From positions 38,363,648 to 38,427,647 of the forward strand of contig CM055103.1 of assembly GCA_029204225.1 (NCBI GenBank): a stretch of DNA of 64,000 nucleotides, written 5' to 3'. The first letter of the stretch is position 1; the number at the start of each line of letters is the position of its first letter. The notes under the pieces were generated by a model. The model was not told the DNA's origin. It searched no databases and saw only the letters and a program-made list of their open reading frames with translations. Shown one piece after another: positions 1 to 64,000 of the stretch. The DNA is from Diphasiastrum complanatum. Lineage: Eukaryota > Streptophyta > Lycopodiopsida > Lycopodiales > Lycopodiaceae. Made by a program: the position numbers and the translations under genes.

Positions 1-1316
1 TCATGCAAATTATTATCAAATATTCATTATATTCTTTGTTGATCTTGCGAGACCTATATACAAACTGACCATTGTTCCTATTTGGACAGTTGAGGCGTTA
101 GAAGCCTTTGAAAAATTGAAAAAGCATTAGCTCGGCACCTATACTACGTGCTCCAGATTGGACAATTGAATCTCATGTTCACACTGATGCCTCAAAATAT
201 GCTATTGGATCAGTTTTGATGCAGCCAGGTGAATACAAGAAAGACTATCCCATACAATTTGCAAGCAGACAACTTACAGATTCAGAACAAAATTATTCGA
301 CAACAGAACGTAAAGCATCGGCCCATGATTTTTTTCGTATGAAAAATTTTGACATATCTTATGGAAACGCACTTGCATTTTACATGGATCACCAGCGTTA
401 CTTTATTTGGTAAACAAGACGTGTAATACAAGGGCGTATTACAAGATGGTTACTTTTATAGACCGAATTTGATTTTCGAGTTGTGGTTCGCAAGGGTAAA
501 CAACATTATCTAGCCTACCATGGTTCAAGAATTGAATCCGCATCAGTCAATATTGAAGTGGATGATGAACTCCAAATGCTGCGTTATTTTATGTTGAAGC
601 AGTACCTGAGTGGGCCACGATATTGGTTGAGTATCTGATGCTAGGTCAACCTAATAACTCCTTGACAAAAGTACAAAGAGACAATTGATTCATAAGGCTC
701 AACCTTATCAATTGAATGCGGGACAATTGTATCATCGAGGAATGGATGATATTCTTCGAAGATGTGTTTAACAGCATGAAGTACCTGAATTAATCATGTT
801 TTCACATGATGGAATGGGCGGAGGACATTTTTCTATAGATATCACTGTTCGTAAGCTTTTGCAAATAGGGTGTTGGTGGCCTACACTTCATAAAGACACC
901 GGAAAACTATATTCAAATCATGTGATGTTTGCCAACGGGCATGACGTCCTACGCGACAGAATTATGAGCCATTACATCCGGTTTTATCGCAAGCACCATT
1001 CGAGAAATGGGGCCTAGATTATGTCGGTCCTATTCATCTTGCGACAAGAGGATCTCAAGCCAGAGATATCATTGTAGCAATCGATTATATGACCAAGTGG
1101 GTTGAAGCCAAAGCTGTTAAAGTTGCTAATGCGAAATCTATGGGCTAAATTCCTCTATGAACACATCATTATTAGATTCGGATGTCCTATTGAGATCGTC
1201 AATGATCATGGTAAACACTTTGTTAATCAAACAATAAAGTGTTTGTTGGAAGACTTTTTCGTTATACACCGGTTTAGTACTCCGTATTATCCTGGCAGGG
1301 GGTAATGGCCAAGCTG
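1..1316 (+). pseudogene. Decayed Ty3/gypsy pol: RNase H and integrase
   Basis: Pieces of a Ty3/gypsy polyprotein read in order on the plus strand but in changing frames with stops. From about 100 to 413 is the RNase H region that follows reverse transcriptase (HTDASKYAIG, then FASRQLTDSEQNYSTTERK). Around 460-560 is the linker (KGKQH). From 796 is the integrase zinc-binding part (GGGHFS...CWWPTL), in which the His/Cys pattern is degraded. From 1003 to 1316 is the catalytic core (GLDYVGPIHL, DYMTKWVEAKA, IVNDHGKHFVNQ, GNGQAES). The order RNase H then integrase is that of Ty3/gypsy. The reverse transcriptase itself lies off the left edge. Clearly dead; the assignment is firm, exact borders are not. 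Confidence 0.88.
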
Positions 1317-1399
1317 AATCTTCCCAATGGGCGAAGATTCTTTGCACCAGTTAATACCTGTTTTTACCTTAGGCACCAGATCTGCAGAACGTTCGCCAA

Positions 1400-3850
1400 A
1401 CTACCAATTTGGTCCAAAACCTTTGTTGAGAATTTTGGAAGCTATTTTCACAATACTGAGCAAGCCTGCAAATTTTTTGTCCAGAACTGATTACCCAAAT
1501 TAGTATTTTAATGGGCCCTCCAAATTCACCTATAAGAAGGCTGGAATTTGATTCATTTGTCACTTGTGCTAGCGGAGCTCTTGCAAAAAAATTTCGTGAC
1601 CAAAACTTTCTACCAACTTTTTTCCAGCCTTTTGATATACACTCGTGCCTACTTTCAGTCATCATGTCTTCTACTGATACTCTCAGTCTCCGCGATACTC
1701 CATCCATTGTGATGTTCCAACTGCAACAGACATCATGATGCTCCCTAGCGCAAGCATGGTCGCTCAATGGATGACTCTTGTTGTGGGCCCTTGCTCAAGG
1801 CAATGGAATCTACGAGCAAGCCTTTTCAGGAAAAATTAATATGCAATTAATCACTATGGCCTTTAGCACTTGGACTGAGGCCAAATCTAAGTTTTACATC
1901 ACTTTGCAAACTGCCACACACAAGGTGCGTGTTGCAGCCCATAGGGTATAGCACATCCGACATTGAGCCATCTCCAAACCACAAGCACACAAAGAACGTG
2001 AATCAAGCCGTTCATAGACACAACCGTGGAGGTTTTTTGGGACTCATGATGGGTATCTCCTAGAATCCATCCGAGATCCCATCATCCACGCCGCAGCTCA
2101 ACTTCTAAACAACTTTATGATGGTTGGGAATCTCAGGAAGGAACCCATTTTTCACAGATCCTGCACCCGCATTGTCGATTCCAACTACAAATTAGGATCT
2201 GGCCTGCTAGAACCTTACAACTGGTATAAGACAGTTTTTGGTGAGTTGAAGAGGGCAATCAAGGGTATCACCAAGCAGCAATTTGCGGCTGGCCCTCTTC
2301 TCTCACTATCATCGGCCTCTTGCTTGGAAGGCAAGATTCATGGGTTTAATGCTGATATCGTGCTGTCTAATTTTATGAAGAAGAACCGACAGGATCATCT
2401 CACCAGGCCTCAGCATCACATAGTCATCGTTGTGTATGTAGCGGAGATTGTTATTCCTGACTTGCTCCCGCGTCACGTAGAAGGACTAGGCAAACATCTT
2501 CAGCTGCGCTTCCACCCCCTCACTGCTATTCGCACTGAACTGCCCATCCCCAAACCACTGATGCTTCCCTTGCCTCTACTTCCTCTTAGGGACAGTCTGT
2601 GACTATTGGGGCTACTTGTTAGTCAAATGTAGTTGGCAGAGCAAGATCACACACGTCTCCAGGTGAATTGGATGCGACCACCCTTGAGCATGATGCATAT
2701 CTCTAGACTCAAATTTTTGATCGTCCGGTAACTCCGACGGAAATCAATTATCTGTTTAAAAAGGTTGAAACATATCGAGTGGCCCTGCAAGGCTTTCAAG
2801 TTCGCTTCGACAAGTTGAAAGGCACGACCTCGATTGAATTGGCAAAGGCCAAAGAGACTATCAAGTATTATGAAAAGTCTGCCTCTCAAGTTTTGGAGTC
2901 CAACCCTCAAATAACTGTTCCACTGATGCCACAATTCTCGCCTCAACAACAAGATCAGGCATAATTGAATGATGCTATGGATTCATATATAAGTCAGGGT
3001 AGAGCGCCAGAGGTGGAAGAAGTACAACCAGTTCCACGAACAACGCAATCAGGTCCATCTACCTCAGGGACCAGACCACTATTTTGAAGACCAATCAGCG
3101 TCGATGACTAGATCCGGAGTTTTCTAACGTAACACCCGCAAGAGTCCTCGCGTGGTGGTTGGGTTATCAAGTTTAACACCTCCGAAATAGAGGCCGACAA
3201 AGAGTTGGATAAGCTACCTGCATTGGGAGAGTAGCCGACATGGAGAATAACAGTATTTGAGAAAACTCCAAAATCATTTAGGAGTTATGTGGCCAGCCCT
3301 CACCAATTATGTGTAGATCCATATTACGTACCAACGCTGCGACAGAATAAGTGGAAAGATATGGGAGTGGCCATGGATAAAATCATGATCGATACATCGA
3401 ATTGGCCAATAATCCACCAACATTACAATTGGAAAATTTCAATGGACTTCCACAGAGCACTACAAGCATACCAGCGAGAGTACATGCACTCTCCCAATCC
3501 GACAGTTAGGCAATCGACGTTTTTTTGCAAAAGACTTGATTATGTTGGCATCCGTTGCTACTCGATGGGATGATTGCCTTCCCACATTGGCATTCGATCC
3601 AAATAAGCCAACGGCGTCAGACAATGTCAAAGATCAATTGCCATTAGGAAGATTGTACTTTCGTGCTGCAATGATGAAAGGCTCCTGGGAATCCCGATTC
3701 ACCGCCTGGACAACATCAAAGTGGATCTCCGGAGCACATAGGTGTTGTTTACCACACAATTTGGATTTCAACACTGTTCGACTCGACTTCATGGAGAAGG
3801 TGCAACATCATTTAATAAAAATATGACGGGATGCTAATAAAAGTCCACAG
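1400..3850 (+). pseudogene. Decayed reading frames downstream of gypsy integrase, unrecognised
   Basis: Between the integrase remnant and the LTR lie about 2.4 kb that hold long but broken plus-strand frames. The longest clean piece is 2117-2602 (161 codons). The piece at 1511-1738 is in the same frame, so 1511-2602 may be one former ORF. Further frames run at 2779-2964 (Lys/Glu-rich, helical-looking: KLKGTTSIELAKAKETIKYY), 3289-3573 and 3536-3826. None matches a domain I know. By position it could be the integrase C-terminus plus an additional 3' ORF of the gypsy element, or an older insertion. I would not assign a function. Confidence 0.4.
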
Positions 3851-4210
3851 TAAATCAATCTTGCAAGGTGTCGTGGGACCGCCACCAGTTTTGGTGGGGG
3901 ATACTGTTGGAGGGTTTGCGGATCCCAAGGCAACCCTAACCCTAGTTAATAAGTGAGAGAGATTTGGCACCCCGTGTGTGTAAGTCCAAGCCGATGATCA
4001 CATGGTTATTTGATTAATTAGAAAGTCAATAAAAGGACTTTAGGCCTTTTTGCGGGACTTTTAATGTCGCAGGCCTAAATGTCAAGTTAGTGATTAAAGT
4101 TGGGACTCCTACCAAAATTGGTTCAAATTCAATTTCAAATTGATTTCCTCCAATTTTGAATGGGTTCCCACTCTTTTTTAAATTTGAATAGTTAGGGAGG
4201 TAGAAATGGG

Positions 4211-4254
4211 CCAATAGGATTTTGAGGCTAAGGCCCTCCTCTCCACTATAAATA
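4211..4254 (+). promoter_or_regulatory. LTR core promoter: CCAAT box and TATA box
   Basis: CCAAT at 4211-4215 and TATAAATA at 4247-4254 lie inside the LTR, in the right order and with about 30 bp between them. Transcription would be expected to start near 4280-4290, at the U3/R border. Activity cannot be judged. Confidence 0.6.
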
Positions 4255-4438
4255 GGGACAAACTCGAGTTGCTCCTCATGTTCAGATCTTCATTTCAATA
4301 CAAGCAGATTGGTTCTCTTATGGAATGGACTTGTGGATGTCCTTGCTCTCTAACTCTTTTCCTCCATCTCTCATGCTTTTGTTGCATTTTGCTAATTTTT
4401 GGTTCTGAATGTTATTGGGATTGCATGTTCTTATGCTT

Positions 4439-4565
<127 letters not shown>

Positions 4566-4722
4566 TCTATCTCATTGTGGATTGTAGGGTTAATGGATGT
4601 AGTGTTAATTGCGTAGTGTTGGTGCTTAGGGTTAATGGATGTTAAGTTAGATGTGGATCTTCCGTACATGCTGAATTATGAGATATGCTATCGCTCTCAT
4701 GGGAACGAACCTACGCGTGACA

Positions 4723-6353
4723 ACTAACTTCATTTCCTTGATGCTAGATTGCTTGGATCTTGGGTTGAGGATAGGCTAGGAAATAAACCCACTACAGAGC
4801 TGCATAAACTAATATGAACTAGAGTGAACATATCAAAGATAATGTGGAAATATCAGAGAAAGCATAGCAAGTGACATTCATGCATTAAGATGTTCTTTGA
4901 AATAATTCTTATAAAAATTATTCATTCAACAACAAAACTGAAGTATACAATGATTACTAGCATTCATGTGCTGCATGCGCTTCTCAGGTCAATATGAAAA
5001 ATGATAATGCAATATTGAGATGCTCATTACTATTGCACGGACACTCAACACTTAGTTCGCTATGTCTCTTTTTGTCTAATGGATCTTATTGCATGTATCT
5101 ATATTTCATGCTCAGATGATCATGCATTACATTCCATATGTGACAATGTCCTTGTAAACAATAGCTTATTATCAGACGATGACTTGACCATTTTCTGATT
5201 CATTAGCTCTCACTTTGATTATGTACATGTACAAATAGAGAGCACAAGTGCTTGGAGATTTATAATAGCTGCCAGGTTAAGTACATGATACTAAAGATGG
5301 TTCATATACCATGTACTAACTCATACTTATTATACGTCGTACAAGTAGCAGTAGATGTCTGACATAATTGTTGAGGATTGTACTTGAGTTTTGTCATCAA
5401 TGTGTTGAATTGCGATCCATATATTTTGACAGTTTGTATTTTTGTTCGTTGCTTGCAGATAGTCTCAAGTTTAAGGGTAGCCTTTAAAGGAAAAAGACTT
5501 GTGAGAGAAGAGCTCCATTTTGAGTGGCACCATGAAAATGCCAATCGACATTTTGATTGACTGGTCAAAGGTTGACATTTCACGGTTACTCCAAGTGGGT
5601 GTTTGGCACTTGATTCTGTCAATGTGCATTCTAGGGATTTGCTTAAGTCTAGAAAAATGTCGGCTGACATTTTTTTGGGACTTAGGCCCTTCGACATTTT
5701 TGCCTACTTATGCCTTTCGGCATTTTTTGGTCTGTCCATAACTTAGTGTATTTCTGCAGACTACGCCGAATGCTGTGTATTTTTTACAGATTGTTGCAAA
5801 TCTCATGTATTTTTGTAGACTATGCCAGACTCCATGTAGTTCTGCAGACTTGACAAGTCCTTATTAAAGAAAGAATTTAGGCGGGAATTTTAACAATCTT
5901 AACATTAACAAATGCTTCACAAAATTACTAGAAACTCAATGAAAATAGATAACACATCTATATGTATGTGAGTAATTAGCCAAAAAACATGAAAAGGTAA
6001 GTTACTTTGGCAAGGGCTTTCAGGTATGTTACAATCATCTTCTTTATACAAGCTCCTCTATAAACAAATGCAAAGATTTTGTCCCAAATTATGTCACTTG
6101 TAGAATCAAATACATCTCATTGCATTGTCTTGATGGCATTCCAAAATTATTTAGACTCATAGTTGAAGGCTTTAGTCTTGTAAGAGCTCAAAAGATGCAT
6201 CCAGCCCCCCCCCACAAACAACTTCAACTCATTTAAGTGACTAGAAATATTCACATTTATTTGAATCTTTTAAAGTAGTTGCTAATGTCATTTAGAACTC
6301 CACATACCACAAAGAAGGCCATTCCAATGCTTAAGCCATTCAACAATGAAAAC
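4723..6353. other. No gene recognised
   Basis: About 1.6 kb of AT-rich sequence with only short frames. Around 5500-5830 short phrases recur (gacattt at several places, ctgcagact and tgtagact near 5755-5850), giving the look of old repeat DNA. No protein family was recognised on either strand. Confidence 0.5.
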
Positions 6354-6540
6354 ACACAAAGCTTATTGGTTTTGACCAAAGCCAAATATTTCTTATCCAA
6401 GTGCACCTTGGAGTCATCATAAACTCTAGATCACAAAGAGGAAAGGAAAAGATGGCCATTATGGTACAACAACTTTCAAGCACAAAGCCCGTTGGTTATG
6501 GCCAAAGCCTAATATTTCGTATCCAAGTGCACGTTGAAGA
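6354..6540 (+). repeat. Imperfect direct repeat, two ~60-bp units
   Basis: The segment at about 6354-6413 (cacaaagcttattggttttg... atccaagtgcaccttggag) recurs at about 6479-6540 (cacaaagcccgttggttatg... atccaagtgcacgttgaag). Spacing is about 125 bp. It lies downstream of the RING-H2 gene. Confidence 0.7.
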
Positions 6541-6901
6541 AGGAAGGAGATCTCTACCAATCCACCACAATGAAGTACTAAGAGCAAGAAGGTTGCATAT
6601 AATTTCTTACTCATCATTGGAGAAAATCTGTACTCTTACCCCAACTTTCTACATATTAGTGTGTAGAGAGTTTTAGAATGACATAGAAAGAGGGATCTTT
6701 ACCTACCTTCCTAGTGAGGTTTCATGATGACAAGAAAGTAATTTCTATACCAGTTTTCGAGACAACAAAGGTAGATGAACTCTTGTGTGGTGCAAGAAGA
6801 AATTCCCCATGTTGGTTGATGTCTACCACATTGGTACTTCGAAGATGAGGCTCTATCTATGTTGGCAATAATGAGTGATGCCTCATGTTTAGTGAAGTGC
6901 A

Positions 6902-7969
6902 TCAATGTGAGAGAGACGATGCATCATACAATGCTGCTTGATGTGGCTTCTCCTTGCCATCTCCCAATAACTCAATTGCCTGCAGGCCCAACATCATCAG
7001 CATCTGTTCTTGTCGTCTTGTCCCAGCCTCCATGCAATTTTGCTCACAAGCAGAGTTAGTGGAAACATCAACAAACAACAGCTCTGGTTCTGATTTTTCA
7101 GCATCACACTCATTTTGATGGCTGGGGTTCAACCATGCTTGCTCCTGCATATTGTCAGGTGCATCATCTCTGGATTCACTTCTGAGAACATCTGGAATAC
7201 AAGTGTAGCTTCCTGATCCTACTAATCCAACTGGGTTCTCGGCATCGATGTAGGAATCTTTGAATGTGTTGCCGGAAGATTGATGATCAGACTCCATTGA
7301 ATCAAATTTTTCAAGTGCCAGTGTTCTGTTTGAAGAAGAGCCTCCTGTCTCACTGACCTTTCCATCTTCTGTGTTTGATTCCCTGAGTACTTCTACAATT
7401 TCAACCTGTGTGTGTCCTAATTCGCCACTGGCCTGCACTGGTACTTGTGTTTCTGCAAGAGCCGATGTGAGGGAGATGACCTGAGGATCTGGAGCGAGGC
7501 TGATTCGGCATATTGGACAAGTTTTATGCGAGAAAAACCACATGTTAATGCAATCGGAGTGAAACCCATGTCGGCACTGGGGCAGAAGACGGACATTTTC
7601 ACCTACCTGGAATTCCGTCAAGCAAACTGAACAGTCCATCGATCGTATCCCTGTCATTTTCCATTTTTCGCTGTCGGAAAATCTCAGCAATGGGAATTGG
7701 TTCACCACTTCCTTCTGCAGCCCAAGAAATGCTCCAACAACCCGATCTGCTGTTCTCTGCTGCTCAAGTCGCCGATTTCTCGTTCTCATCAAAACACATT
7801 GGATCCTTGTGAAAAACCCAAAAACAGTCAGCAGGGCAAACGCTGACAACGCTGCCGCGACAAAGAGAGCAATCTTGAGACTGGAGTGGAAATTCATCTC
7901 ATTGGAGAAAGGTACGCTTCCTGTGGGAGGTGGAGGAAAGCTATTAGGGAAAACATACTGTGATGCCAT
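6902..7969 (-). CDS. ATL-type RING-H2 finger E3 ubiquitin ligase
   Basis: A single-exon gene of 355 codons. Residues about 31-55 form one hydrophobic membrane segment. Residues 83-93 (GLQKEVVNQFP) match the GLD motif that precedes the RING in ATL proteins. The RING-H2 is complete: C113-x2-C116-x15-C132-x-H134-x2-H137-x2-C140-x10-C151-x2-C154, with the conserved Trp144. This family recruits E2 enzymes and ubiquitinates partners at membranes, often in stress or defence responses; the substrate is unknown. The C-terminal ~200 residues are Ser/Glu-rich and look disordered. The ATG at 7969 was chosen because it places the membrane segment near the N-terminus, as usual in ATLs, which are mostly intronless. 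No sign of decay. Confidence 0.93.
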   Translation of the reverse strand: MASQYVFPNSFPPPPTGSVPFSNEMNFHSSLKIALFVAAALSAFALLTVFGFFTRIQCVLMRTRNRRLEQQRTADRVVGAFLGLQKEVVNQFPLLRFSDSEKWKMTGIRSMDCSVCLTEFQVGENVRLLPQCRHGFHSDCINMWFFSHKTCPICRISLAPDPQVISLTSALAETQVPVQASGELGHTQVEIVEVLRESNTEDGKVSETGGSSSNRTLALEKFDSMESDHQSSGNTFKDSYIDAENPVGLVGSGSYTCIPDVLRSESRDDAPDNMQEQAWLNPSHQNECDAEKSEPELLFVDVSTNSACEQNCMEAGTRRQEQMLMMLGLQAIELLGDGKEKPHQAALYDASSLSH

Positions 7970-9224
7970 CGGCCCTCTACCTCTCCATTACAGACTCTGT
8001 AAAGAGAAGGATCTTCATTCTGAAAACTATAGTCTTGCAATCCACCACAATTATGTGATGCTGTTTCACATCAATCTGTCAATAACTAAGCAGAATTTTT
8101 TCAGCAAGGGATCTCTTTCAGATGTGGGCATTCGAGATTGCAGTGTGCAAACCCAATCTTCCCTGAAATTGAAATGCATCACAGAGATGGATGCTGTCAA
8201 TCTGCCCAAAATCAAAAGGAAAGCCCACTTTCACATCAGGCATATTAGCTTGATAGTGGGAACCATGAACTCATCAGCAATCCTCCTGTTTTGTAAATCT
8301 GATGCTGACAACATGATATTTTCTGAGTTGCTATGGGAATCTGCTAATACAGTAAAGCTTGTTTTTTTCTTTTTCCTGTTTTTTATTCCCCTTATATGTG
8401 TTTGATTCTCTTAAAATGAGCCGTCTCAATAGAAAGAGCAAAAAAATTTAGCTGAATCTTCTAATGATGAACACTCCAGATTCACTTATGTGCAAGCAAT
8501 TCATTTTCAAAATTTGCCATGCAGCTAGTGCATGCTTTTACCTACACGCCATGTGAAATATAGAATGGCATACAATCTTTTTCAAGAGTTAATTGACAAA
8601 GTATGTTCGCACTGATCTGTAATTAGACATTTCCACCAATAGAAAAAGCTATCAATGTGATCTACTCAAATAAAAACTCATTTTTTGTGCAATGACCCAT
8701 AGCAATTTGAATCAAGGTTGTTCTTGTGGACCCAAGTTCTAGTCCTTGGATGGTGAATTTGGTGCTTAGATGTCTAGTCTATCTCATCTTGTGCTAGTTG
8801 GTAAGAACTACGAAGACAATTTATTTTTAGAGCTTGTAAGTCGATGTCATCACCTTTTGGGAAAAATATTTCAAGGCTCTAATGACTAAGGGGAAATATG
8901 CAAAACAGGTTGTTACATGGGAGTAAAAGAAGGGCTATTGATGTGCATGTAGGGCTTACAAGAAAAAACCATCCCCATCATTATTCATGACCAGGTAATT
9001 AAGACATTTAACATTTTTATGAGTTACTATCTTGCTTAAGTGAAAGACAATATGAATGTGAAATTTTCTCAAGATGCAAGTAGAATTAATTGTCTATCAT
9101 AATATTAATATGTTTTCTATGACGAGTTGACAACTAATCTATGTTGAGTCCTAACAGACCCAAAAATCACAAGATATATATTATACTTGGAAGCACAACA
9201 CCTAATAGAGTTGCCTATTGAGGA
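7970..9224. other. 5' flank of the RING-H2 gene; no gene recognised
   Basis: The first few hundred bases should hold the promoter and 5' UTR of the minus-strand RING-H2 gene, but I found no convincing TATA box. The plus-strand frame 7809-8405 overlaps the gene's 5' end and is probably fortuitous. The rest, to 9224, is AT-rich and featureless to me. Confidence 0.5.
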
Positions 9225-9870
9225 AAATAATTCCAATGTTAATAGATTGTCAAACAAGTGAAGCAACATTTGCAAAAAGGATTGATAAGGCCAAGTAGTT
9301 ATGCATATTGTTTGCCCATCCTTGTAGTCCAAAGAAGGATTGCAATTCTAGAATGTGTGTAAACTACCAGACCTTAAAACATACCTAGAAGAACGTGTCC
9401 CATATCCCAACGACATCATGGATAAGCTTAAGAGAGCCATGATGTTTAGTAGGATTGAGCTCACAAGTGGCTAACACCAAAACAAAGTTGTACCTGATAA
9501 TGTCCACAAAAGTGTGTCTTTAAACACTTGTATGAGTTTTGGTTGCCCCTTTGGCCTTACAAATGCACAGAATCATGGATATAGCTTTTTGGCCTCATCA
9601 CCATTATACGAGATACTTGTTTTTGGCCTAAATGAACAAGAGCATAAGACACATTTAATTACTATCTTTAACGTTTTTCCAAAGAGCTCTTTTTCAAAAC
9701 ATGGCAAGCGAAGAAAACAATTTTTTGAAAGATTCATTTTTAACGCATTTAACATCCAAAGTGGGAATTAAAATGGATCCCACTAAAATATGATAAGCCT
9801 TCACCTCTTTGAGTCCTAACTTGGTGCCATTGCCTCACCATGATTTTGCTTGATTTGAGGAAAATCACCT
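9225..9870 (+). pseudogene. Relic of Ty3/gypsy reverse transcriptase
   Basis: Scattered pieces in three frames follow the gypsy RT order. KGLIRPSSYAY is at about 9278. A YPIP-like segment and a degraded SGYHQ region come next. PFGLTNAQ at about 9550 corresponds to the family motif MPFGLTNAP. EQEHKTHLITIF is at about 9631, and GIKMDPTKI at about 9765 corresponds to the usual GI..DP.KI after the catalytic domain. The catalytic YxDD box is not recognisable. Heavily mutated, old and dead. The family call is reasonably firm because five motifs occur in the correct order and spacing. Confidence 0.75.
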
Positions 9871-11863
9871 AACTTATAGTAACTTTGAAGGATCAACTCT
9901 ACTGATGTTTTCCAAATCTATACACACGTGGGAACAGCCTCTCACACGTGGGAACCATGTATCATTCACATGGGAATGCTAGATCTATCAATGAAATGGT
10001 GCCATATGGCAATTTTCTACTTGACTAGCTTTCCAACTAGTTCATACTAGAGTCAATCAAGACAAATTCAATCCAAGACACACAATCATTTCCAAAAGTA
10101 CTATTCAACAATATGTTTCACCTATAATCATCAAGCAAAAACTAGACCTACAAGACTTAGTCTTTCTAGAAGACAAAATTCTACACTTCTAGCAATACTA
10201 CTAATTGACCACCAACATTTTCTTGGTGGAAGTGACATGAAACCTTTTCAAGCGAGTCAATATTGGCTGAAGATCCAGAGGCCCTTGAGCTTTAAAAGAC
10301 ATAGCACATTTTTTGAAAGGAATATCACAAATAGTTCTCCAAAAACCATGCAAGTGCAACTAGGGCTGAGTCAAGTATTCCAACTCCACGTTTGTTACAT
10401 GTGGCCCCCTCAAAATTTATCAATTTTTTGCAAATGTAGTTGGCTAAATTGTAACATGTAAATTAACTGTGTATGTGCACCTTTGTTTGAAGAATATAAC
10501 TACTTCATTTTAGATGTCTCCCCATTATTATGAGTGTGATTTCCATAAGAACTTGGATGTGGGCCTACTTGTAATGGTTTGTATGGTATTTCATTCGTAT
10601 CGTGGGCATCTCGGTCAACAATAGTTCACGATGCAAAAATTGAAAACACGTGAGTGGTACCCATAATCAATAGTCAAGTACTTGCTATCCCTAAAACATG
10701 CCAAAGAGCTCTTTTGATTCTCTAAGAACCCCATATGAACAATGTTAAAATTGTCAAATTCTAGCTATTTGATCTAAGTTTATTTGTACATAACTTGTTC
10801 CCACACGTGTGGAGCCTATTCCCACGTGTGGATGGTAGTCATAAATGCATCATTAACTAAAATTGTAAGAGCTTCCAAGAATATGCTCATAAATCCATTG
10901 CACCTTTTGACGTCCAGTTGCATATTTACATTTGTACTTAGGTTCATCAACATTAGTATTGTTGGATTTTGGGTGTTGTTCATCATGTACTTTAACTAGC
11001 ATTTGTTAGTCATTCATATTGTTAGCAAGGCAACAATTACATGGTAGCACATATCAGTTGTAATATAGTGAAGAAGTGTGGAATGTATGATATCAATATG
11101 GCATTGCTTGAAAACGATTTGAATCAGTGCAATATTAAAGTTGATGAAAAATATGAGTAAGAAAAAACTCATTGTCAAATCACAATACTTGCTAAATTTG
11201 CAAAAGTTAGTCCTCTCAATAAAGACCATAACCTATTCTATAAGTTCACGATGTCCATTATTTGTGCATGATGTGCATTTGTAAATTAAAAAAAAGCATG
11301 TGAAAATAATTGACACGTCAATGCCATAAGGCTAAGTTGGATAAGAGGGAAATTCATCACACATTGGTGCACACTTGGACAAGCCTTGTTCTCCATCTTT
11401 AGGCTTGGCCTACTACTTGATGTGTAATGTATATTTGAACATGTCTAAAACAAATGAAACATTAGAACAAAAACAAAAAAGTTGAGTGCAAATTTGCATG
11501 ATATAAAGTCTCCCAAGGCAAAATTTTAGACATTTGAAATACCAATGCAATCAAGAGCATCCACATACATCCAATCTAACTCAAGATTACAACTTTGTAA
11601 AGTCTTGCACGAATTATTGTATGTATTTAAGGACCCCTACCGCACGACAAAGCTCAAGAGTAAGGTTTATGAAAAATGACCTGCCCCCATGTCTCGGACT
11701 TATGTAACAGTTCTCAAAGGTTATGTGGGGAAAAATTAGATCATCTCAGGCTATACAACGAAGTCCTCCTCATAGCCTTTAGGTTTCAGTTTTATCACTC
11801 CAAAGTGGATCAACATAAGATACCTTCTAGCCCTTGTCATATCAACGCCACATGCTGATATCC
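9871..11863. other. No gene recognised
   Basis: AT-rich sequence. The hexamer cacgtg recurs with similar flanks (acacgtgggaac near 9920 and 9945; cacacgtgtgg and cacgtgtggat near 10800-10830), but I see no gene, promoter or mobile-element motif attached to it. Confidence 0.45.
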
Positions 11864-13093
11864 TTACTCAATGGACTTCAGCATGCATCTCTTTTTCTGT
11901 ACACCCACAACTTGATTCATATTCCTAACCTTGGAGCTTGTGGAGGACTGCTTTCTCTTGGTTGCAACAGCCCCAGTGATTCCGAGATCCCTGTTCCTCA
12001 CAATGCCCCTTAATATTGGAAGTATAAACCAGGCAATAGTAGTAATCAATATCCCAGGGACAACCCCAAATATCAAACCCCCCAATATGATCACAAGCAT
12101 CACCATGACTCCATAACTCCTGTCTTGTCTGGCATGAAATCTGGCTTGTCTTGAGAAAGTGGATGATCTGGCTCTCATTCCTATCATAGGCTTTGGGTGT
12201 TCACGGCCAGAAATAGTTAATGAGCCTTTTGGGTTGGCAGCCATTGAGAAGCTCTTCGTTTTTTTCTCGACCGTGCCATGGCCTATGGCTTCAAGAGCTT
12301 TCAGAGAGGACAGAATTAGGTTGCTATTTGCAGATTTTGATTCTTGAGGCAAGGAGACTAGGATTCTTCTGAGAGGTGTGAGGATGGGAACACTAAACTT
12401 CATAGATGATCCAGTCAATGCAGCGGTGTTATGAAAATTGACTATTTGTGTTTGCTGGTTACCCATGTTTTTACATATGGAGCGAGTCCCTCGCGAGTTG
12501 CTATGGCGACCTGGCAGCATTGATGATGCCACTGAATGCAATATATCCTCCTCATGCAGAGAAAGCCGATCTCGTTCTGATGGAAACAAAGAGAGGGAGT
12601 GATTCGAAGCAAGGTCGGGATCAAATGCCAAGGATTCCACGTGCCTATGAACAGATTCCTGTTTTCCTCCTATCAGTTTCTTCAACCATCCTTTGATGTA
12701 TGATACAAACACAAAAAATAGAGTCAAGAATTTAGGTATCGTTCTCACTTTGGGCAGTGGATCTGCTGAAGATGGAAGCTCCTGAGATTTGCTGTTTTGT
12801 TGGGAGTGATCGAGTGGGGTAGAGGAGTCGAGGGGGACCAGCAAGCTCGGCGGGGATGACTGAGCAGCAACGTGTTTATGTACAACAGATGAAGGAAAGA
12901 TAGCGACCAAATTGTTTGATGATGCCGCTGTGGTCAGCCGTACATCTGCGAGGGATGCTCCAATTCGAGAGGCGATCTGCTCCCTTGTGGCCGTTAGCTC
13001 GGATGTGAGCTGAGAGAGCTTTTCCAGACCTCTCGCTGAGAAAGGGTTGGTGGGCTTGGACGATCCTCTTGTCCTGCACCGAACTCTTGCCAT
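11864..13093 (-). CDS. Plant-specific protein, ZCF37-like N-terminus, C-terminal membrane hairpin
   Basis: An intronless frame of 409 codons. Residues 16-46 (NPFSARGLEKLSQLTSEL..., then REQIASRIG) resemble the NPF/NPY..RG..KFS..L..L...R..I motif of plant ZCF37-like proteins, whose function is unknown to me. Residues 122-142 are moderately hydrophobic (FLTLFFVFVSYIKGW). Residues about 329-361 are strongly hydrophobic with a central Gly-Val-Pro-Gly turn, suggesting a membrane hairpin. The tail is basic (VATKRKQSS, QKKRCMLK). The rest is Ser-rich and of low complexity. A TATA box 94-100 bp upstream supports the start at 13093. The reading frame is intact. The family link rests on one short motif and should be treated as tentative; that this is a real gene is much surer. 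Confidence 0.7.
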   Translation of the reverse strand: MARVRCRTRGSSKPTNPFSARGLEKLSQLTSELTATREQIASRIGASLADVRLTTAASSNNLVAIFPSSVVHKHVAAQSSPPSLLVPLDSSTPLDHSQQNSKSQELPSSADPLPKVRTIPKFLTLFFVFVSYIKGWLKKLIGGKQESVHRHVESLAFDPDLASNHSLSLFPSERDRLSLHEEDILHSVASSMLPGRHSNSRGTRSICKNMGNQQTQIVNFHNTAALTGSSMKFSVPILTPLRRILVSLPQESKSANSNLILSSLKALEAIGHGTVEKKTKSFSMAANPKGSLTISGREHPKPMIGMRARSSTFSRQARFHARQDRSYGVMVMLVIILGGLIFGVVPGILITTIAWFILPILRGIVRNRDLGITGAVATKRKQSSTSSKVRNMNQVVGVQKKRCMLKSIE

Positions 13094-13182
13094 AGCTGCA
13101 GCAACCTCAAATGTCTACAACAAAAACGCAGCCTCGGATTAATGGTGATGCAGATTCTAAGCCATTTTCACCACTATAGCCC

Positions 13183-13390
13183 GCCATTTTTATAGCTGAA
13201 ATGGGATCAGATTTCGATGTTTTCCAGTGTAAATTCCCAAATCCAACTGACCTCATGGATCATGCAGCCAACTTCAAAGCTCAAACGGATCAGTCTCTCA
13301 GTGTAAATCTACAAAACCCAACTGACATCATGGATCACGTAGCCATTTTCAAAGCTGAGATGAATCAGATTTCCATGTTTTCCATTGTTG
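13183..13390 (+). repeat. Three imperfect ~75-bp tandem units
   Basis: Units at about 13183-13263, 13264-13338 and 13340-13390 share the phrases agccattttcaaagctgaga, cagatttc, agtgtaaat and aacccaactgacatcatgga. They start exactly at the TATA region of the divergent minus-strand gene. Confidence 0.75.
13187..13193 (-). promoter_or_regulatory. TATA box of the 409-codon gene
   Basis: TATAAAA on the minus strand, 94-100 bp upstream of the ATG at 13093. It would give a 5' UTR of about 60-70 nt. Confidence 0.55.
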
Positions 13391-13707
13391 GCATCATAAA
13401 TTATAAGCGAAGGTGGCTGCTAATTTTACAGCCCACCAAAGCAGAGATGCTCTCAGCACAGCAGCCCACAAGACTTAAAGCTCCATGGATGGTGACGTTT
13501 GCCTCATGTATTAAAGAGCAGCCACTCAATCTGATGCAACTACACAGACGGAAAGAAAGATATGTTCAACAACACGATCCGTGCTCTACAATATATGCTG
13601 CTATTTCCAGATTTCACTCTTCCGTTGCATTGATTTATTGTAAAACTCGGAGGTGGCTGAATTGCTTCGTCAACTGGGTTAAAGATTACTTACCAAGTTT
13701 GGCATAG
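13201..13707 (+). other. Open frame of 168 codons over the tandem repeat, doubtful gene
   Basis: The plus-strand frame begins within the repeat, so its N-terminus carries repeated peptides (NPTDLMDHAANFKAQ and NPTDIMDHVAIFKAE). The rest has no recognised domain. It runs divergently from the 409-codon gene and begins in that gene's promoter region. The repeat keeps the frame open by chance as easily as by selection. I list it as an open frame, not as a supported gene. Confidence 0.2.
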
Positions 13708-15559
13708 AGATAAGCCCACCCTGCTCTAGAGGTCAATTTTCCTGGCTCAGATATCAAATTTCTTTATGTTTTTAATTATTTTATGGGAGAAATTTGAAGA
13801 CATTAGATACATAGGTGGGATATTTGGTATGCCCTAGTTTGATGGCCCAATTTTAGGGATATTTAGGGAGGGTAGTCACGGGCATGATGGGTATGTGAGG
13901 TTGAAAGCATTGGACTACGGTAAATGAGCACTTTAATGTTATAGCACCAAACTTGGTTATGAAAATAGGCTTATGAAACTAAGAACACAATTCTAGCCTT
14001 GCATTGAGTTCAATAATGGATGTATTGATATATTTTAAAGTTCGCCACAAGAATCAATAACCCTAAAAGATAACAAAAAGGAAAAGATCTAAAATTGTCA
14101 TAATTACAATTTGAGTGAACAAACTTTATGCAACATAAATTAGCAAAGCAAAGCAAAATATGAAATAACAGATATACTCCAACGACGTGCTCGATTAAAA
14201 TATAAACATAGGAGAGAGAATTACAAAAAGTTGTGTCTGTTCAAATACCAATATGCCTTTGAAACTGCAAGATTACATTTTAGCTTGTTGTATCCACACT
14301 TGCTAGTTGATTTGTAATGCTGAACACCTAGAATTTCAACATGAATTGTTTATAAAACGAGAATCTAACACTATAGTGTTTCGGCATTTTCTTTGGTGGC
14401 ATCCTTGCATGTTGTTGTAATCCACATCACAAGTTACATGTCTAGCCAATGTAGACCTGATGTGTTTCTTCACACCCTATTTTGTAGACTGAATATGTAA
14501 TCTTGGATGTTGATGGTGTTTTTTGCGACCAGAAATCGTATTAGTTCTCTGGAAAGCCTATGAATAAACAAGTAGATGATTGTACGGTTCAAATTCACCT
14601 ATGTACTAGATGTAGACGACAACATTGATTGAAAGATTTTTCCTGCAAAAATTTTTCTATTAGTATGTAGTGGATTCAAAATGATTATCTATAACAAAAA
14701 TCTTAAATAAAAATGGATAACAGCACACACTTACTTCATCCGCGATTACTGTAGAAGCCTCTTTTTGTAGAAAGTCGCCAACTGTGTCGATTCTGTATTG
14801 GTCCTTCTATTAGCTTCACATCCTCATCTGACAAATGGCCCATTTTTTTTTCCAAGGTCCATAATAATTGTGTTCAATTCCGCACGTGCCATGTCCTGCC
14901 AATCATCGACTAGAATTTTGTATCCAAAATATAGATTTCTTACTATGCAATAATTTTTTATTTAGAATTGCATCAAAGTGTTGTATTGTCGATCAATTTG
15001 TTGTGATTGATGTTTGGATGTTTATGGAAAAGATGTTATACACATGTTTCAAGAAACTTGAAATGACAACAACAACCAAAAAGATCTCTTTAGAATTGTT
15101 ATTCTATGTAATATTTGAAAGAAAGTAGACATTTAGCAAAACAAAATATTATAATGTTACAAAAGAACAAGAATATAATATACCTTCAATTGGATCTTCA
15201 TGATATTGATTTACGTACTCATCTTTGTCATGCTTTTTCTATTCAATTAAACTGCTAAGAGTAAATTGATTTGAAAACCTTGTTTGTATTTCAAATTGTT
15301 GAAAAAGTGTCAAATGGATGCAGCAACCTTCTCCAAATAGTTAGTACTTGTTATAGCCAGAGCCCAACATCTCTACAACTCAAATACTACAAAGAGCTAA
15401 AAGTGCCTTACATGAATAAACCCACAAAAGATGACACCTTTGTACGAGTACACATGGCTACCATCTCAATTGCCATCAAAACTAGTGTCTCGGCCGCCAT
15501 TTCTTTGGTCGTACATTAACTTCCTGCATATCCTCTTACGTATTTTGAAGTGGGATAGT
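13708..15559. other. No gene recognised
   Basis: AT-rich sequence without a recognised coding region. It contains one half of a long-range inverted repeat (see 14205-14345). The frame at 14868-15128 shows no known motif. Confidence 0.5.
14205..14345 (-). repeat. Dispersed repeat, inverted copy of 44890-45020
   Basis: The reverse complement of this stretch reads acaaatcaactagcaag, ggatacaacaagctaaa, tgtaatcttg, caaaggcatattg and acaactttttgtaattctct. The same phrases in the same order stand on the plus strand at about 44890-45020. It is a copy of an unidentified dispersed repeat, about 130-140 bp visible. Confidence 0.8.
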
Positions 15560-15706
15560 GTGCCACATGTATCATGTGTGACATTCCATTTACTACACAT
15601 CTGAGGTTCACAATATGTGACTCAATTTGTCACATGATGAGTGAGAGAATGCGCCACATGTATCATGTGTGACCTTCCATTTATTGCCCATCTGAGGTTT
15701 ACAATA
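15560..15706 (+). repeat. Two ~55-bp direct repeats, period 91 bp
   Basis: The phrase gccacatgtatcatgtgtga followed by cttccattta and catctgaggttcacaata occurs at 15562-15614 and again at 15653-15706 with few changes. The core catgtatcatg is partly palindromic. Confidence 0.85.
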
Positions 15707-15975
15707 AGCCACATGGCTATTCTCTTTGAGTGAGGAGCTTAACGACCATCACACTACACTGCGTGGGAAGTGCAAATTCAAAATGGAGCTCTCGCATTGG
15801 TCCAGGGAGAAAAAATGGGACTCTCCCTCTTTTCACATTACCATGCACTTGCAATGTGGTAGATGACATGGTAGGGACCCACTGCCACGTAAGGGCAACT
15901 CAAACCCATCTTTTTGGGCCAGACAATGTCCCGACTCCCTTGGCATGTTGAGTTGCCCTGGGCATGTTGGCCTGT

Positions 15976-16121
15976 ATTTTGAAATATTCTCAACCCTTTG
16001 TACCCCATATTTATTCCCTTCAAAGAAATGCAATTAAATTCTAATCCTTCATTTTCAAATATTCTCAACCCTTAGCAGCCCATATTTCCTTTAAAGAAAT
16101 ACAATTAAATTCTAATCTTTC
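15976..16121 (+). repeat. ~72-bp tandem duplication
   Basis: Unit one (15976-16050) and unit two (16051-16121) both read attttgaaatattctcaacc, then ccatattt, caaagaaatgcaattaaatt and ctaat. The pair lies 220-365 bp upstream of the start of the first PDF-PPR gene. Confidence 0.85.
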
Positions 16122-16339
16122 CAATTGAAGGTGATCGATTTTCAAAAAGAAAAACCTAAAGCACTCTGCAACCTTTTTTACACTAAATTATGCTAAAATA
16201 AAAATGGGCCACTTAGATTGGGCCATTCAAATGGGTGGCAAGTTAAAAGGCCAAGCGAAAGCGAATGGATCCATCAGAGCACTTCACTTCTTTTGTAATC
16301 TGGAAGCGAATCCAAAGCCAAAAGCAAAACACTCCAGGC

Positions 16340-19300
16340 ATGGCAATGGCGATGGCAATCGGAGGAGGAGGCCTTTGTTGCAGTCCCAGTGATCGGTGTT
16401 GTCGTCAATCTCTACCCTGCCTCATCCTCGGAGCCACAGATGAATATGCCCTCTCATTTTCTTCTACTACCCTCACTCGTACTGCTCTTCCTTCGCCTCC
16501 TACTAGCGGTCGTCCTCGGATGGCCATGGAGCGAGGAATTCGGATGACAAGCAGTTTGGAGGAGGAGCGTCGTGAGAGTTTAGGTCTGCTCTGTTTTCCT
16601 TGATGTTGCTACTTCTTCCTCGTCTTCTTGTGAATTTGAGTTTGTAATGTGTGAGATAATTGGGGCTGAATCCGTGGGTGATTGTTTCGATGTGCTGCTG
16701 CTGATGGACTGGCTATTTATGGATGGATTCGCAGGCCAAGAAGCCAGAATAGAACGGCTTTGGAAGCAGTTTTTTCGCGATCCTTCACAGTGGTGGGACA
16801 AAAGGTTTGATAAGGTGAGATACACAAAGTAGACAGATTGAGAACTCTCTACTTTGTGAGATGTTTATGTTTGTGAGATGTTGCTGGACCTTACTGCCGG
16901 GTGGGGGCTTAAGGTAGTTTCGATTGCTTTTTGGTTTCTGGAGGATATGTATACAGGTTGCAATCCTAACATGCACGCTAAATAGAGTGAGGGACATTCA
17001 AGATTCTTCAAATCATAAATCTCATGAGCTTGGTTTGATGCCCGCTCGGGTTTGACAGGGAAGTCCGGAAGCCCCCGATTTCGAGCACAAGACTACCGGG
17101 AAGGCGTTATGGATGAATGATAGGTTTAGGCCCTCTTGGCTGCAAGCAAAGCTTGCTACTCTCGACTCAGAACAATACGCTCTCAACCTTCACACCTGTA
17201 TTACACTCAATTCCCGTTTTTCAATCACTTTGACCGACCTTCTAAACCCTAAACCTAGCCCAACCCAATATATTCGAAGAGTCTGATCTTAATCTTGGTC
17301 TGTCATGCAGGCCAACCACTTTTGAAAAGAACACAACTTTGGGAGGAGTTCTTTTCAGATCCTTCACAGTGGTGGGACATTAGGAGTGATAAGAAGGTGA
17401 AACTGTTGTATCAGTATCCCATGGCATTCGTTCATTCATGTGTCAGTTCATTCAAGCACTCTAGTGGGCTAGTAGTTTGGCTGCTTAGATCTGTGTAATA
17501 GCTCAGTAGCTTCTTGTATTAAAATTAAGTAGGAGTTGGTGATTCAAGGTCTAGCCATGCTTTGATGATTGCAATCTACTCTATTCCGAATTCCAACATC
17601 TGTGATCATTCTAGTACCTTGTCAAGCTTGAGGCCGTCTACTCTATTCCCAGATTTGTGATCATTCAAGTAGGTTTGTTGGAACCTATGGCTCCTGAGGT
17701 TGCGTGCTCAAATCTCTTTTCAGAAAAATCCGAAGTTTCCCGACTTCACACATAAGACCAGAAAGGAGGCATTATGGATTGAAAATCGGTTGAATCCTCC
17801 CTGGGTTCATGCCAAGCTAGCTGCCATAGTACAATGTCAAGAACAGGGGCAATCTGGTTTTTCAACACCTGAAGTCTCCGGTATGTTTCTGTATTTGCCA
17901 TGGTCTCTTTTATTTGCCAGCCTTGGCTGGCTGAGAGGAGAGATGAATTTCCAGAGATGTTGAAGCTACATCTGCATTCCTTATTCATGTTTTGCCAAAG
18001 TTCTGATGCATGGCATGCAGGCAGAGTAGTGAGGATGGAACAGCTCTGGCGGGAATTTTTCTCAGATCCATCGCAGTGGTGGGACAACAGATTTACTAAG
18101 GTGTGGTTAGTAGTTACCCATCTTAAGCCCATTAAATATGACTTGTAAATTCAGGCTGTGAGGATGGGTTTGGACTTATTTCAGGCTTCAGTTGCTTTGG
18201 CTAATCACCTTTGACTGGAAAGTTTTAAATGGTGCTAGGGTTATTTGTATGAGGCTGATCTGTTATGGTAGTCATCTATCTGTGATCTGTGTACTGTTAT
18301 GCAGAAAAGTCCAAAATACCCAGACTTTACACATAAAAGTAAACTTGAGGGCCTATGGGTTGATGGTTGGCTGAACCCCTCCTGGGTTAAAGCAAAGATC
18401 GCCACTATGGCTTTGGATCATATACAATCCAGTGGTGGATTGAGATCACGGTATGGTTTTAATCTGACTGTTGAACGTGGATGTGGAGGCTCAGGTCTGA
18501 GATGGCATGTCTTCTTTGTTATTGGTCATTCAAAATTGACACTTGTTCATATTTCCTTATGATCGTCATATGAATCATGCAGAGTGCCAAACTGCTTTTG
18601 CAATGGTGATAAGGTGAGGAAACTCTGTCAGGAGGGACGATTGAAAGAGGCACTACACATGGTGAAGCTTATGGTCCAGCAAACTATCAAAGCTCCAATC
18701 GGCGTCTACGTTTGCCTTTTGAAGGGGTGTGCCAGAGGGAAAGCTCTGGAGGAGGGCAAGCAAGTGCATGCCCTTATAGTCGACAGTAAACTTGATTCAA
18801 ACATTTTTTTAGCAAACAACCTTGTTGACATGTACTCCAAGTGTGGCAGTCTGTCAGATGCACACAATGTATTCAGCAAAATGTCCCGACGCAATGTGTT
18901 TTCGTGGACTGCCATAATCTCAGCATATGCTGATAGCGGACAAGGTGTGGGGGCTATTAATCTATTTCAGCAAATGCAAGAGACAGGCATAGCACCGGAC
19001 AAGGTTGCATTTGTTGTTGTCCTAAAAGTATGCGCCAGAATTACAGCCCTGGAGCAGGGCAAGCAGCTCCACTCTGACGTCATAAGAAGAGGCTTTGAGT
19101 CGGATTTGATTGTAGCGAACACCCTTGTTGACATGTATGCAAAATGCGGATGCACAGAGGATGCCCGTGAACTGTTCAACAACATGAGCGAACGAGATGT
19201 GGTTTCCTGGAATGTGATGATTGCGGGATATGCACAGAATGGGCTCGTCAAGGAGGCCCTTGCTCTGTATAAGCAAATGAAGCAGGAAGGCGTGCAGCCA

Positions 19301-20335
19301 GACAATGTAACGTTTGTTGTTCTCCTAAAAGCATGTGCCAGCATTGCATCCCTGGAACAGGGCAAGCAGCTCCATTCGAACATCATTACGAGAGGCTTTG
19401 AGTCGGATGTGATTGTAAGAAGCACCCTTATTGATATGTATGCAAAATGCGGGTGCCTCGAGGACGCACGTGGACTGTTCAACAACATGAGCGAACGAAA
19501 TGTGGTTTTGTGGACTGTGATGATTACAGGATATGCACAGAATGGGCTTGGCAAGGAGGCCCTTGCTCTGTATGAGCAAATGCAGCAGGAAGGCGTGCAG
19601 CCAAATAATGTCACGTTTGTTGTTCTCATAAACGCATGTGCAAGCATTGCATCCCTGGAACAGGGCAAGCAACTCCACGCGCACATCATAAAGAGAGGCT
19701 TTGAATCGGATGTGATTGTGCGGAGAACCCTTGTTGACATGTATGCAAAATGTGGATGCACAAACGAAGCCCGTGAATTGTTCAACAACACGAGCGAACG
19801 AGATGTGGTTTCATGGAACATGATGATTGCGGGATATGCACAGAATGGGCTTGGCAAGGAGGCCCTTGCTCTGTATGAGCATATGAAGCAGGAAGGCGTG
19901 AAGCCAAACAATGCCACATATAATTGTCTTCTTTCTGCATGCAGCCATTCTGGCCTAGTAGACGAAGGTCGTCATCTCTTTGATTCCATGTGTAAAAATC
20001 TCGGTGTCACACCAACCTTGGAACACTATTCATGTATGGTAGATCTTTTTGGCCGTGCAGGGTGCCTGGCTGATGCTGAGGACTTCATTATTAAATTGCC
20101 AATTCAGCCTGATACTGTGATTTGGATGACTTTGCTTGGTGCTGCTAGAAATTATGGCCACGTAGAAATAGGAAGACGTGCCTTTGATTGTATCTTGAAG
20201 TTGGAACCAGAAAATGCCTCAGCTTATGTGCTGCTGTCAAAAATCTATGCAACCGCCGGTAGGATGGATGAGGTAGCAAAATTAAGAAAAAAAATGAAGG
20301 CCATAGGTGTGAGTGCCGGAGTGCAGCTGGACTGA
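16340..20335 (+). CDS. PDF-PPR fusion protein, paralog A (eight exons)
   Basis: Exons by splice consensus and conserved phase: 16340-16571, 16735-16814, 17059-17197, 17311-17396, 17724-17880, 18021-18100, 18305-18450, 18583-20335. They join to one frame of 890 residues. Residues 1-78: Ser/Arg-rich, Cys-containing, targeting-like. Three PDF motifs follow at about 85-137, 158-210 and 239-291 (DPSQWWDKRFDK + SPEAPDFEHKTTGKALW; DPSQWWDIRSDKK + NPKFPDFTHK; DPSQWWDNRFTK + SPKYPDFTHK). PDF motifs bind ssDNA in plant organellar OSB proteins; no OB-fold is seen here. From residue 308 runs a PLS-type PPR array (about four P/L/S triplets), which binds RNA, then E motifs. A 5-nt deletion after 20313, compared with paralog C, shifts the frame and ends the protein early. 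Likely organellar; the joint DNA/RNA role is inference. Exon 3's donor (gtatta) is weak but conserved in all copies. Confidence 0.8.
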
Positions 20336-20790
20336 AGTCGATAACCAAGTGCATGCCTGTGTTGTTGGTGATGCAAAAAGCAAGTGAGTTGGGCTGAACT
20401 GGATAGATTGGTGGGTTTGATGAAAGATTCATCTTTCCTGCTCATCTCGATCCTGTTACAATTTGAAATCTGAATGCTCTGAATGAAGCAATCAGGTGGT
20501 TCGTTGTTGCAGGCAGGTGACATTCATTGTCCAAAATGGCCAGGCATTGATGGCAGGTCGACCCGGGGACCAGGTGATATTGATTGTCCAAAATGGAGAT
20601 GGCAGGCCGACCCGGGGACTCGGGGAGGCTGAGGAGCTGCTGGGAAGCTCGATCTGGTGGACGGGATAATAGGATCGCGGGTTCATCTGAAGAAGCATTT
20701 CCTCCCTGCCAGACGTCCAGAACGGGCCGGGATCGCATCATGTGAAGACGCCCTAAGAATGGCGTCTGTTCTTGTGGAGATTATTGGTGA
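20336..20790 (+). pseudogene. Broken E+ and DYW end of paralog A
   Basis: After the frameshift the old frame continues for a while (SW.EVDNQVHA, VVGDA), then is lost. At 20755-20790 the last codons of a DYW domain stand intact: [11 protein letters not shown] followed by TGA. Almost all of the deaminase core between them, including the HxE and CxxC zinc ligands, is missing and replaced by unrelated GC-richer sequence with a small tandem repeat. Paralog A is therefore a former DYW-class PPR gene whose editing domain was deleted. Confidence 0.85.
20525..20625 (+). repeat. Two ~45-bp direct repeats in the lost DYW region
   Basis: The phrases attgtccaaaatgg and atggcaggtcgacccgggga occur at about 20525-20571 and again at about 20581-20625. 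They are more GC-rich than the surrounding DNA and sit where the DYW core is missing. Confidence 0.8.
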
Positions 20791-21892
20791 TTGTAAGTGA
20801 AAAAAACGGAACTGCAGCTCATTCTGGTATGGCAGAAGACTTGATTTTGGTGCTTTTGTTGTCACATACTTTATTAGTCCTGAGTTTGTGTAGGTTTTTG
20901 GATGGTATTCATGCCTGATGAGGGTATTCTTATTGGCCTACAAGTCATGGACCTCCATTTTTGCTTGACTTTTTTTTTGATATTGCCATGGACTAAAATA
21001 TTTTATAATAAACAAAATTGTATAGCTAATCACTCATTCTTGGTTATATTTGTTAGACTAGGGGCATTGCATATAATTGGTTTTGGGCCCTTATTTTGAA
21101 AAAAGCCTTATTTTGTTTGTGAAATAATAAGTCTCATAGATCAGCTAGTTTGATCTCCAAATCTTTAATGTGTCCTTAATAACATTTAATAAATAGGTCA
21201 CACACACCCTTAATTATTAATAAAGATTAGTAGAAATACCAGCTGAAAGTTCAGTTATAAAGCTGAAATCCAATATCTGTTTTAATGGTTCTTGGAAAAG
21301 ATTTGAAAGGCCTCAACTTTTTAAAATTCCATGGCTTTCAATCAAGCACAGCTATTTTGTTAGTTCTATAGTCATGGTCCCTTAGTATCACAAGAAGGTA
21401 AATTTTTGTCATCAACTCCTTAAGGTTGTGTCATGTCATCCATGTTGGAGTTCACTTCATTTCTATTTATCTATTTGGGTTTTACGACATTTTATGCCTT
21501 TTTTGGCATTTTTTTTGTCTCAACGTCTTATGTTGAATTATGTTTGTTTTAAATTTGATGGTGGTAGTTTTACTTCTCTTATTTTATATTATATTGATCT
21601 CACAAGTGATAGTGAGAGAGATTCATAAAGTCGTCAAGAGTTTGAAATGAAGGACCTTGGTATGTCATCTTTCAACAAATCAAATCATAGTCTAAGTTGT
21701 CATCTTTCAACAAATCAAATCAATTGAAACCTATAATAGATTAAACACTTAATTGGCCACATACATTTGAGTGAATGAACGAACTTGGTCATTCTGCTCT
21801 TGGCATTGTCTTCTTGTTTGAGATACCTTGCCTATGAGACTTACCATAGGACAACTTTTATTGAACTCTTTTAATTCCATTGTCATGGCTAA
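20791..21892. other. 3' flank of paralog A; no gene recognised
   Basis: Up to about 20985 the sequence is still similar to the 3' flank of paralog C (shared gtgattgtaagtga and gtgtaggtttttggatggta), so the duplicated block includes this stretch. Beyond that, to the hAT element at 21901, AT-rich DNA with no recognised feature. Confidence 0.6.
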
Positions 21893-21900
21893 GTTTGAAG

Positions 21901-22005
21901 CATAGTTGCACCGCGATTCGCGAATCGCGATTCAAAATCGCGATCAGAATCGCGATCCCGACTCGCGATTCGGGATTTTCCCAGAATCGTGTAGAATCGA
22001 TTTTT
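21901..22005 (+). repeat. Left TIR and subterminal motif cluster of the hAT element
   Basis: After the 10-bp TIR, the sequence holds about six overlapping copies of cgcgattcg, gaatcgcgat or close variants. The unit gaatcgcgattc is a perfect palindrome. Clusters of this kind are transposase-binding sites in studied hAT elements. Confidence 0.85.
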
Positions 22006-22332
22006 TTTTTTTGTTGAAATTTTTTTGTGCAATATGGGTATCAGATGAAAGCTCTGATCGAGGGGAGTATGATTGTGTAGTTTGCCGACTGTTTCAGGTG
22101 CAGGATGGTCCCTTTACGCTAAAGCTGCATCCCATATAAAAAAAAGTGAACACATTGGGGCATTCCTAGTGAACATAGCAGGAATCTCCCTTTCTCTGAT
22201 TCTCCCTCTCTCTATCTCTCTCTGATCACGATTCACAACAAACGGAACTAAAACCATGCTGAACAAAAACCTAGCTGAATCATTCTGAACTTTAGCCTTA
22301 AATGAAACAATTTTTGACAAAACAACCATACT

Positions 22333-22448
<116 letters not shown>

Positions 22449-22613
22449 ATAAATCATAAACCATAAAACCGAAGTTATTGAACTAAAACCACAAAGAACA
22501 ATACTGAATCACGACAATGCTGTGAATAGGATCATCATAATATATAATATCGGGCCACATGGCACCAAAAAGGGGTACAATGATGTTCCATGAACGTAAT
22601 GAAAACTATATAA

Positions 22614-25600
22614 CTAAGGCTCGTCAGAGTCATGGTAGGATAAATCATCCGAATCTGTGGACTGCAGATCCCATGGGTCCGCAGATGAATCGGAACTGGA
22701 GGGAGCCATATGTCGTGGTGTGGCCCTGGCTCTGCTGCGTGCTCTGGATCCCTGCTGTGTGCACTGGCTCTGGACCACCCCCCTCTCCCTGCCTCTACCT
22801 CTGCCTCTGCCTCTGCCTCTGCCTCTCTCCCCTCCTCTGGCCCCCATCTTGCTGCCCCCAAGCCCTGTGTCTACTCCGTCGTGCCTGTGTGTCAGGTGGC
22901 CGTAACCCTACGCCCTGGGATGGCCCTACCCACTGTGATGATGCCTGGCCGACGACTGCCTGTGATGCTCCACTCCTGTCTACAAAAAGAGTACTCAGCC
23001 CCCCCCTCCTAGAACCTCTAGGTCTCCCCCTAGGCCTACGTGCAGGAATGGCTGGCTCCTCCTCTGTCTCTGCATCAGGGTCCACTAGCAGGTCAGCCAG
23101 GTCATCCCCCTGTGCCTCCGCCCACATCTCCTCGTCCTCCTCTGTATCTCCCTCAACCCACTCCTCCTCCTCCACATAGTGTGCCCCGAGCATCTCTCCA
23201 CCCTCCGAGACCTCGTCATCTCCCTCCTCAGCCCTCTCCCTCTGCCTCTCTGTCCTCCTCTGCTGCCGTAAAGCCCGTGCGTCAGCCTGTGCCTGTCTGT
23301 AGAGCTCTCTATGGATCTCATCATCCATCTCCTCCTGTGTGGGTGGTGCTCGAGGAGCAGCAACTATCGAATCCACCAAGCAAGTGTCGGGGTCCACCTG
23401 CAACCAAAAACAATACATTGTTGTTAGGCAGGTATTGTGCAACTCACTGCATATTTTGAAAGCAAATCAATTCACCAAAGCATACCAAGAAAAAAGGGGT
23501 GATGATGTGACTCACCTCGAGCATCTGACCCTCTCCTCGTGTGCGCCTCAGCATACGGCCGTTGGTGTTCACAAACACCAACCGCCTACACTGCTCGATG
23601 GACAACCTGTTCCTCTTCTGCGTGTGATACAAGGCCCAAGTGCTCCAATTCCGCTCACAAGCTCCTGCAGAACAGTCCTGTGCAAGGACTCTCTCAGCCA
23701 ATCGCCTCAGGTCACCTGTGCTGCGCCCGTGGATGCACCACCATGTAACGGGCCTCAGCTGATCCTCCCTCCGCCGACTCTGCTCTCCATCGAATGGAAA
23801 TTGGAAGCGCTCAAATGCGAGCAGCTGGCTTGCAATGTTGGCCAGCATCGGACCTATTGGCAAAAGGAAAAACATGGCACATGTAAGACCCCTCAAATTC
23901 AGACACTACCAATGAGTACAATACTGCAGTAACATTGCTACCAAATGATTTCTCACACGTACCTGGTCCGGGCCATACGCGCTCCGTGTACTCCACCCAT
24001 CCCCGGTGCAGCTCCGGATCGTCTCTCTCTCGTGTAGAGTGCCACAAGGGGTGTAACATGTGGGCTACGGCGTGGATGGGTCGGTGGAAGTAGTCCCATC
24101 TGGCCTCCCAGATGCGTGAGATCTCGCGCCTCCTGCAGCAGACAAATTACAACAATCACTAAGCCATAACATAAAAGAAACGCATCAGACTCGAGTGAGA
24201 AACAACAAACTAGACACTGAAGAGTCATACCTATGCTCGTCCAAGGCTGACAACAGAATCCCCTCGCCGATGCGCTCCATGAACTCGTAAATGAGACCGA
24301 GGGTGCACCCCTCACGGTCTACCAGACGCAGCACTCTGTAAATGGGTAGTAGGATCCCACTAATCTCCTCAGCAGCTCTCCAGAACTCGTCGCCGTACAC
24401 AGTGGACTGGAAAAATGCCGAATGGGGGAGGTCTGTAAAGTCCCGGAAGGCCACGCTGGAAACCATCCTCCGCAATGCATCCTTCACCACCACCAATCGC
24501 TCTAGCACCAAGAAGTAAAACGCAAAGTGTGTGGGTGCGGGCTTCTTCAGGTTTAGGGTGGAGAAGGTGCGGAACAGGGCCAACACACGCCTCTTCCTGG
24601 TGACAAAAGTGACCAGGCGCATGGCCGTAGAAGTGATCTGCAACACAAACACCTAGTAAGAAAGTTTAGACAGTAGTTGAGACGTGGTTAGCAGCATCGA
24701 AGGAAGAAAGCATAGCAAATAGAACAAACTATACCTCTCTGATCCATGGAAGCGCACATAGGTCATGGATGAGCAAGTCTATGCAATGTGCAGCACAGGG
24801 TGTCCACACAATGCTGGGGTGCTCCCTCATCATAATCTCGCCCATCTGCTTGCAGTTCAAGGCGTTGTCGGTGACAACCTGAACCACGTGCTCATCTCCG
24901 ATGTCAGCAATAACATCTCTAATGACCTTCCATATGAAATCGGCTGTGATGGCGTCACCACCTCGAGTGGCATCCACGCCACGTAGGAATACTGTGCCAA
25001 GCGGGCAAGAAACCAAGACATTGATGACGGATCGCCGACGAATGTCGGTCCATCCATCGCTCAGTATCGTGCATCCATACCTGTCACAAAACACCCATTA
25101 GCTACATGCAAAAATTACGGCACCAGTAAATCCTAAACACATGCAAAGAGATTACAAAGACAAATTACTTACTGCTGCCAAGCTGAGCGAATGGAACTCA
25201 ACTCCCGCGTGATGGTCTCCTCCTCCTGACAAAGCAACCTGCCTCGTAGTGCCTCTCGCCTGGGAGGTGTCCATGTAGCATCCACGGCCGCCATCTGTGC
25301 ACAGAACTCCCTGAACACCCAAGGGTCAGCAACAGCAAAGGCAATGCCGCACTCGTAAAAGAACTGGCCACACAGTCGAGTGCAACGGGCCTGCTGCTCT
25401 CTCTGCCAGCCGCATCGATCAAGGGTCTGCTGCTTGGGCCTAACCCCTCTCTGCTGTGTATATGGTGCTCGTGGTCTGGCATGCCCAACGGATGGCTGAT
25501 CTGTGGGTGTGTCACTCTCTCTGGCAACATCTGCCGAAGCATGTGGTGCATCTGCTGCCGAGGAGGAGGGTCGAGAAGCACCCGCTGCTGCTGAACCAAC

Positions 25601-26171
25601 ATGCTCATCTGATGGTCCTGCTGCTGCTGCGGATGGAACTGAAGGTGCTCTACTGGGCCTTGCACCTGAACCATGCTCTGCCCGTGCTGTACTGGGCCCT
25701 GCAGCTGTACCATGCTCTGCCCGTGATTTTACTGGGCCCTGCACCTGTACCATGCCCAACCCATGATGTACTACGCCCTGCAGCTATACCATGCCCTGCC
25801 CGTGATGTACTAGGCCCAATATCCATGGTAGGCCCTGCCTGTCTGCCTGTGAGCCCTCCTGCATGCCTACCTGTAGCTGCTCCTGCTGTCTTTCCCTGTC
25901 TAGAATCCTATGATGCAGTACCGGGCCCGTACATGGTAGACAACCTCTGCAGATCCTCATCAGAAATCCTGGGGCAATCAGATATGCCCAATGTCCGCCC
26001 ATCTGGCCCTCTGACCCGCAGCAAGTGAGCCCTAACCCTGGTGAGTGATCCCGTGAAGTGACCACCGCAATGCAAGCATCTCCATCTGCGGGTGCCTGAG
26101 CCATGGTGTGTGCCCACATCCCCGTCGGTAAGCTCAACCTCGGCCCAAAGGCCTCGGTCCCGCACTGGCAT
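22614..26171 (-). pseudogene. hAT transposase (BED finger, DUF659, hAT dimerisation), damaged
   Basis: Six coding exons on the minus strand, with consensus splice sites and matching phases: 26171-25173, 25080-24735, 24637-24231, 24132-23963, 23853-23516, and 23397 to a TAG at 22797-22795. Exon 1 encodes a BED-like zinc finger (RCLHCGGHFTGS...RVRAHLL). Exon 2 is DUF659: SDGWTD and VVTDNALN carry the first two catalytic Asp. Exon 4 has IWEARWDYFHRP. Exon 5 is the hAT dimerisation region, with CERNWSTWALYHT holding the catalytic Glu. Exon 1 has an in-frame stop at 25908-25910 and a frame change near 25725. In the last exon a TAG cuts a (GGCAGA)n run; another frame continues to an acidic tail ending at 22614. 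A possible 5' UTR intron ends just upstream of 26171. Catalytic residues survive, but the copy is probably inactive. Confidence 0.85.
25640..25835 (-). repeat. 36-bp coding minisatellite in transposase exon 1
   Basis: About five units of roughly 36 bp, reading on the minus strand as gggcagagcatggtacagct and gcagggcccagtacagca. They encode a 12-residue repeat of the type RAEHGTAAGPST. A 1-nt difference in one unit near 25725 accounts for the frame change of the transposase. Confidence 0.8.
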
Positions 26172-27039
26172 CGTATCAACACGACCCTAAACCTGCAAAC
26201 AACAAATAATCAGGCAAACGTTCAGTAGAAAAAAAAAATACATTGCATTGAACAACATTACCGAGCTCAAATAGAGCTCAAAATACCAGAGCATACATCA
26301 GAACGATTCCAGTTCACACATTATATCAAGTGCCAAAGAAGAACATGAGATTAGGGCGTGGGATAGAATAATTTCTGTATGAGGGATAACAGGCGACTGA
26401 CGTTAGCGTCGGAGTCCGTGCAGGCATAAAGGAGTGCAGTGTGGGCCTAAACCGCGCCCCTAGCAGATGTTTGCACGATGGTCCACGTCTAAACCCTAAA
26501 AAGTATGGAATCAAGGCATGAAAATTGAAATTTGTGATACGAACGTAGACGGGCGGAACGGAGGTCATAGGAGTCTGTGCAAGCATGTGGAAATGCATTC
26601 TAGGCTCAGACATCACCTCACTCGGTTTCCAACAAGCCATTCTGTGAAAATGGCCAAAATACACAAGCATTTGGAATGTGGTGTTCAAATCTCGCTAGGC
26701 GTGTCGTGACGGCTGAAACTGATGCTGTAAAAATCACTGTGGGCGTGAAGAAAGGTGGTCTAGAGCCAGACTACGCTCGATTTGGTTGCCTACAGCTCAA
26801 TGTCAACAATTGCAAAAAATCAAGCCTACACTTACCAAATATCAAAATTTGGTCGTTTCGCTCTCCACGAAGCTCAGACCCACCCGGCACCGTGCACACC
26901 AACTCCGTATCGTCGAGTAGATGTCTGCCAAGTATTCACTTGCGAAGATTGGACGCCCATGGCTCTCAGAAAAAAAATTTGCCTCCTCCACTACTGGCGC
27001 GGTTCTGTGCACGAGGAGGAGGCCGAAAATCGGGTTTTT

Positions 27040-27150
27040 TTTTTTTTTTTTTTTGCGATTCTGTCCACGATTCGCTGCAACGAATCGCGATTCGCAGAAT
27101 CGCGATTCCCGAATCGCGAAGCTGGCGAATCGCGATTCGTTGCAACTATG
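27040..27150 (-). repeat. Right TIR and subterminal motif cluster of the hAT element
   Basis: Mirror of the left end: gaatcgcgattcg occurs repeatedly between 27086 and 27140, ending in the TIR TGCAACTATG. It is preceded by a T run at about 27037-27055. Confidence 0.85.
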
Positions 27151-27158
27151 GTTTGAAG

Positions 27159-27649
27159 TCATTCACGAGTTGAAAATATGTAACCTTTTCTTGGCTTCTA
27201 TTTTCTTGAAATTCTACAAATACTCGATTGCCTTGGCTTGTCTTTTATTGATGGGTCCTGGCTTTGTTAGTCTCATTCTAAGGGGTCTATAGGTGTGATT
27301 ACTTTCATAAAGAATTGACAATTGCCATGCGTGACAATATTCCCTTGCTTTGAAATTCACACCCGTCTTTCTTTTATGCATAATTGAGACCTTTCACAGC
27401 AGTTTGGTTTGTGAAATATAGATTTGTGTTGAGTTTATAAATAGATCATGCCACTTATTCACAAAGGAGGGGCAAAAAAGGACTTGTTCCTGCTTTGCAA
27501 ATAAGAGGTCTTTGAGTTGAAATCCATCCTTTATTTGCAAGTTGGGGCAAAAACAAGCCCCGCCTATGATTTTCAAATTAGAGGTTTTTTAAAATTAGCC
27601 TCTTATTTGTAAAAGACTGTCGTAGAGGGAGGAGGGAGTGGGAGTTCCC
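27159..27649. other. No gene recognised
   Basis: Sequence between the hAT element and a tandem duplication. It shows short words such as tttgcaaat and gcaagttggggcaaaa that reappear in that duplication, but no coding motif. Confidence 0.5.
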
Positions 27650-27790
27650 TTTATTGCAAATTGAGGGAGGGTATTTACTTGCCTTTTACTAGCAAAGCAT
27701 AGGTAGAAAAAAGCTCACTTTTATTTGCAAATTGAGGGTGGGTTTTTACTTGCTTTTTACAAGCAAAGCATAGGTAGAAAAAAGCTCACT
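27650..27790 (+). repeat. 70-bp tandem duplication
   Basis: Units 27650-27720 and 27721-27790 share attgcaaattgaggg, ttacttgc, agcaaagcataggtagaaaa and aagctcact with few differences. Confidence 0.92.
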
Positions 27791-28420
27791 GTTTTTGTTT
27801 ATCAAATTAGAGGCAATTTTTTTTATCGGTTGCTTTTCCTTCTCATCCTTCATTTGCAAACGGAAGTAGGAAAAGTTCTACATTTTATTATCATAAAACA
27901 GACGAGATTACATCCATTGATTAAAATAAGTGTTTTGAATTTGACAAACCAATAACTATTTCTAAAAAAATATTTACAAGATAAAATATAAAATACCAAA
28001 ATAAATTCTAACATGTATTTATACCATAATCAAATGTTTTTTACACCTAATGAACTTTTTTGCAAGATAAAAAATTACTAAAACAAATTTCAGGATGTAT
28101 CATGTCAAATTTTAAATTATATTATTCAATATTTAGTAAAAATAAATGCTCTTAAAAGATGATACAAGTTCATAACATGCAAAATTTGTAAATAGTATCA
28201 TGCATATTATTGCAAATCTCTTATATACATTTGATTTTATCATTCAATATAAGATATTACATATATAAGTTTAAATTACTAGATTTTTTTATTATGTACT
28301 TTTGTGCAAATAACACAAGCATATCATGTTAAAAGAAAAGCTATTTTGACACATTTGAGAACCAAATTCTGAGTGACAACATTATTTCGGAATATTTATT
28401 TCAACCAACCAACATAGTAA
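27791..28420. other. Very AT-rich stretch without genes
   Basis: Long runs of A/T with no frame longer than about 75 codons and no recognised motif. Confidence 0.6.
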
Positions 28421-28596
28421 GCCGACGTGCCAAGTAAAACAACTAAAAAGAAAATTTACAGCCTTTAAAGATAGCACGCCGACGTGCTATATGAAATGAG
28501 AATTTTATTTTTGCAACCAACCAAGATAACATGCCGACGTGCTATATGAAATGAGAAGATTTTTGTGCAGCCAACCCAGATAACACGCTGACGTGC
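28421..28596 (+). repeat. Four-fold array around GCCGACGTGC, ~55-bp period
   Basis: gccgacgtgc stands at 28421-28430, 28478-28487 and 28533-28542, and as gctgacgtgc at 28587-28596. Flanks such as tatatgaaatgagaa and gcaaccaaccaagataac recur with them. The core GACGTGC resembles ACGT-type bZIP sites. Confidence 0.88.
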
Positions 28597-28839
28597 TATT
28601 TGGATTGGTTGCACAAAAAAAAAAAATTCCAACATGCTGTTTGGGTTGGTTGCAAAAAAAAAAAATTAATTTGAATTTTATTTTAACTTAGTGGGATCTT
28701 TAACTATGTACCAAACCACATTCTTAATAATAAACATTGAAGTAGTAGCATAAAAAGGGTGGCACACTAGGTGCTATCTTTTTGTTGAATGATGGCAAAA
28801 AGAAACTCACAAAACTCGCAAAAAATTTACTCGCAAAAT

Positions 28840-29210
28840 GTCAAGGCTCGTATCATGGCTTTTCAGCAAGCAAGATACTATTTCACTATCATCAATTGAA
28901 TCTGAGTACAAGGCCTTGACATCAACATGCAAGGTCTTATGGCTCAGAAAGGCTTTTGGTGGAGCTTCAAGTCATGGAGTCTGAGAAAGTTCCATGGATA
29001 TATTGTGACAACCAATCAGCACAATTACTTGCCACTAATCCTACATTCCAACAAGCATATCGAGATTACTCATCATTTTGTGAGGGAGAAGGTGCAAGCT
29101 AAAAAGATTAAATTCCATCATGTGCCATCATCGGATTGCTTAGCTAATTTGCTTACTAAATCCTTGCGTAAGGATTCTGTTGTTAAGCCAAGATCATTAC
29201 TTGAGTAATT
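28840..29210 (+). pseudogene. Ty1/copia RNase H relic (end of pol)
   Basis: In shifting frames: SIESEYKALTS, then a damaged CDNQSA segment, then HIEITHHFVREKVQAKKIKF, HVPSSDCLANLLTKSL and a stop at about 29206. These are the closing motifs of copia RNase H. Only this end is left; no reverse transcriptase precedes it. The following gtgtgataaatgac near 29217 may be the start of a copia LTR. Confidence 0.85.
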
Positions 29211-29614
29211 GAGGAGTGTGATAAATGACAATTCTAGCTTGGTTTGTAAAATAATTTTTTGATGTACATTGTAATTCACACATGAGAAACCAAATTGCCA
29301 CTAGCCTAGGTAGGTTAGATCTCAATCATAGGGATTAGTTAGGTTAGTTGGTCATGATTCCTAAATTATAGGACCAAACTCCTCAAATCAAAGAGGTAGA
29401 TGAGTAACCTAACTACTAAGTTGGCAAACCTAAACCTACTAACACATGCTGCCAACAAAAAGTATGATCCATATCATACTTTGATTTGATCATTCCATTG
29501 AGGCAAGATTAAAATTTGAGAGCTTTTTGACTATCTCGAGTTTTTCCCTCATTTGTGTGTTGATCTTATGATGCAATTGTAAAATAAAATTGATTAGGAT
29601 AATTCTCTATACAA
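29211..29614. other. Possible copia LTR remnant; no gene
   Basis: About 400 bp directly after the copia RNase H end. It is where a 3' LTR would lie, and it begins near TGATAAATGA, but no second copy is present to confirm it. Confidence 0.35.
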
Positions 29615-29885
29615 TTACCAATAATCTCCACAAAAATAGACACCATCCTTAAAATGGTGGAATCGGTTTGCATCCATCACGCTGATCTCACGCCCCATCG
29701 TTCTGAAATGATCTTTCTGGCATTGTGGTAGTCACAGCACATGCCAAGATTCTTCTTGATGAGGATAGTGTCCCAGGAGGCATGCTGATTAGCCCAAAAG
29801 CAAGGCCAGCTCCTCGCTGTGTTTGCACAAAGCAATCTCCTCTTCATCATCCAGCACAAATCTCAAATCAAGTATACACCCATTA
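29615..29885 (-). pseudogene. DYW-domain fragment, inverted relative to the PPR genes
   Basis: Read on the minus strand from 29885: LRFVLDDEEE, CKHSEELA (the HSE of the deaminase active site), [45 protein letters not shown] and GDYW, followed by TAA at 29617-29615. This is the C-terminal half of a DYW cytidine-deaminase domain. It carries a 1-nt deletion within the normal LAIAFGL segment, and Tyr replaces the second zinc-ligand Cys of CxDCH. No PPR motifs precede it on the same strand. Wording such as ISMPPGT..LIKKN is close to the remnant in paralog C. Confidence 0.88.
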
Positions 29886-29889
29886 GAAA

Positions 29890-30540
29890 AGAACCAATCA
29901 TATCTGTAGTGACATAAAGAAAACATACTCCATTCTCCATTCCCATCAATTTCCTCACTCTCATAGGCATGCTCATAAGCCTCGTAATCAATGTTATCAT
30001 CTTAAAAGTTGTTTTGCACCATAATCATGTCGTCTTTTAAGTTCCTCAAGATCATAGAATTGATTCATGGGCTCCTATTGATCTCCAGTTCCACATTGCA
30101 TCTTGTGTTGCTCATCCACACTTATCGTACAGACTAGTCTTCAGTTTCAAATTGGAATTGACCTTGACCTTGACCTTGACATTCATCGTCGTTGGACTCT
30201 AGTTCATCTTGACCATCGAATGATTCAATTGCATCATTTGCAGACCAACCTTCCATGACTTGTTCATTTAGATCATCGTATTGTTGGTCGTCATTGAAAT
30301 TTTTAGATTAGTGGTCTAGTAGAGAATCGTCTTGAAACTTATAAGTTTCATCAGCAGATTCATCACCTTGGTCATAATCTTTAGTGTAATCTTCACTTTA
30401 TCCCAACGGCCTTCCATGACATTATTAGAACTATCTTCGCAATGTGAGTGGTTGTGATCTTCTTGTTCATAATTCCAATCCATTGGAATATTAGGGATTC
30501 CATTGGATCAGCTTTTGTGAGTAGCACCCTCCAATTGCTA
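29890..30540 (-). pseudogene. Decayed acidic, low-complexity reading frame
   Basis: Minus-strand sequence reads as very acidic, Asp/Glu/Asn/Gln-rich peptides broken by stops (NNVMEGRWDK, DDQQYDDLNEQVMEGWSAND, FDGQDELESNDDEC, then a GQGQGQ run from a ttgacc hexamer repeat at about 30150-30180). VMEGxW occurs twice, hinting at internal duplication. I do not recognise it. It could be an acidic tail of a transposon protein. Confidence 0.3.
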
Positions 30541-30547
30541 TGCTTTT

Positions 30548-30922
30548 ATGTCCATTTTTGGCGGCCGAGAACTTCGATTTTGTGAGGAGCTTAAACTCTC
30601 GTTCCAACACTTTCTTGATCGCTATTTCGCGCTATCCACCCCAAACGGCCAGGTTTCAATCTATGCGACAGATCAAGGCTTACAATGTCACCATCCTTGC
30701 AGCTCGCGGCTAACAGCAGCCACAGGTCGCGCATCAACCCAACTAGAAACAGGCCTTCGGATTCATGCTTCAATTTCAGAATGTGCACAACAGCAGCAGG
30801 AGTTGTGTCTCCACAGCCGTTTCTTCCATATCACCCACAAACAACAAGACACAATTGAGTTTTGCGAACAAAATACAGAAATTGTGCGTTTTGTATCCAG
30901 CACTGCACTTTTTCTTTTGTGA
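30548..30922 (+). other. Open frame of 124 codons, unrecognised
   Basis: An uninterrupted plus-strand frame ending 40 bp before the start of paralog B. It is rich in Ser, His, Cys and Gln (AQQQQELC), with no known domain. It may simply be 5' flank of paralog B. Confidence 0.2.
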
Positions 30923-30961
30923 TTGGAAGTCATCCCAAGCAGAAACCAAAGCTCAGCCTGC

Positions 30962-33900
30962 ATGGCATTAACAACACCAATAGCAATGGCAATCGCAGGA
31001 GGAGGCCTTTGTTGCAGCCCTAATGATCGGTGTTGTCATCATCACGTCTTCTGTTTTGATCATTCTCCTATTCCTTATCAATCTCTAACCCTTTTCTGCC
31101 CCCGTCTCATCCTCGGAGCCTCAAAGGAATACGTGCTCTCATTTTCTTCTACTTCCCTCACTTGTCCTCCTACTAGCGCTCGACCTCGGATGGCCATGGG
31201 GCGAGGAATCCGGATGGCAAGTAGCTTGGAGGAGGACCGTGAGAGTTTGGCTTTGCTTTGTTTTCTTTGATGTTGCTACTTCTCCTTTTTCTTCTTCTTG
31301 TGAATTTAAACTTGTTATCCGTGATAGAATTAGGACTAATTCCCCTGGCTGCGTGTGTTTATGTTACTCTGTTGTTTTGATGTGCCGCTGCTGATGGGTT
31401 GGCTATGTATGGATAGGATCGCAGACCAAGCAGCCAGAATAGAAGGGCTTTGGAAGCAGTTCTTTCGCGATCCTTCGCAGTGGTGGGACAAAAGGTTTGA
31501 TAAGGTAGATTTGCTCTTTTTTGGGTTTTTAAAAGAATTACATTCAGTGAGTGACATTCCGTGTGGCAGGATGCTTTAGATCATGGCTCTCATGAGCTTT
31601 GCTTGATGCCCGCTTGGGTTGCACAGGGAGGTCCGGAAGCCCCCGATTTCGAACACAAAACTACTGGGAAGGCGTTATGGATGAATGATAGGTTTAGGCC
31701 CTCTTGGCTACAAGCAAAGCTTGCTACTCTCTACTCAGCACAATTTGCTTTCAACCTTCACACCTGTATTACACTCAACTCGCGTTTCCCAATCACTTTG
31801 ACCGACCTCTTAAACCCTAAACCCAGGCCAGCCCAACCCATTAAATGACTCTGATCTTCTTAATCTCGCTTTGTCACGCAGGCCAAGCATCTTTGAAAAC
31901 AACGCAACTTTGGGAGGAGTTCTTCTCAGATCCTTCGCAGTGGTGGGACAATAGGAGTGATAAGAAGGTGAAACTGCTGGTATGAGAATCCCATGGAATT
32001 CATACATTCACGTTTCAATTCATTCAAGCGCTATAATGGACTAGTGCTTTGGCTGCTTAGATTTGTGTAATAGGTCTTGCAGTTGGTGGTCCAAGGTCTA
32101 GCCATGCTTTGATGATTGCAAATCTATTCTATTCCAAATTCCAACATCTGTGATCAATTCTAGTACCTTGTCAGAGGCCGTCTACTCTATTCCCAGATTT
32201 GTGATCATTCTAGTAGGTTTGTTGGAACCTATGGCTCCTGAGGTTGCGTGCTCATATCTCTTTTCAGAAAAATCCGAAGTTTCCCGACTTCACACATAAG
32301 ACCAGAAAGGAGGCATTATGGATTGAAAATCGGTTGAATCCTCCCTGGGTTCATGCCAAGCTAGCTGCCATGGTACAATGTCAAGAACAGGGGCAATCTG
32401 GTTTTTCAACACCTGAAGTCTCCGGTATGTTTCTGTATTTGCCATGCTCTCTTTTATTTGCCAGCCTTGGCTGGCTGAGAGGAGAGATGAATTTCCAGAG
32501 ATGTTGAAAGCTACATCTACATTCCTTATTCATGTTTTGCCAAAGTTCCGATGCATGGCATACAGGCAGAGTAGTGAGGATGGAACAGCTCTGGCAGGAA
32601 TTTTTCTCGGATCCATCGCAGTGGTGGGACAACAGATTTACTAAGGTGTGGTTACCCATCTTAAGCCCATTCAATATGACTTGTAAATTCAGGCTGTGAG
32701 TATGGGCTTGGACTTATTCAGATTTAAGTTATTTTGGCTAATCACTTTTGAGTTGAAAAGTTTTAATTGGTGCTAGGGTTATGTGTATGAGGCTGATCTG
32801 TTTTGGTAGTCATCTATCTGTGATCTGTGTACTGTTATGCAGAAAAGTCCAAAATACCCGGACTTTAAACATAAAAGGACACTTGAGGGCCTATGGGTGG
32901 ATGGTTGGCTGAACCCCTCCTGGGTTAAAGCAAAGATCGCCACTATGGCTTTGGATATACAATTTATGGAGGGATTGAGATCACGGTATTTTCTTGATCT
33001 GATTGTGGAATGTGGATCTGGAGGCTATGGTCTGACAATACGTCTTCTTTGTTATCGGTCATTTAAAATCGACACTAGCTCAAATTTCCTATGAATCATA
33101 TGAATCATGCAGGGTCCCCAACTCCTTTTGCAATGGTGATAAGGTGAGCAAACTCTGTCAGGAGGAACGATTAAAAGAGGGACTACATATGTTGAAGCTT
33201 ATGGTCCACCAAACTAATAAAGTTCCAATCAGCATCTATGTTTGCCTTTTGAAGGGGTGTGCCAGAGGGAAAGCCCTGGAGGAGGGCAAAGAAGTGCATG
33301 CCCTTATAGTCCACAGTAAACTTGATTCAAACATTTTCTTAGCAAACAACCTTGTTGACATGTACTCCAAGTGTGGCAGTGTGTCGGATGCACACAAAGT
33401 ATTCAGCACAATGCCCCAACACAACGTGTTTTCATGGACTGCTATCATCTCAGCATATGCTGATAGCGGACAAGGTGTGGAAGCTATCAATATGTTTCAG
33501 GAAATGCAAGAGACAGGCATAGCGCCAGACAAGGTTGCATTTGTTGTTGTCCTAAAAGTGTGCGCCAGAATTACAGCCCTGGAGCAGGGCAAGCAGCTTC
33601 ACTCTGACATCATAAGAAGAGGCTTTGAGTCGGATTTGATTGTAGCGAACACCCTTGTTGACATGTATGCAAAATGCGGATGCACAGAGGACGCCCGTGA
33701 ACTGTTCAACAACATGGGCGAACGAGATGTGGTTTCGTGGAATGTGATGATTGCGGGATATGCACAGAATGGGCTCGGCAAGGAGGCTCTTGCGCTGTAT
33801 GAGCAAATGAAGCAGGAAGGTGTGCATCCAGACAATGTGACGTTTGTTGTGCTCCTAAAAGCATGTGCCAGCATTGCATCCCTGGAACAGGGCAAGCAGC

Positions 33901-34901
33901 TCCACTTGCAAATCATAAAGAGAGGCTTTGAGTCAGATGTGAGTGTACGGAACACCCTTGTTGACATGTATGCAAAATGCGGGTGCCTACAGGATGCACG
34001 TGAACTGTTCAACAATGTGAGCGAACGAAATGTGGTTTTGTGGAATGTGATGATTACAGGATATGCACAGAATGGGCTTGGCAAGGAGGCCCTGGCTATG
34101 TATGAGCAAATGCAGCAGGAAGGAGTTCAGCCAAACAAGGTCACATTTGTTGTTCTCCTAAACTCATGTGCCAGCATTGCAGCCCTGCAACAGGGCAAGC
34201 AGCTCCACTCGCACATTATAAAGAGAGGCTTTGAGTCGGATGTGATTGTACAGAGCACCCTTGTTGACATGTATGCAAAATGCGGATGTACAAAGGACGC
34301 CCGTGAATTGTTCAACAACATGAGCGAACGAGATGTGGTTTCGTGGAACGTGATGATTGCGGGATATGCACAGAATGGGCTTGGCAAGGAGGCCCTTGCT
34401 CTCTATGAACAAATGAAGCAGGAAGGCGTGCAGCCAAACAATGTCACGTGTATTTGTGTTCTTTCTGCATGCAGCCATTCTGGCCTAGTAGATGAAGGTC
34501 GTCAACTCTTTGATTCCATGTGTAAAAATCTTGGTGTTACACCAACCTTGGAACACTATGCATGTATGGTAGATCTTCTAGGCCGTACAGGGTGCCTGGT
34601 TGATGCTGAGGATCTCATTATGAAATTGCCAAATCAGCCTGATAGTTTGGTTTGGAGGACTTTGCTTGGTGCTGCTAGAAATTATGGCCATGTGGAAATA
34701 GGAAGACGTGCCTTTGATTGTGTTGTGAAGTTAGAACCAGAAAATGCCTCAGCTTATGTGCTGCTATCAAACATTTATGCAGCTGCTGGTAGGATGGATG
34801 AGGTAGCAAAGATAAGAAACGAAATGAAGCACATAGGTGTAAAAAAGTGCGGGGGTGCAGCTGGATTGAAGTTGATAACCAAGTGCCTGCCTTTGTCATA
34901 G
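30962..34901 (+). CDS. PDF-PPR fusion protein, paralog B (eight exons)
   Basis: Exons: 30962-31238, 31425-31504, 31627-31765, 31882-31967, 32268-32424, 32566-32645, 32843-32985, 33113-34901; one joined frame of 916 residues. Internal exon lengths (80, 139, 86, 157, 80) equal those of paralog A, and the introns are also similar, so the copies are recent. The N-terminus is longer than in A. The three PDF motifs are complete (DPSQWWDKRFDK; DPSQWWDNRSDKK; DPSQWWDNRFTK, each with its PDF..HK half in the next exon). The PPR part begins at about residue 322 with PLS triplets such as VVSWNVMIAGYAQNG and TLVDMYAKCG, followed by E motifs (HYACMVDLLGR, ASAYVLLSNIY). A 1-nt deletion near 34841-34846 shifts the frame at the E/E+ border, so the last ~20 residues are out of frame. 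Likely organellar; function inferred from families. Confidence 0.8.
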
Positions 34902-34985
34902 GTGATACAAGTCATCTACAAAGCAAGGAGATTTGGGCTGAACTGGATAGATTGGTGGGGTTGTTGAAGTCTTATGACATCAACT
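34850..34985 (+). pseudogene. Out-of-frame E+ remnant of paralog B
   Basis: In the frame one base away, the normal continuation is legible: GCSWIEVDNQVPAF, VIGDTSHLQSKEIW, ELDRLVGLLKS. It stops resembling a PPR protein after about 34970. No DYW residues follow; instead a 33-bp tandem repeat appears. Confidence 0.85.
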
Positions 34986-35010
34986 CAACAACAACGAGTC
35001 AACATTCATG

Positions 35011-35076
35011 GAAGATCAAGTATTACTATAGACCCTACTATCAGAAGATCAAGTATTACTATAGACCCTGCTATCA
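35011..35076 (+). repeat. 33-bp tandem duplication
   Basis: Two adjacent units (35011-35043 and 35044-35076), gaagatcaagtattactata then gaccctactatca, differing by one base. The repeat lies where the DYW domain of paralog B would be. Confidence 0.95.
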
Positions 35077-36433
35077 GTAAGATGAACATTGGAACAAAGG
35101 AGATATTAAGTAAAATTTTGATTGCCATACAAGATAATAATAAACAAAGGAAACAAATACAGAATACAAGAATGGTAAGAATGGAAATGGAAAGAAATGA
35201 ATAGTAAAATGGGCACTTGTTTGATTTTATCATGATTCGTATAGTCCATTAGAAAAAAAAATTGATTCCAAAAGGGCCTTGTAAGAAATCGTGCCTTAGT
35301 AGGAGAATGTTAGAGAGAGAATAACAAGATAACCGAAATTTTTTCTCACTTTTTTAGTTTTTGTTGCTGCGTGCCGTCTAACTTGTGTGGTTGGCTCATT
35401 TTTTGAAGTATATTAACAATGCACATGAACAAAGCGTGCTGTCAAAAAACAAAACACGCGCCACAAGCGGGAGAAAATTCCCTCCAAAATTTCATGTGTA
35501 AAGGAATACACAACACCTAAAACCCATGATCAATATTTGTAGATCGAAGATTTACATAAATAGAACCTCTAGTATTTTAGATTTTTTCAATCATGTTGTC
35601 ACACTAATTTGCGTTTTGAGTCTTCTCAAGAATAACTTTGAGTAGCTTTGTGAGGAAGTTTTAGCAATGTGGGCTCATGTTGCAGCTTTCTATTGATGCT
35701 ATATGTTTTGTTCTTGCAGGTGTTGATTGCTTTTCATAGACTTCAGGTTTATTGTTATTCTAGTCCCTCTTAGATTAATAAATCATATTGTTGTAAATAA
35801 TGTAGTTGATGTTTCGAGCTTCTTGGTTGAGTAAGATGTTCCCTCATAAATTTAAAGTGATAATTTTACCTTTTTAACTTTATTGGATTGTGATATGGGA
35901 TTCGAGCAATAGAGAATAGTCTAAATTTTCAAACAAAATTAAGCTCATATATGTTATTTTTTCTTGGTACTGATATGTACAGACAATTGTTGAGATGAGA
36001 TATCGTTATCAATCGAGAATCTACATTTTTGGTAAGAGAACTTATCTATCCTCGCATGGTTCCGATATGTACAGATATTTGATGATGTGGCATAAGTTAT
36101 ATTTGACTTTGTTACAAATGTCTATATTAGAATAACCACCTCTTTGTGTAGGATTAAGGGTTTGAAAGACAAGGCTAAACCTTGTAGAGGTTCCAATCTT
36201 CTTCTCTTAAAATATAAAAATTAAAAAAACTTGAAGTTGAATCTGAATTTTACTTTTATGCTTTTTTCAAATTTGAAAATGCAAATTTAAATAGAACTCA
36301 ATTATAAAATAAAAATATAAGCTATATATATATATGGAACCATATATAGGATATGATCATTTCATCATATTTGATGCAAATAAATCAATTTTGTTTTTTT
36401 ATCTCATCTCTAGCAGAGTTCAAATAAAAAAGT
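35077..36433. other. No gene recognised
   Basis: AT-rich sequence downstream of paralog B without motifs known to me. It ends where homology to the copia LTR at 40.5-41.6 kb begins. Confidence 0.5.
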
Positions 36434-37449
36434 AGATTTGTGACAGGCGAAAAAGGCGACACTACCCTACAAATGCAATAAGTGCCTTTATAGAAAAGCG
36501 AAGGCACCCTGTAAATCAAATCTTAAGGCATTTGTCAGAGTGTTGCATTTTTCGCATTTTCACCAACGTTCATTTCAGCGAAGGTTGACGTCGCGGCCTT
36601 CTCACGCTCATTCCATGCACTGTGCAAATAGATTTGACAACGACAACAGCCACCCACGATCTTCCACAGACAACACATCCACTTTGTACCTTCTTCATCT
36701 ACACACCTGTAAAATTATGTATATGTTGAATACCATCTGCGTATTAATAAATCAACACATGTGAGAAACAAAAAACAAGCATAACAACATCATAAGCTTG
36801 TCAAAGATAGACGTAGTAGATGCTTTCGTGCATCGATTCTTTGTATTGTCAGTAATAGGCTTATCGTCTTTTTACAGATTGGATTAGCTTTGTGAAGCAC
36901 GCGGTTTCGTCCGCTATTGTCTTGTGTTCACCTGCATTATTGATTTGTATATTTTGCTATACTCAATTTGATTACAGCTCTATTTGTTCTACGTTCAGAT
37001 TTGTGTCAATATTGCTATGCTTTTCTTCATTTTGTCTGACTTTCTTATTACTTAATCTGGTAGTTTGTTCGTCACGAATTATTATTAGTCTAGTTGTTCG
37101 CGACTAATATTTAGTTTTGCCTTTCGCGACTGATTATCAGTCGAGCTCAGTCTAGCTCTTCGCGAATAATTCGCGACTGATAATTTGTCTAGCTGTTCGT
37201 GACAAATTATCTTTTTGATGTTTTGTTGCTTAATGTTTGGCTACGTAATTAGATCGAACATGATTTCTATCACTAACGTTCTGTTTGTGTCTGATAGGCG
37301 TAGTCATGCTTAAGAAAAGAGTGAGATAGCTCATTCTACTGCGCACGTTTCTTTTTCGAGTTTTGAGTTCGTTTCTTTTCGTATTCGTTTCTTTTCGTAT
37401 TCGTTTCTTTTCGAGCTATTTTCGTTTCTCACACCCCTATTTCCCAACA
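36434..37449 (+). repeat. Solo copia LTR, 5'-truncated
   Basis: Homologous along its length to the LTR at 40473-41631: shared gatttgtgacaggcgaaaaa, ggcaccctgtaaatca, ttctcacgctcat, gcacgcggtttcgtccgcta and ttgtcttgtg. It ends in cccaaca at 37449, matching the ccaaca end of the other copy. The first ~145 bp of the LTR are missing and no primer site or gag follows. Near 37370-37430 is a short ttcgtttcttttcg repeat. Confidence 0.85.
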
Positions 37450-37608
37450 CTAATGACAATAGCCAACTGATGTTCAAACTACTAATCATGAATTGTGTAC
37501 CATTGTTGATGCTTACAAAACAATGTTCCCTTTAATTCAAGGGCAATCTTCCAAGCTGTTGTATTGGTTGTAGTATGAGGTTCGTCGTTGAGAGTGTATC
37601 CTCACCTC

Positions 37609-37611
<3 letters not shown>

Positions 37612-37693
<82 letters not shown>
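37612..37693. repeat. (GA)n microsatellite, about 41 units
   Basis: Uninterrupted GA run of 82 bp. Confidence 0.98.
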
Positions 37694-37696
<3 letters not shown>

Positions 37697-38112
37697 CTGA
37701 AGTGAATCTGATAGAGTTTTATAAGAAAAGATGAAAGATACAATACAAAGAAAATGACTCTTTTTTATGGATTTGAAAGGTGAGCCTTCTTCACTATGAT
37801 TGGCCAGACTTCAATGGAAGGATTCTAATCCAAGCCCAGTTAGAATTAAAGTAGAACTATTGTGTTACTGTACTGTGGGTCCTATTAGTAGATAAGGGTC
37901 AGTTGGCCTTGCCACGAGACGAGTCGACGGGACACGCGTTCCATCAACGGCAACCTGGACCATGCATGGGTTGTCTGAGTGAAGAACTATATGTATAGTG
38001 TATTTTCATTTTGAAAAATATGGTTGCTACGTGAGCTTGGTGTGGAGAGTGTTTTTCTGTCGGTGTTACTGTGTAGCATGATCTGTGTTCCTGTTCGAAG
38101 CAAATTCTAAGT
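37694..38112 (+). repeat. Probable 5' LTR end of copia element W
   Basis: The sequence directly before a copia primer-binding site should be the 3' part of the 5' LTR. The left border is not identifiable, and the end (tctaag) does not show a clean CA. Confidence 0.45.
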
Positions 38113-38124
38113 TGGTATCAGAGC
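38113..38124 (+). promoter_or_regulatory. Primer-binding site of copia element W
   Basis: TGGTATCAGAGC, complementary to the 3' end of initiator methionine tRNA, as in most plant copia elements. Confidence 0.92.
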
Positions 38125-40472
38125 CGTATAGGGAGTGTACATAGTACAGTGTCGCCATTGAAGAGAGCTTCGGGAGAAGAGAAGTCTTCTGAGAGTTCGG
38201 GGCTTACGACGGGTTGAAGACAGAAAGAAAAGCACTGGTGCACAGCTTTTAGCATACAGAGGCTTGCCAAGCTCGAAACTGTAAGAGGATTCGGAGACAG
38301 GAGTTGTCTGCTGAATCAGAACTCAAGACAAACGGAATTCTAAAATTCTGTAGGGAGGCTGCTTGGTGTTTGCGATTGGTGTGCATTCAATCAGATACCG
38401 ATTGACAAACGATTTGAAGTAGTGGATTCCTTGGTGTAGGGAGACTTCAGAGAAAGAGGATTTGCCTGTTGAAGAACTGTATAAAGGCTACCAAGTGCCA
38501 AGAAGGGTGCAAAAACCCTGGCTTAGGGTTTACATGTGTAAAATTGTGGATCTTCCACTGTAGAAGATCTTTTTCAGAGTTGTAAAAGCTTGTTGGAGGG
38601 CGTCCTGATGCAAGAGAAAGATTCCTAAGAGGCCATGGAAGGTCGTGTTGTGGATAGAGTGCTGGATCAACTTATCCTTGGGTGGCAGCCATATCTTAAA
38701 GCTTGAGAAGATAGTAGGATAACTCGTGGAGGAGGAGGAAGCCAAGAGGAGCTCGCACGCGTCTACGAGCGCTGATTGCGTAGTGGCCCAAAGGGGCTAG
38801 CGTATCCACGAGAGTGTATTGGCGCGTGCGGAGATTCTTGACCATCAGATCAAGCCTGACAATCATCTACGGTTGAGATATTTGGGTTGTGGATCGTGAG
38901 ATGCAAAGAGACCGTTGGATCTCCTTAAATCCATGAGAAACTTCAATAGAAAGGGCCGAAGGGCATTTGGCCATTCAACTTCAATAAAAATCTCCACTTT
39001 GAAATTGGAGTTGGGTCCCAATTTTCTTGAAGGTTGAAGTTACTTCAATAAGAAGAAACAAAAATAAGAAAAGTCCCGATTTTTGGTCCTTTATCCGTTT
39101 TGACCCAAACGAAAGGCTATAACCTCCAAACGAAGGACACCCAGACTGTACCTACAAGTACGGCACCGCAAAACAGAGTGATTGTAGCCGAGAAAGTGTT
39201 CGGAGCGGAGAGTCCATTTTGAGTGAAAGTAGCAAATTGGATGAGATTTCCAACTATGGAGTGTGAAAATTCAAAATGAAAAACATACTGATAGAGAAGG
39301 AGCTGGGGGATATCGTTAAAGCATTTGATAGAAGAGCAAGAAGAGCCTTGACTTATATCAACTTGTCAGTAAAGGATCATATCATTACCCACATTTGTGA
39401 TGCTGTTACACCTAGACAGACATGAGATGTGCTAAAAGAGCAGTTCGAGATGTCAAATCCTTCAAGAATCATGTTTTTGAAGTCAAAACGAATAGTGCCT
39501 GCATGGAACAAGGAGAGCACATTTAGACATACATGACCATAATCAAGACAATGAGAGATGAACTACATTATATTAGTGAGCGCATACGTGATATTGAGCT
39601 GGTGCACAATGTATTGTGCGGCATTGCAAAATCTTATCAGATGTTTGGAAGTGGAATAGCATCAAGAGACAGATTGCCAACCTTTGACGAGCTCACATGA
39701 ATCTTGATGTAGGAGGAGCAACGATGAGAAATGGTGAAAGCTAGACGTCAAAATTCTAACGATCAAGCACTTGCGACACGCCAAAAACAAGGCAAAGGCA
39801 AGGGCAAGAAGAAGTCTAAGCAACAATTCACCAAGACTCAGGAGGATGAGGGATCTTCCAAAGAGACAAAAAAGAAGGGCAAATGCTTCCATTGCGGCAA
39901 AAAGGACCATTGGAAGAGCGAATGTCAAAAATTTTCGGCGGAATCAAGCAAGGGGAAACCAAAGCAAGCAGGTAACCTTGTCGATGAGGGTGAGATTGAA
40001 GACTCTAGCATCTTCATATCAACATTGTGATCTAATCAAGATGATCAAACATGGTACATTAACTCAAGAGCCACAAGACACATGACAAGTAACAAAGATT
40101 GGTTCATCAGCTTGAGATAGTTGGATAATGGAACGTCTGTTTCACAAGCAAATGGTGATGTGTGTAAGATCAAGGTGATAGACACTGTTTTCATCCAACT
40201 ACCTGATGGCAAAAGCAAGACGATCAAGGAGGTACTTTATGTACCAAGTTTGAAAAAAAATTCTACTTTCTGTTGGTGTCATTATTGATCAAAAGTTGAA
40301 AGTAGAATTTGCCCATGATCGTTGCTTTGTGAAGGATGTGAACCAAAGTTCAAAGTCGTTGTGGATGGTATAAGAGAGCCCAACACTAAATTGTACAGGT
40401 TGAATGCCTCAATTAGGGGGCAACATGGGCTTATCTCGTCCATTCCATCATAAACTGAACTGTGGCATAAAA
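38125..40472 (+). pseudogene. Copia element W: gag and protease, interrupted
   Basis: Gag is legible in pieces from about 39270 (ELGDIVKAFDRRARRALTY, VLKEQFEMSN). A frame at 39731-40030 holds an intact CCHC zinc knuckle (CFHCGKKDHWKSEC). The protease follows at about 40040, but the catalytic DSGAT reads NSRAT (WYINSRATRHMTS), so it is dead. The element breaks off at TELWHK, where the integrase zinc finger should begin, because another copia LTR is inserted at 40473. The leader from 38125 to about 39250 carries no recognised coding sequence. Confidence 0.85.
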
Positions 40473-41631
40473 TGTTGGATTTATTTCCTCTACTCTCATA
40501 AATCCCATTTTAATCTGCCTCCATTCATGTTGCATATTTACTCACGTTGTCGCGCAGTCTGCATATTTACATGTAAATTCTAACAGGCGAAAAAGATGAC
40601 ATTGTGTTTTTATACGTGATTTGTGACAGGCGAAAAAGACGACACTGCCTTTCAAAATGTCGAAAGTGCCCTAGGAAATGTTAAGGCACCCTGTAAATCA
40701 ATCCTAAGGCATTTCGTCAGAGTGTCGCATGTTTCGCATCTTCACCAACGTTCGTTTCAGCGAAAGTTGATGTTGTGGCCTTCTCACGCTCATCCCATGC
40801 AATTGGGCAATCAGATTTGACAACGACAGCAGCCACCCACGATCTCCTACAGACAGCACATCCACCTTGTTTTTCATCTGCACACCTATAATATTGTGTA
40901 TACATACTGGATACCATTTTGAGTATTTAGCTTGACGAGATTGATTGATCACAGGACGATTGATTAAGAGATTGAAGATCAAGTGTCTGTAAATTCAGCA
41001 TCAGCAGCTTATCAGAGATATACGAAAGTAGATGCTCTGCGCATTGATTCTTTAATTGTCAGTAATAAGGTTTCATTCCTTTATAGATTGAATTAGCTTC
41101 GTAGAGCACGCGGTTTCGTCCGCTATTGTCTTGTGCTCTACTGCATTATTGAAATGTATATTTGATATACTTAAATATGATAACAGCTCTTTGTGTTGCG
41201 TTCAGATCTGTGTCAGTATCGCTATGCTTGTTTTTCATTCTGTCTGACTTTTCCGGTTGCTCAATTTGGTAATAGACGACTAACATTTAGTCTTGTCTTT
41301 TTTCGTGAATCATTCACGACTAATTATCAGTCGAGCCCAGTCTCTCTCTTCGCGAATCATTCACGATAAATAATTCTTCTGGTACTTTATTAACAAATGT
41401 TTGGCTACGTAATCAGAGCGACCGTGGTTTCCGTCACTAATGTTCTGTTTGTTCTGATAGACGTAGTCATGCTTAGAAAAAGAGTCATATAGCTCATTCC
41501 GCTGCGCACAAACATTTTTCGTTTGAGTTTCGTATCTCGTTCGTGTCTCGTTTCTCGTTCGTGTTCGTTTTCGTCTTAGAGCTATATTTCGTTTCTCACA
41601 CACGACACTCTCTTATTCTCTTTTTCCAACA
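40473..41631 (+). repeat. 5' LTR of copia element Z, 1159 bp
   Basis: It starts TGTTGGATTT and ends CCAACA, forming short inverted ends, and is directly followed by a primer-binding site. It contains repeated ttcgcgaa-like motifs near 41300-41370. The five bases before it are taaaa (40468-40472); the other side cannot be compared because the element's 3' end is missing. Confidence 0.9.
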
Positions 41632-41643
41632 TGCTATCAGAGC
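41632..41643 (+). promoter_or_regulatory. Primer-binding site of copia element Z
   Basis: TGCTATCAGAGC, one base different from the usual TGGTATCAGAGC, immediately after the LTR. Confidence 0.9.
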
Positions 41644-41787
41644 TATTTTCATAGCTTGATAAGCTTCTACATTACAAGACTCTACTAGCTGATAGAGTAA
41701 TTGTTTTCTTGTTCTGTATTTTCAGTATCAGATTTTCATACTTAAGTCACTGATAGTTTCCCTTATCACTTAGATTAATTCTTCCAC

Positions 41788-44195
41788 ATGGATTCCCAAG
41801 GGAAAGCCAGTCCTATTATGGACAAGCTTGATAGAGCCAATTACCATCTGTGAAAATTTAAGATGAAAATTGTACTAATGGCTAAAGAATTGTATGACGT
41901 AGTTACAGGTGCAGAAGGAAAACCCGAAGCAGACGACGCAACAATCGCCAGATGGAAGCTAAAGGATGGAAAGGCTTTCGCGTTGATCATCCTCAACATC
42001 ACGGATACCCAGATCGGCCATGTATCCGAGGCTCAGACATCGAAAGAAGTCTGGGACATCTTGAGCACACTATACGAAGTGCGAGATATAGCTTCCAAGC
42101 TACATCTCAGGAAAAAATTCTACTTCCTCAAGATGACAAATGATGATTCTCTACAGAATCACATTAATCAATTCAAGAACCTGCTAAGACAAATGGCCGC
42201 TGTCGGATCCGTCATAGACGATCAAGACGCAGTGATGCAACTGCTTACAAGCTCTTATGACAGCTGGGTGATGATCATCACGACTCATCCAGAATTGACT
42301 CTTTCGAGAGTCATCACTATGTTGTTGCAAGAAGACACGCAGATGAATGAAGCCTCAAGTTTCTCAGCTGCTTCTCATGCCTTGTACACCAACAAGAGCA
42401 TGACAAAGCAGAAGAAGAAGAAAGACCCGAAGGAATCAAAGCTAGTCTAGAAACCAGCTCAGCACAAAGAACAGTTGAATCCGCAGACAAAGAAGAAGCT
42501 GTTTTGCAGATATTACAAGCGAAACAACCACGAAATTCAAGACTGCCGGATACTTCAAGCGAAGAAAAACAGCAAGGGGCAGTCAAATCAAGTGGAAAAT
42601 GCAGCTGCAGAAGCTACACAACCTATTCAAGAAGCGGATCATGATGCCTTCATGACTAGCCATCAAGGAGCAGATCTGGTGACAGTTCTTGGTTCCTGGA
42701 TTCCGGAGCCACTCAACATATGACTAGCCTCATTGGCTGTTTCGAGTCCTATACATACACCTTACAGTACCCAAAATATGTCCACCTTGGTGACAATAGC
42801 ACACAAGCTATTAAAGGTGAAGACACTATAAGATTAAGCTTTGCAAATGATCAGTCTAAGCTACTCTCTAAAGTCATGTATGTACCAAATTTATCTGCGA
42901 ATCTGCTCTCTGTAAGCAAAATCACAGATCTAGGACATAGAGTAGAATTCGAATGTGATTAGTGTAAAGTAGTTGATAGGACAGACAAGATCCTAGCACT
43001 CGGAAAGAGCCATGAATATTTGTATAAATAAAGTCATTGCTTTTCTGCCTCTAGTCAGGCACTCATCAGTACTTCTATTCATGCAAATAAAGGTTTACTT
43101 TGGCATTATAGACTTGGTCATTTAAATCATGCTGCTGTACAACAACTGTCTAGACAATCTATTGTTTTTGATCTCAACTATCCTCGCGAAAAAGTCGAGT
43201 TACATGTCTGTCAAGACTGTCTAGTTGGTAAACAGACTAGGAAACCATTTAAATCAAGCCATCAACATATTGCTAGAGGATTGTTAGATGTTGTACATTC
43301 AGATATTTGTGGCCCGATGAAAATCCTTCGCTGAAGGATGCCAAGTATTTTATAACCTTTATTGATGAATTTTTCAGAAGGACTACGGTGTATTTTATAA
43401 AGAAGAAATCAGAAGTCTTCAACTGCTTCAGAATCTTTAAGGAGCGTGCAGAGAAGAAGACTGGAAGGATGATCAAGGCCCTCATATCAGACAACGGTGG
43501 AGAATATATCTCTATCGAGTTTAAGGAGTATTGCCAGAGCCAAGGCATTGAGTAGCAATTTATCACTCCTTACAGTCCTCAGACGAATGGCTTAGCCGAG
43601 AGGAAGAACCGTACTCTGGTTGAATCTACCAAATGTATGCTATCGCATGCATCGTTGCCCTTGGAGATTCTAGGCTGAAGCTGTCTCCACTGCAGCCTAC
43701 GTCCAGAACAGATGTTTGACCAAGGCTCTCTCAGTGAAGACACCCCACGAGGTGTGGACAGGCTCTAAGCCTTCTTTGAAGAACCTAAGAGTGTTTGGGT
43801 GTATTGTCTACGCGCAGATCCCAAAAGACACGAGGAAGAAATTGGACTTCCAAGGTCTCAAGACTATCCTGATCGGATATACTTCATCTGATAATACCTA
43901 TAAGTTGTATGATCCTGATACCCAGCAAATCTTGTATAGTCGAGATACAGTCTTTATCGAGGATCAGTTCGTCTACTACAAAGGCAAGGATATTGCTCAA
44001 AAAGAACCTTCATCACCTGCCGTTGACACGACAGTCCGAGCTTCTGGCTCAGGCGTGTCTATTGTCGACTCACTTTGAGACAACGAATCAGACGAAGATG
44101 TTGTTGCTACCCAGCAACAATTCCCGAGGTCAATTTGCATCTTTACTAATGAGTCCAAAATGTCCATTAGCATTGTAGAGAGAATGTGGGACTAG
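41788..44195 (+). pseudogene. Copia element Z: gag, protease, integrase; RT lost
   Basis: Gag begins with ATG at 41788 (MDSQGKASPIMDKL). One stop interrupts it at 41851-41853 (tga in place of the Trp of the usual HLWKFKMK). The frame from 41863 is then open for 195 codons and shows the UBN2-type gag fold motifs (SKEVWDILSTLYE). The zinc knuckle is damaged (CRYYKRNNHEIQDC, second Cys lost). Protease keeps DSGATQHM at about 42700. The integrase zinc finger (HYRLGHLN...CQDC) and core (SDICGPM, DNGGEY, SPQTNGLAERKNRT) are legible with stops and shifts. The last part (43716-44078) is the integrase C-terminus and linker (FGCIVYAQIPKDTR). Everything after about 44195, including RT, RNase H and the 3' LTR, is absent. 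Confidence 0.88.
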
Positions 44196-45237
44196 TTTGT
44201 TGTAATTCCACTTGTATGTGATGATGTGGCATTGGCCACATGGATAGATGCTTGGAAAAAGTTTACAATGTTAATATTTATCATTTGAGGTCTTGTAGCA
44301 TAATTTCATGTGAGAACAACATGCCATTTTAGCCTTGGAGAGAATATAGGGCCAGAAATAGCAGCTTTTGCATTGTTGAGGGATCCACTCTCATGAGGTC
44401 AACATTAGGGATAAAGGACCATCTTAGGGTTATGATTCTAGGTTTAGTCACATATGGTTGAAGGGTAAACCTAAACCCTAGGTCTAAGAAGGATATGTAT
44501 ATATATCTTTGTAAATATTGTGAAATTGATGATGAAAAATCGAGTTTTTCCACTTCCATCAACATTGTCTTTGAGTGGTGAGGTAAATATATCATATGTG
44601 AGTGATCTTATGAATTAATTACATTGTTTGGAAGACACTGGAGGTGATTACAGGTCTAAGATGCTTGCTGCACTTTACTTTTGTATGTTTGATCAAATCT
44701 ATGTGCCTTTTGTGGAGTTAAATGCCAAAATAGCTAGGTTCTTCTTAAGGTGCTTTCACGTAACAAAAAACTTAAATGACATGTCTAAACTGTATTTTTA
44801 AAATAGGCACGACGGGTGTACCGTGTTGGGGAAAAAAAAAACCTTTGAAAAATGTTCTTTAAATATGGGTATGCATAGAAGCTAAAGATTTTATGTTCAA
44901 CATTATAAATCAACTAGCAAGCATGGATACAACAAGCTAAATTGTAATCTTGTAAATTCAAAGGCATATTGATACTCGAAGAAGACGCAACTTTTTGTAA
45001 TTCTCTATATGCTATTAATCTCACATGTCTTTGGCGTACATTTGATATTTGAAGTCTTGCTTTGATTTAATATATGTTTCAAAAAGTTTGTTCATTCAAA
45101 GTTGTAATTGTGATCTTTTCCTTTTTGTTTTCTTTTAGGGTTGTCCATTCACAAGACACGTATCAGCATATCTATTATCAAACTCCATGCAATGCTAGAA
45201 TTTCATTTCTGATGTGCTCCACTTCTTCTTTTGTAAC
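44196..45237. other. No gene recognised
   Basis: AT-rich sequence between the truncated copia element and paralog C. It contains the dispersed repeat at 44890-45020. Confidence 0.5.
44890..45020 (+). repeat. Dispersed repeat, inverted copy of 14205-14345
   Basis: Shares acaacaagctaaa, tgtaatcttgtaa, caaaggcatattga and caactttttgtaattctct with the reverse complement of 14205-14345. Confidence 0.8.
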
Positions 45238-45321
45238 CTGGAAGCCAATCCAAGAAAAAAGCAAAGCAAAGTACAACAGGCTGGAAGCCAATCCAGAAAA
45301 AAACAAAGCAAAGCACAACAG
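45238..45321 (+). repeat. 43-bp tandem duplication in the 5' leader of paralog C
   Basis: ctggaagccaatccaagaaa then agcaaagcaaagtacaacag, twice in a row, just before the ATG at 45327. Paralog A has one copy of this unit. Confidence 0.92.
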
Positions 45322-45326
45322 GCATC

Positions 45327-48300
45327 ATGGCAACACCACCAACGGCAATGGCAATCGCAGCAGGAGGAGGAGGGCTTTGTTGCAGTCCAAACGATCGGTG
45401 TTGTTGTCATTACGCCTTTCGTTCTGATCATCAATCTCTAACCCATTTGTGCCCCCGCCTCATACTCGGAGCCACAAATGAATTTGCCCTCTCATTTTCT
45501 GCTAATTCCCTCACTTCTACTGCTCTTCCTTCTCCTCCTACTAGTGGTCGTCCTTGGATGGCCATGGTGCCAGGAATTCGGATGACAAGTAGCTTGGAGG
45601 AGGAGCGTGAGTGTTTAGCTCTGTTCTGTTTTCATTGATGTTGCTATTTCTTCCTCTTCTTCTTGTGAATTTGTTTCTGTTATGTGTGATAGAATTAGCA
45701 CTATTTCCGGTGACTGCGTGTGCTTCTGTTACTCTCTTGTTTCGATGTGCTGCTGCTGATGGGTTGGCTATGAGTGGATGGGTTCGCAGGCCAAGCAGCT
45801 AGAATAGGACTTTGGAAGCAGTTTTTTCGCGATCCTTTGCAGTGGTGGGACAAAAGGTTTGACAAGGTGAGATTCAAAGTAGAGACATTAAGGACTCTCT
45901 ACTTTGTGAATGTTTATGTTTGTGAGATGCTGCTGGACCTTACTGCCGGGTGGGTGGGCTAAATTCAGAAAAGGTAGTTTTACTTTCTGTTGGTTTCTGG
46001 AAGAAATACACCAGATTGCAATCCTACGCATACTAAGTAGAGTGAGTGACATTCGGTTTGGAATTGCTCTCTTCAGCTTGGCTTGATACCCGCTTGCGTT
46101 TAACAGGGAAGTCCGGAAGCCCCCGATTTCGAACACAAGACTACCGGGAAGGCGTTATGGATGAATGATAGGTTCAGGCCCTCTTGGCTGGAAGCAGAGC
46201 TTGCTACTCTCAACTCAGAACAATTTGCTCTCAACCTTCACACCTGTATTATACTCAATTCGCGTTTCCCAATCAGTTTGGCCGACCTCCTAAACCCTAT
46301 ACCCAGCTTAAACCTACACAACTTTCTTTTGCAGGCGAAGCATCTTCGAGAACGACACAACTGTGGGAGGAGTTCTTCTCAAATCCTGCACAGTGGTGGG
46401 ACAGCAGGAGTGATAAGAAGGTGAAACTGCTGGTACCAGTATTCACTTCATTCAAGCGCTATTGTGGCCTAGTACTTTGGCTGCTTAGATTGTTGTATTA
46501 GAATTTGTTGCAGTTGGTGGTTCAAGTCTAGCCATGTTTGATGACTACTCTATTCCAAATACTAACAGCTGTGATCATTCTAGTTTCTTGTGAAGCTTGG
46601 AGGCCGTCTACTCTTGATCATTCTAGTAGGTTTTCTTGAAGCATTGGCTCCTGACGTTGCGTGCTCGCATTTCTTTCCAGAGAAATCCGAAATTTCCCGA
46701 CTTCACACATAAGACCAGAAACGAGGCATTATGGATTGAAAATCAATTCAATCCTCCTTGGGTTCATACCAAACTAGCTGCCATGGTACAATGTCAAGAA
46801 CAGGGGCAATCTGGTTTTTCAACACCTGAAGTCTCTGGTATGTTTCAATTTTTGTCATGCTCTTTTTTAATCGCTGGCTGAGGGGAGAGATGAATTTCAG
46901 AAATTTCTAAAGCCACATCTACATTCCTTAATCAAGTTTTGGCAAAGTTCTGATGCATGCTGGTTTAGAGCATGCAGGCAGAGTAGCGAGGATGGAACAG
47001 CTCTGGCAGGAATTTTTCTCAGATCCGTCACAGTGGTGGGACAACAGATTTACTAAGGTGTTGTTCTCCATCTTGAGCCCGTTGAAGATGCCTTGTAAAG
47101 TGAAGCTGTAAGGATGGGTTTGGACTTATTTCGGGCTTCAGTTGCTTTAAGCTAGTTGTCCTCTGTCTGTGATTTGTGTACTGTTATGCAGAAAAATCCA
47201 AAATACCCGGACTTTAGACATAAAAGTACACTTGAGGGCCTGTGGGTTCATGGTTGGCTGAACCCCTCCTGGGTTAAAGCAAAGATGGCCACTATGGCAT
47301 TGGGTCATACACAATCAAGTCCTGGATTGAGATCACGGTATGGATTCAATCTGTGTGGAATGTGGATTTGGAGACTCGGGTCTGAGAGTACATGTCTTCT
47401 TTGTTATTGGTCATTTAAAATTAATAGTTGTTCAAATTTCCTTATGATCATCATATGAATCATGTTGGGTGTCCAGCTCCTTTCACAAGGATGATAAGGT
47501 GAACAAACTCTGTCAGGAGGGACGATTGAAAGAGGCACTACACATGGTGAAGCTTATGCTCCAGCAAACTACCAAAGCTCCATTCGGCGCCTATGTTTGC
47601 CTTTTGAAGGGGTGTGCGAGAGGGAAAGCCCTGGCGGAGGGCAAGCAAGTGCATGCCCTTATAGTCCAAAGTGAACTTGATTCAAACATTTTCTTAGCAA
47701 ACAACCTTGTTGACATGTACTCCAAGTGTGGTAGTCTGTCTGATGCACACAAAGTATTCAGCACAATGCCCCAGCGCAATGTGTTTTCCTGGACTGCTAT
47801 CATCTCAGCATATGCTGATAGCGGACAAGGTGTGGAGGCTATTAATCTATTTCAGCGAATGCAAGTGACAGGCATAGCACCAGACAAGGTTGCATTTGTT
47901 GTTGTCCTAAAAGTCTGTGCCGGAATTAAAGCCCTGGAGCAGGGCAAGCGGCTCCACTCTGACATCATAAAAAGAGGCTTTGAGGGCGATGTTGTTATAG
48001 GGAGCACCCTTGTTGACATGTATGCAAAATGCGGGTGTCTAGAGGACGCACGTGAATTGTTCAACAGCATGAGCGAACGAAATGTGATTTCGTGGAATGT
48101 GATGATTACAGGATATGCACAGAATGGGTTTTGCAAGGAGGCCCTTGCTCTGTATGAGCAAATGCAACAGGAAGGCGTGCAGCCAGAAAATGTCACGTTC
48201 GTTGTTCTCCTAAAAGCATGTGCTGGTATTGCAGCCCTGGAACAAGGCAAGCAGCTCCACTCCCACATCATAAAGAGAGGCTGTGAGTCGGACGTGATTG

Positions 48301-49292
48301 TACAGAGTACCCTTGTTGACATGTATGCAAAATGCGGGTGCTTAGAGGACGCTCGTGAATTGTTCAACAACATGACCGAACGAGATGTGGTTTCATGGAA
48401 CGTGATGATTGCGGGATATGCACAGAATGGGCTTGGCAAGGAGGCCCTTGCTATGTATGAGCAAATGCAGCAGGAAGGCGTTCAACCAAACAAGGTCACG
48501 TTTGTTTTTCTCCTAAAAGCATGTGCCAGCATTGCAGCCCTGGAACAGGGCAAGCAGCTCCACTCGCACATCATAAAGAGAGGCTTTGAGTCGGATGTGA
48601 TTGTACAGAGCACCCTTGTTGACATGTATGCAAAATGCGGATGCACCAAGGACGCCCGTGAATTGTTCAACAACATGACCGAACGAGATGTGGTTTCGTG
48701 GAATGTAATGATTGCGGGATATGCACAGAATGGGCTTGTCAAGGAGGCCCTTACTCTGTATGAGCAAATGCAACAGGAAGGCGTGCAGCCAGACAGTGTC
48801 ACGTATATTTGTGTTCTTTCTGCATGCAGCCATTCTGGCCTAGTAGACGAAGGTCGTCATCTCTTTGATTCCATGTGTAAAATTCACGCTGTCACACCAA
48901 CCATGGAACACTGTGCATGCATAGTAGATCTTTTATGCCGTGCAGGGCGCCTGGCTGATGCTGAGGACTTCATCAACGAATTGCCATTTCAGCCTGATAG
49001 TGTGGTTTGGAGGACTTTGCTTGGCGCTGCTAAAAATTATGGCAATGTGGAAGTTGGAAGACGTGCCTTTGACTGTGTCGTGAAGTTGGAACCAGAAAGT
49101 GCCTCAGCTTATGTGCTGCTATCGAACATTTATGCAGCTGCCGGCAGGATGGATGAGGTAGCAAAGATAAGAAAAGATATGGAGGACATAGGTGTGAGAA
49201 AAGTGCCGGGGTGTAGCTGGATTGAATTTGATAACCCAGTGCATGCCTTTGTTGTAGGTGATGCCAGTCATCCAGAAAGCAAGGAGATTTGA
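45327..49292 (+). CDS. PDF-PPR fusion protein, paralog C (eight exons)
   Basis: Exons: 45327-45606, 45790-45866, 46107-46245, 46335-46420, 46681-46837, 46978-47057, 47192-47337, 47477-49292; one joined frame of 926 residues. N-terminus: Ala/Ser/Arg-rich, targeting-like (about 93 residues). PDF motif one lacks one residue before LWKQFF; motif two reads NPAQWWDSRSDKK; motif three is as in A and B. The acceptor used in A and B (catgcag) has become catgttg here; the next AG, at 47475-47476, keeps the frame. The PPR array holds about four PLS triplets (LVDMYAKCGCLEDAREL, VISWNVMITGYAQNG), then E1/E2 (CACIVDLLCRAGRLADAEDF, ASAYVLLSNIYAAAGR) and an E+ start (VPGCSWIEFDN, VVGDASHPESKEI). A TGA replaces the Trp that follows KEI. 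This copy keeps most of E+ in frame. Organellar location and DNA/RNA roles are inferred. Confidence 0.82.
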
Positions 49293-49318
49293 ACTATATG
49301 TATTGGTGGGCTTGATGA

Positions 49319-49492
49319 AAGCTGGCCATTGCTTTTGGGTTCATCAGCATGCCTCCCGGGACATCTCTTCTCATCAAGAAGAATTTTCGCATTTGTTTTG
49401 ATTGCCACAATGCCATAAAGATGATTTCAGAAGAAATGATGGGGTTTCACCATTTTAAGGATGGCGTCTGTTCTTGTGGAGATTATTGCTGA
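49319..49492 (+). pseudogene. DYW-domain remnant behind paralog C
   Basis: An open 57-codon stretch in another frame: [55 protein letters not shown], then TGA at 49490-49492. It keeps the CxDCH zinc ligands but lacks the segment before KLAIAF (with the HSE active-site residues) and about 12 residues before FHHF. The final Trp of DYW is changed to Cys (TGG to TGC). It lies 27 bp after the stop of paralog C, so the gene once ended in a full DYW domain. Confidence 0.92.
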
Positions 49493-50700
49493 TTGTAAGT
49501 GACAAAAAACAGCAAGAAGAAGTAGCTCATTTGTAAAGGCAAGGCTTGGTTTTGGAGTTTTTTGTTGCTTATATTGTCACATAATTTAGTCCCGAGTCTT
49601 GTGTAGGTTTTTGGATGGTATTCTTATTGGCCTTCTGGACAGAATACAAGCCATTCACCTGTATCTCCATTTTTTATTTGAGTTTTTGGCCCTGCCGTAG
49701 GCAGGGGCTTATTGTTTTCATGTTTGGTTTTAACCTGCTTGAGATCTTTTTTTTTTCCTTTTTATTTCTAAATTTTTTAATACATTTTGAGGGCCTTAAC
49801 GATTATTGCGACGACACGTTTCAATTTTTTTAGTTTTTAACAGCACTCTATTTTGAAGTTCTCCAAGTCTTCACGCTGTCGCAAATCACTTTGGACGGAG
49901 ACAATTTGAAGTTTTGATATTTTTTTGTCACGTTCCTTGTCCTCGCTGGCGCTGCATGCAGGTGTGGATGTGTGGGTGCCACCAACGTGATCTGATCTGT
50001 TGGCATAGAAACCATTTCTTTGAATCGTAGTCTCCTCCAGGAATCCTGTGATTTACAATCATAAATCCTTTGATTTGTAGAGAAGCAATTTTGAAAAGAA
50101 AAAGTGAATATCAGACTGATAGAAACTGAAAGAGGTAATTTTGAAAGGAAAAACTGGGTATGAGTTTCATAGAAACTGAAAGCAATATAGCACATGGTTC
50201 GGAAGTTAGACAAGTTCAAATTTTTTGTAAGATGCTGATAGTTTTGCATAAGCTTTGTGGCTTTTATTCGCTACTACATAGGACTCCAGATAACAATTCG
50301 TTGATCTGTTTCTATGTTTATATATGAGTTGTGGTGTAAAATAATGGCTGAAGTGGAGATAGATGCATTTGGTTTGCACGTGCATTGAAAATGTATAGGC
50401 ACTGATACAAACTTGCAATTGTTTTACCAAGAGCTTGTGTATCAATTGTGGCATCAATGTCTCATAAAATTTGCATGGCAGATATTCTGGCTACAAGGCA
50501 TATTTAGCCGTAACATAAGGAGTTTCTTTCTCCACCTTATATCAGTGTACTTTAGAGCATATCTTCGTGTCTATCTGATGTAGTTTCCACCAGGCTGATG
50601 TAGGCCGATGCTATTTTGAAGCAGTAACAATCATCATGTTGGGATTAATTCTGGATCAATATAGCATGCAATCAATCAATCAACTAAAGAGCCATTCTTG
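49493..50700. other. 3' flank of paralog C; no gene recognised
   Basis: To about 49680 the sequence matches the 3' flank of paralog A. The remainder is AT-rich, with no recognised coding sequence. Confidence 0.55.
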
Positions 50701-50721
50701 AATTTCTGAAAGGGGGATACC

Positions 50722-52340
50722 TCAATATTGATAGGAAACTAGCCAGTCCTCTCCAAGGTTGCTCTGCCTGTCAGTCTTGCAGGTCCGCTGGCGTCGGATT
50801 TTCGATAATCCTTTGATTTCTGCTGGTCTGTCCCTTCTATACTCTTCTTCCCCTATTCTGCTGCTTACCTTGCTACCTGCTCTTCTTCTTATAAGATCAA
50901 TAGCCAACTTTTGGTCGTGAGTGACCGACGGTAGCTACTAGTAACAATAATGTTCGTGGTGGGCTCCGATGGTTGGAAACTGCGCATGATTCACATTGAA
51001 CTGACTACGTGCAATGTCTATGGCAACTCTGGTGATGGCCAACAACACGAAAAGTTTTCTTCAACGCAAAGTAAGGTGATGATCTTAGTAGGAGCGCTGG
51101 CTCACGCACTTCCTTGTTCAAGCGCGAGACAGGTCTGACTGTCCCCTGATAGGATGATCCATGGAGACTTGCGAGGCTGAGTCCTTAGCTGGTAGGTGAG
51201 ACTAGTTTCCAAATCAGAACGATGTGGCAAACGTTGCTGGAGCAACAATCTGAACTACCTCAAAGCGCAGTCTGATAGCTTCAGTATAGTGGGAATGAGC
51301 ATGATTAGCAAGCTATTTAGTAAAGGCTTGTCATCCCGGAGCTGATTAGCTGCCCGAAGTCATCCCACAAATCTGTTCTCGTAGAAGGCATTCTCAATTC
51401 TGAATAGTCCTCAGCTTCTTGTTTGTTAATACTTTCAGAAATCAATTCTGGTAGACTGACTCCGGATTCCTTTAAGATATCAATCTGATCAACATCAGCT
51501 AAATCTATGCTAGTGTTAAGCCTTTCAATATCGAAATTCGAAAACTAATGTCGTTCTTCAAGACATAGTTGTTGCTAATGACATTGAGGGAATGTACCTG
51601 ACCTAGTAGGGGAATCTCCATTAGTTTCATACTCAGTGAAATCTACGGATGAGAAGTCAAATATTTGCAAGAAGCCAGTTTGATCCAATGCTCGTTCTTT
51701 ATCATATTCTATTGTCGATGCTAACGTGGGCTACCGCTCTGACGAGCTAAATAACTGATCTTTACAATTTGTCGAGGTTGTAGTTAACAAGGATGATAGA
51801 GAATCGCAATTTATTGACCTTGAAAAACCAGCAAGATACAGCACCGACGAAGGTGATGAACAATTCGAAGTAAAATTGTCGCTCGAGGTAGATATGACTG
51901 TACAGGTTTGCGTTGATGCTTACTATTTACGCTGATGCTAAGATTTAGATCCGTGATTCTATTTTATATTGCATGATCGCTGGTCGGAGACGTAGGATGA
52001 CAGATCACCATCTCTGAAGAGTAAATCTTATGAATATCTGATAAATTAATTTCGACTGAGCATGATTCCTTGCTTGTCAGTCTTGAGTCTTGTAGTAATT
52101 CATTGCATGTTAAAGATATTCTCGCGGAATCGGTTTCATGCTCGGAAGTCTTTTTCAAGGATTCTGAAACTGAATTACCCTGAGACTGAAAGACGGAAGA
52201 ACTTGGGCGATTTTCATTCCTTCGATCCGCTCTAGGTTGACAATGTGGTTAAAGTATACTGTATATCTAGCTTTTGCAAGCTTTACTCCGGTCCTTGTCA
52301 TACGCACAAGATATACCGTAATTTGTGTAGACTAGAACCA
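50722..52340 (-). pseudogene. Decayed or multi-exon unrecognised gene
   Basis: The minus strand reads as protein-like, Ser/Asp/Glu-rich text in pieces. At about 52270-52330: TRTGVKLAKARYTVYF. At 52158-51964: SLKKTSEHETDSAR. At about 51880-51600: SPSSVLYLAGFSRSINC and FDFSSVDFTEYETNGDS. At about 51535-51300: NTSIDLADVDQIDILKE and STRTDLWDDFGQLISSG. At 50907-50722: a basic, charged end (KIRRQRTCKTDR, GEDWLVSYQY). Frames change and stops intervene, so this is either a degraded gene or one with introns I could not define. I do not recognise the family. Confidence 0.35.
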
Positions 52341-53030
<690 letters not shown>

Positions 53031-53077
53031 GGTTGTACCATGATGAAAATCAGAGGCTTCCATGCCTCATAAAGATC

Positions 53078-54286
53078 TCAAAGATCATAGAGATCAAGAT
53101 CATAAGATGAGCAAAAGTGTTGATTATCAAAATTAAGCAAACTAGCTTGACTAGTCCACATATTATGAACTTTATCCATGATGGATCTAATCTTGAAATC
53201 AAATTCTATCTTGATCTTCTTGAGGCTAAATACTTGCTCAAGGATGTAAGTGTCCTCTTTGGATGCTTCACTTAATCTCAAGAGAAGTTTACAAAATGCC
53301 TCAAACCATGTAAAAGCATGATTTTTCAAACTATGAGCAACAAGCTCATTCTTGCTCTTACTAGATCCAAGAGCATACACTTGTTGACTCAACCACTTGC
53401 TTTCTAAGTAATCTGGAAACATATCTAAGCCATGAATGACAAGTAATATGTCCATACTAGAGGCATGATACAAGACAATCATTACCTCACTCCAACTATG
53501 AGATGTAGAAACCTCATAAAAGCAAGATGGTACATCAAGTAATGAAAGAGAAGCATGAGAGAATATGTTGGAGTGAATACCACCTGAAACTTTCCTCTCT
53601 TTACCATGAACTTTGAGCCACAAAGACTCGGCCTTGCCCCTTGAAGATCCCCTTGAAACCATGTGTTGAGAAGACTCCTCCTCAAGCCTTGGCAAATCTC
53701 CATCATACACTTGGATTTTTGGTAGATTTGAGAATCCTACCATCATCCTCTTGATTGAAATTGGATCCTCCTTACTCCTTATGTGCAAAGGAATATTGGC
53801 AAAGAAAATGGATCTAAAGATCCCCAAAGTATCAACTATTGCAATCTTCATATCAAGTACTTTTGATAAGAGGTACCTCCAATTGAAGTCTTCAAGCAAG
53901 AAGTCACATGAAATAGCACTATCTTTGCTTCTACATGATGAAATGAAATCATTCAAATGAACAAAATAAGAGAATTGATGAGAAGTAGACCTCCTTGGCA
54001 ATAACTCTCCATGTGCTTTTGCCAAAGCACTATCTTCATGAGCTTCACCATCTTGGAACATAGACTGAGGTACATCACTTGCCTCCTTCTTGAGATGATC
54101 CAAGCTCCTCTTGGCCACACTTCCACAAGGATTAGCATCAATTTTGAAAAGCTTACCACAACTAGTCCCTCTGGCTACCTTATCATCATTTCTCTTCTTT
54201 AAAAGCAAAATGCCTCTTATTACCACAAATGAAGTACTTCTTGTTGGATTTGCAACTTGTTGATGTTTGTGATGACTCTTCATCAC
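53078..54286 (-). CDS. 402-codon open frame in a copia element, unrecognised
   Basis: An uninterrupted minus-strand frame directly after a copia gag. Its first ~35 codons overlap, in another frame, the gag zinc-knuckle region, so the true start may be downstream of 54180. It contains no protease, integrase or reverse-transcriptase motif. It is moderately hydrophobic, with segments such as FSYFVHLNDFISSC, DFNWRYLLSKVLDMK, WLKVHGKERKVSGG, MDILLVIHGLDMFPDYL and KIEFDFKIRSIMDKVHNMW. A frame this long without stops in about 40% GC DNA is unlikely by chance but not excluded. It sits where pol should be, so it may be a captured or element-specific gene. No function can be given. Confidence 0.45.
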   Translation of the reverse strand: MMKSHHKHQQVANPTRSTSFVVIRGILLLKKRNDDKVARGTSCGKLFKIDANPCGSVAKRSLDHLKKEASDVPQSMFQDGEAHEDSALAKAHGELLPRRSTSHQFSYFVHLNDFISSCRSKDSAISCDFLLEDFNWRYLLSKVLDMKIAIVDTLGIFRSIFFANIPLHIRSKEDPISIKRMMVGFSNLPKIQVYDGDLPRLEEESSQHMVSRGSSRGKAESLWLKVHGKERKVSGGIHSNIFSHASLSLLDVPSCFYEVSTSHSWSEVMIVLYHASSMDILLVIHGLDMFPDYLESKWLSQQVYALGSSKSKNELVAHSLKNHAFTWFEAFCKLLLRLSEASKEDTYILEQVFSLKKIKIEFDFKIRSIMDKVHNMWTSQASLLNFDNQHFCSSYDLDLYDL

Positions 54287-54686
54287 TCTCCTCCTTTGAC
54301 TTGTCCTTCATGAAATGTTGATGTTGCTCTTTGTCCCTTCCTCTTGGCTGGTCCTTTGTTAACTATGTTTTCACCTTCCCACCATAGATGGATTCCAATG
54401 TGTCCCAAGCCTCCTTGGATGTGGTATATGAGCCAATATCACACAACAATTTATTTGAAACATTTATCTTTATGATATGTAGAGCCATCCTAGCTCTCTT
54501 TTTGTACTTTTGGACCTCTTGGAGCTCTTGAGGCCCCTCCTCAAGTCCTAGCACAATCTTCATCACATCTTGGAGCACCAAAATGGACTCCATTCTAGCC
54601 TTCCAAATAGAATAGTTGGAGGATTCCAATAGAAAGGAATCCCCTAGATGCCATGTAATAGTGAAGGCTCCTTGTGATTTAGGCAA
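54180..54686 (-). pseudogene. Copia gag with degenerate zinc knuckle
   Basis: The frame 54686-54363 reads as copia gag: NYSIWKARMESILVLQDVMK, KRARMALHIIKINVSN, TTSKEAWDTLESIYGGK. After a stop, the neighbouring frame continues with a Lys/Glu-rich stretch and KKYFICGNKRHFAF, a zinc knuckle that has lost Cys residues. It belongs to the element whose 5' LTR and primer site lie at 55366-55810. Confidence 0.85.
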
Positions 54687-55365
54687 TAAAATGTTGCTTC
54701 TCTCTCACTATAGGATCCTTGAAAGGTGTACTACCAACTCCTATGCAAGATCTTGCAACAAAATGTGAGATGGATCTCACTAGCTCTACCAATCTCCCTC
54801 AAACTAGATCAACCTCTCATCAATTGATGGAGTATAGGCAAAGTTTGGGTCAAACTATCTTTGGCACGTGTGAAACACTCCAAGAATTCACAAATCACTC
54901 AAATACAAGCCAATTGTATGAAAGAAAGTGGCCTTGACCTTTGGGAAGCCTATTCTTGAATTTTTTGGTCAAACTAGCAAGATATGATCAAACTAAATGT
55001 GTCCACACAGGTCTAGGTGCCCTACCTAAACCTCTTCAAAAGCTTATAACTTTTGATTGGCTCCACCAAATGGATTTGAAAAAAATTGCTACAAAAACTA
55101 GACAAAACTAGCTTTCAAAAAGCTATCTAGCACCGAATTTGGATCTAATTTGGAAGAGAACTTTCCAAATGAACTTGGCTGTACTTTACACATGTCTAAG
55201 CAGAGAATTCTATACAGTACCTGAAATGATTCAATCATTATGATAATGAACTCTCTTGATCCAAATTTCCTTGAGATAGCATGGGAGATGCAATCACTCT
55301 CTAGATCTTGATTTTCATGAAAATTTTGAAACTATGGATGATAGATGCATCAAAAACTTAGGTAG
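54687..55365. other. Copia leader region; no coding sequence recognised
   Basis: Lies between the primer-binding site (55366-55377) and gag (from 54686) on the minus strand. No known motif. Confidence 0.5.
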
Positions 55366-55377
55366 GCTCTGATACCA
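55366..55377 (-). promoter_or_regulatory. Copia primer-binding site (minus strand)
   Basis: TGGTATCAGAGC on the minus strand, directly after the LTR end at 55378. Confidence 0.92.
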
Positions 55378-55810
55378 TGTGAAAATCCACACATGTGGGA
55401 ATGTCCTAATGTTTGAAATTGATCTTAGTAAGCTTGGCTCATGCACTATAGATCACCTATTGATTAAAATCCAAGATCAATGACAAGATCTAAGGCAAAA
55501 GGCCATTCTACATGCATTCATTCATTACCAAAAGGTGTTTCACACATGTGGAAGACTTCATGAAGTAAACTAAGTCCCAACAAGCTCCTCTCCTCGGGTA
55601 GAGAGAGAGAATATCACTTTTGGGCTCATCTAGAGAGAGAATGCAATACAAGCAAAACAATGGCTAATTCCTATTGTACCCCTTAAACATAGCCTCTCTG
55701 ATCCTATTGGATGTGTGATGCAACATCCCTCACCTTTGATTGGACCCTTGCAACACATCTCTCTCTTATGATTAGACCCTTTGACTTTTGCCGCCACATA
55801 GGGTGCATCA
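55378..55810 (-). repeat. 5' LTR of the minus-strand copia element
   Basis: On the minus strand it ends ...gattttcaca at 55378, next to the primer-binding site. A likely start is TGATGCACCC at 55810, giving about 433 bp. The start is tentative, as no partner LTR was found in the window. Confidence 0.6.
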
Positions 55811-56770
55811 CTCAGCAATTGCAAACTGGTTTTTTTGTGTCATGCTATTAAGTTTATGTACAATCATATCTCTTTGCACATGCACATACATATGTAATTG
55901 TTAGTAGTTTATTAATCATGAACATTTTCGTATGAGTTGAAGACTTTTTGCACGTGTAACATTTTGTATATTGGCTAGTGGATTGTGTAACAGTGCAATG
56001 TCGCCATGTAGTCATGGGTATTTATATGCAATGAATTAATCTATGCTATTCGTATCAATACAACTGATTTGTTCATAAATATTGTTATACAGTTGAGTAT
56101 AGGATTTTATTCAATTTTGCTTTGTTTGTTATGTGACTATTTAATATCATGTTATAGATTTATGTCTAGAATCAAAAATATTTTTATAGATGTATGCATG
56201 TTCATGAATGACGTTCATAGTTTTTAGTTAATAGTAGAAAAACAAATTTTTTGTATGAGGTGGAAAACCCTTATGCATATAATATTACGTATGTATGTTG
56301 GTGGAAATCCAACAAAAGTAGGTAATTTATAAGAAATGTATAGAAGAACATACCTGATAAGATAATACATGGTTATTCATATTTTGTTCCATGGTTTTGT
56401 ATATTTGAATCTATTTTTTGATCTGGTGATAGATAGACAATTGTTATATTTCAATCTAAATAATCAAGTACCAAACAAAAAAAAATAAAATTTTGTATAT
56501 AAGAACAAGATCTTTTCTACATGCAATAATTAGTTATTGATGTAAAAGTGATATGTGATTTGTTTAAATATGTGACTTTAGTGTTTGTGTAAGAGGAGTG
56601 AGAGTTATCATTCAACAAGAATGCAAAAGGATGTAGAACAATAGCGAATCTATATAATGAAGTTGTAGTAACAATAATCAGATCACAATACAATTGCGCT
56701 AATAAGTGTGTGATCCTACTTACAGATTCAAAACAATTGCTAATGTTCTAAATATATCTCTCTCTTTATG
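55811..56770. other. AT-rich, no gene recognised
   Basis: Nearly a kilobase of A/T-rich sequence without frames of note. Part of it may be the far end of the LTR listed next. Confidence 0.5.
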
Positions 56771-57474
56771 ATCACTAACTCTAAGGAGTCAGCTACTGTA
56801 AGACCCGTTCTGGTCGTTTGATCTCTGTCAGATGACTTAAGATGTATCTACGATATCTTCAATCGCTCATTTACATTTATAGCAACTGGAAGATCTTGTA
56901 TTATTCTAACTTTACATTTACAAGATTGTTTGACAGTTGATTAACTGCCTAATTAGACAGTTGTTATTGGAGCGTGAAGACGTAGACAGTTTGTACATGG
57001 AATATTGTGTATTTTTGCAGAGTGTCGCTTGTGTAGTATCCCGTGTAAAATTACAGTGTTGGGTTTTTTCGCCTTTTGTCGCCTGTCAAAAATTGCATGT
57101 AAAAATGCAGTGTCACATTTTTTCCTAATCGTCGTCTGTCAAAAACTGCATGTAAAAATGTAGTGTCGCATTTTTCATAGTTTTGGCAAAAAGTGTCACT
57201 TTTCTAGAAGTGCCTAAATGGCCCAAAAACAACTTGCATAAGTGTCGCTAAACACTTAGTGGAAAATTAAAGTAAAAAGAAGCGACAGTGTCGGGTGTCG
57301 GATTTTTTGCCTATGAAAAAACCTGAGTAAAAATGCAGACTGTGGCGACAATCAGTTCAAATATGCAGATTGTTGGAAAATAGTTCATTTTTTGCAGGTT
57401 TCATCTGAGAGAGTAAAAGTCAGAGAAGGAAGAAGGATTGTTGGGATGAGTAGGAGTTAGATTAAATTCCAACA
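56771..57474 (-). repeat. 3' LTR of copia element Y (minus strand)
   Basis: On the minus strand, a polypurine tract (aagggggag) is followed by TGTTGGAATT at 57474. The LTR start and its internal motifs (gacaggcgacaaaaggcgaa, repeated tttttacatgca units, cgacactctg) resemble the LTR at 40473-41631, so the two belong to related families. A TATA-like tgctataaatg lies near 56875-56885. The far border is not defined. Confidence 0.65.
57079..57178 (-). repeat. ~55-bp tandem units inside LTR Y
   Basis: gtctgtcaaaaactgcatgt then aaaaatgtagtgtcgcattt, twice (about 57079-57124 and 57135-57178), with a weaker third unit at about 57030-57075. Confidence 0.75.
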
Positions 57475-58680
57475 CTCCCCCTTAAGCTAACTGCTGCGAG
57501 TCTGAACTACAATTGAGATTTATCATATCTACTAGGGTAGAATGTTTATCTCTAACAATGGCTTTGTCAAAATATCAGCCAACATACTGTTTGTGTGACA
57601 ATAACTTAGTACAACATCTTGGTTTTGAACTTTCTCTCTAAGAAAATGGAACCGAACTTCTATGTGTTTAGTTCTAGCATGAGTACGTGGGCTCAGAGAT
57701 AGAGCTATGCAGCTCTGATTGTCGCACTGGAGTATTGTTGGACCGATCTGTGGGAATTGCAGATCCTGCAGCAGCCTTCTCAGCCAAATGATCTCCTTCA
57801 CTGCCGATGTAGTTGCAACATATTTGGATTCTGTAGAGGACAACGAAATGTATTTCTGCTTTCTGCTGTTCCATGAAATGGGTCCTCTTGCAAGGAAACA
57901 AATATAATCTGATGTGGATTTTCTAGTATCTACGTCTCCTGCCCAATCGAAATCTGAATAAGTAGTCAGTGTGAGTGCAACTTTTGTGTTGCCGTTGTAA
58001 CTCAAGGCATAGTGCTTTGAGGCTTGAATGTACTTCAAAACTTTTCAGTGTTGTAGGCTTGGATTGGACATGAATTGCGACAGTGTGCTCACAGCATATG
58101 CAAGATCAAGTCATGTGTAGATCATAGAGTACGTGATAGATTCTATTACTGATTGATAGAGGTACTTGCACATTTCTTGCTGATCTGCCTTCGTTCTGGG
58201 GCACATATCTTTGGATAGCTTGCATCTTGGATCTATAGGAGTATCTATGGGTTTGCAATCCTCCATGCCATATCTGCGAAGTACATTGATTAGGTAAGAT
58301 TGTTGGCTTATGGTGATCCTTCTGCTCACACGATCTCTGCTGATCTCCATACCGAGAAGGTAATGGACTAGGCCTAAATCGGTCGAACTCTGATGAGAGC
58401 CAAGATTTGGTTTCTAGTAGTAACTAATTTGAATTGCTGATGATTACAGAATCATCAACGTATAGTGCTATTATGACGTAGCTTTGCCCTTTTCGTTTTA
58501 GATACACATTCGAATATGCGGAATAGGAGGTAAAGTCGTGCTGCAACAAGAAACGATTTGATCTATCGTACCGGGCCCTCTGAGCTTGCTTCAGATCGTA
58601 TAATGTCTTATGCAATTTACATATTAGATGCTCCTTGCCTTGAAGGACATAACCTTCTGGTTGATAGATGAACATATCTT
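57475..58680 (-). pseudogene. Copia element Y: reverse transcriptase and RNase H
   Basis: On the minus strand: QPEGYVLQGKEHLICKLHK and LYVDDSVI (the catalytic YVDD is intact) at 58675-58424; GMEDCKPIDTPIDP at 58350-58111; then a 168-codon RNase H frame (58038-57532) with DWAGDVDTRKSTS, SSTESKYVATT, CDNQSCIAL and LADILTKPL. Stops separate the pieces. This is the 3' end of an element whose protease and integrase appear to lie at 62.1-63.6 kb; the parts are separated by another copia element. Confidence 0.9.
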
Positions 58681-58959
58681 CTTGTATATATCCATGTAGG
58701 AATGTCGTCTAGATGTCCATCTGGTAAATGTTCAGATCTTCTGCAGCAGCTATAGCCAATAAGGTGTAAACAATTTCAGATCCTTAAGATCCAATCCACT
58801 TAAATGATCTTTGGTTAGAAAGAGAAATACATTACCAATATCACCAATGTAGAAAAAATCAGCATCTACACACAAATTGAGATACAAACACTAATAGAAC
58901 TTGATCAAACTTGAATGAAATGATAAAATATTGTTGCTGTCCGTACAAAACTAGCAAGC

Positions 58960-59376
58960 TATTGTATTTCACACATGTGGATCCGAAAATAACAATAAAT
59001 GATCATTCTATACATAGAATTGCAAGCAATCACCAAGATAGTGCACCAATAGATAGTAGAACCCAAGAGAACTATGTATAAGCATGAAATAATCCGTTTA
59101 TAACAGGTCCAAATCCTATTTGGCCACTTGGCTTTCCCACCAAAATGCTAATCCTACTATTTTTGGGTCTAGATTCAATGTACCCAACTATTCAAATTTG
59201 AATCTACTCAAACTTGCATTCTAACTTTCCCACACTTTCAAAAAGTGTTTATTCAAATGACATTTAGACTAATGAACTTTGAAAAGTCAATCTCTAAGTC
59301 TAAAACAAGTTTCGGCCTCAATATGCCAAATATGGAAATATAGCAAAATATGATGAAACTAGTTGAATCGTTCACA
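58960..59376 (-). repeat. 3' LTR of copia element X (minus strand)
   Basis: On the minus strand, gaagagggag (polypurine tract) is followed by TGTGAACGAT at 59376. The other end probably lies near 58960, where cacatgtgtgaaatacaata resembles the end of the LTR at 55378-55810. The left border is approximate. Confidence 0.6.
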
Positions 59377-59377
59377 C

Positions 59378-59656
59378 TCCCTCTTCAACTAGTTTTAGCA
59401 TAGACTTTGATAGCACTCCAAGTGAAGTCTTATGATTCATGAACAAGTCCTTTCCCAATGCTTTGGTGAAGATACCAGCTACACATTCCCTTGAAGACAC
59501 ATGTTGAAGCTCCATCTCCTTTGCAATGACTTGCTCCCTCACAAAGTGATATTGTATCTCAATATGCTTGCTCCTAGCATAGTTTTTGACAATAGAACTT
59601 TGATCCATCATAAGAATGATCTTCTTTCTAAGAATAGACCTCCTTTCAATAATCAT
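59378..59656 (-). pseudogene. Copia element X: end of RNase H
   Basis: Minus-strand frame with KNYARSKHIEIQYHFVREQV, HVSSRECVAGIFTKALGKD and LKLVEEGV before the stop: the last ~60 residues of copia pol. The CDNQS region upstream is damaged (MMDQSSI). Confidence 0.85.
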
Positions 59657-59659
59657 GTA

Positions 59660-60400
59660 ATGCTCAAACTAGAAACAACCATAATTGATATAGAGAATAG
59701 TGTCCACATGGGATGCTTCACTATTTCTTACATCAATTTTACATGTAAAAATGTGACTAGAACATGAAGAATAAAATAGAATGTAAATGAGATGATTCTA
59801 CCATGCTTCCAACTCTGAACTCTCTGAAAAAATATAACAAACAGCCAATAAATGTGAGTGATCAACATTTGCTTGCATATCTCCTCCTTCTTTCTCCTTT
59901 GTTGCAATGTATCCACCATGATACTCCATGATTGAGCTTCCATATCCATCTTGCCACAAGATACCATCATACCTTGATGACTTGACCATAAATGAGTGAC
60001 ATAATGAGCCTCCAATAGCTTCATTTCCATCAGCAGAACTAGCCAAGAATGCTAGTACAAATCCAACATCAAAACAATGCTCACCAATGTAGCTAGTTTT
60101 AACATATCTTGACAATTTGCACACATCCACATGAAATTGCTCGAACATGAGATAGAACAAGTAAAGTAAACTTGAACAGCACTTATTTGCTGATCCTTTG
60201 ACCTTACTTGATTATTCAATTTTCTACAAAAATAGATCCATAACATCTTTGCCAATCACTTCTCCTTTGATGCTCTTGAAAAGCTCCAAATGGCCAACTT
60301 CTCTTTTGACTAGTTGAAGCGCTTTGAGATCAACCTCTTGATCTTCAACTTGACCATCAAAGTCATTGAGCAAACTTTTTTTTTCTAGATCCATTACTTT
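59660..60400 (-). pseudogene. Unrecognised coding-like tract in the RT position of copia X
   Basis: Between the RT start (60404) and the RNase H end (59656), the minus strand holds no RT motifs. Instead it reads from about 60395 as MDLEKKKSLLNDFDGQVEDQ, LKALQLVKREVGHLELFKS and IKGEVIGKDV, then stops. Next comes a 120-codon frame (60160-59798) with KLSRYVKTSYIGEHCFD, LAFLASSADGNEAIGGS, RYDGILWQDGYGSS and CYIFSESSELEAW. The regular composition looks like former host exons. I cannot name the gene. Confidence 0.35.
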
Positions 60401-60403
60401 ATT

Positions 60404-61013
60404 TTACAACAAGATAACATCCATCGACTTGCATAGCTCCATGTACACAAGAAGATCCACCAAAAGGTGTTTACTGTTCATAAGAACTTGATACTCAAGA
60501 TCCATTGCTTGGATCCACTCCTCTTCTTTCCTTGCTTGATCTACACTTGTAGGCTCATCCAAAGAGGTTATGAAAGCAACATAATTTTCAGAAACTACTT
60601 GCTTACCCTTTTGATCATATGTGAGCCTTGAAGTTACTTGTCTTTCTCTTGATGTTTTCCTTCGCTTTTGACTTGATGAAGGTCCATCATCATCACCATC
60701 CAAAGTAGGATCCTTCTCATCAACATCAAGAATGTTAGATCCATCCACAATACCATCAATCATGCTTGATGACACTTTTGGAATGTTCCCCTCATAAAAA
60801 ATGAAATCTCTACCAACAATTACTTTGTTAGTAGAAGGAATGTAAATCTTGTAGGCTTTACTCACCTCACTATATCCAACAAAAATATCTCTTCTTGAAG
60901 ATGGATCCTCCCTGGTCCTATCATCAAAAGTAATGTTGACATAGCATGTGCATCCAAAGGTTCTTAGAAAGTTGACACTCGGCCTCCTCTTGAATAGCAT
61001 CTCAAAAGGTGTC
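60404..61013 (-). pseudogene. Copia element X: integrase C-terminus to RT start
   Basis: Minus-strand frame with WTPFEMLFKRRPSVNFLRTF, FGCTCYVNI, DIFVGYSEVSKAYKIY, an acidic linker (DPTLDGDDDGPSSSQKRRK) and the start of RT (EEEWIQAMDLEYQVLMNSK). It is fused at 61013 to a protease-tail duplication, so most of the integrase is missing here. Confidence 0.85.
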
Positions 61014-61014
61014 C

Positions 61015-61221
61015 ACGCATCCCAGCGTCTGCTATCCTTGCGACTGATAGCAAGTCTTGTTGCAGTGTGGGCATGAATAGAACATTGTTTAGTCATGTGT
61101 TGTTATCAACAACATTGCATGTTTCATTCGAAAATGTCACACGCATCCCAATGTCTGCTATCCTTGCGACTGATAGCAATTCTTGTTGCAGTGTGGGCAT
61201 GAATAGAACATCGTCTAGTCA
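61015..61221 (-). repeat. 80-bp direct repeat (period 126 bp) in the protease tail
   Basis: Two copies (61015-61095 and 61141-61221) encode, on the minus strand, VLFMPTLQQELLSVARIAD, the normal end of copia protease. The duplicated copy is followed by the integrase fusion. Confidence 0.9.
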
Positions 61222-61790
61222 TTGGTCTCTACCGTTTGTGTTGAGACACAACAAACCAATACCGTTCACATGGTTTTTGGATTCGTCTCCAAGAACTATA
61301 GATCTTGATGGACCTACACTCCGAAAGTTAGACATTATCTGTCTTGATGTAACAAAGTGTGAGGTTGCTCTTGAATCGAGGATTCCCTCTTGTGTGTCAG
61401 ATGTTGATGCTGCACACACGTTTTTACACAAATAGGCTATCAAATTTCTACTGTTCAACTTTTCTTCGCCCATCTTTGAGCTTTCTGGCTCTTCAACATA
61501 GGATAAACTATTATTATTCTTCCATTTGTTTTGAGGCTGCTTGTTCCTTGAGTTCTGGTAGCAGTCCATGGTTGCATGACCCTTCTTGTGACAATGTATA
61601 CACTCTATCTTTGGATTTAGCCAACACGAATTTATAGTGTGTCCTTCGCACTTGCATCTCACGCATACTTTCTTGTCGCCATTCTATTGTTTCGACTTTT
61701 CTTTGTTCTTCCATTTGCCTTTGCTGGCTCCTTCTGTTTGCTGGTCTTGATTCTGCTTTTGATCTGACTCCCTCTTCGGATTGAATTAAT
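61222..61790 (-). pseudogene. Copia gag C-terminus and protease
   Basis: Minus strand: a basic gag stretch (IQSEEGVRSKAESRPANRR, QRQMEEQRKVETIEW), then a zinc-finger frame with CECIHCHKKGHATMDC-like spacing (CIHCHKKGHATMDC fits CX2CX4HX4C). Then comes protease with DSRAT in place of DSGAT, followed by IMSNFRSVG and IVLGDESKNHVNGIG. Dead protease. The 5' side ends abruptly next to a plus-strand PPR scrap. Confidence 0.85.
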
Positions 61791-61978
61791 TTGAACGCAT
61801 TTTTGGGGACAGCCCTCATAGACATGTACTCGAAGTGCGGGGATATGGGGAAGGCACAAGAGGTGTTTGGTAAAATCCCCATTCCCAATTTAGTTTCTTT
61901 TGCTGCAATGATTTCAGGACATTGTAAGAATGGTAATAACAAATAAGCTATCAGATGTTACATGCAAATGAAGCAGCA
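61785..61978 (+). pseudogene. PPR gene fragment inside copia debris
   Basis: Plus-strand translation gives NAFLGTALIDMYSKCG, MGKAQEVFGKIPIPNLVSF, AAMISGHCKNG, a stop, then AIRCYMQMKQQ: one S motif and one P motif of a PLS-class PPR protein. Its wording differs from the three paralogs in this window, so it comes from another gene. Copia gag (minus) borders it on the left and copia integrase (minus) on the right. Confidence 0.85.
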
Positions 61979-61979
61979 G

Positions 61980-62125
61980 GCCCAAAATGGTTTGTCAAGA
62001 TTAACACTTAACCTCATAGCTTTAGCACTTTCACATAAAGTCCTATTCTTCCTTTCAGCCACTCCATTTTGTTGTGGGATCCTTGATGTTGTATACTCCC
62101 TCTTGATTCCATGTTCATCACAAGG
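61980..62125 (-). pseudogene. Copia integrase fragment
   Basis: Minus strand: CDEHGIKREYTTSRIPQQNG, VAERKNRTLCESAKAMRL. About 45 residues from the end of the integrase core. By wording it differs from element Y next to it, and it may be the missing piece of element X. Confidence 0.8.
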
Positions 62126-62129
62126 AGGA

Positions 62130-63640
62130 TTGACGAGACCTCAGGTCTTGTTCTTCATTAGAGACTGATACTTAACATTCATGGCAGCTTTCCATTTGTG
62201 TGCATCGGGCATTGACAATGCTTATGCAACAGTGGCAGATTCATCATGACTGATGAATGCCTAAGGGGTGAAATGATCAGGTTGCTGTCATTGTCTTGCA
62301 GACCTTCTAACTGTAGGTGCTTGAGTGGATGATTCTCCTTGGTGAATGACTGAGATCATAACATCTTGCGGTTGAACAATCGTGGGTCTAGGCCCATCGA
62401 CGGTAAGTGGAGCCATTGGGATGAACTCCGTTGTTCGAACAGACATAGGTCGTTGCCTATCGATGGAGGCTGGAGTTGCTATGGCATGCCCTTGCATTGG
62501 CTGCTTCTGCTTAAAATCGTGATACTTGTCTTCAAGAAAGACTACGTCGTGACTGACTGAGATTTGGCCCGTAACAACATCGTATACACAATATGCTTGT
62601 GTGATGTTGAATATCCAATGAAGATGTTTTTGCAGCTTACTGGGTCCAGCTTCTTCCTCAGATCAGACGACACTTATGCATAGCAGAGACATCTGAAAAC
62701 ACGTAGGTGTTTAAAACTTGGTTTCTAGCCATAGTAGGCTTCAAACGGTGTCTTGGAATCAACTGCTTTAGTGCTAGAGTAATTTTGTGGATAGCAAACC
62801 GTAGAGATCGCCTCTGCCCAAAAGGTTTGAGGCAAATGTGCATTGACTGTCATGGATCGTGCAGCTTCCAACAATGTGCGGTTCTTCCGTTCAACTACTC
62901 CGTTTTGTTGTGGAGTGTAGCTCATGGTAAACTGATGGTGCACGTGACATGAAGATAGGTAGTCCTTCATATCATTTGACAAGTACTCTCCCCCTGAATC
63001 AGACCATAGGGCCTTGATTCTCTGACCAATCTGATTCTCAGCATATTACTTGAATTCCTTGAAGCTATTGACCGCTTCTGACTTGTTCTTTATGAACATG
63101 ACTCTGGTAAATTGGGAGTAGTCATCAATGAATGTAATAAAATATAGAGGTTGACCCAAAGAAGATATGTTCATAGGACCACATAAGTCACTGTGTATCA
63201 GTGACAAAATCTTTGATGCCATAAATTAGCATCTGAACAGCTCACAAAAAGTGAAAAATTGTGACTCAGTATATACAAATTTTCTTCTTTATAAGTAAAC
63301 ATGATTTCTTTTGAATTCTCATCTAAAATAGTACATCAGCTGACAGTGAACATGGCTCTATAGCCCTGATTTGTGATCTTGCTAATAGACAATAGGTTCT
63401 TTGTTAACTTGGGTATATAAAGTACACCATTAAGCTGCCTAGTGATGCCATCAGAGAATTGTAGTCAAATAGAGCTTTGGCCTTCGACTTGATGTGAACT
63501 GGAGTCACCAAAGAAGATGTACTTTGATTTTGTAGCTGTGAGTGTAGAGAAGAGGTCTTTGCATGGCGTCATGTGCTGAGAAGCACCTGAATCGAGATAT
63601 CATTGATGGGCATCTCTACTGGGTTGATCTTGTAGAACAC
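62130..63640 (-). pseudogene. Copia element Y: protease, integrase, RT start
   Basis: Minus strand, from high to low coordinates: protease with an intact DSGASQHMTPCKD (about 63594) and GVLYIPKLTKNLLSISK. Next is the integrase core: IHSDLCGPMNISS, FITFIDDYSQFTRVMF, SDSGGEYLSND, then the 62982-62725 frame with SYTPQQNGVVERKNRTLLE and FWAEAISTVCY. A linker follows (62497-62288, VRTTEFIPMAPLTVDGPRP), and the RT start (PDAHKWKAAMNVKYQSLMKN) ends near 62130. The integrase zinc finger is not seen between protease and core. Stops and shifts show it is dead. The RT that would follow lies at 58.7-57.5 kb. Confidence 0.88.
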
Positions 63641-63659
63641 CTTATCAGACAAATCTCGG

Positions 63660-64000
63660 TTCTACTAACAAAGTGCACAGTTTAATTGACAAAGGCTGAG
63701 AAACAAACTCGATCTCAAAACATTTCTATTCGTGTTCAAACTCGAAAGATTTGCGAAATATATTCTTGTTGAAATTTGAAAGATTCACGAACAGGTTCTT
63801 GTTGAAACTCGAAAGATTCGCGAACAGTATCTTGACGCGAAATATTTTGATTTTTGTTCAACCTCAAAACTGTCAACTGTCGCGAACAATTCGCGAAACA
63901 TGAAGCTGTCGTGAAGAGACAAACTGTCAACTGTCACGAACAATTTGCGAAACAACAAGCTGTTGCGAAGAGACAAGCTGTCGTGAACAATTCGCGAACA
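63660..64000 (-). repeat. Tandem repeats rich in TTCGCGAA
   Basis: On the minus strand, three ~33-bp units (tgttcgcgaatctttcgagt, ttcaacaagaa; 63725-63835) are followed by about three longer units (attgttcgcgacagttgaca, gtttgtctcttcgcgacagc; 63865-64000). They continue off the right edge. Similar ttcgcgaa words occur in the copia LTRs at 36.4-37.4 and 40.5-41.6 kb. Confidence 0.85.

Follow-up and report, generated by a model that had tools for sequence, protein, structure and literature searches.

The window, the 64,000-nucleotide stretch of Diphasiastrum complanatum DNA analysed here, carries on its plus strand three tandem paralogs of one gene (16340-20335, 30962-34901 and 45327-49292). Each joins three PDF motifs of the OSB type to a PLS-class PPR array with an E motif, and judged by its sequence this PDF-PPR architecture is real. 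The best reading of the three copies is that they are deaminase-less members of a PDF-PPR-E-DYW family in which remnants of the DYW domain persist. The genome probably holds a large family of such factors, predicted to be C-to-U editors. We give a probability of roughly 0.5 to the reading that the family consists of organellar PPR editors with a built-in PDF clamp, of which the window copies are deaminase-less. The PDF-PPR combination is likely new; a full-text search of one open-access library returned no description of it. The PDF-PPR-DYW proteins are apparently a large, undescribed kind of organelle RNA-editing factor.

Gene models and constraint of the three window copies

In each copy a leader exon, conserved in all three, is followed by six short exons that make up three PDF motifs of two halves each, and then by one long, intronless exon encoding the PLS-class PPR array and the E motif. 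The PDF consensus reads LWxxFFxDPxQWWDxRxxK, then KxPKxPDFxHKxxxEALWxxxxxxPxWV. The joined proteins of copies 1, 2 and 3 have 890, 916 and 926 residues. The features are as follows.

16340..16571, plus strand: copy 1 exon 1, leader, a putative organelle transit peptide, ending at the common GTGAG donor
16735..16814, plus strand: copy 1 exon 2, first half of PDF motif 1
17059..17197, plus strand: copy 1 exon 3, second half of PDF motif 1
17311..17396, plus strand: copy 1 exon 4, first half of PDF motif 2
17724..17880, plus strand: copy 1 exon 5, second half of PDF motif 2
18021..18100, plus strand: copy 1 exon 6, first half of PDF motif 3
18305..18450, plus strand: copy 1 exon 7, second half of PDF motif 3
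18583..20335, plus strand: copy 1 exon 8, PLS-class PPR array and E motif
30962..31238, plus strand: copy 2 exon 1, leader
31425..32985, plus strand: copy 2 exons 2-7, three PDF motifs (31425-31504, 31627-31765, 31882-31967, 32268-32424, 32566-32645, 32843-32985)
33113..34901, plus strand: copy 2 exon 8, PPR array and E motif
45327..45606, plus strand: copy 3 exon 1, leader
45790..47337, plus strand: copy 3 exons 2-7, three PDF motifs (45790-45866, 46107-46245, 46335-46420, 46681-46837, 46978-47057, 47192-47337)
47477..49292, plus strand: copy 3 exon 8, with shifted acceptor; PPR array and E motif, ending at SKEI

The initial annotation had assembled copy 1 from eight exons, and these do form a single open frame with GT/AG borders throughout. 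Its end of exon 1 at 16583 gives way to 16571, which is more likely because the GTGAG donor there is common to the three copies. It had also claimed the same frame for all three paralogs. That claim stands through the PDF exons, and the intron phases are identical across the copies (1, 0, 1, 0, 1, 0, 2), but it fails at the last acceptor of copy 3, which reads CATGTTG where copies 1 and 2 read CATGCAG. With this usual acceptor gone, the nearest in-frame AG lies 9 nt downstream. The 18 PDF exons, and the PPR arrays as far as the E motif, contain no stop or frameshift, and in all three copies the PDF motifs stand in frame before the PLS-class PPR array and E motif, as had been described.

The Pfam search of the joined copy 1 protein bears out the PPR assignment (PPR_2, 2.2e-91) and returns the E motif PF20431 at 60.1 bits against a cut-off of 27.3 (2.5e-16). 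Alternating P (35), L (35) and S (31) units, the PLS class, can be parsed in all three copies. No Pfam family was returned for the PDF part of copy 1, and the Pfam SSB domain is absent from its protein. Profile search recovers both halves of the PDF motifs in 9 of 9 cases, which is a consistency check and no independent test, the profiles having been built from those very motifs. The proposed similarity to OSB motifs is upheld by the PDF halves of two OSB-like loci: with the window profile they reach 57.5 and 38.5 bits, compared with 14.5 bits for the best of 20,000 shuffles. The PDF profile has no match in the viral contigs searched, and of seven pattern matches in the prokaryote genomes searched none was confirmed. 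A PDB search with the PDF block gave as its best match an ion channel (E 0.005), which was judged to be chance.

Between copies, Ka/Ks is 0.35, 0.37 and 0.29 for the PDF exons and 0.29, 0.42 and 0.35 for the PPR exon. Intron divergence between copies is 0.13-0.20, about that of synonymous sites. The synonymous excess in the PDF exons gives one-sided Fisher p values of 0.005, 0.0008 and 0.00001 for the three pairs, which are mutually non-independent. The PDF exons of the window copies thus look constrained. Across all loci collected, no stop occurs in the 56 distinct PDF-B halves, whose pooled dN/dS is 0.26; of the 49 distinct PDF-A halves one has a stop, and their dN/dS is 0.21. Two of these halves come from OSB-like loci. 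Halves were chosen with the profile and with string searches for P[DEN]F and WWD. That P, F and WWD never vary in the conservation counts is thus built into the selection.

The joining of the PDF exons to the PPR exon was followed by script at 27 distinct last junctions, among them those of the three window copies; another 11 rows were dropped because no donor or acceptor was matched by the regular expressions. GT-AG stands at the expected sites in 25. Splicing leaves an open frame in every one of these 25, each time in phase 2, while only 14 of the 27 are open with the intron retained. The two junctions outside the 25 are L018, which is window copy 3 and lacks an AG at the old site, and L035, which is mis-assigned and was scored as not open. 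PPR genes are often intronless, and the PDF exons and the PPR exon might for that reason belong to separate transcripts that are never joined. Such a separation is most improbable, given the reading frames just described, last-intron lengths that take every residue modulo 3 (0, 1 and 2 in 20, 4 and 3 cases), and a relative, L064, that has a PDF half and PPR-DYW within one exon. In many single-PDF genes (L039-L054 and similar) the last intron contains no stop and has a length divisible by three, so that its retention would also give an open protein.

A feature beyond the initial annotation is the presence of DYW-region remnants 3' of all three copies, broken in three different ways.

20322..20437, plus strand: copy 1 remnant, E2/E+ region preceding DYW, in other frames (tblastn with the L040 C-terminus)
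34853..34969, plus strand: copy 2 remnant, region preceding DYW, in another frame
49319..49486, plus strand: copy 3 remnant, second half of DYW, in another frame, 57% identical to the L040 DYW

In copies 1 and 2 the frame changes ahead of the CSW(T/I)E signature. Copy 3 has a stop at SKEI, and its DYW second half starts past the site of HSE, the catalytic signature of DYW. A complete C-terminal DYW deaminase is absent from the window copies, which hold the remnants only, and it is present in the relatives L064 and L040. Between copies 1 and 2 the minus strand carries what is left of a further DYW domain (29618-29869), with 47% identity to the L040 DYW.

Other frames surround the three genes. 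Broken frames at 41854-44178 (plus) and 57532-62662 (minus) look like pieces of Copia-type retrotransposons, and frames at 24185-25097 (minus) like a hAT-type transposase. A 361-residue frame at 6902-7987 (minus) resembles an ATL-type RING-H2 ubiquitin ligase. A weak PPR-like match (35% identity, E 4e-9) lies at 61794-61979 (plus), where retroelement frames are plentiful.

PDF-PPR-DYW loci across the genome

The 1.74 Gb genome was searched for the DYW-deaminase family (472 candidates, 150 scored), for PDF (930 first-look candidates, 150 scored) and with an OSB-like probe (501 candidates, 150 scored). At least 83 of the 150 scored DYW matches have a PDF match within 8 kb upstream on the same strand, where chance would give about 0.08 of 150; among the matches listed, none of the 150 has a PDF downstream. 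With fewer PDF lists the count is at least 58 of 150, and a PDF lies nearby on the other strand in 1 of 150, again among the matches listed. These matched places are not equal to genes, many occurring in pairs that are maybe segmental duplicates or alternative haplotypes. The remaining 67 DYW matches, with no PDF among the matches listed, may reflect true absence. The architecture is not limited to a singular protein: many loci of the same genome carry PDF, then PPR, then an intact DYW deaminase.

The PDF half and DYW share open frames of equal length at 20 of the 150 DYW matches, of which only L064 was read to its end. There the acceptor, PDF half, PPR array, E, E+ and complete DYW lie in one frame of 867 residues, the first of which precede the acceptor. 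In L065-L067, the other single-exon regions fetched, the PDF half runs straight into PPR. Among 20 regions fetched, most of them picked for long open frames, 17 have the PDF half and PPR in one stop-free frame, which passes through a last intron that happens to be open, and 12 reach a terminal DYW. PPR-like strings occur within 1.5 kb downstream on the same strand in 28 of 30 PDF-B loci (L009-L038, with several near-identical pairs), and none was found within that distance at L026 and L030. The DNA pattern CARTGGTGGGAYAA matches 352 times and its reversed form 11 times. The 352 is not taken as a count of PDF motifs, because the profile finds PDF in only four of the eight loci cut out (L002, L005, L006 and L008, of which L005 and L006 overlap).

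The nearest longer relative seen, L057, is on the same contig as the window (C12:180-188 kb). Its three PDF-B halves correspond position by position to the first, second and third of the window at 0.78-0.92 identity; thus the three-PDF block is probably, on this likeness, older than the tandem array. L016 is a slightly closer match than L057 to the third PDF motif of copy 3. A DYW match lies in an 822-residue frame just past the fetched L057 stretch. Outside the window, a fourth PDF copy is located about 30 kb past copy 3 (G000:C12:38440388). Three PDF matches with scores identical to those of the window copies lie about 155 kb downstream (G000:C12:38537624-38567298), and are either a recent segmental duplication or an assembly duplicate.

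Residues at position 5 and the last position, which belong to the PPR code, were compared in 81 distinct P-L-S units, the window included. They are almost only T/N and D/N in P motifs and almost only S/N and D/N in S motifs. In variability the two positions rank 3rd and 6th of 31 in S motifs, and only 14th and 8th of 35 in P motifs. These code-residue columns argue that the arrays are predicted to read different RNAs.

Probable shared descent of the PPR-linked and OSB motifs

OSBs are plant-specific organelle DNA-binding proteins. Five places in the genome have the OSB-like OB-fold exon. Four of them are on large contigs, the fifth is on a small one, and none is inside the window; PF00436 likewise gives 13 matches, none in the window. 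The OB-fold exon on C4, the one read, narrowly passes the Pfam cut-off for SSB (27.3 vs 26 bits). PDF halves L062 and L063 lie downstream of an OB-fold on the same strand, about 12 kb away on C4 and about 33 kb away on C13. These are the halves that score 38.5 bits (C4) and 57.5 bits (C13), and they are ascribed to OSB genes by order, strand and similarity. No PDF lies in the 4 kb following each of three OB-fold exons (L059-L061), and the two OB-fold places on C12 have none among the matches listed.

The PDF motif is split by an intron at the same site in the OSB-like and the PPR-linked copies. All 58 distinct PDF-B halves, the two OSB-like ones among them, have an AG exactly 15 nt ahead of the PDF proline codon. 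A phase-0 GT donor is present in each of 52 distinct PDF-A halves, and in 47 it lies at exactly the same codon. The shared intron position argues for common descent of the PPR-linked and OSB motifs, and for copying as genomic DNA. The PPR-linked motif also keeps the residues of the OSB motif. Since PDF motifs are joined to PPR-DYW, PDF alone is unfit for counting OSB genes. The loss of OSB that a review of organelle enzymes reports for Pteridophyta (PMC4166229) would not fit the OSB-like loci of this lycophyte genome.

Function, alternatives and comparison with known systems

In plant organelles, PPR-DYW proteins supply both the target specificity and the enzyme of RNA editing. The presence of DYW in the relatives makes C-to-U editing the natural reading. 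The initial annotation had suggested the tethering of a transcript to single-stranded organellar DNA, for example at replication forks; the many loci with PDF, PPR and intact DYW make RNA editing a better first guess. The full form of the family, presumably transcribed and targeted to organelles, would comprise a leader, one to three OSB-derived PDF motifs, a PLS-class PPR array, E/E+ and a DYW deaminase. The array would read a short organellar RNA sequence, and in full-length relatives DYW would deaminate a C just 3' of it. The PDF block may act as a built-in single-strand nucleic-acid clamp, slightly more likely on RNA, at the 5' side of the PPR footprint, than on DNA. In doing so it would perform in cis something like the job of separate cofactors in flowering plants. 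The window copies, having lost the deaminase, could at most bind RNA and recruit DYW in trans, or may decay. The N-terminus of a PPR array faces the 5' side of the RNA. This N-terminal place of the PDF block, and a MORF domain absent over cut-off from the genome, lean us towards the RNA clamp.

Several observations count against a working editor in the window, namely the DYW region broken in 3 of 3 copies in three different ways and the loss of the canonical acceptor in copy 3. With other, longer relatives in the genome, the three copies could be decaying pseudogenes of the family that give no working protein. That would leave unexplained 18 PDF exons and PPR arrays open as far as the E motif, and Ka/Ks values well below 1, though part of this constraint may predate the loss of DYW; we regard decay as a tentative but serious possibility, short of even odds. 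It is very unlikely that the PDF block is a mere passenger, an OSB-derived leader captured for organelle targeting that has no role of its own. The N-terminal position of PDF, adjoining the leader exon, would suit such a capture, but the dN/dS of 0.26 and 0.21 in the PDF-B and PDF-A halves, with a single stop among all of them, speaks against it.

By analogy with the OSBs, the PDF block might instead hold PPR or PPR-DYW proteins on single-stranded DNA at nucleoids or transcription bubbles, with editing or masking being co-transcriptional. One review states that the PDF of AtOSB1 is enough to bind ssDNA (PMC6963530), and the PPR-linked motif retains the OSB-motif residues. According to another review, AtOSB1 and AtOSB2 bind ssDNA in preference to dsDNA or RNA (PMC4166229), which by analogy favours the tether over the RNA clamp and is why the tether is kept in consideration. 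The partner downstream is nevertheless an RNA-reading array, with an RNA deaminase added in the relatives, and we hold the tether to be somewhat unlikely. A broader form of the idea, which we consider doubtful, is that an OSB ssDNA module, built by a plant lineage into a large share of its DYW editors, allows nucleoid-bound, co-transcriptional editing without MORF-type cofactors, the window copies being tethered PPR proteins that would mask or stabilise nascent transcripts. The PDF-PPR family makes a physical coupling of editing to organelle DNA or transcription testable, and it may bear on how editing proceeds without MORF cofactors outside flowering plants.

MORF/RIP proteins are cofactors of flowering-plant editing, to which the PDF block may be analogous as a possible aid to PPR editing factors; they differ in being separate proteins. 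No MORF domain exceeds the cut-off of 27 in the genome, where the best match reaches 19.8 bits, though an intron-split MORF could escape this search. That sole match (E 0.89) lies inside an 830-residue open frame (G000:C3:45657784-45658017). The editing factors of bryophytes, lycophytes and ferns are discussed as MORF-independent in one paper (PMC8110955).

Comparison with OSBs shows both kinship and departure. OSBs have one to three PDF motifs and the window copies three each, and the window genes and the two OSB-like loci of this genome share the codon boundary at which an intron splits the motif. OSBs carry an SSB-like OB-fold, which the window genes do not, and the window genes carry a PPR array, which OSBs do not. 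E-class PPR editing factors without a deaminase of their own exist, and the window copies resemble them in ending at or near the E motif. They differ from these in their PDF motifs, and recruitment of a partner deaminase is conjectural for them. With PPR-DYW editing factors the window copies share P-L-S repeats with code residues and the E motif, and the relatives in this genome add E+ and a complete DYW. The difference lies in the N-terminal PDF motifs and, for the window copies, in a DYW reduced to remnants. The extra domains named in a review of moss PPR proteins are RRM, LAGLIDADG, SMR, NYN, CBS and SAP, a set that does not include PDF (PMC9459714).
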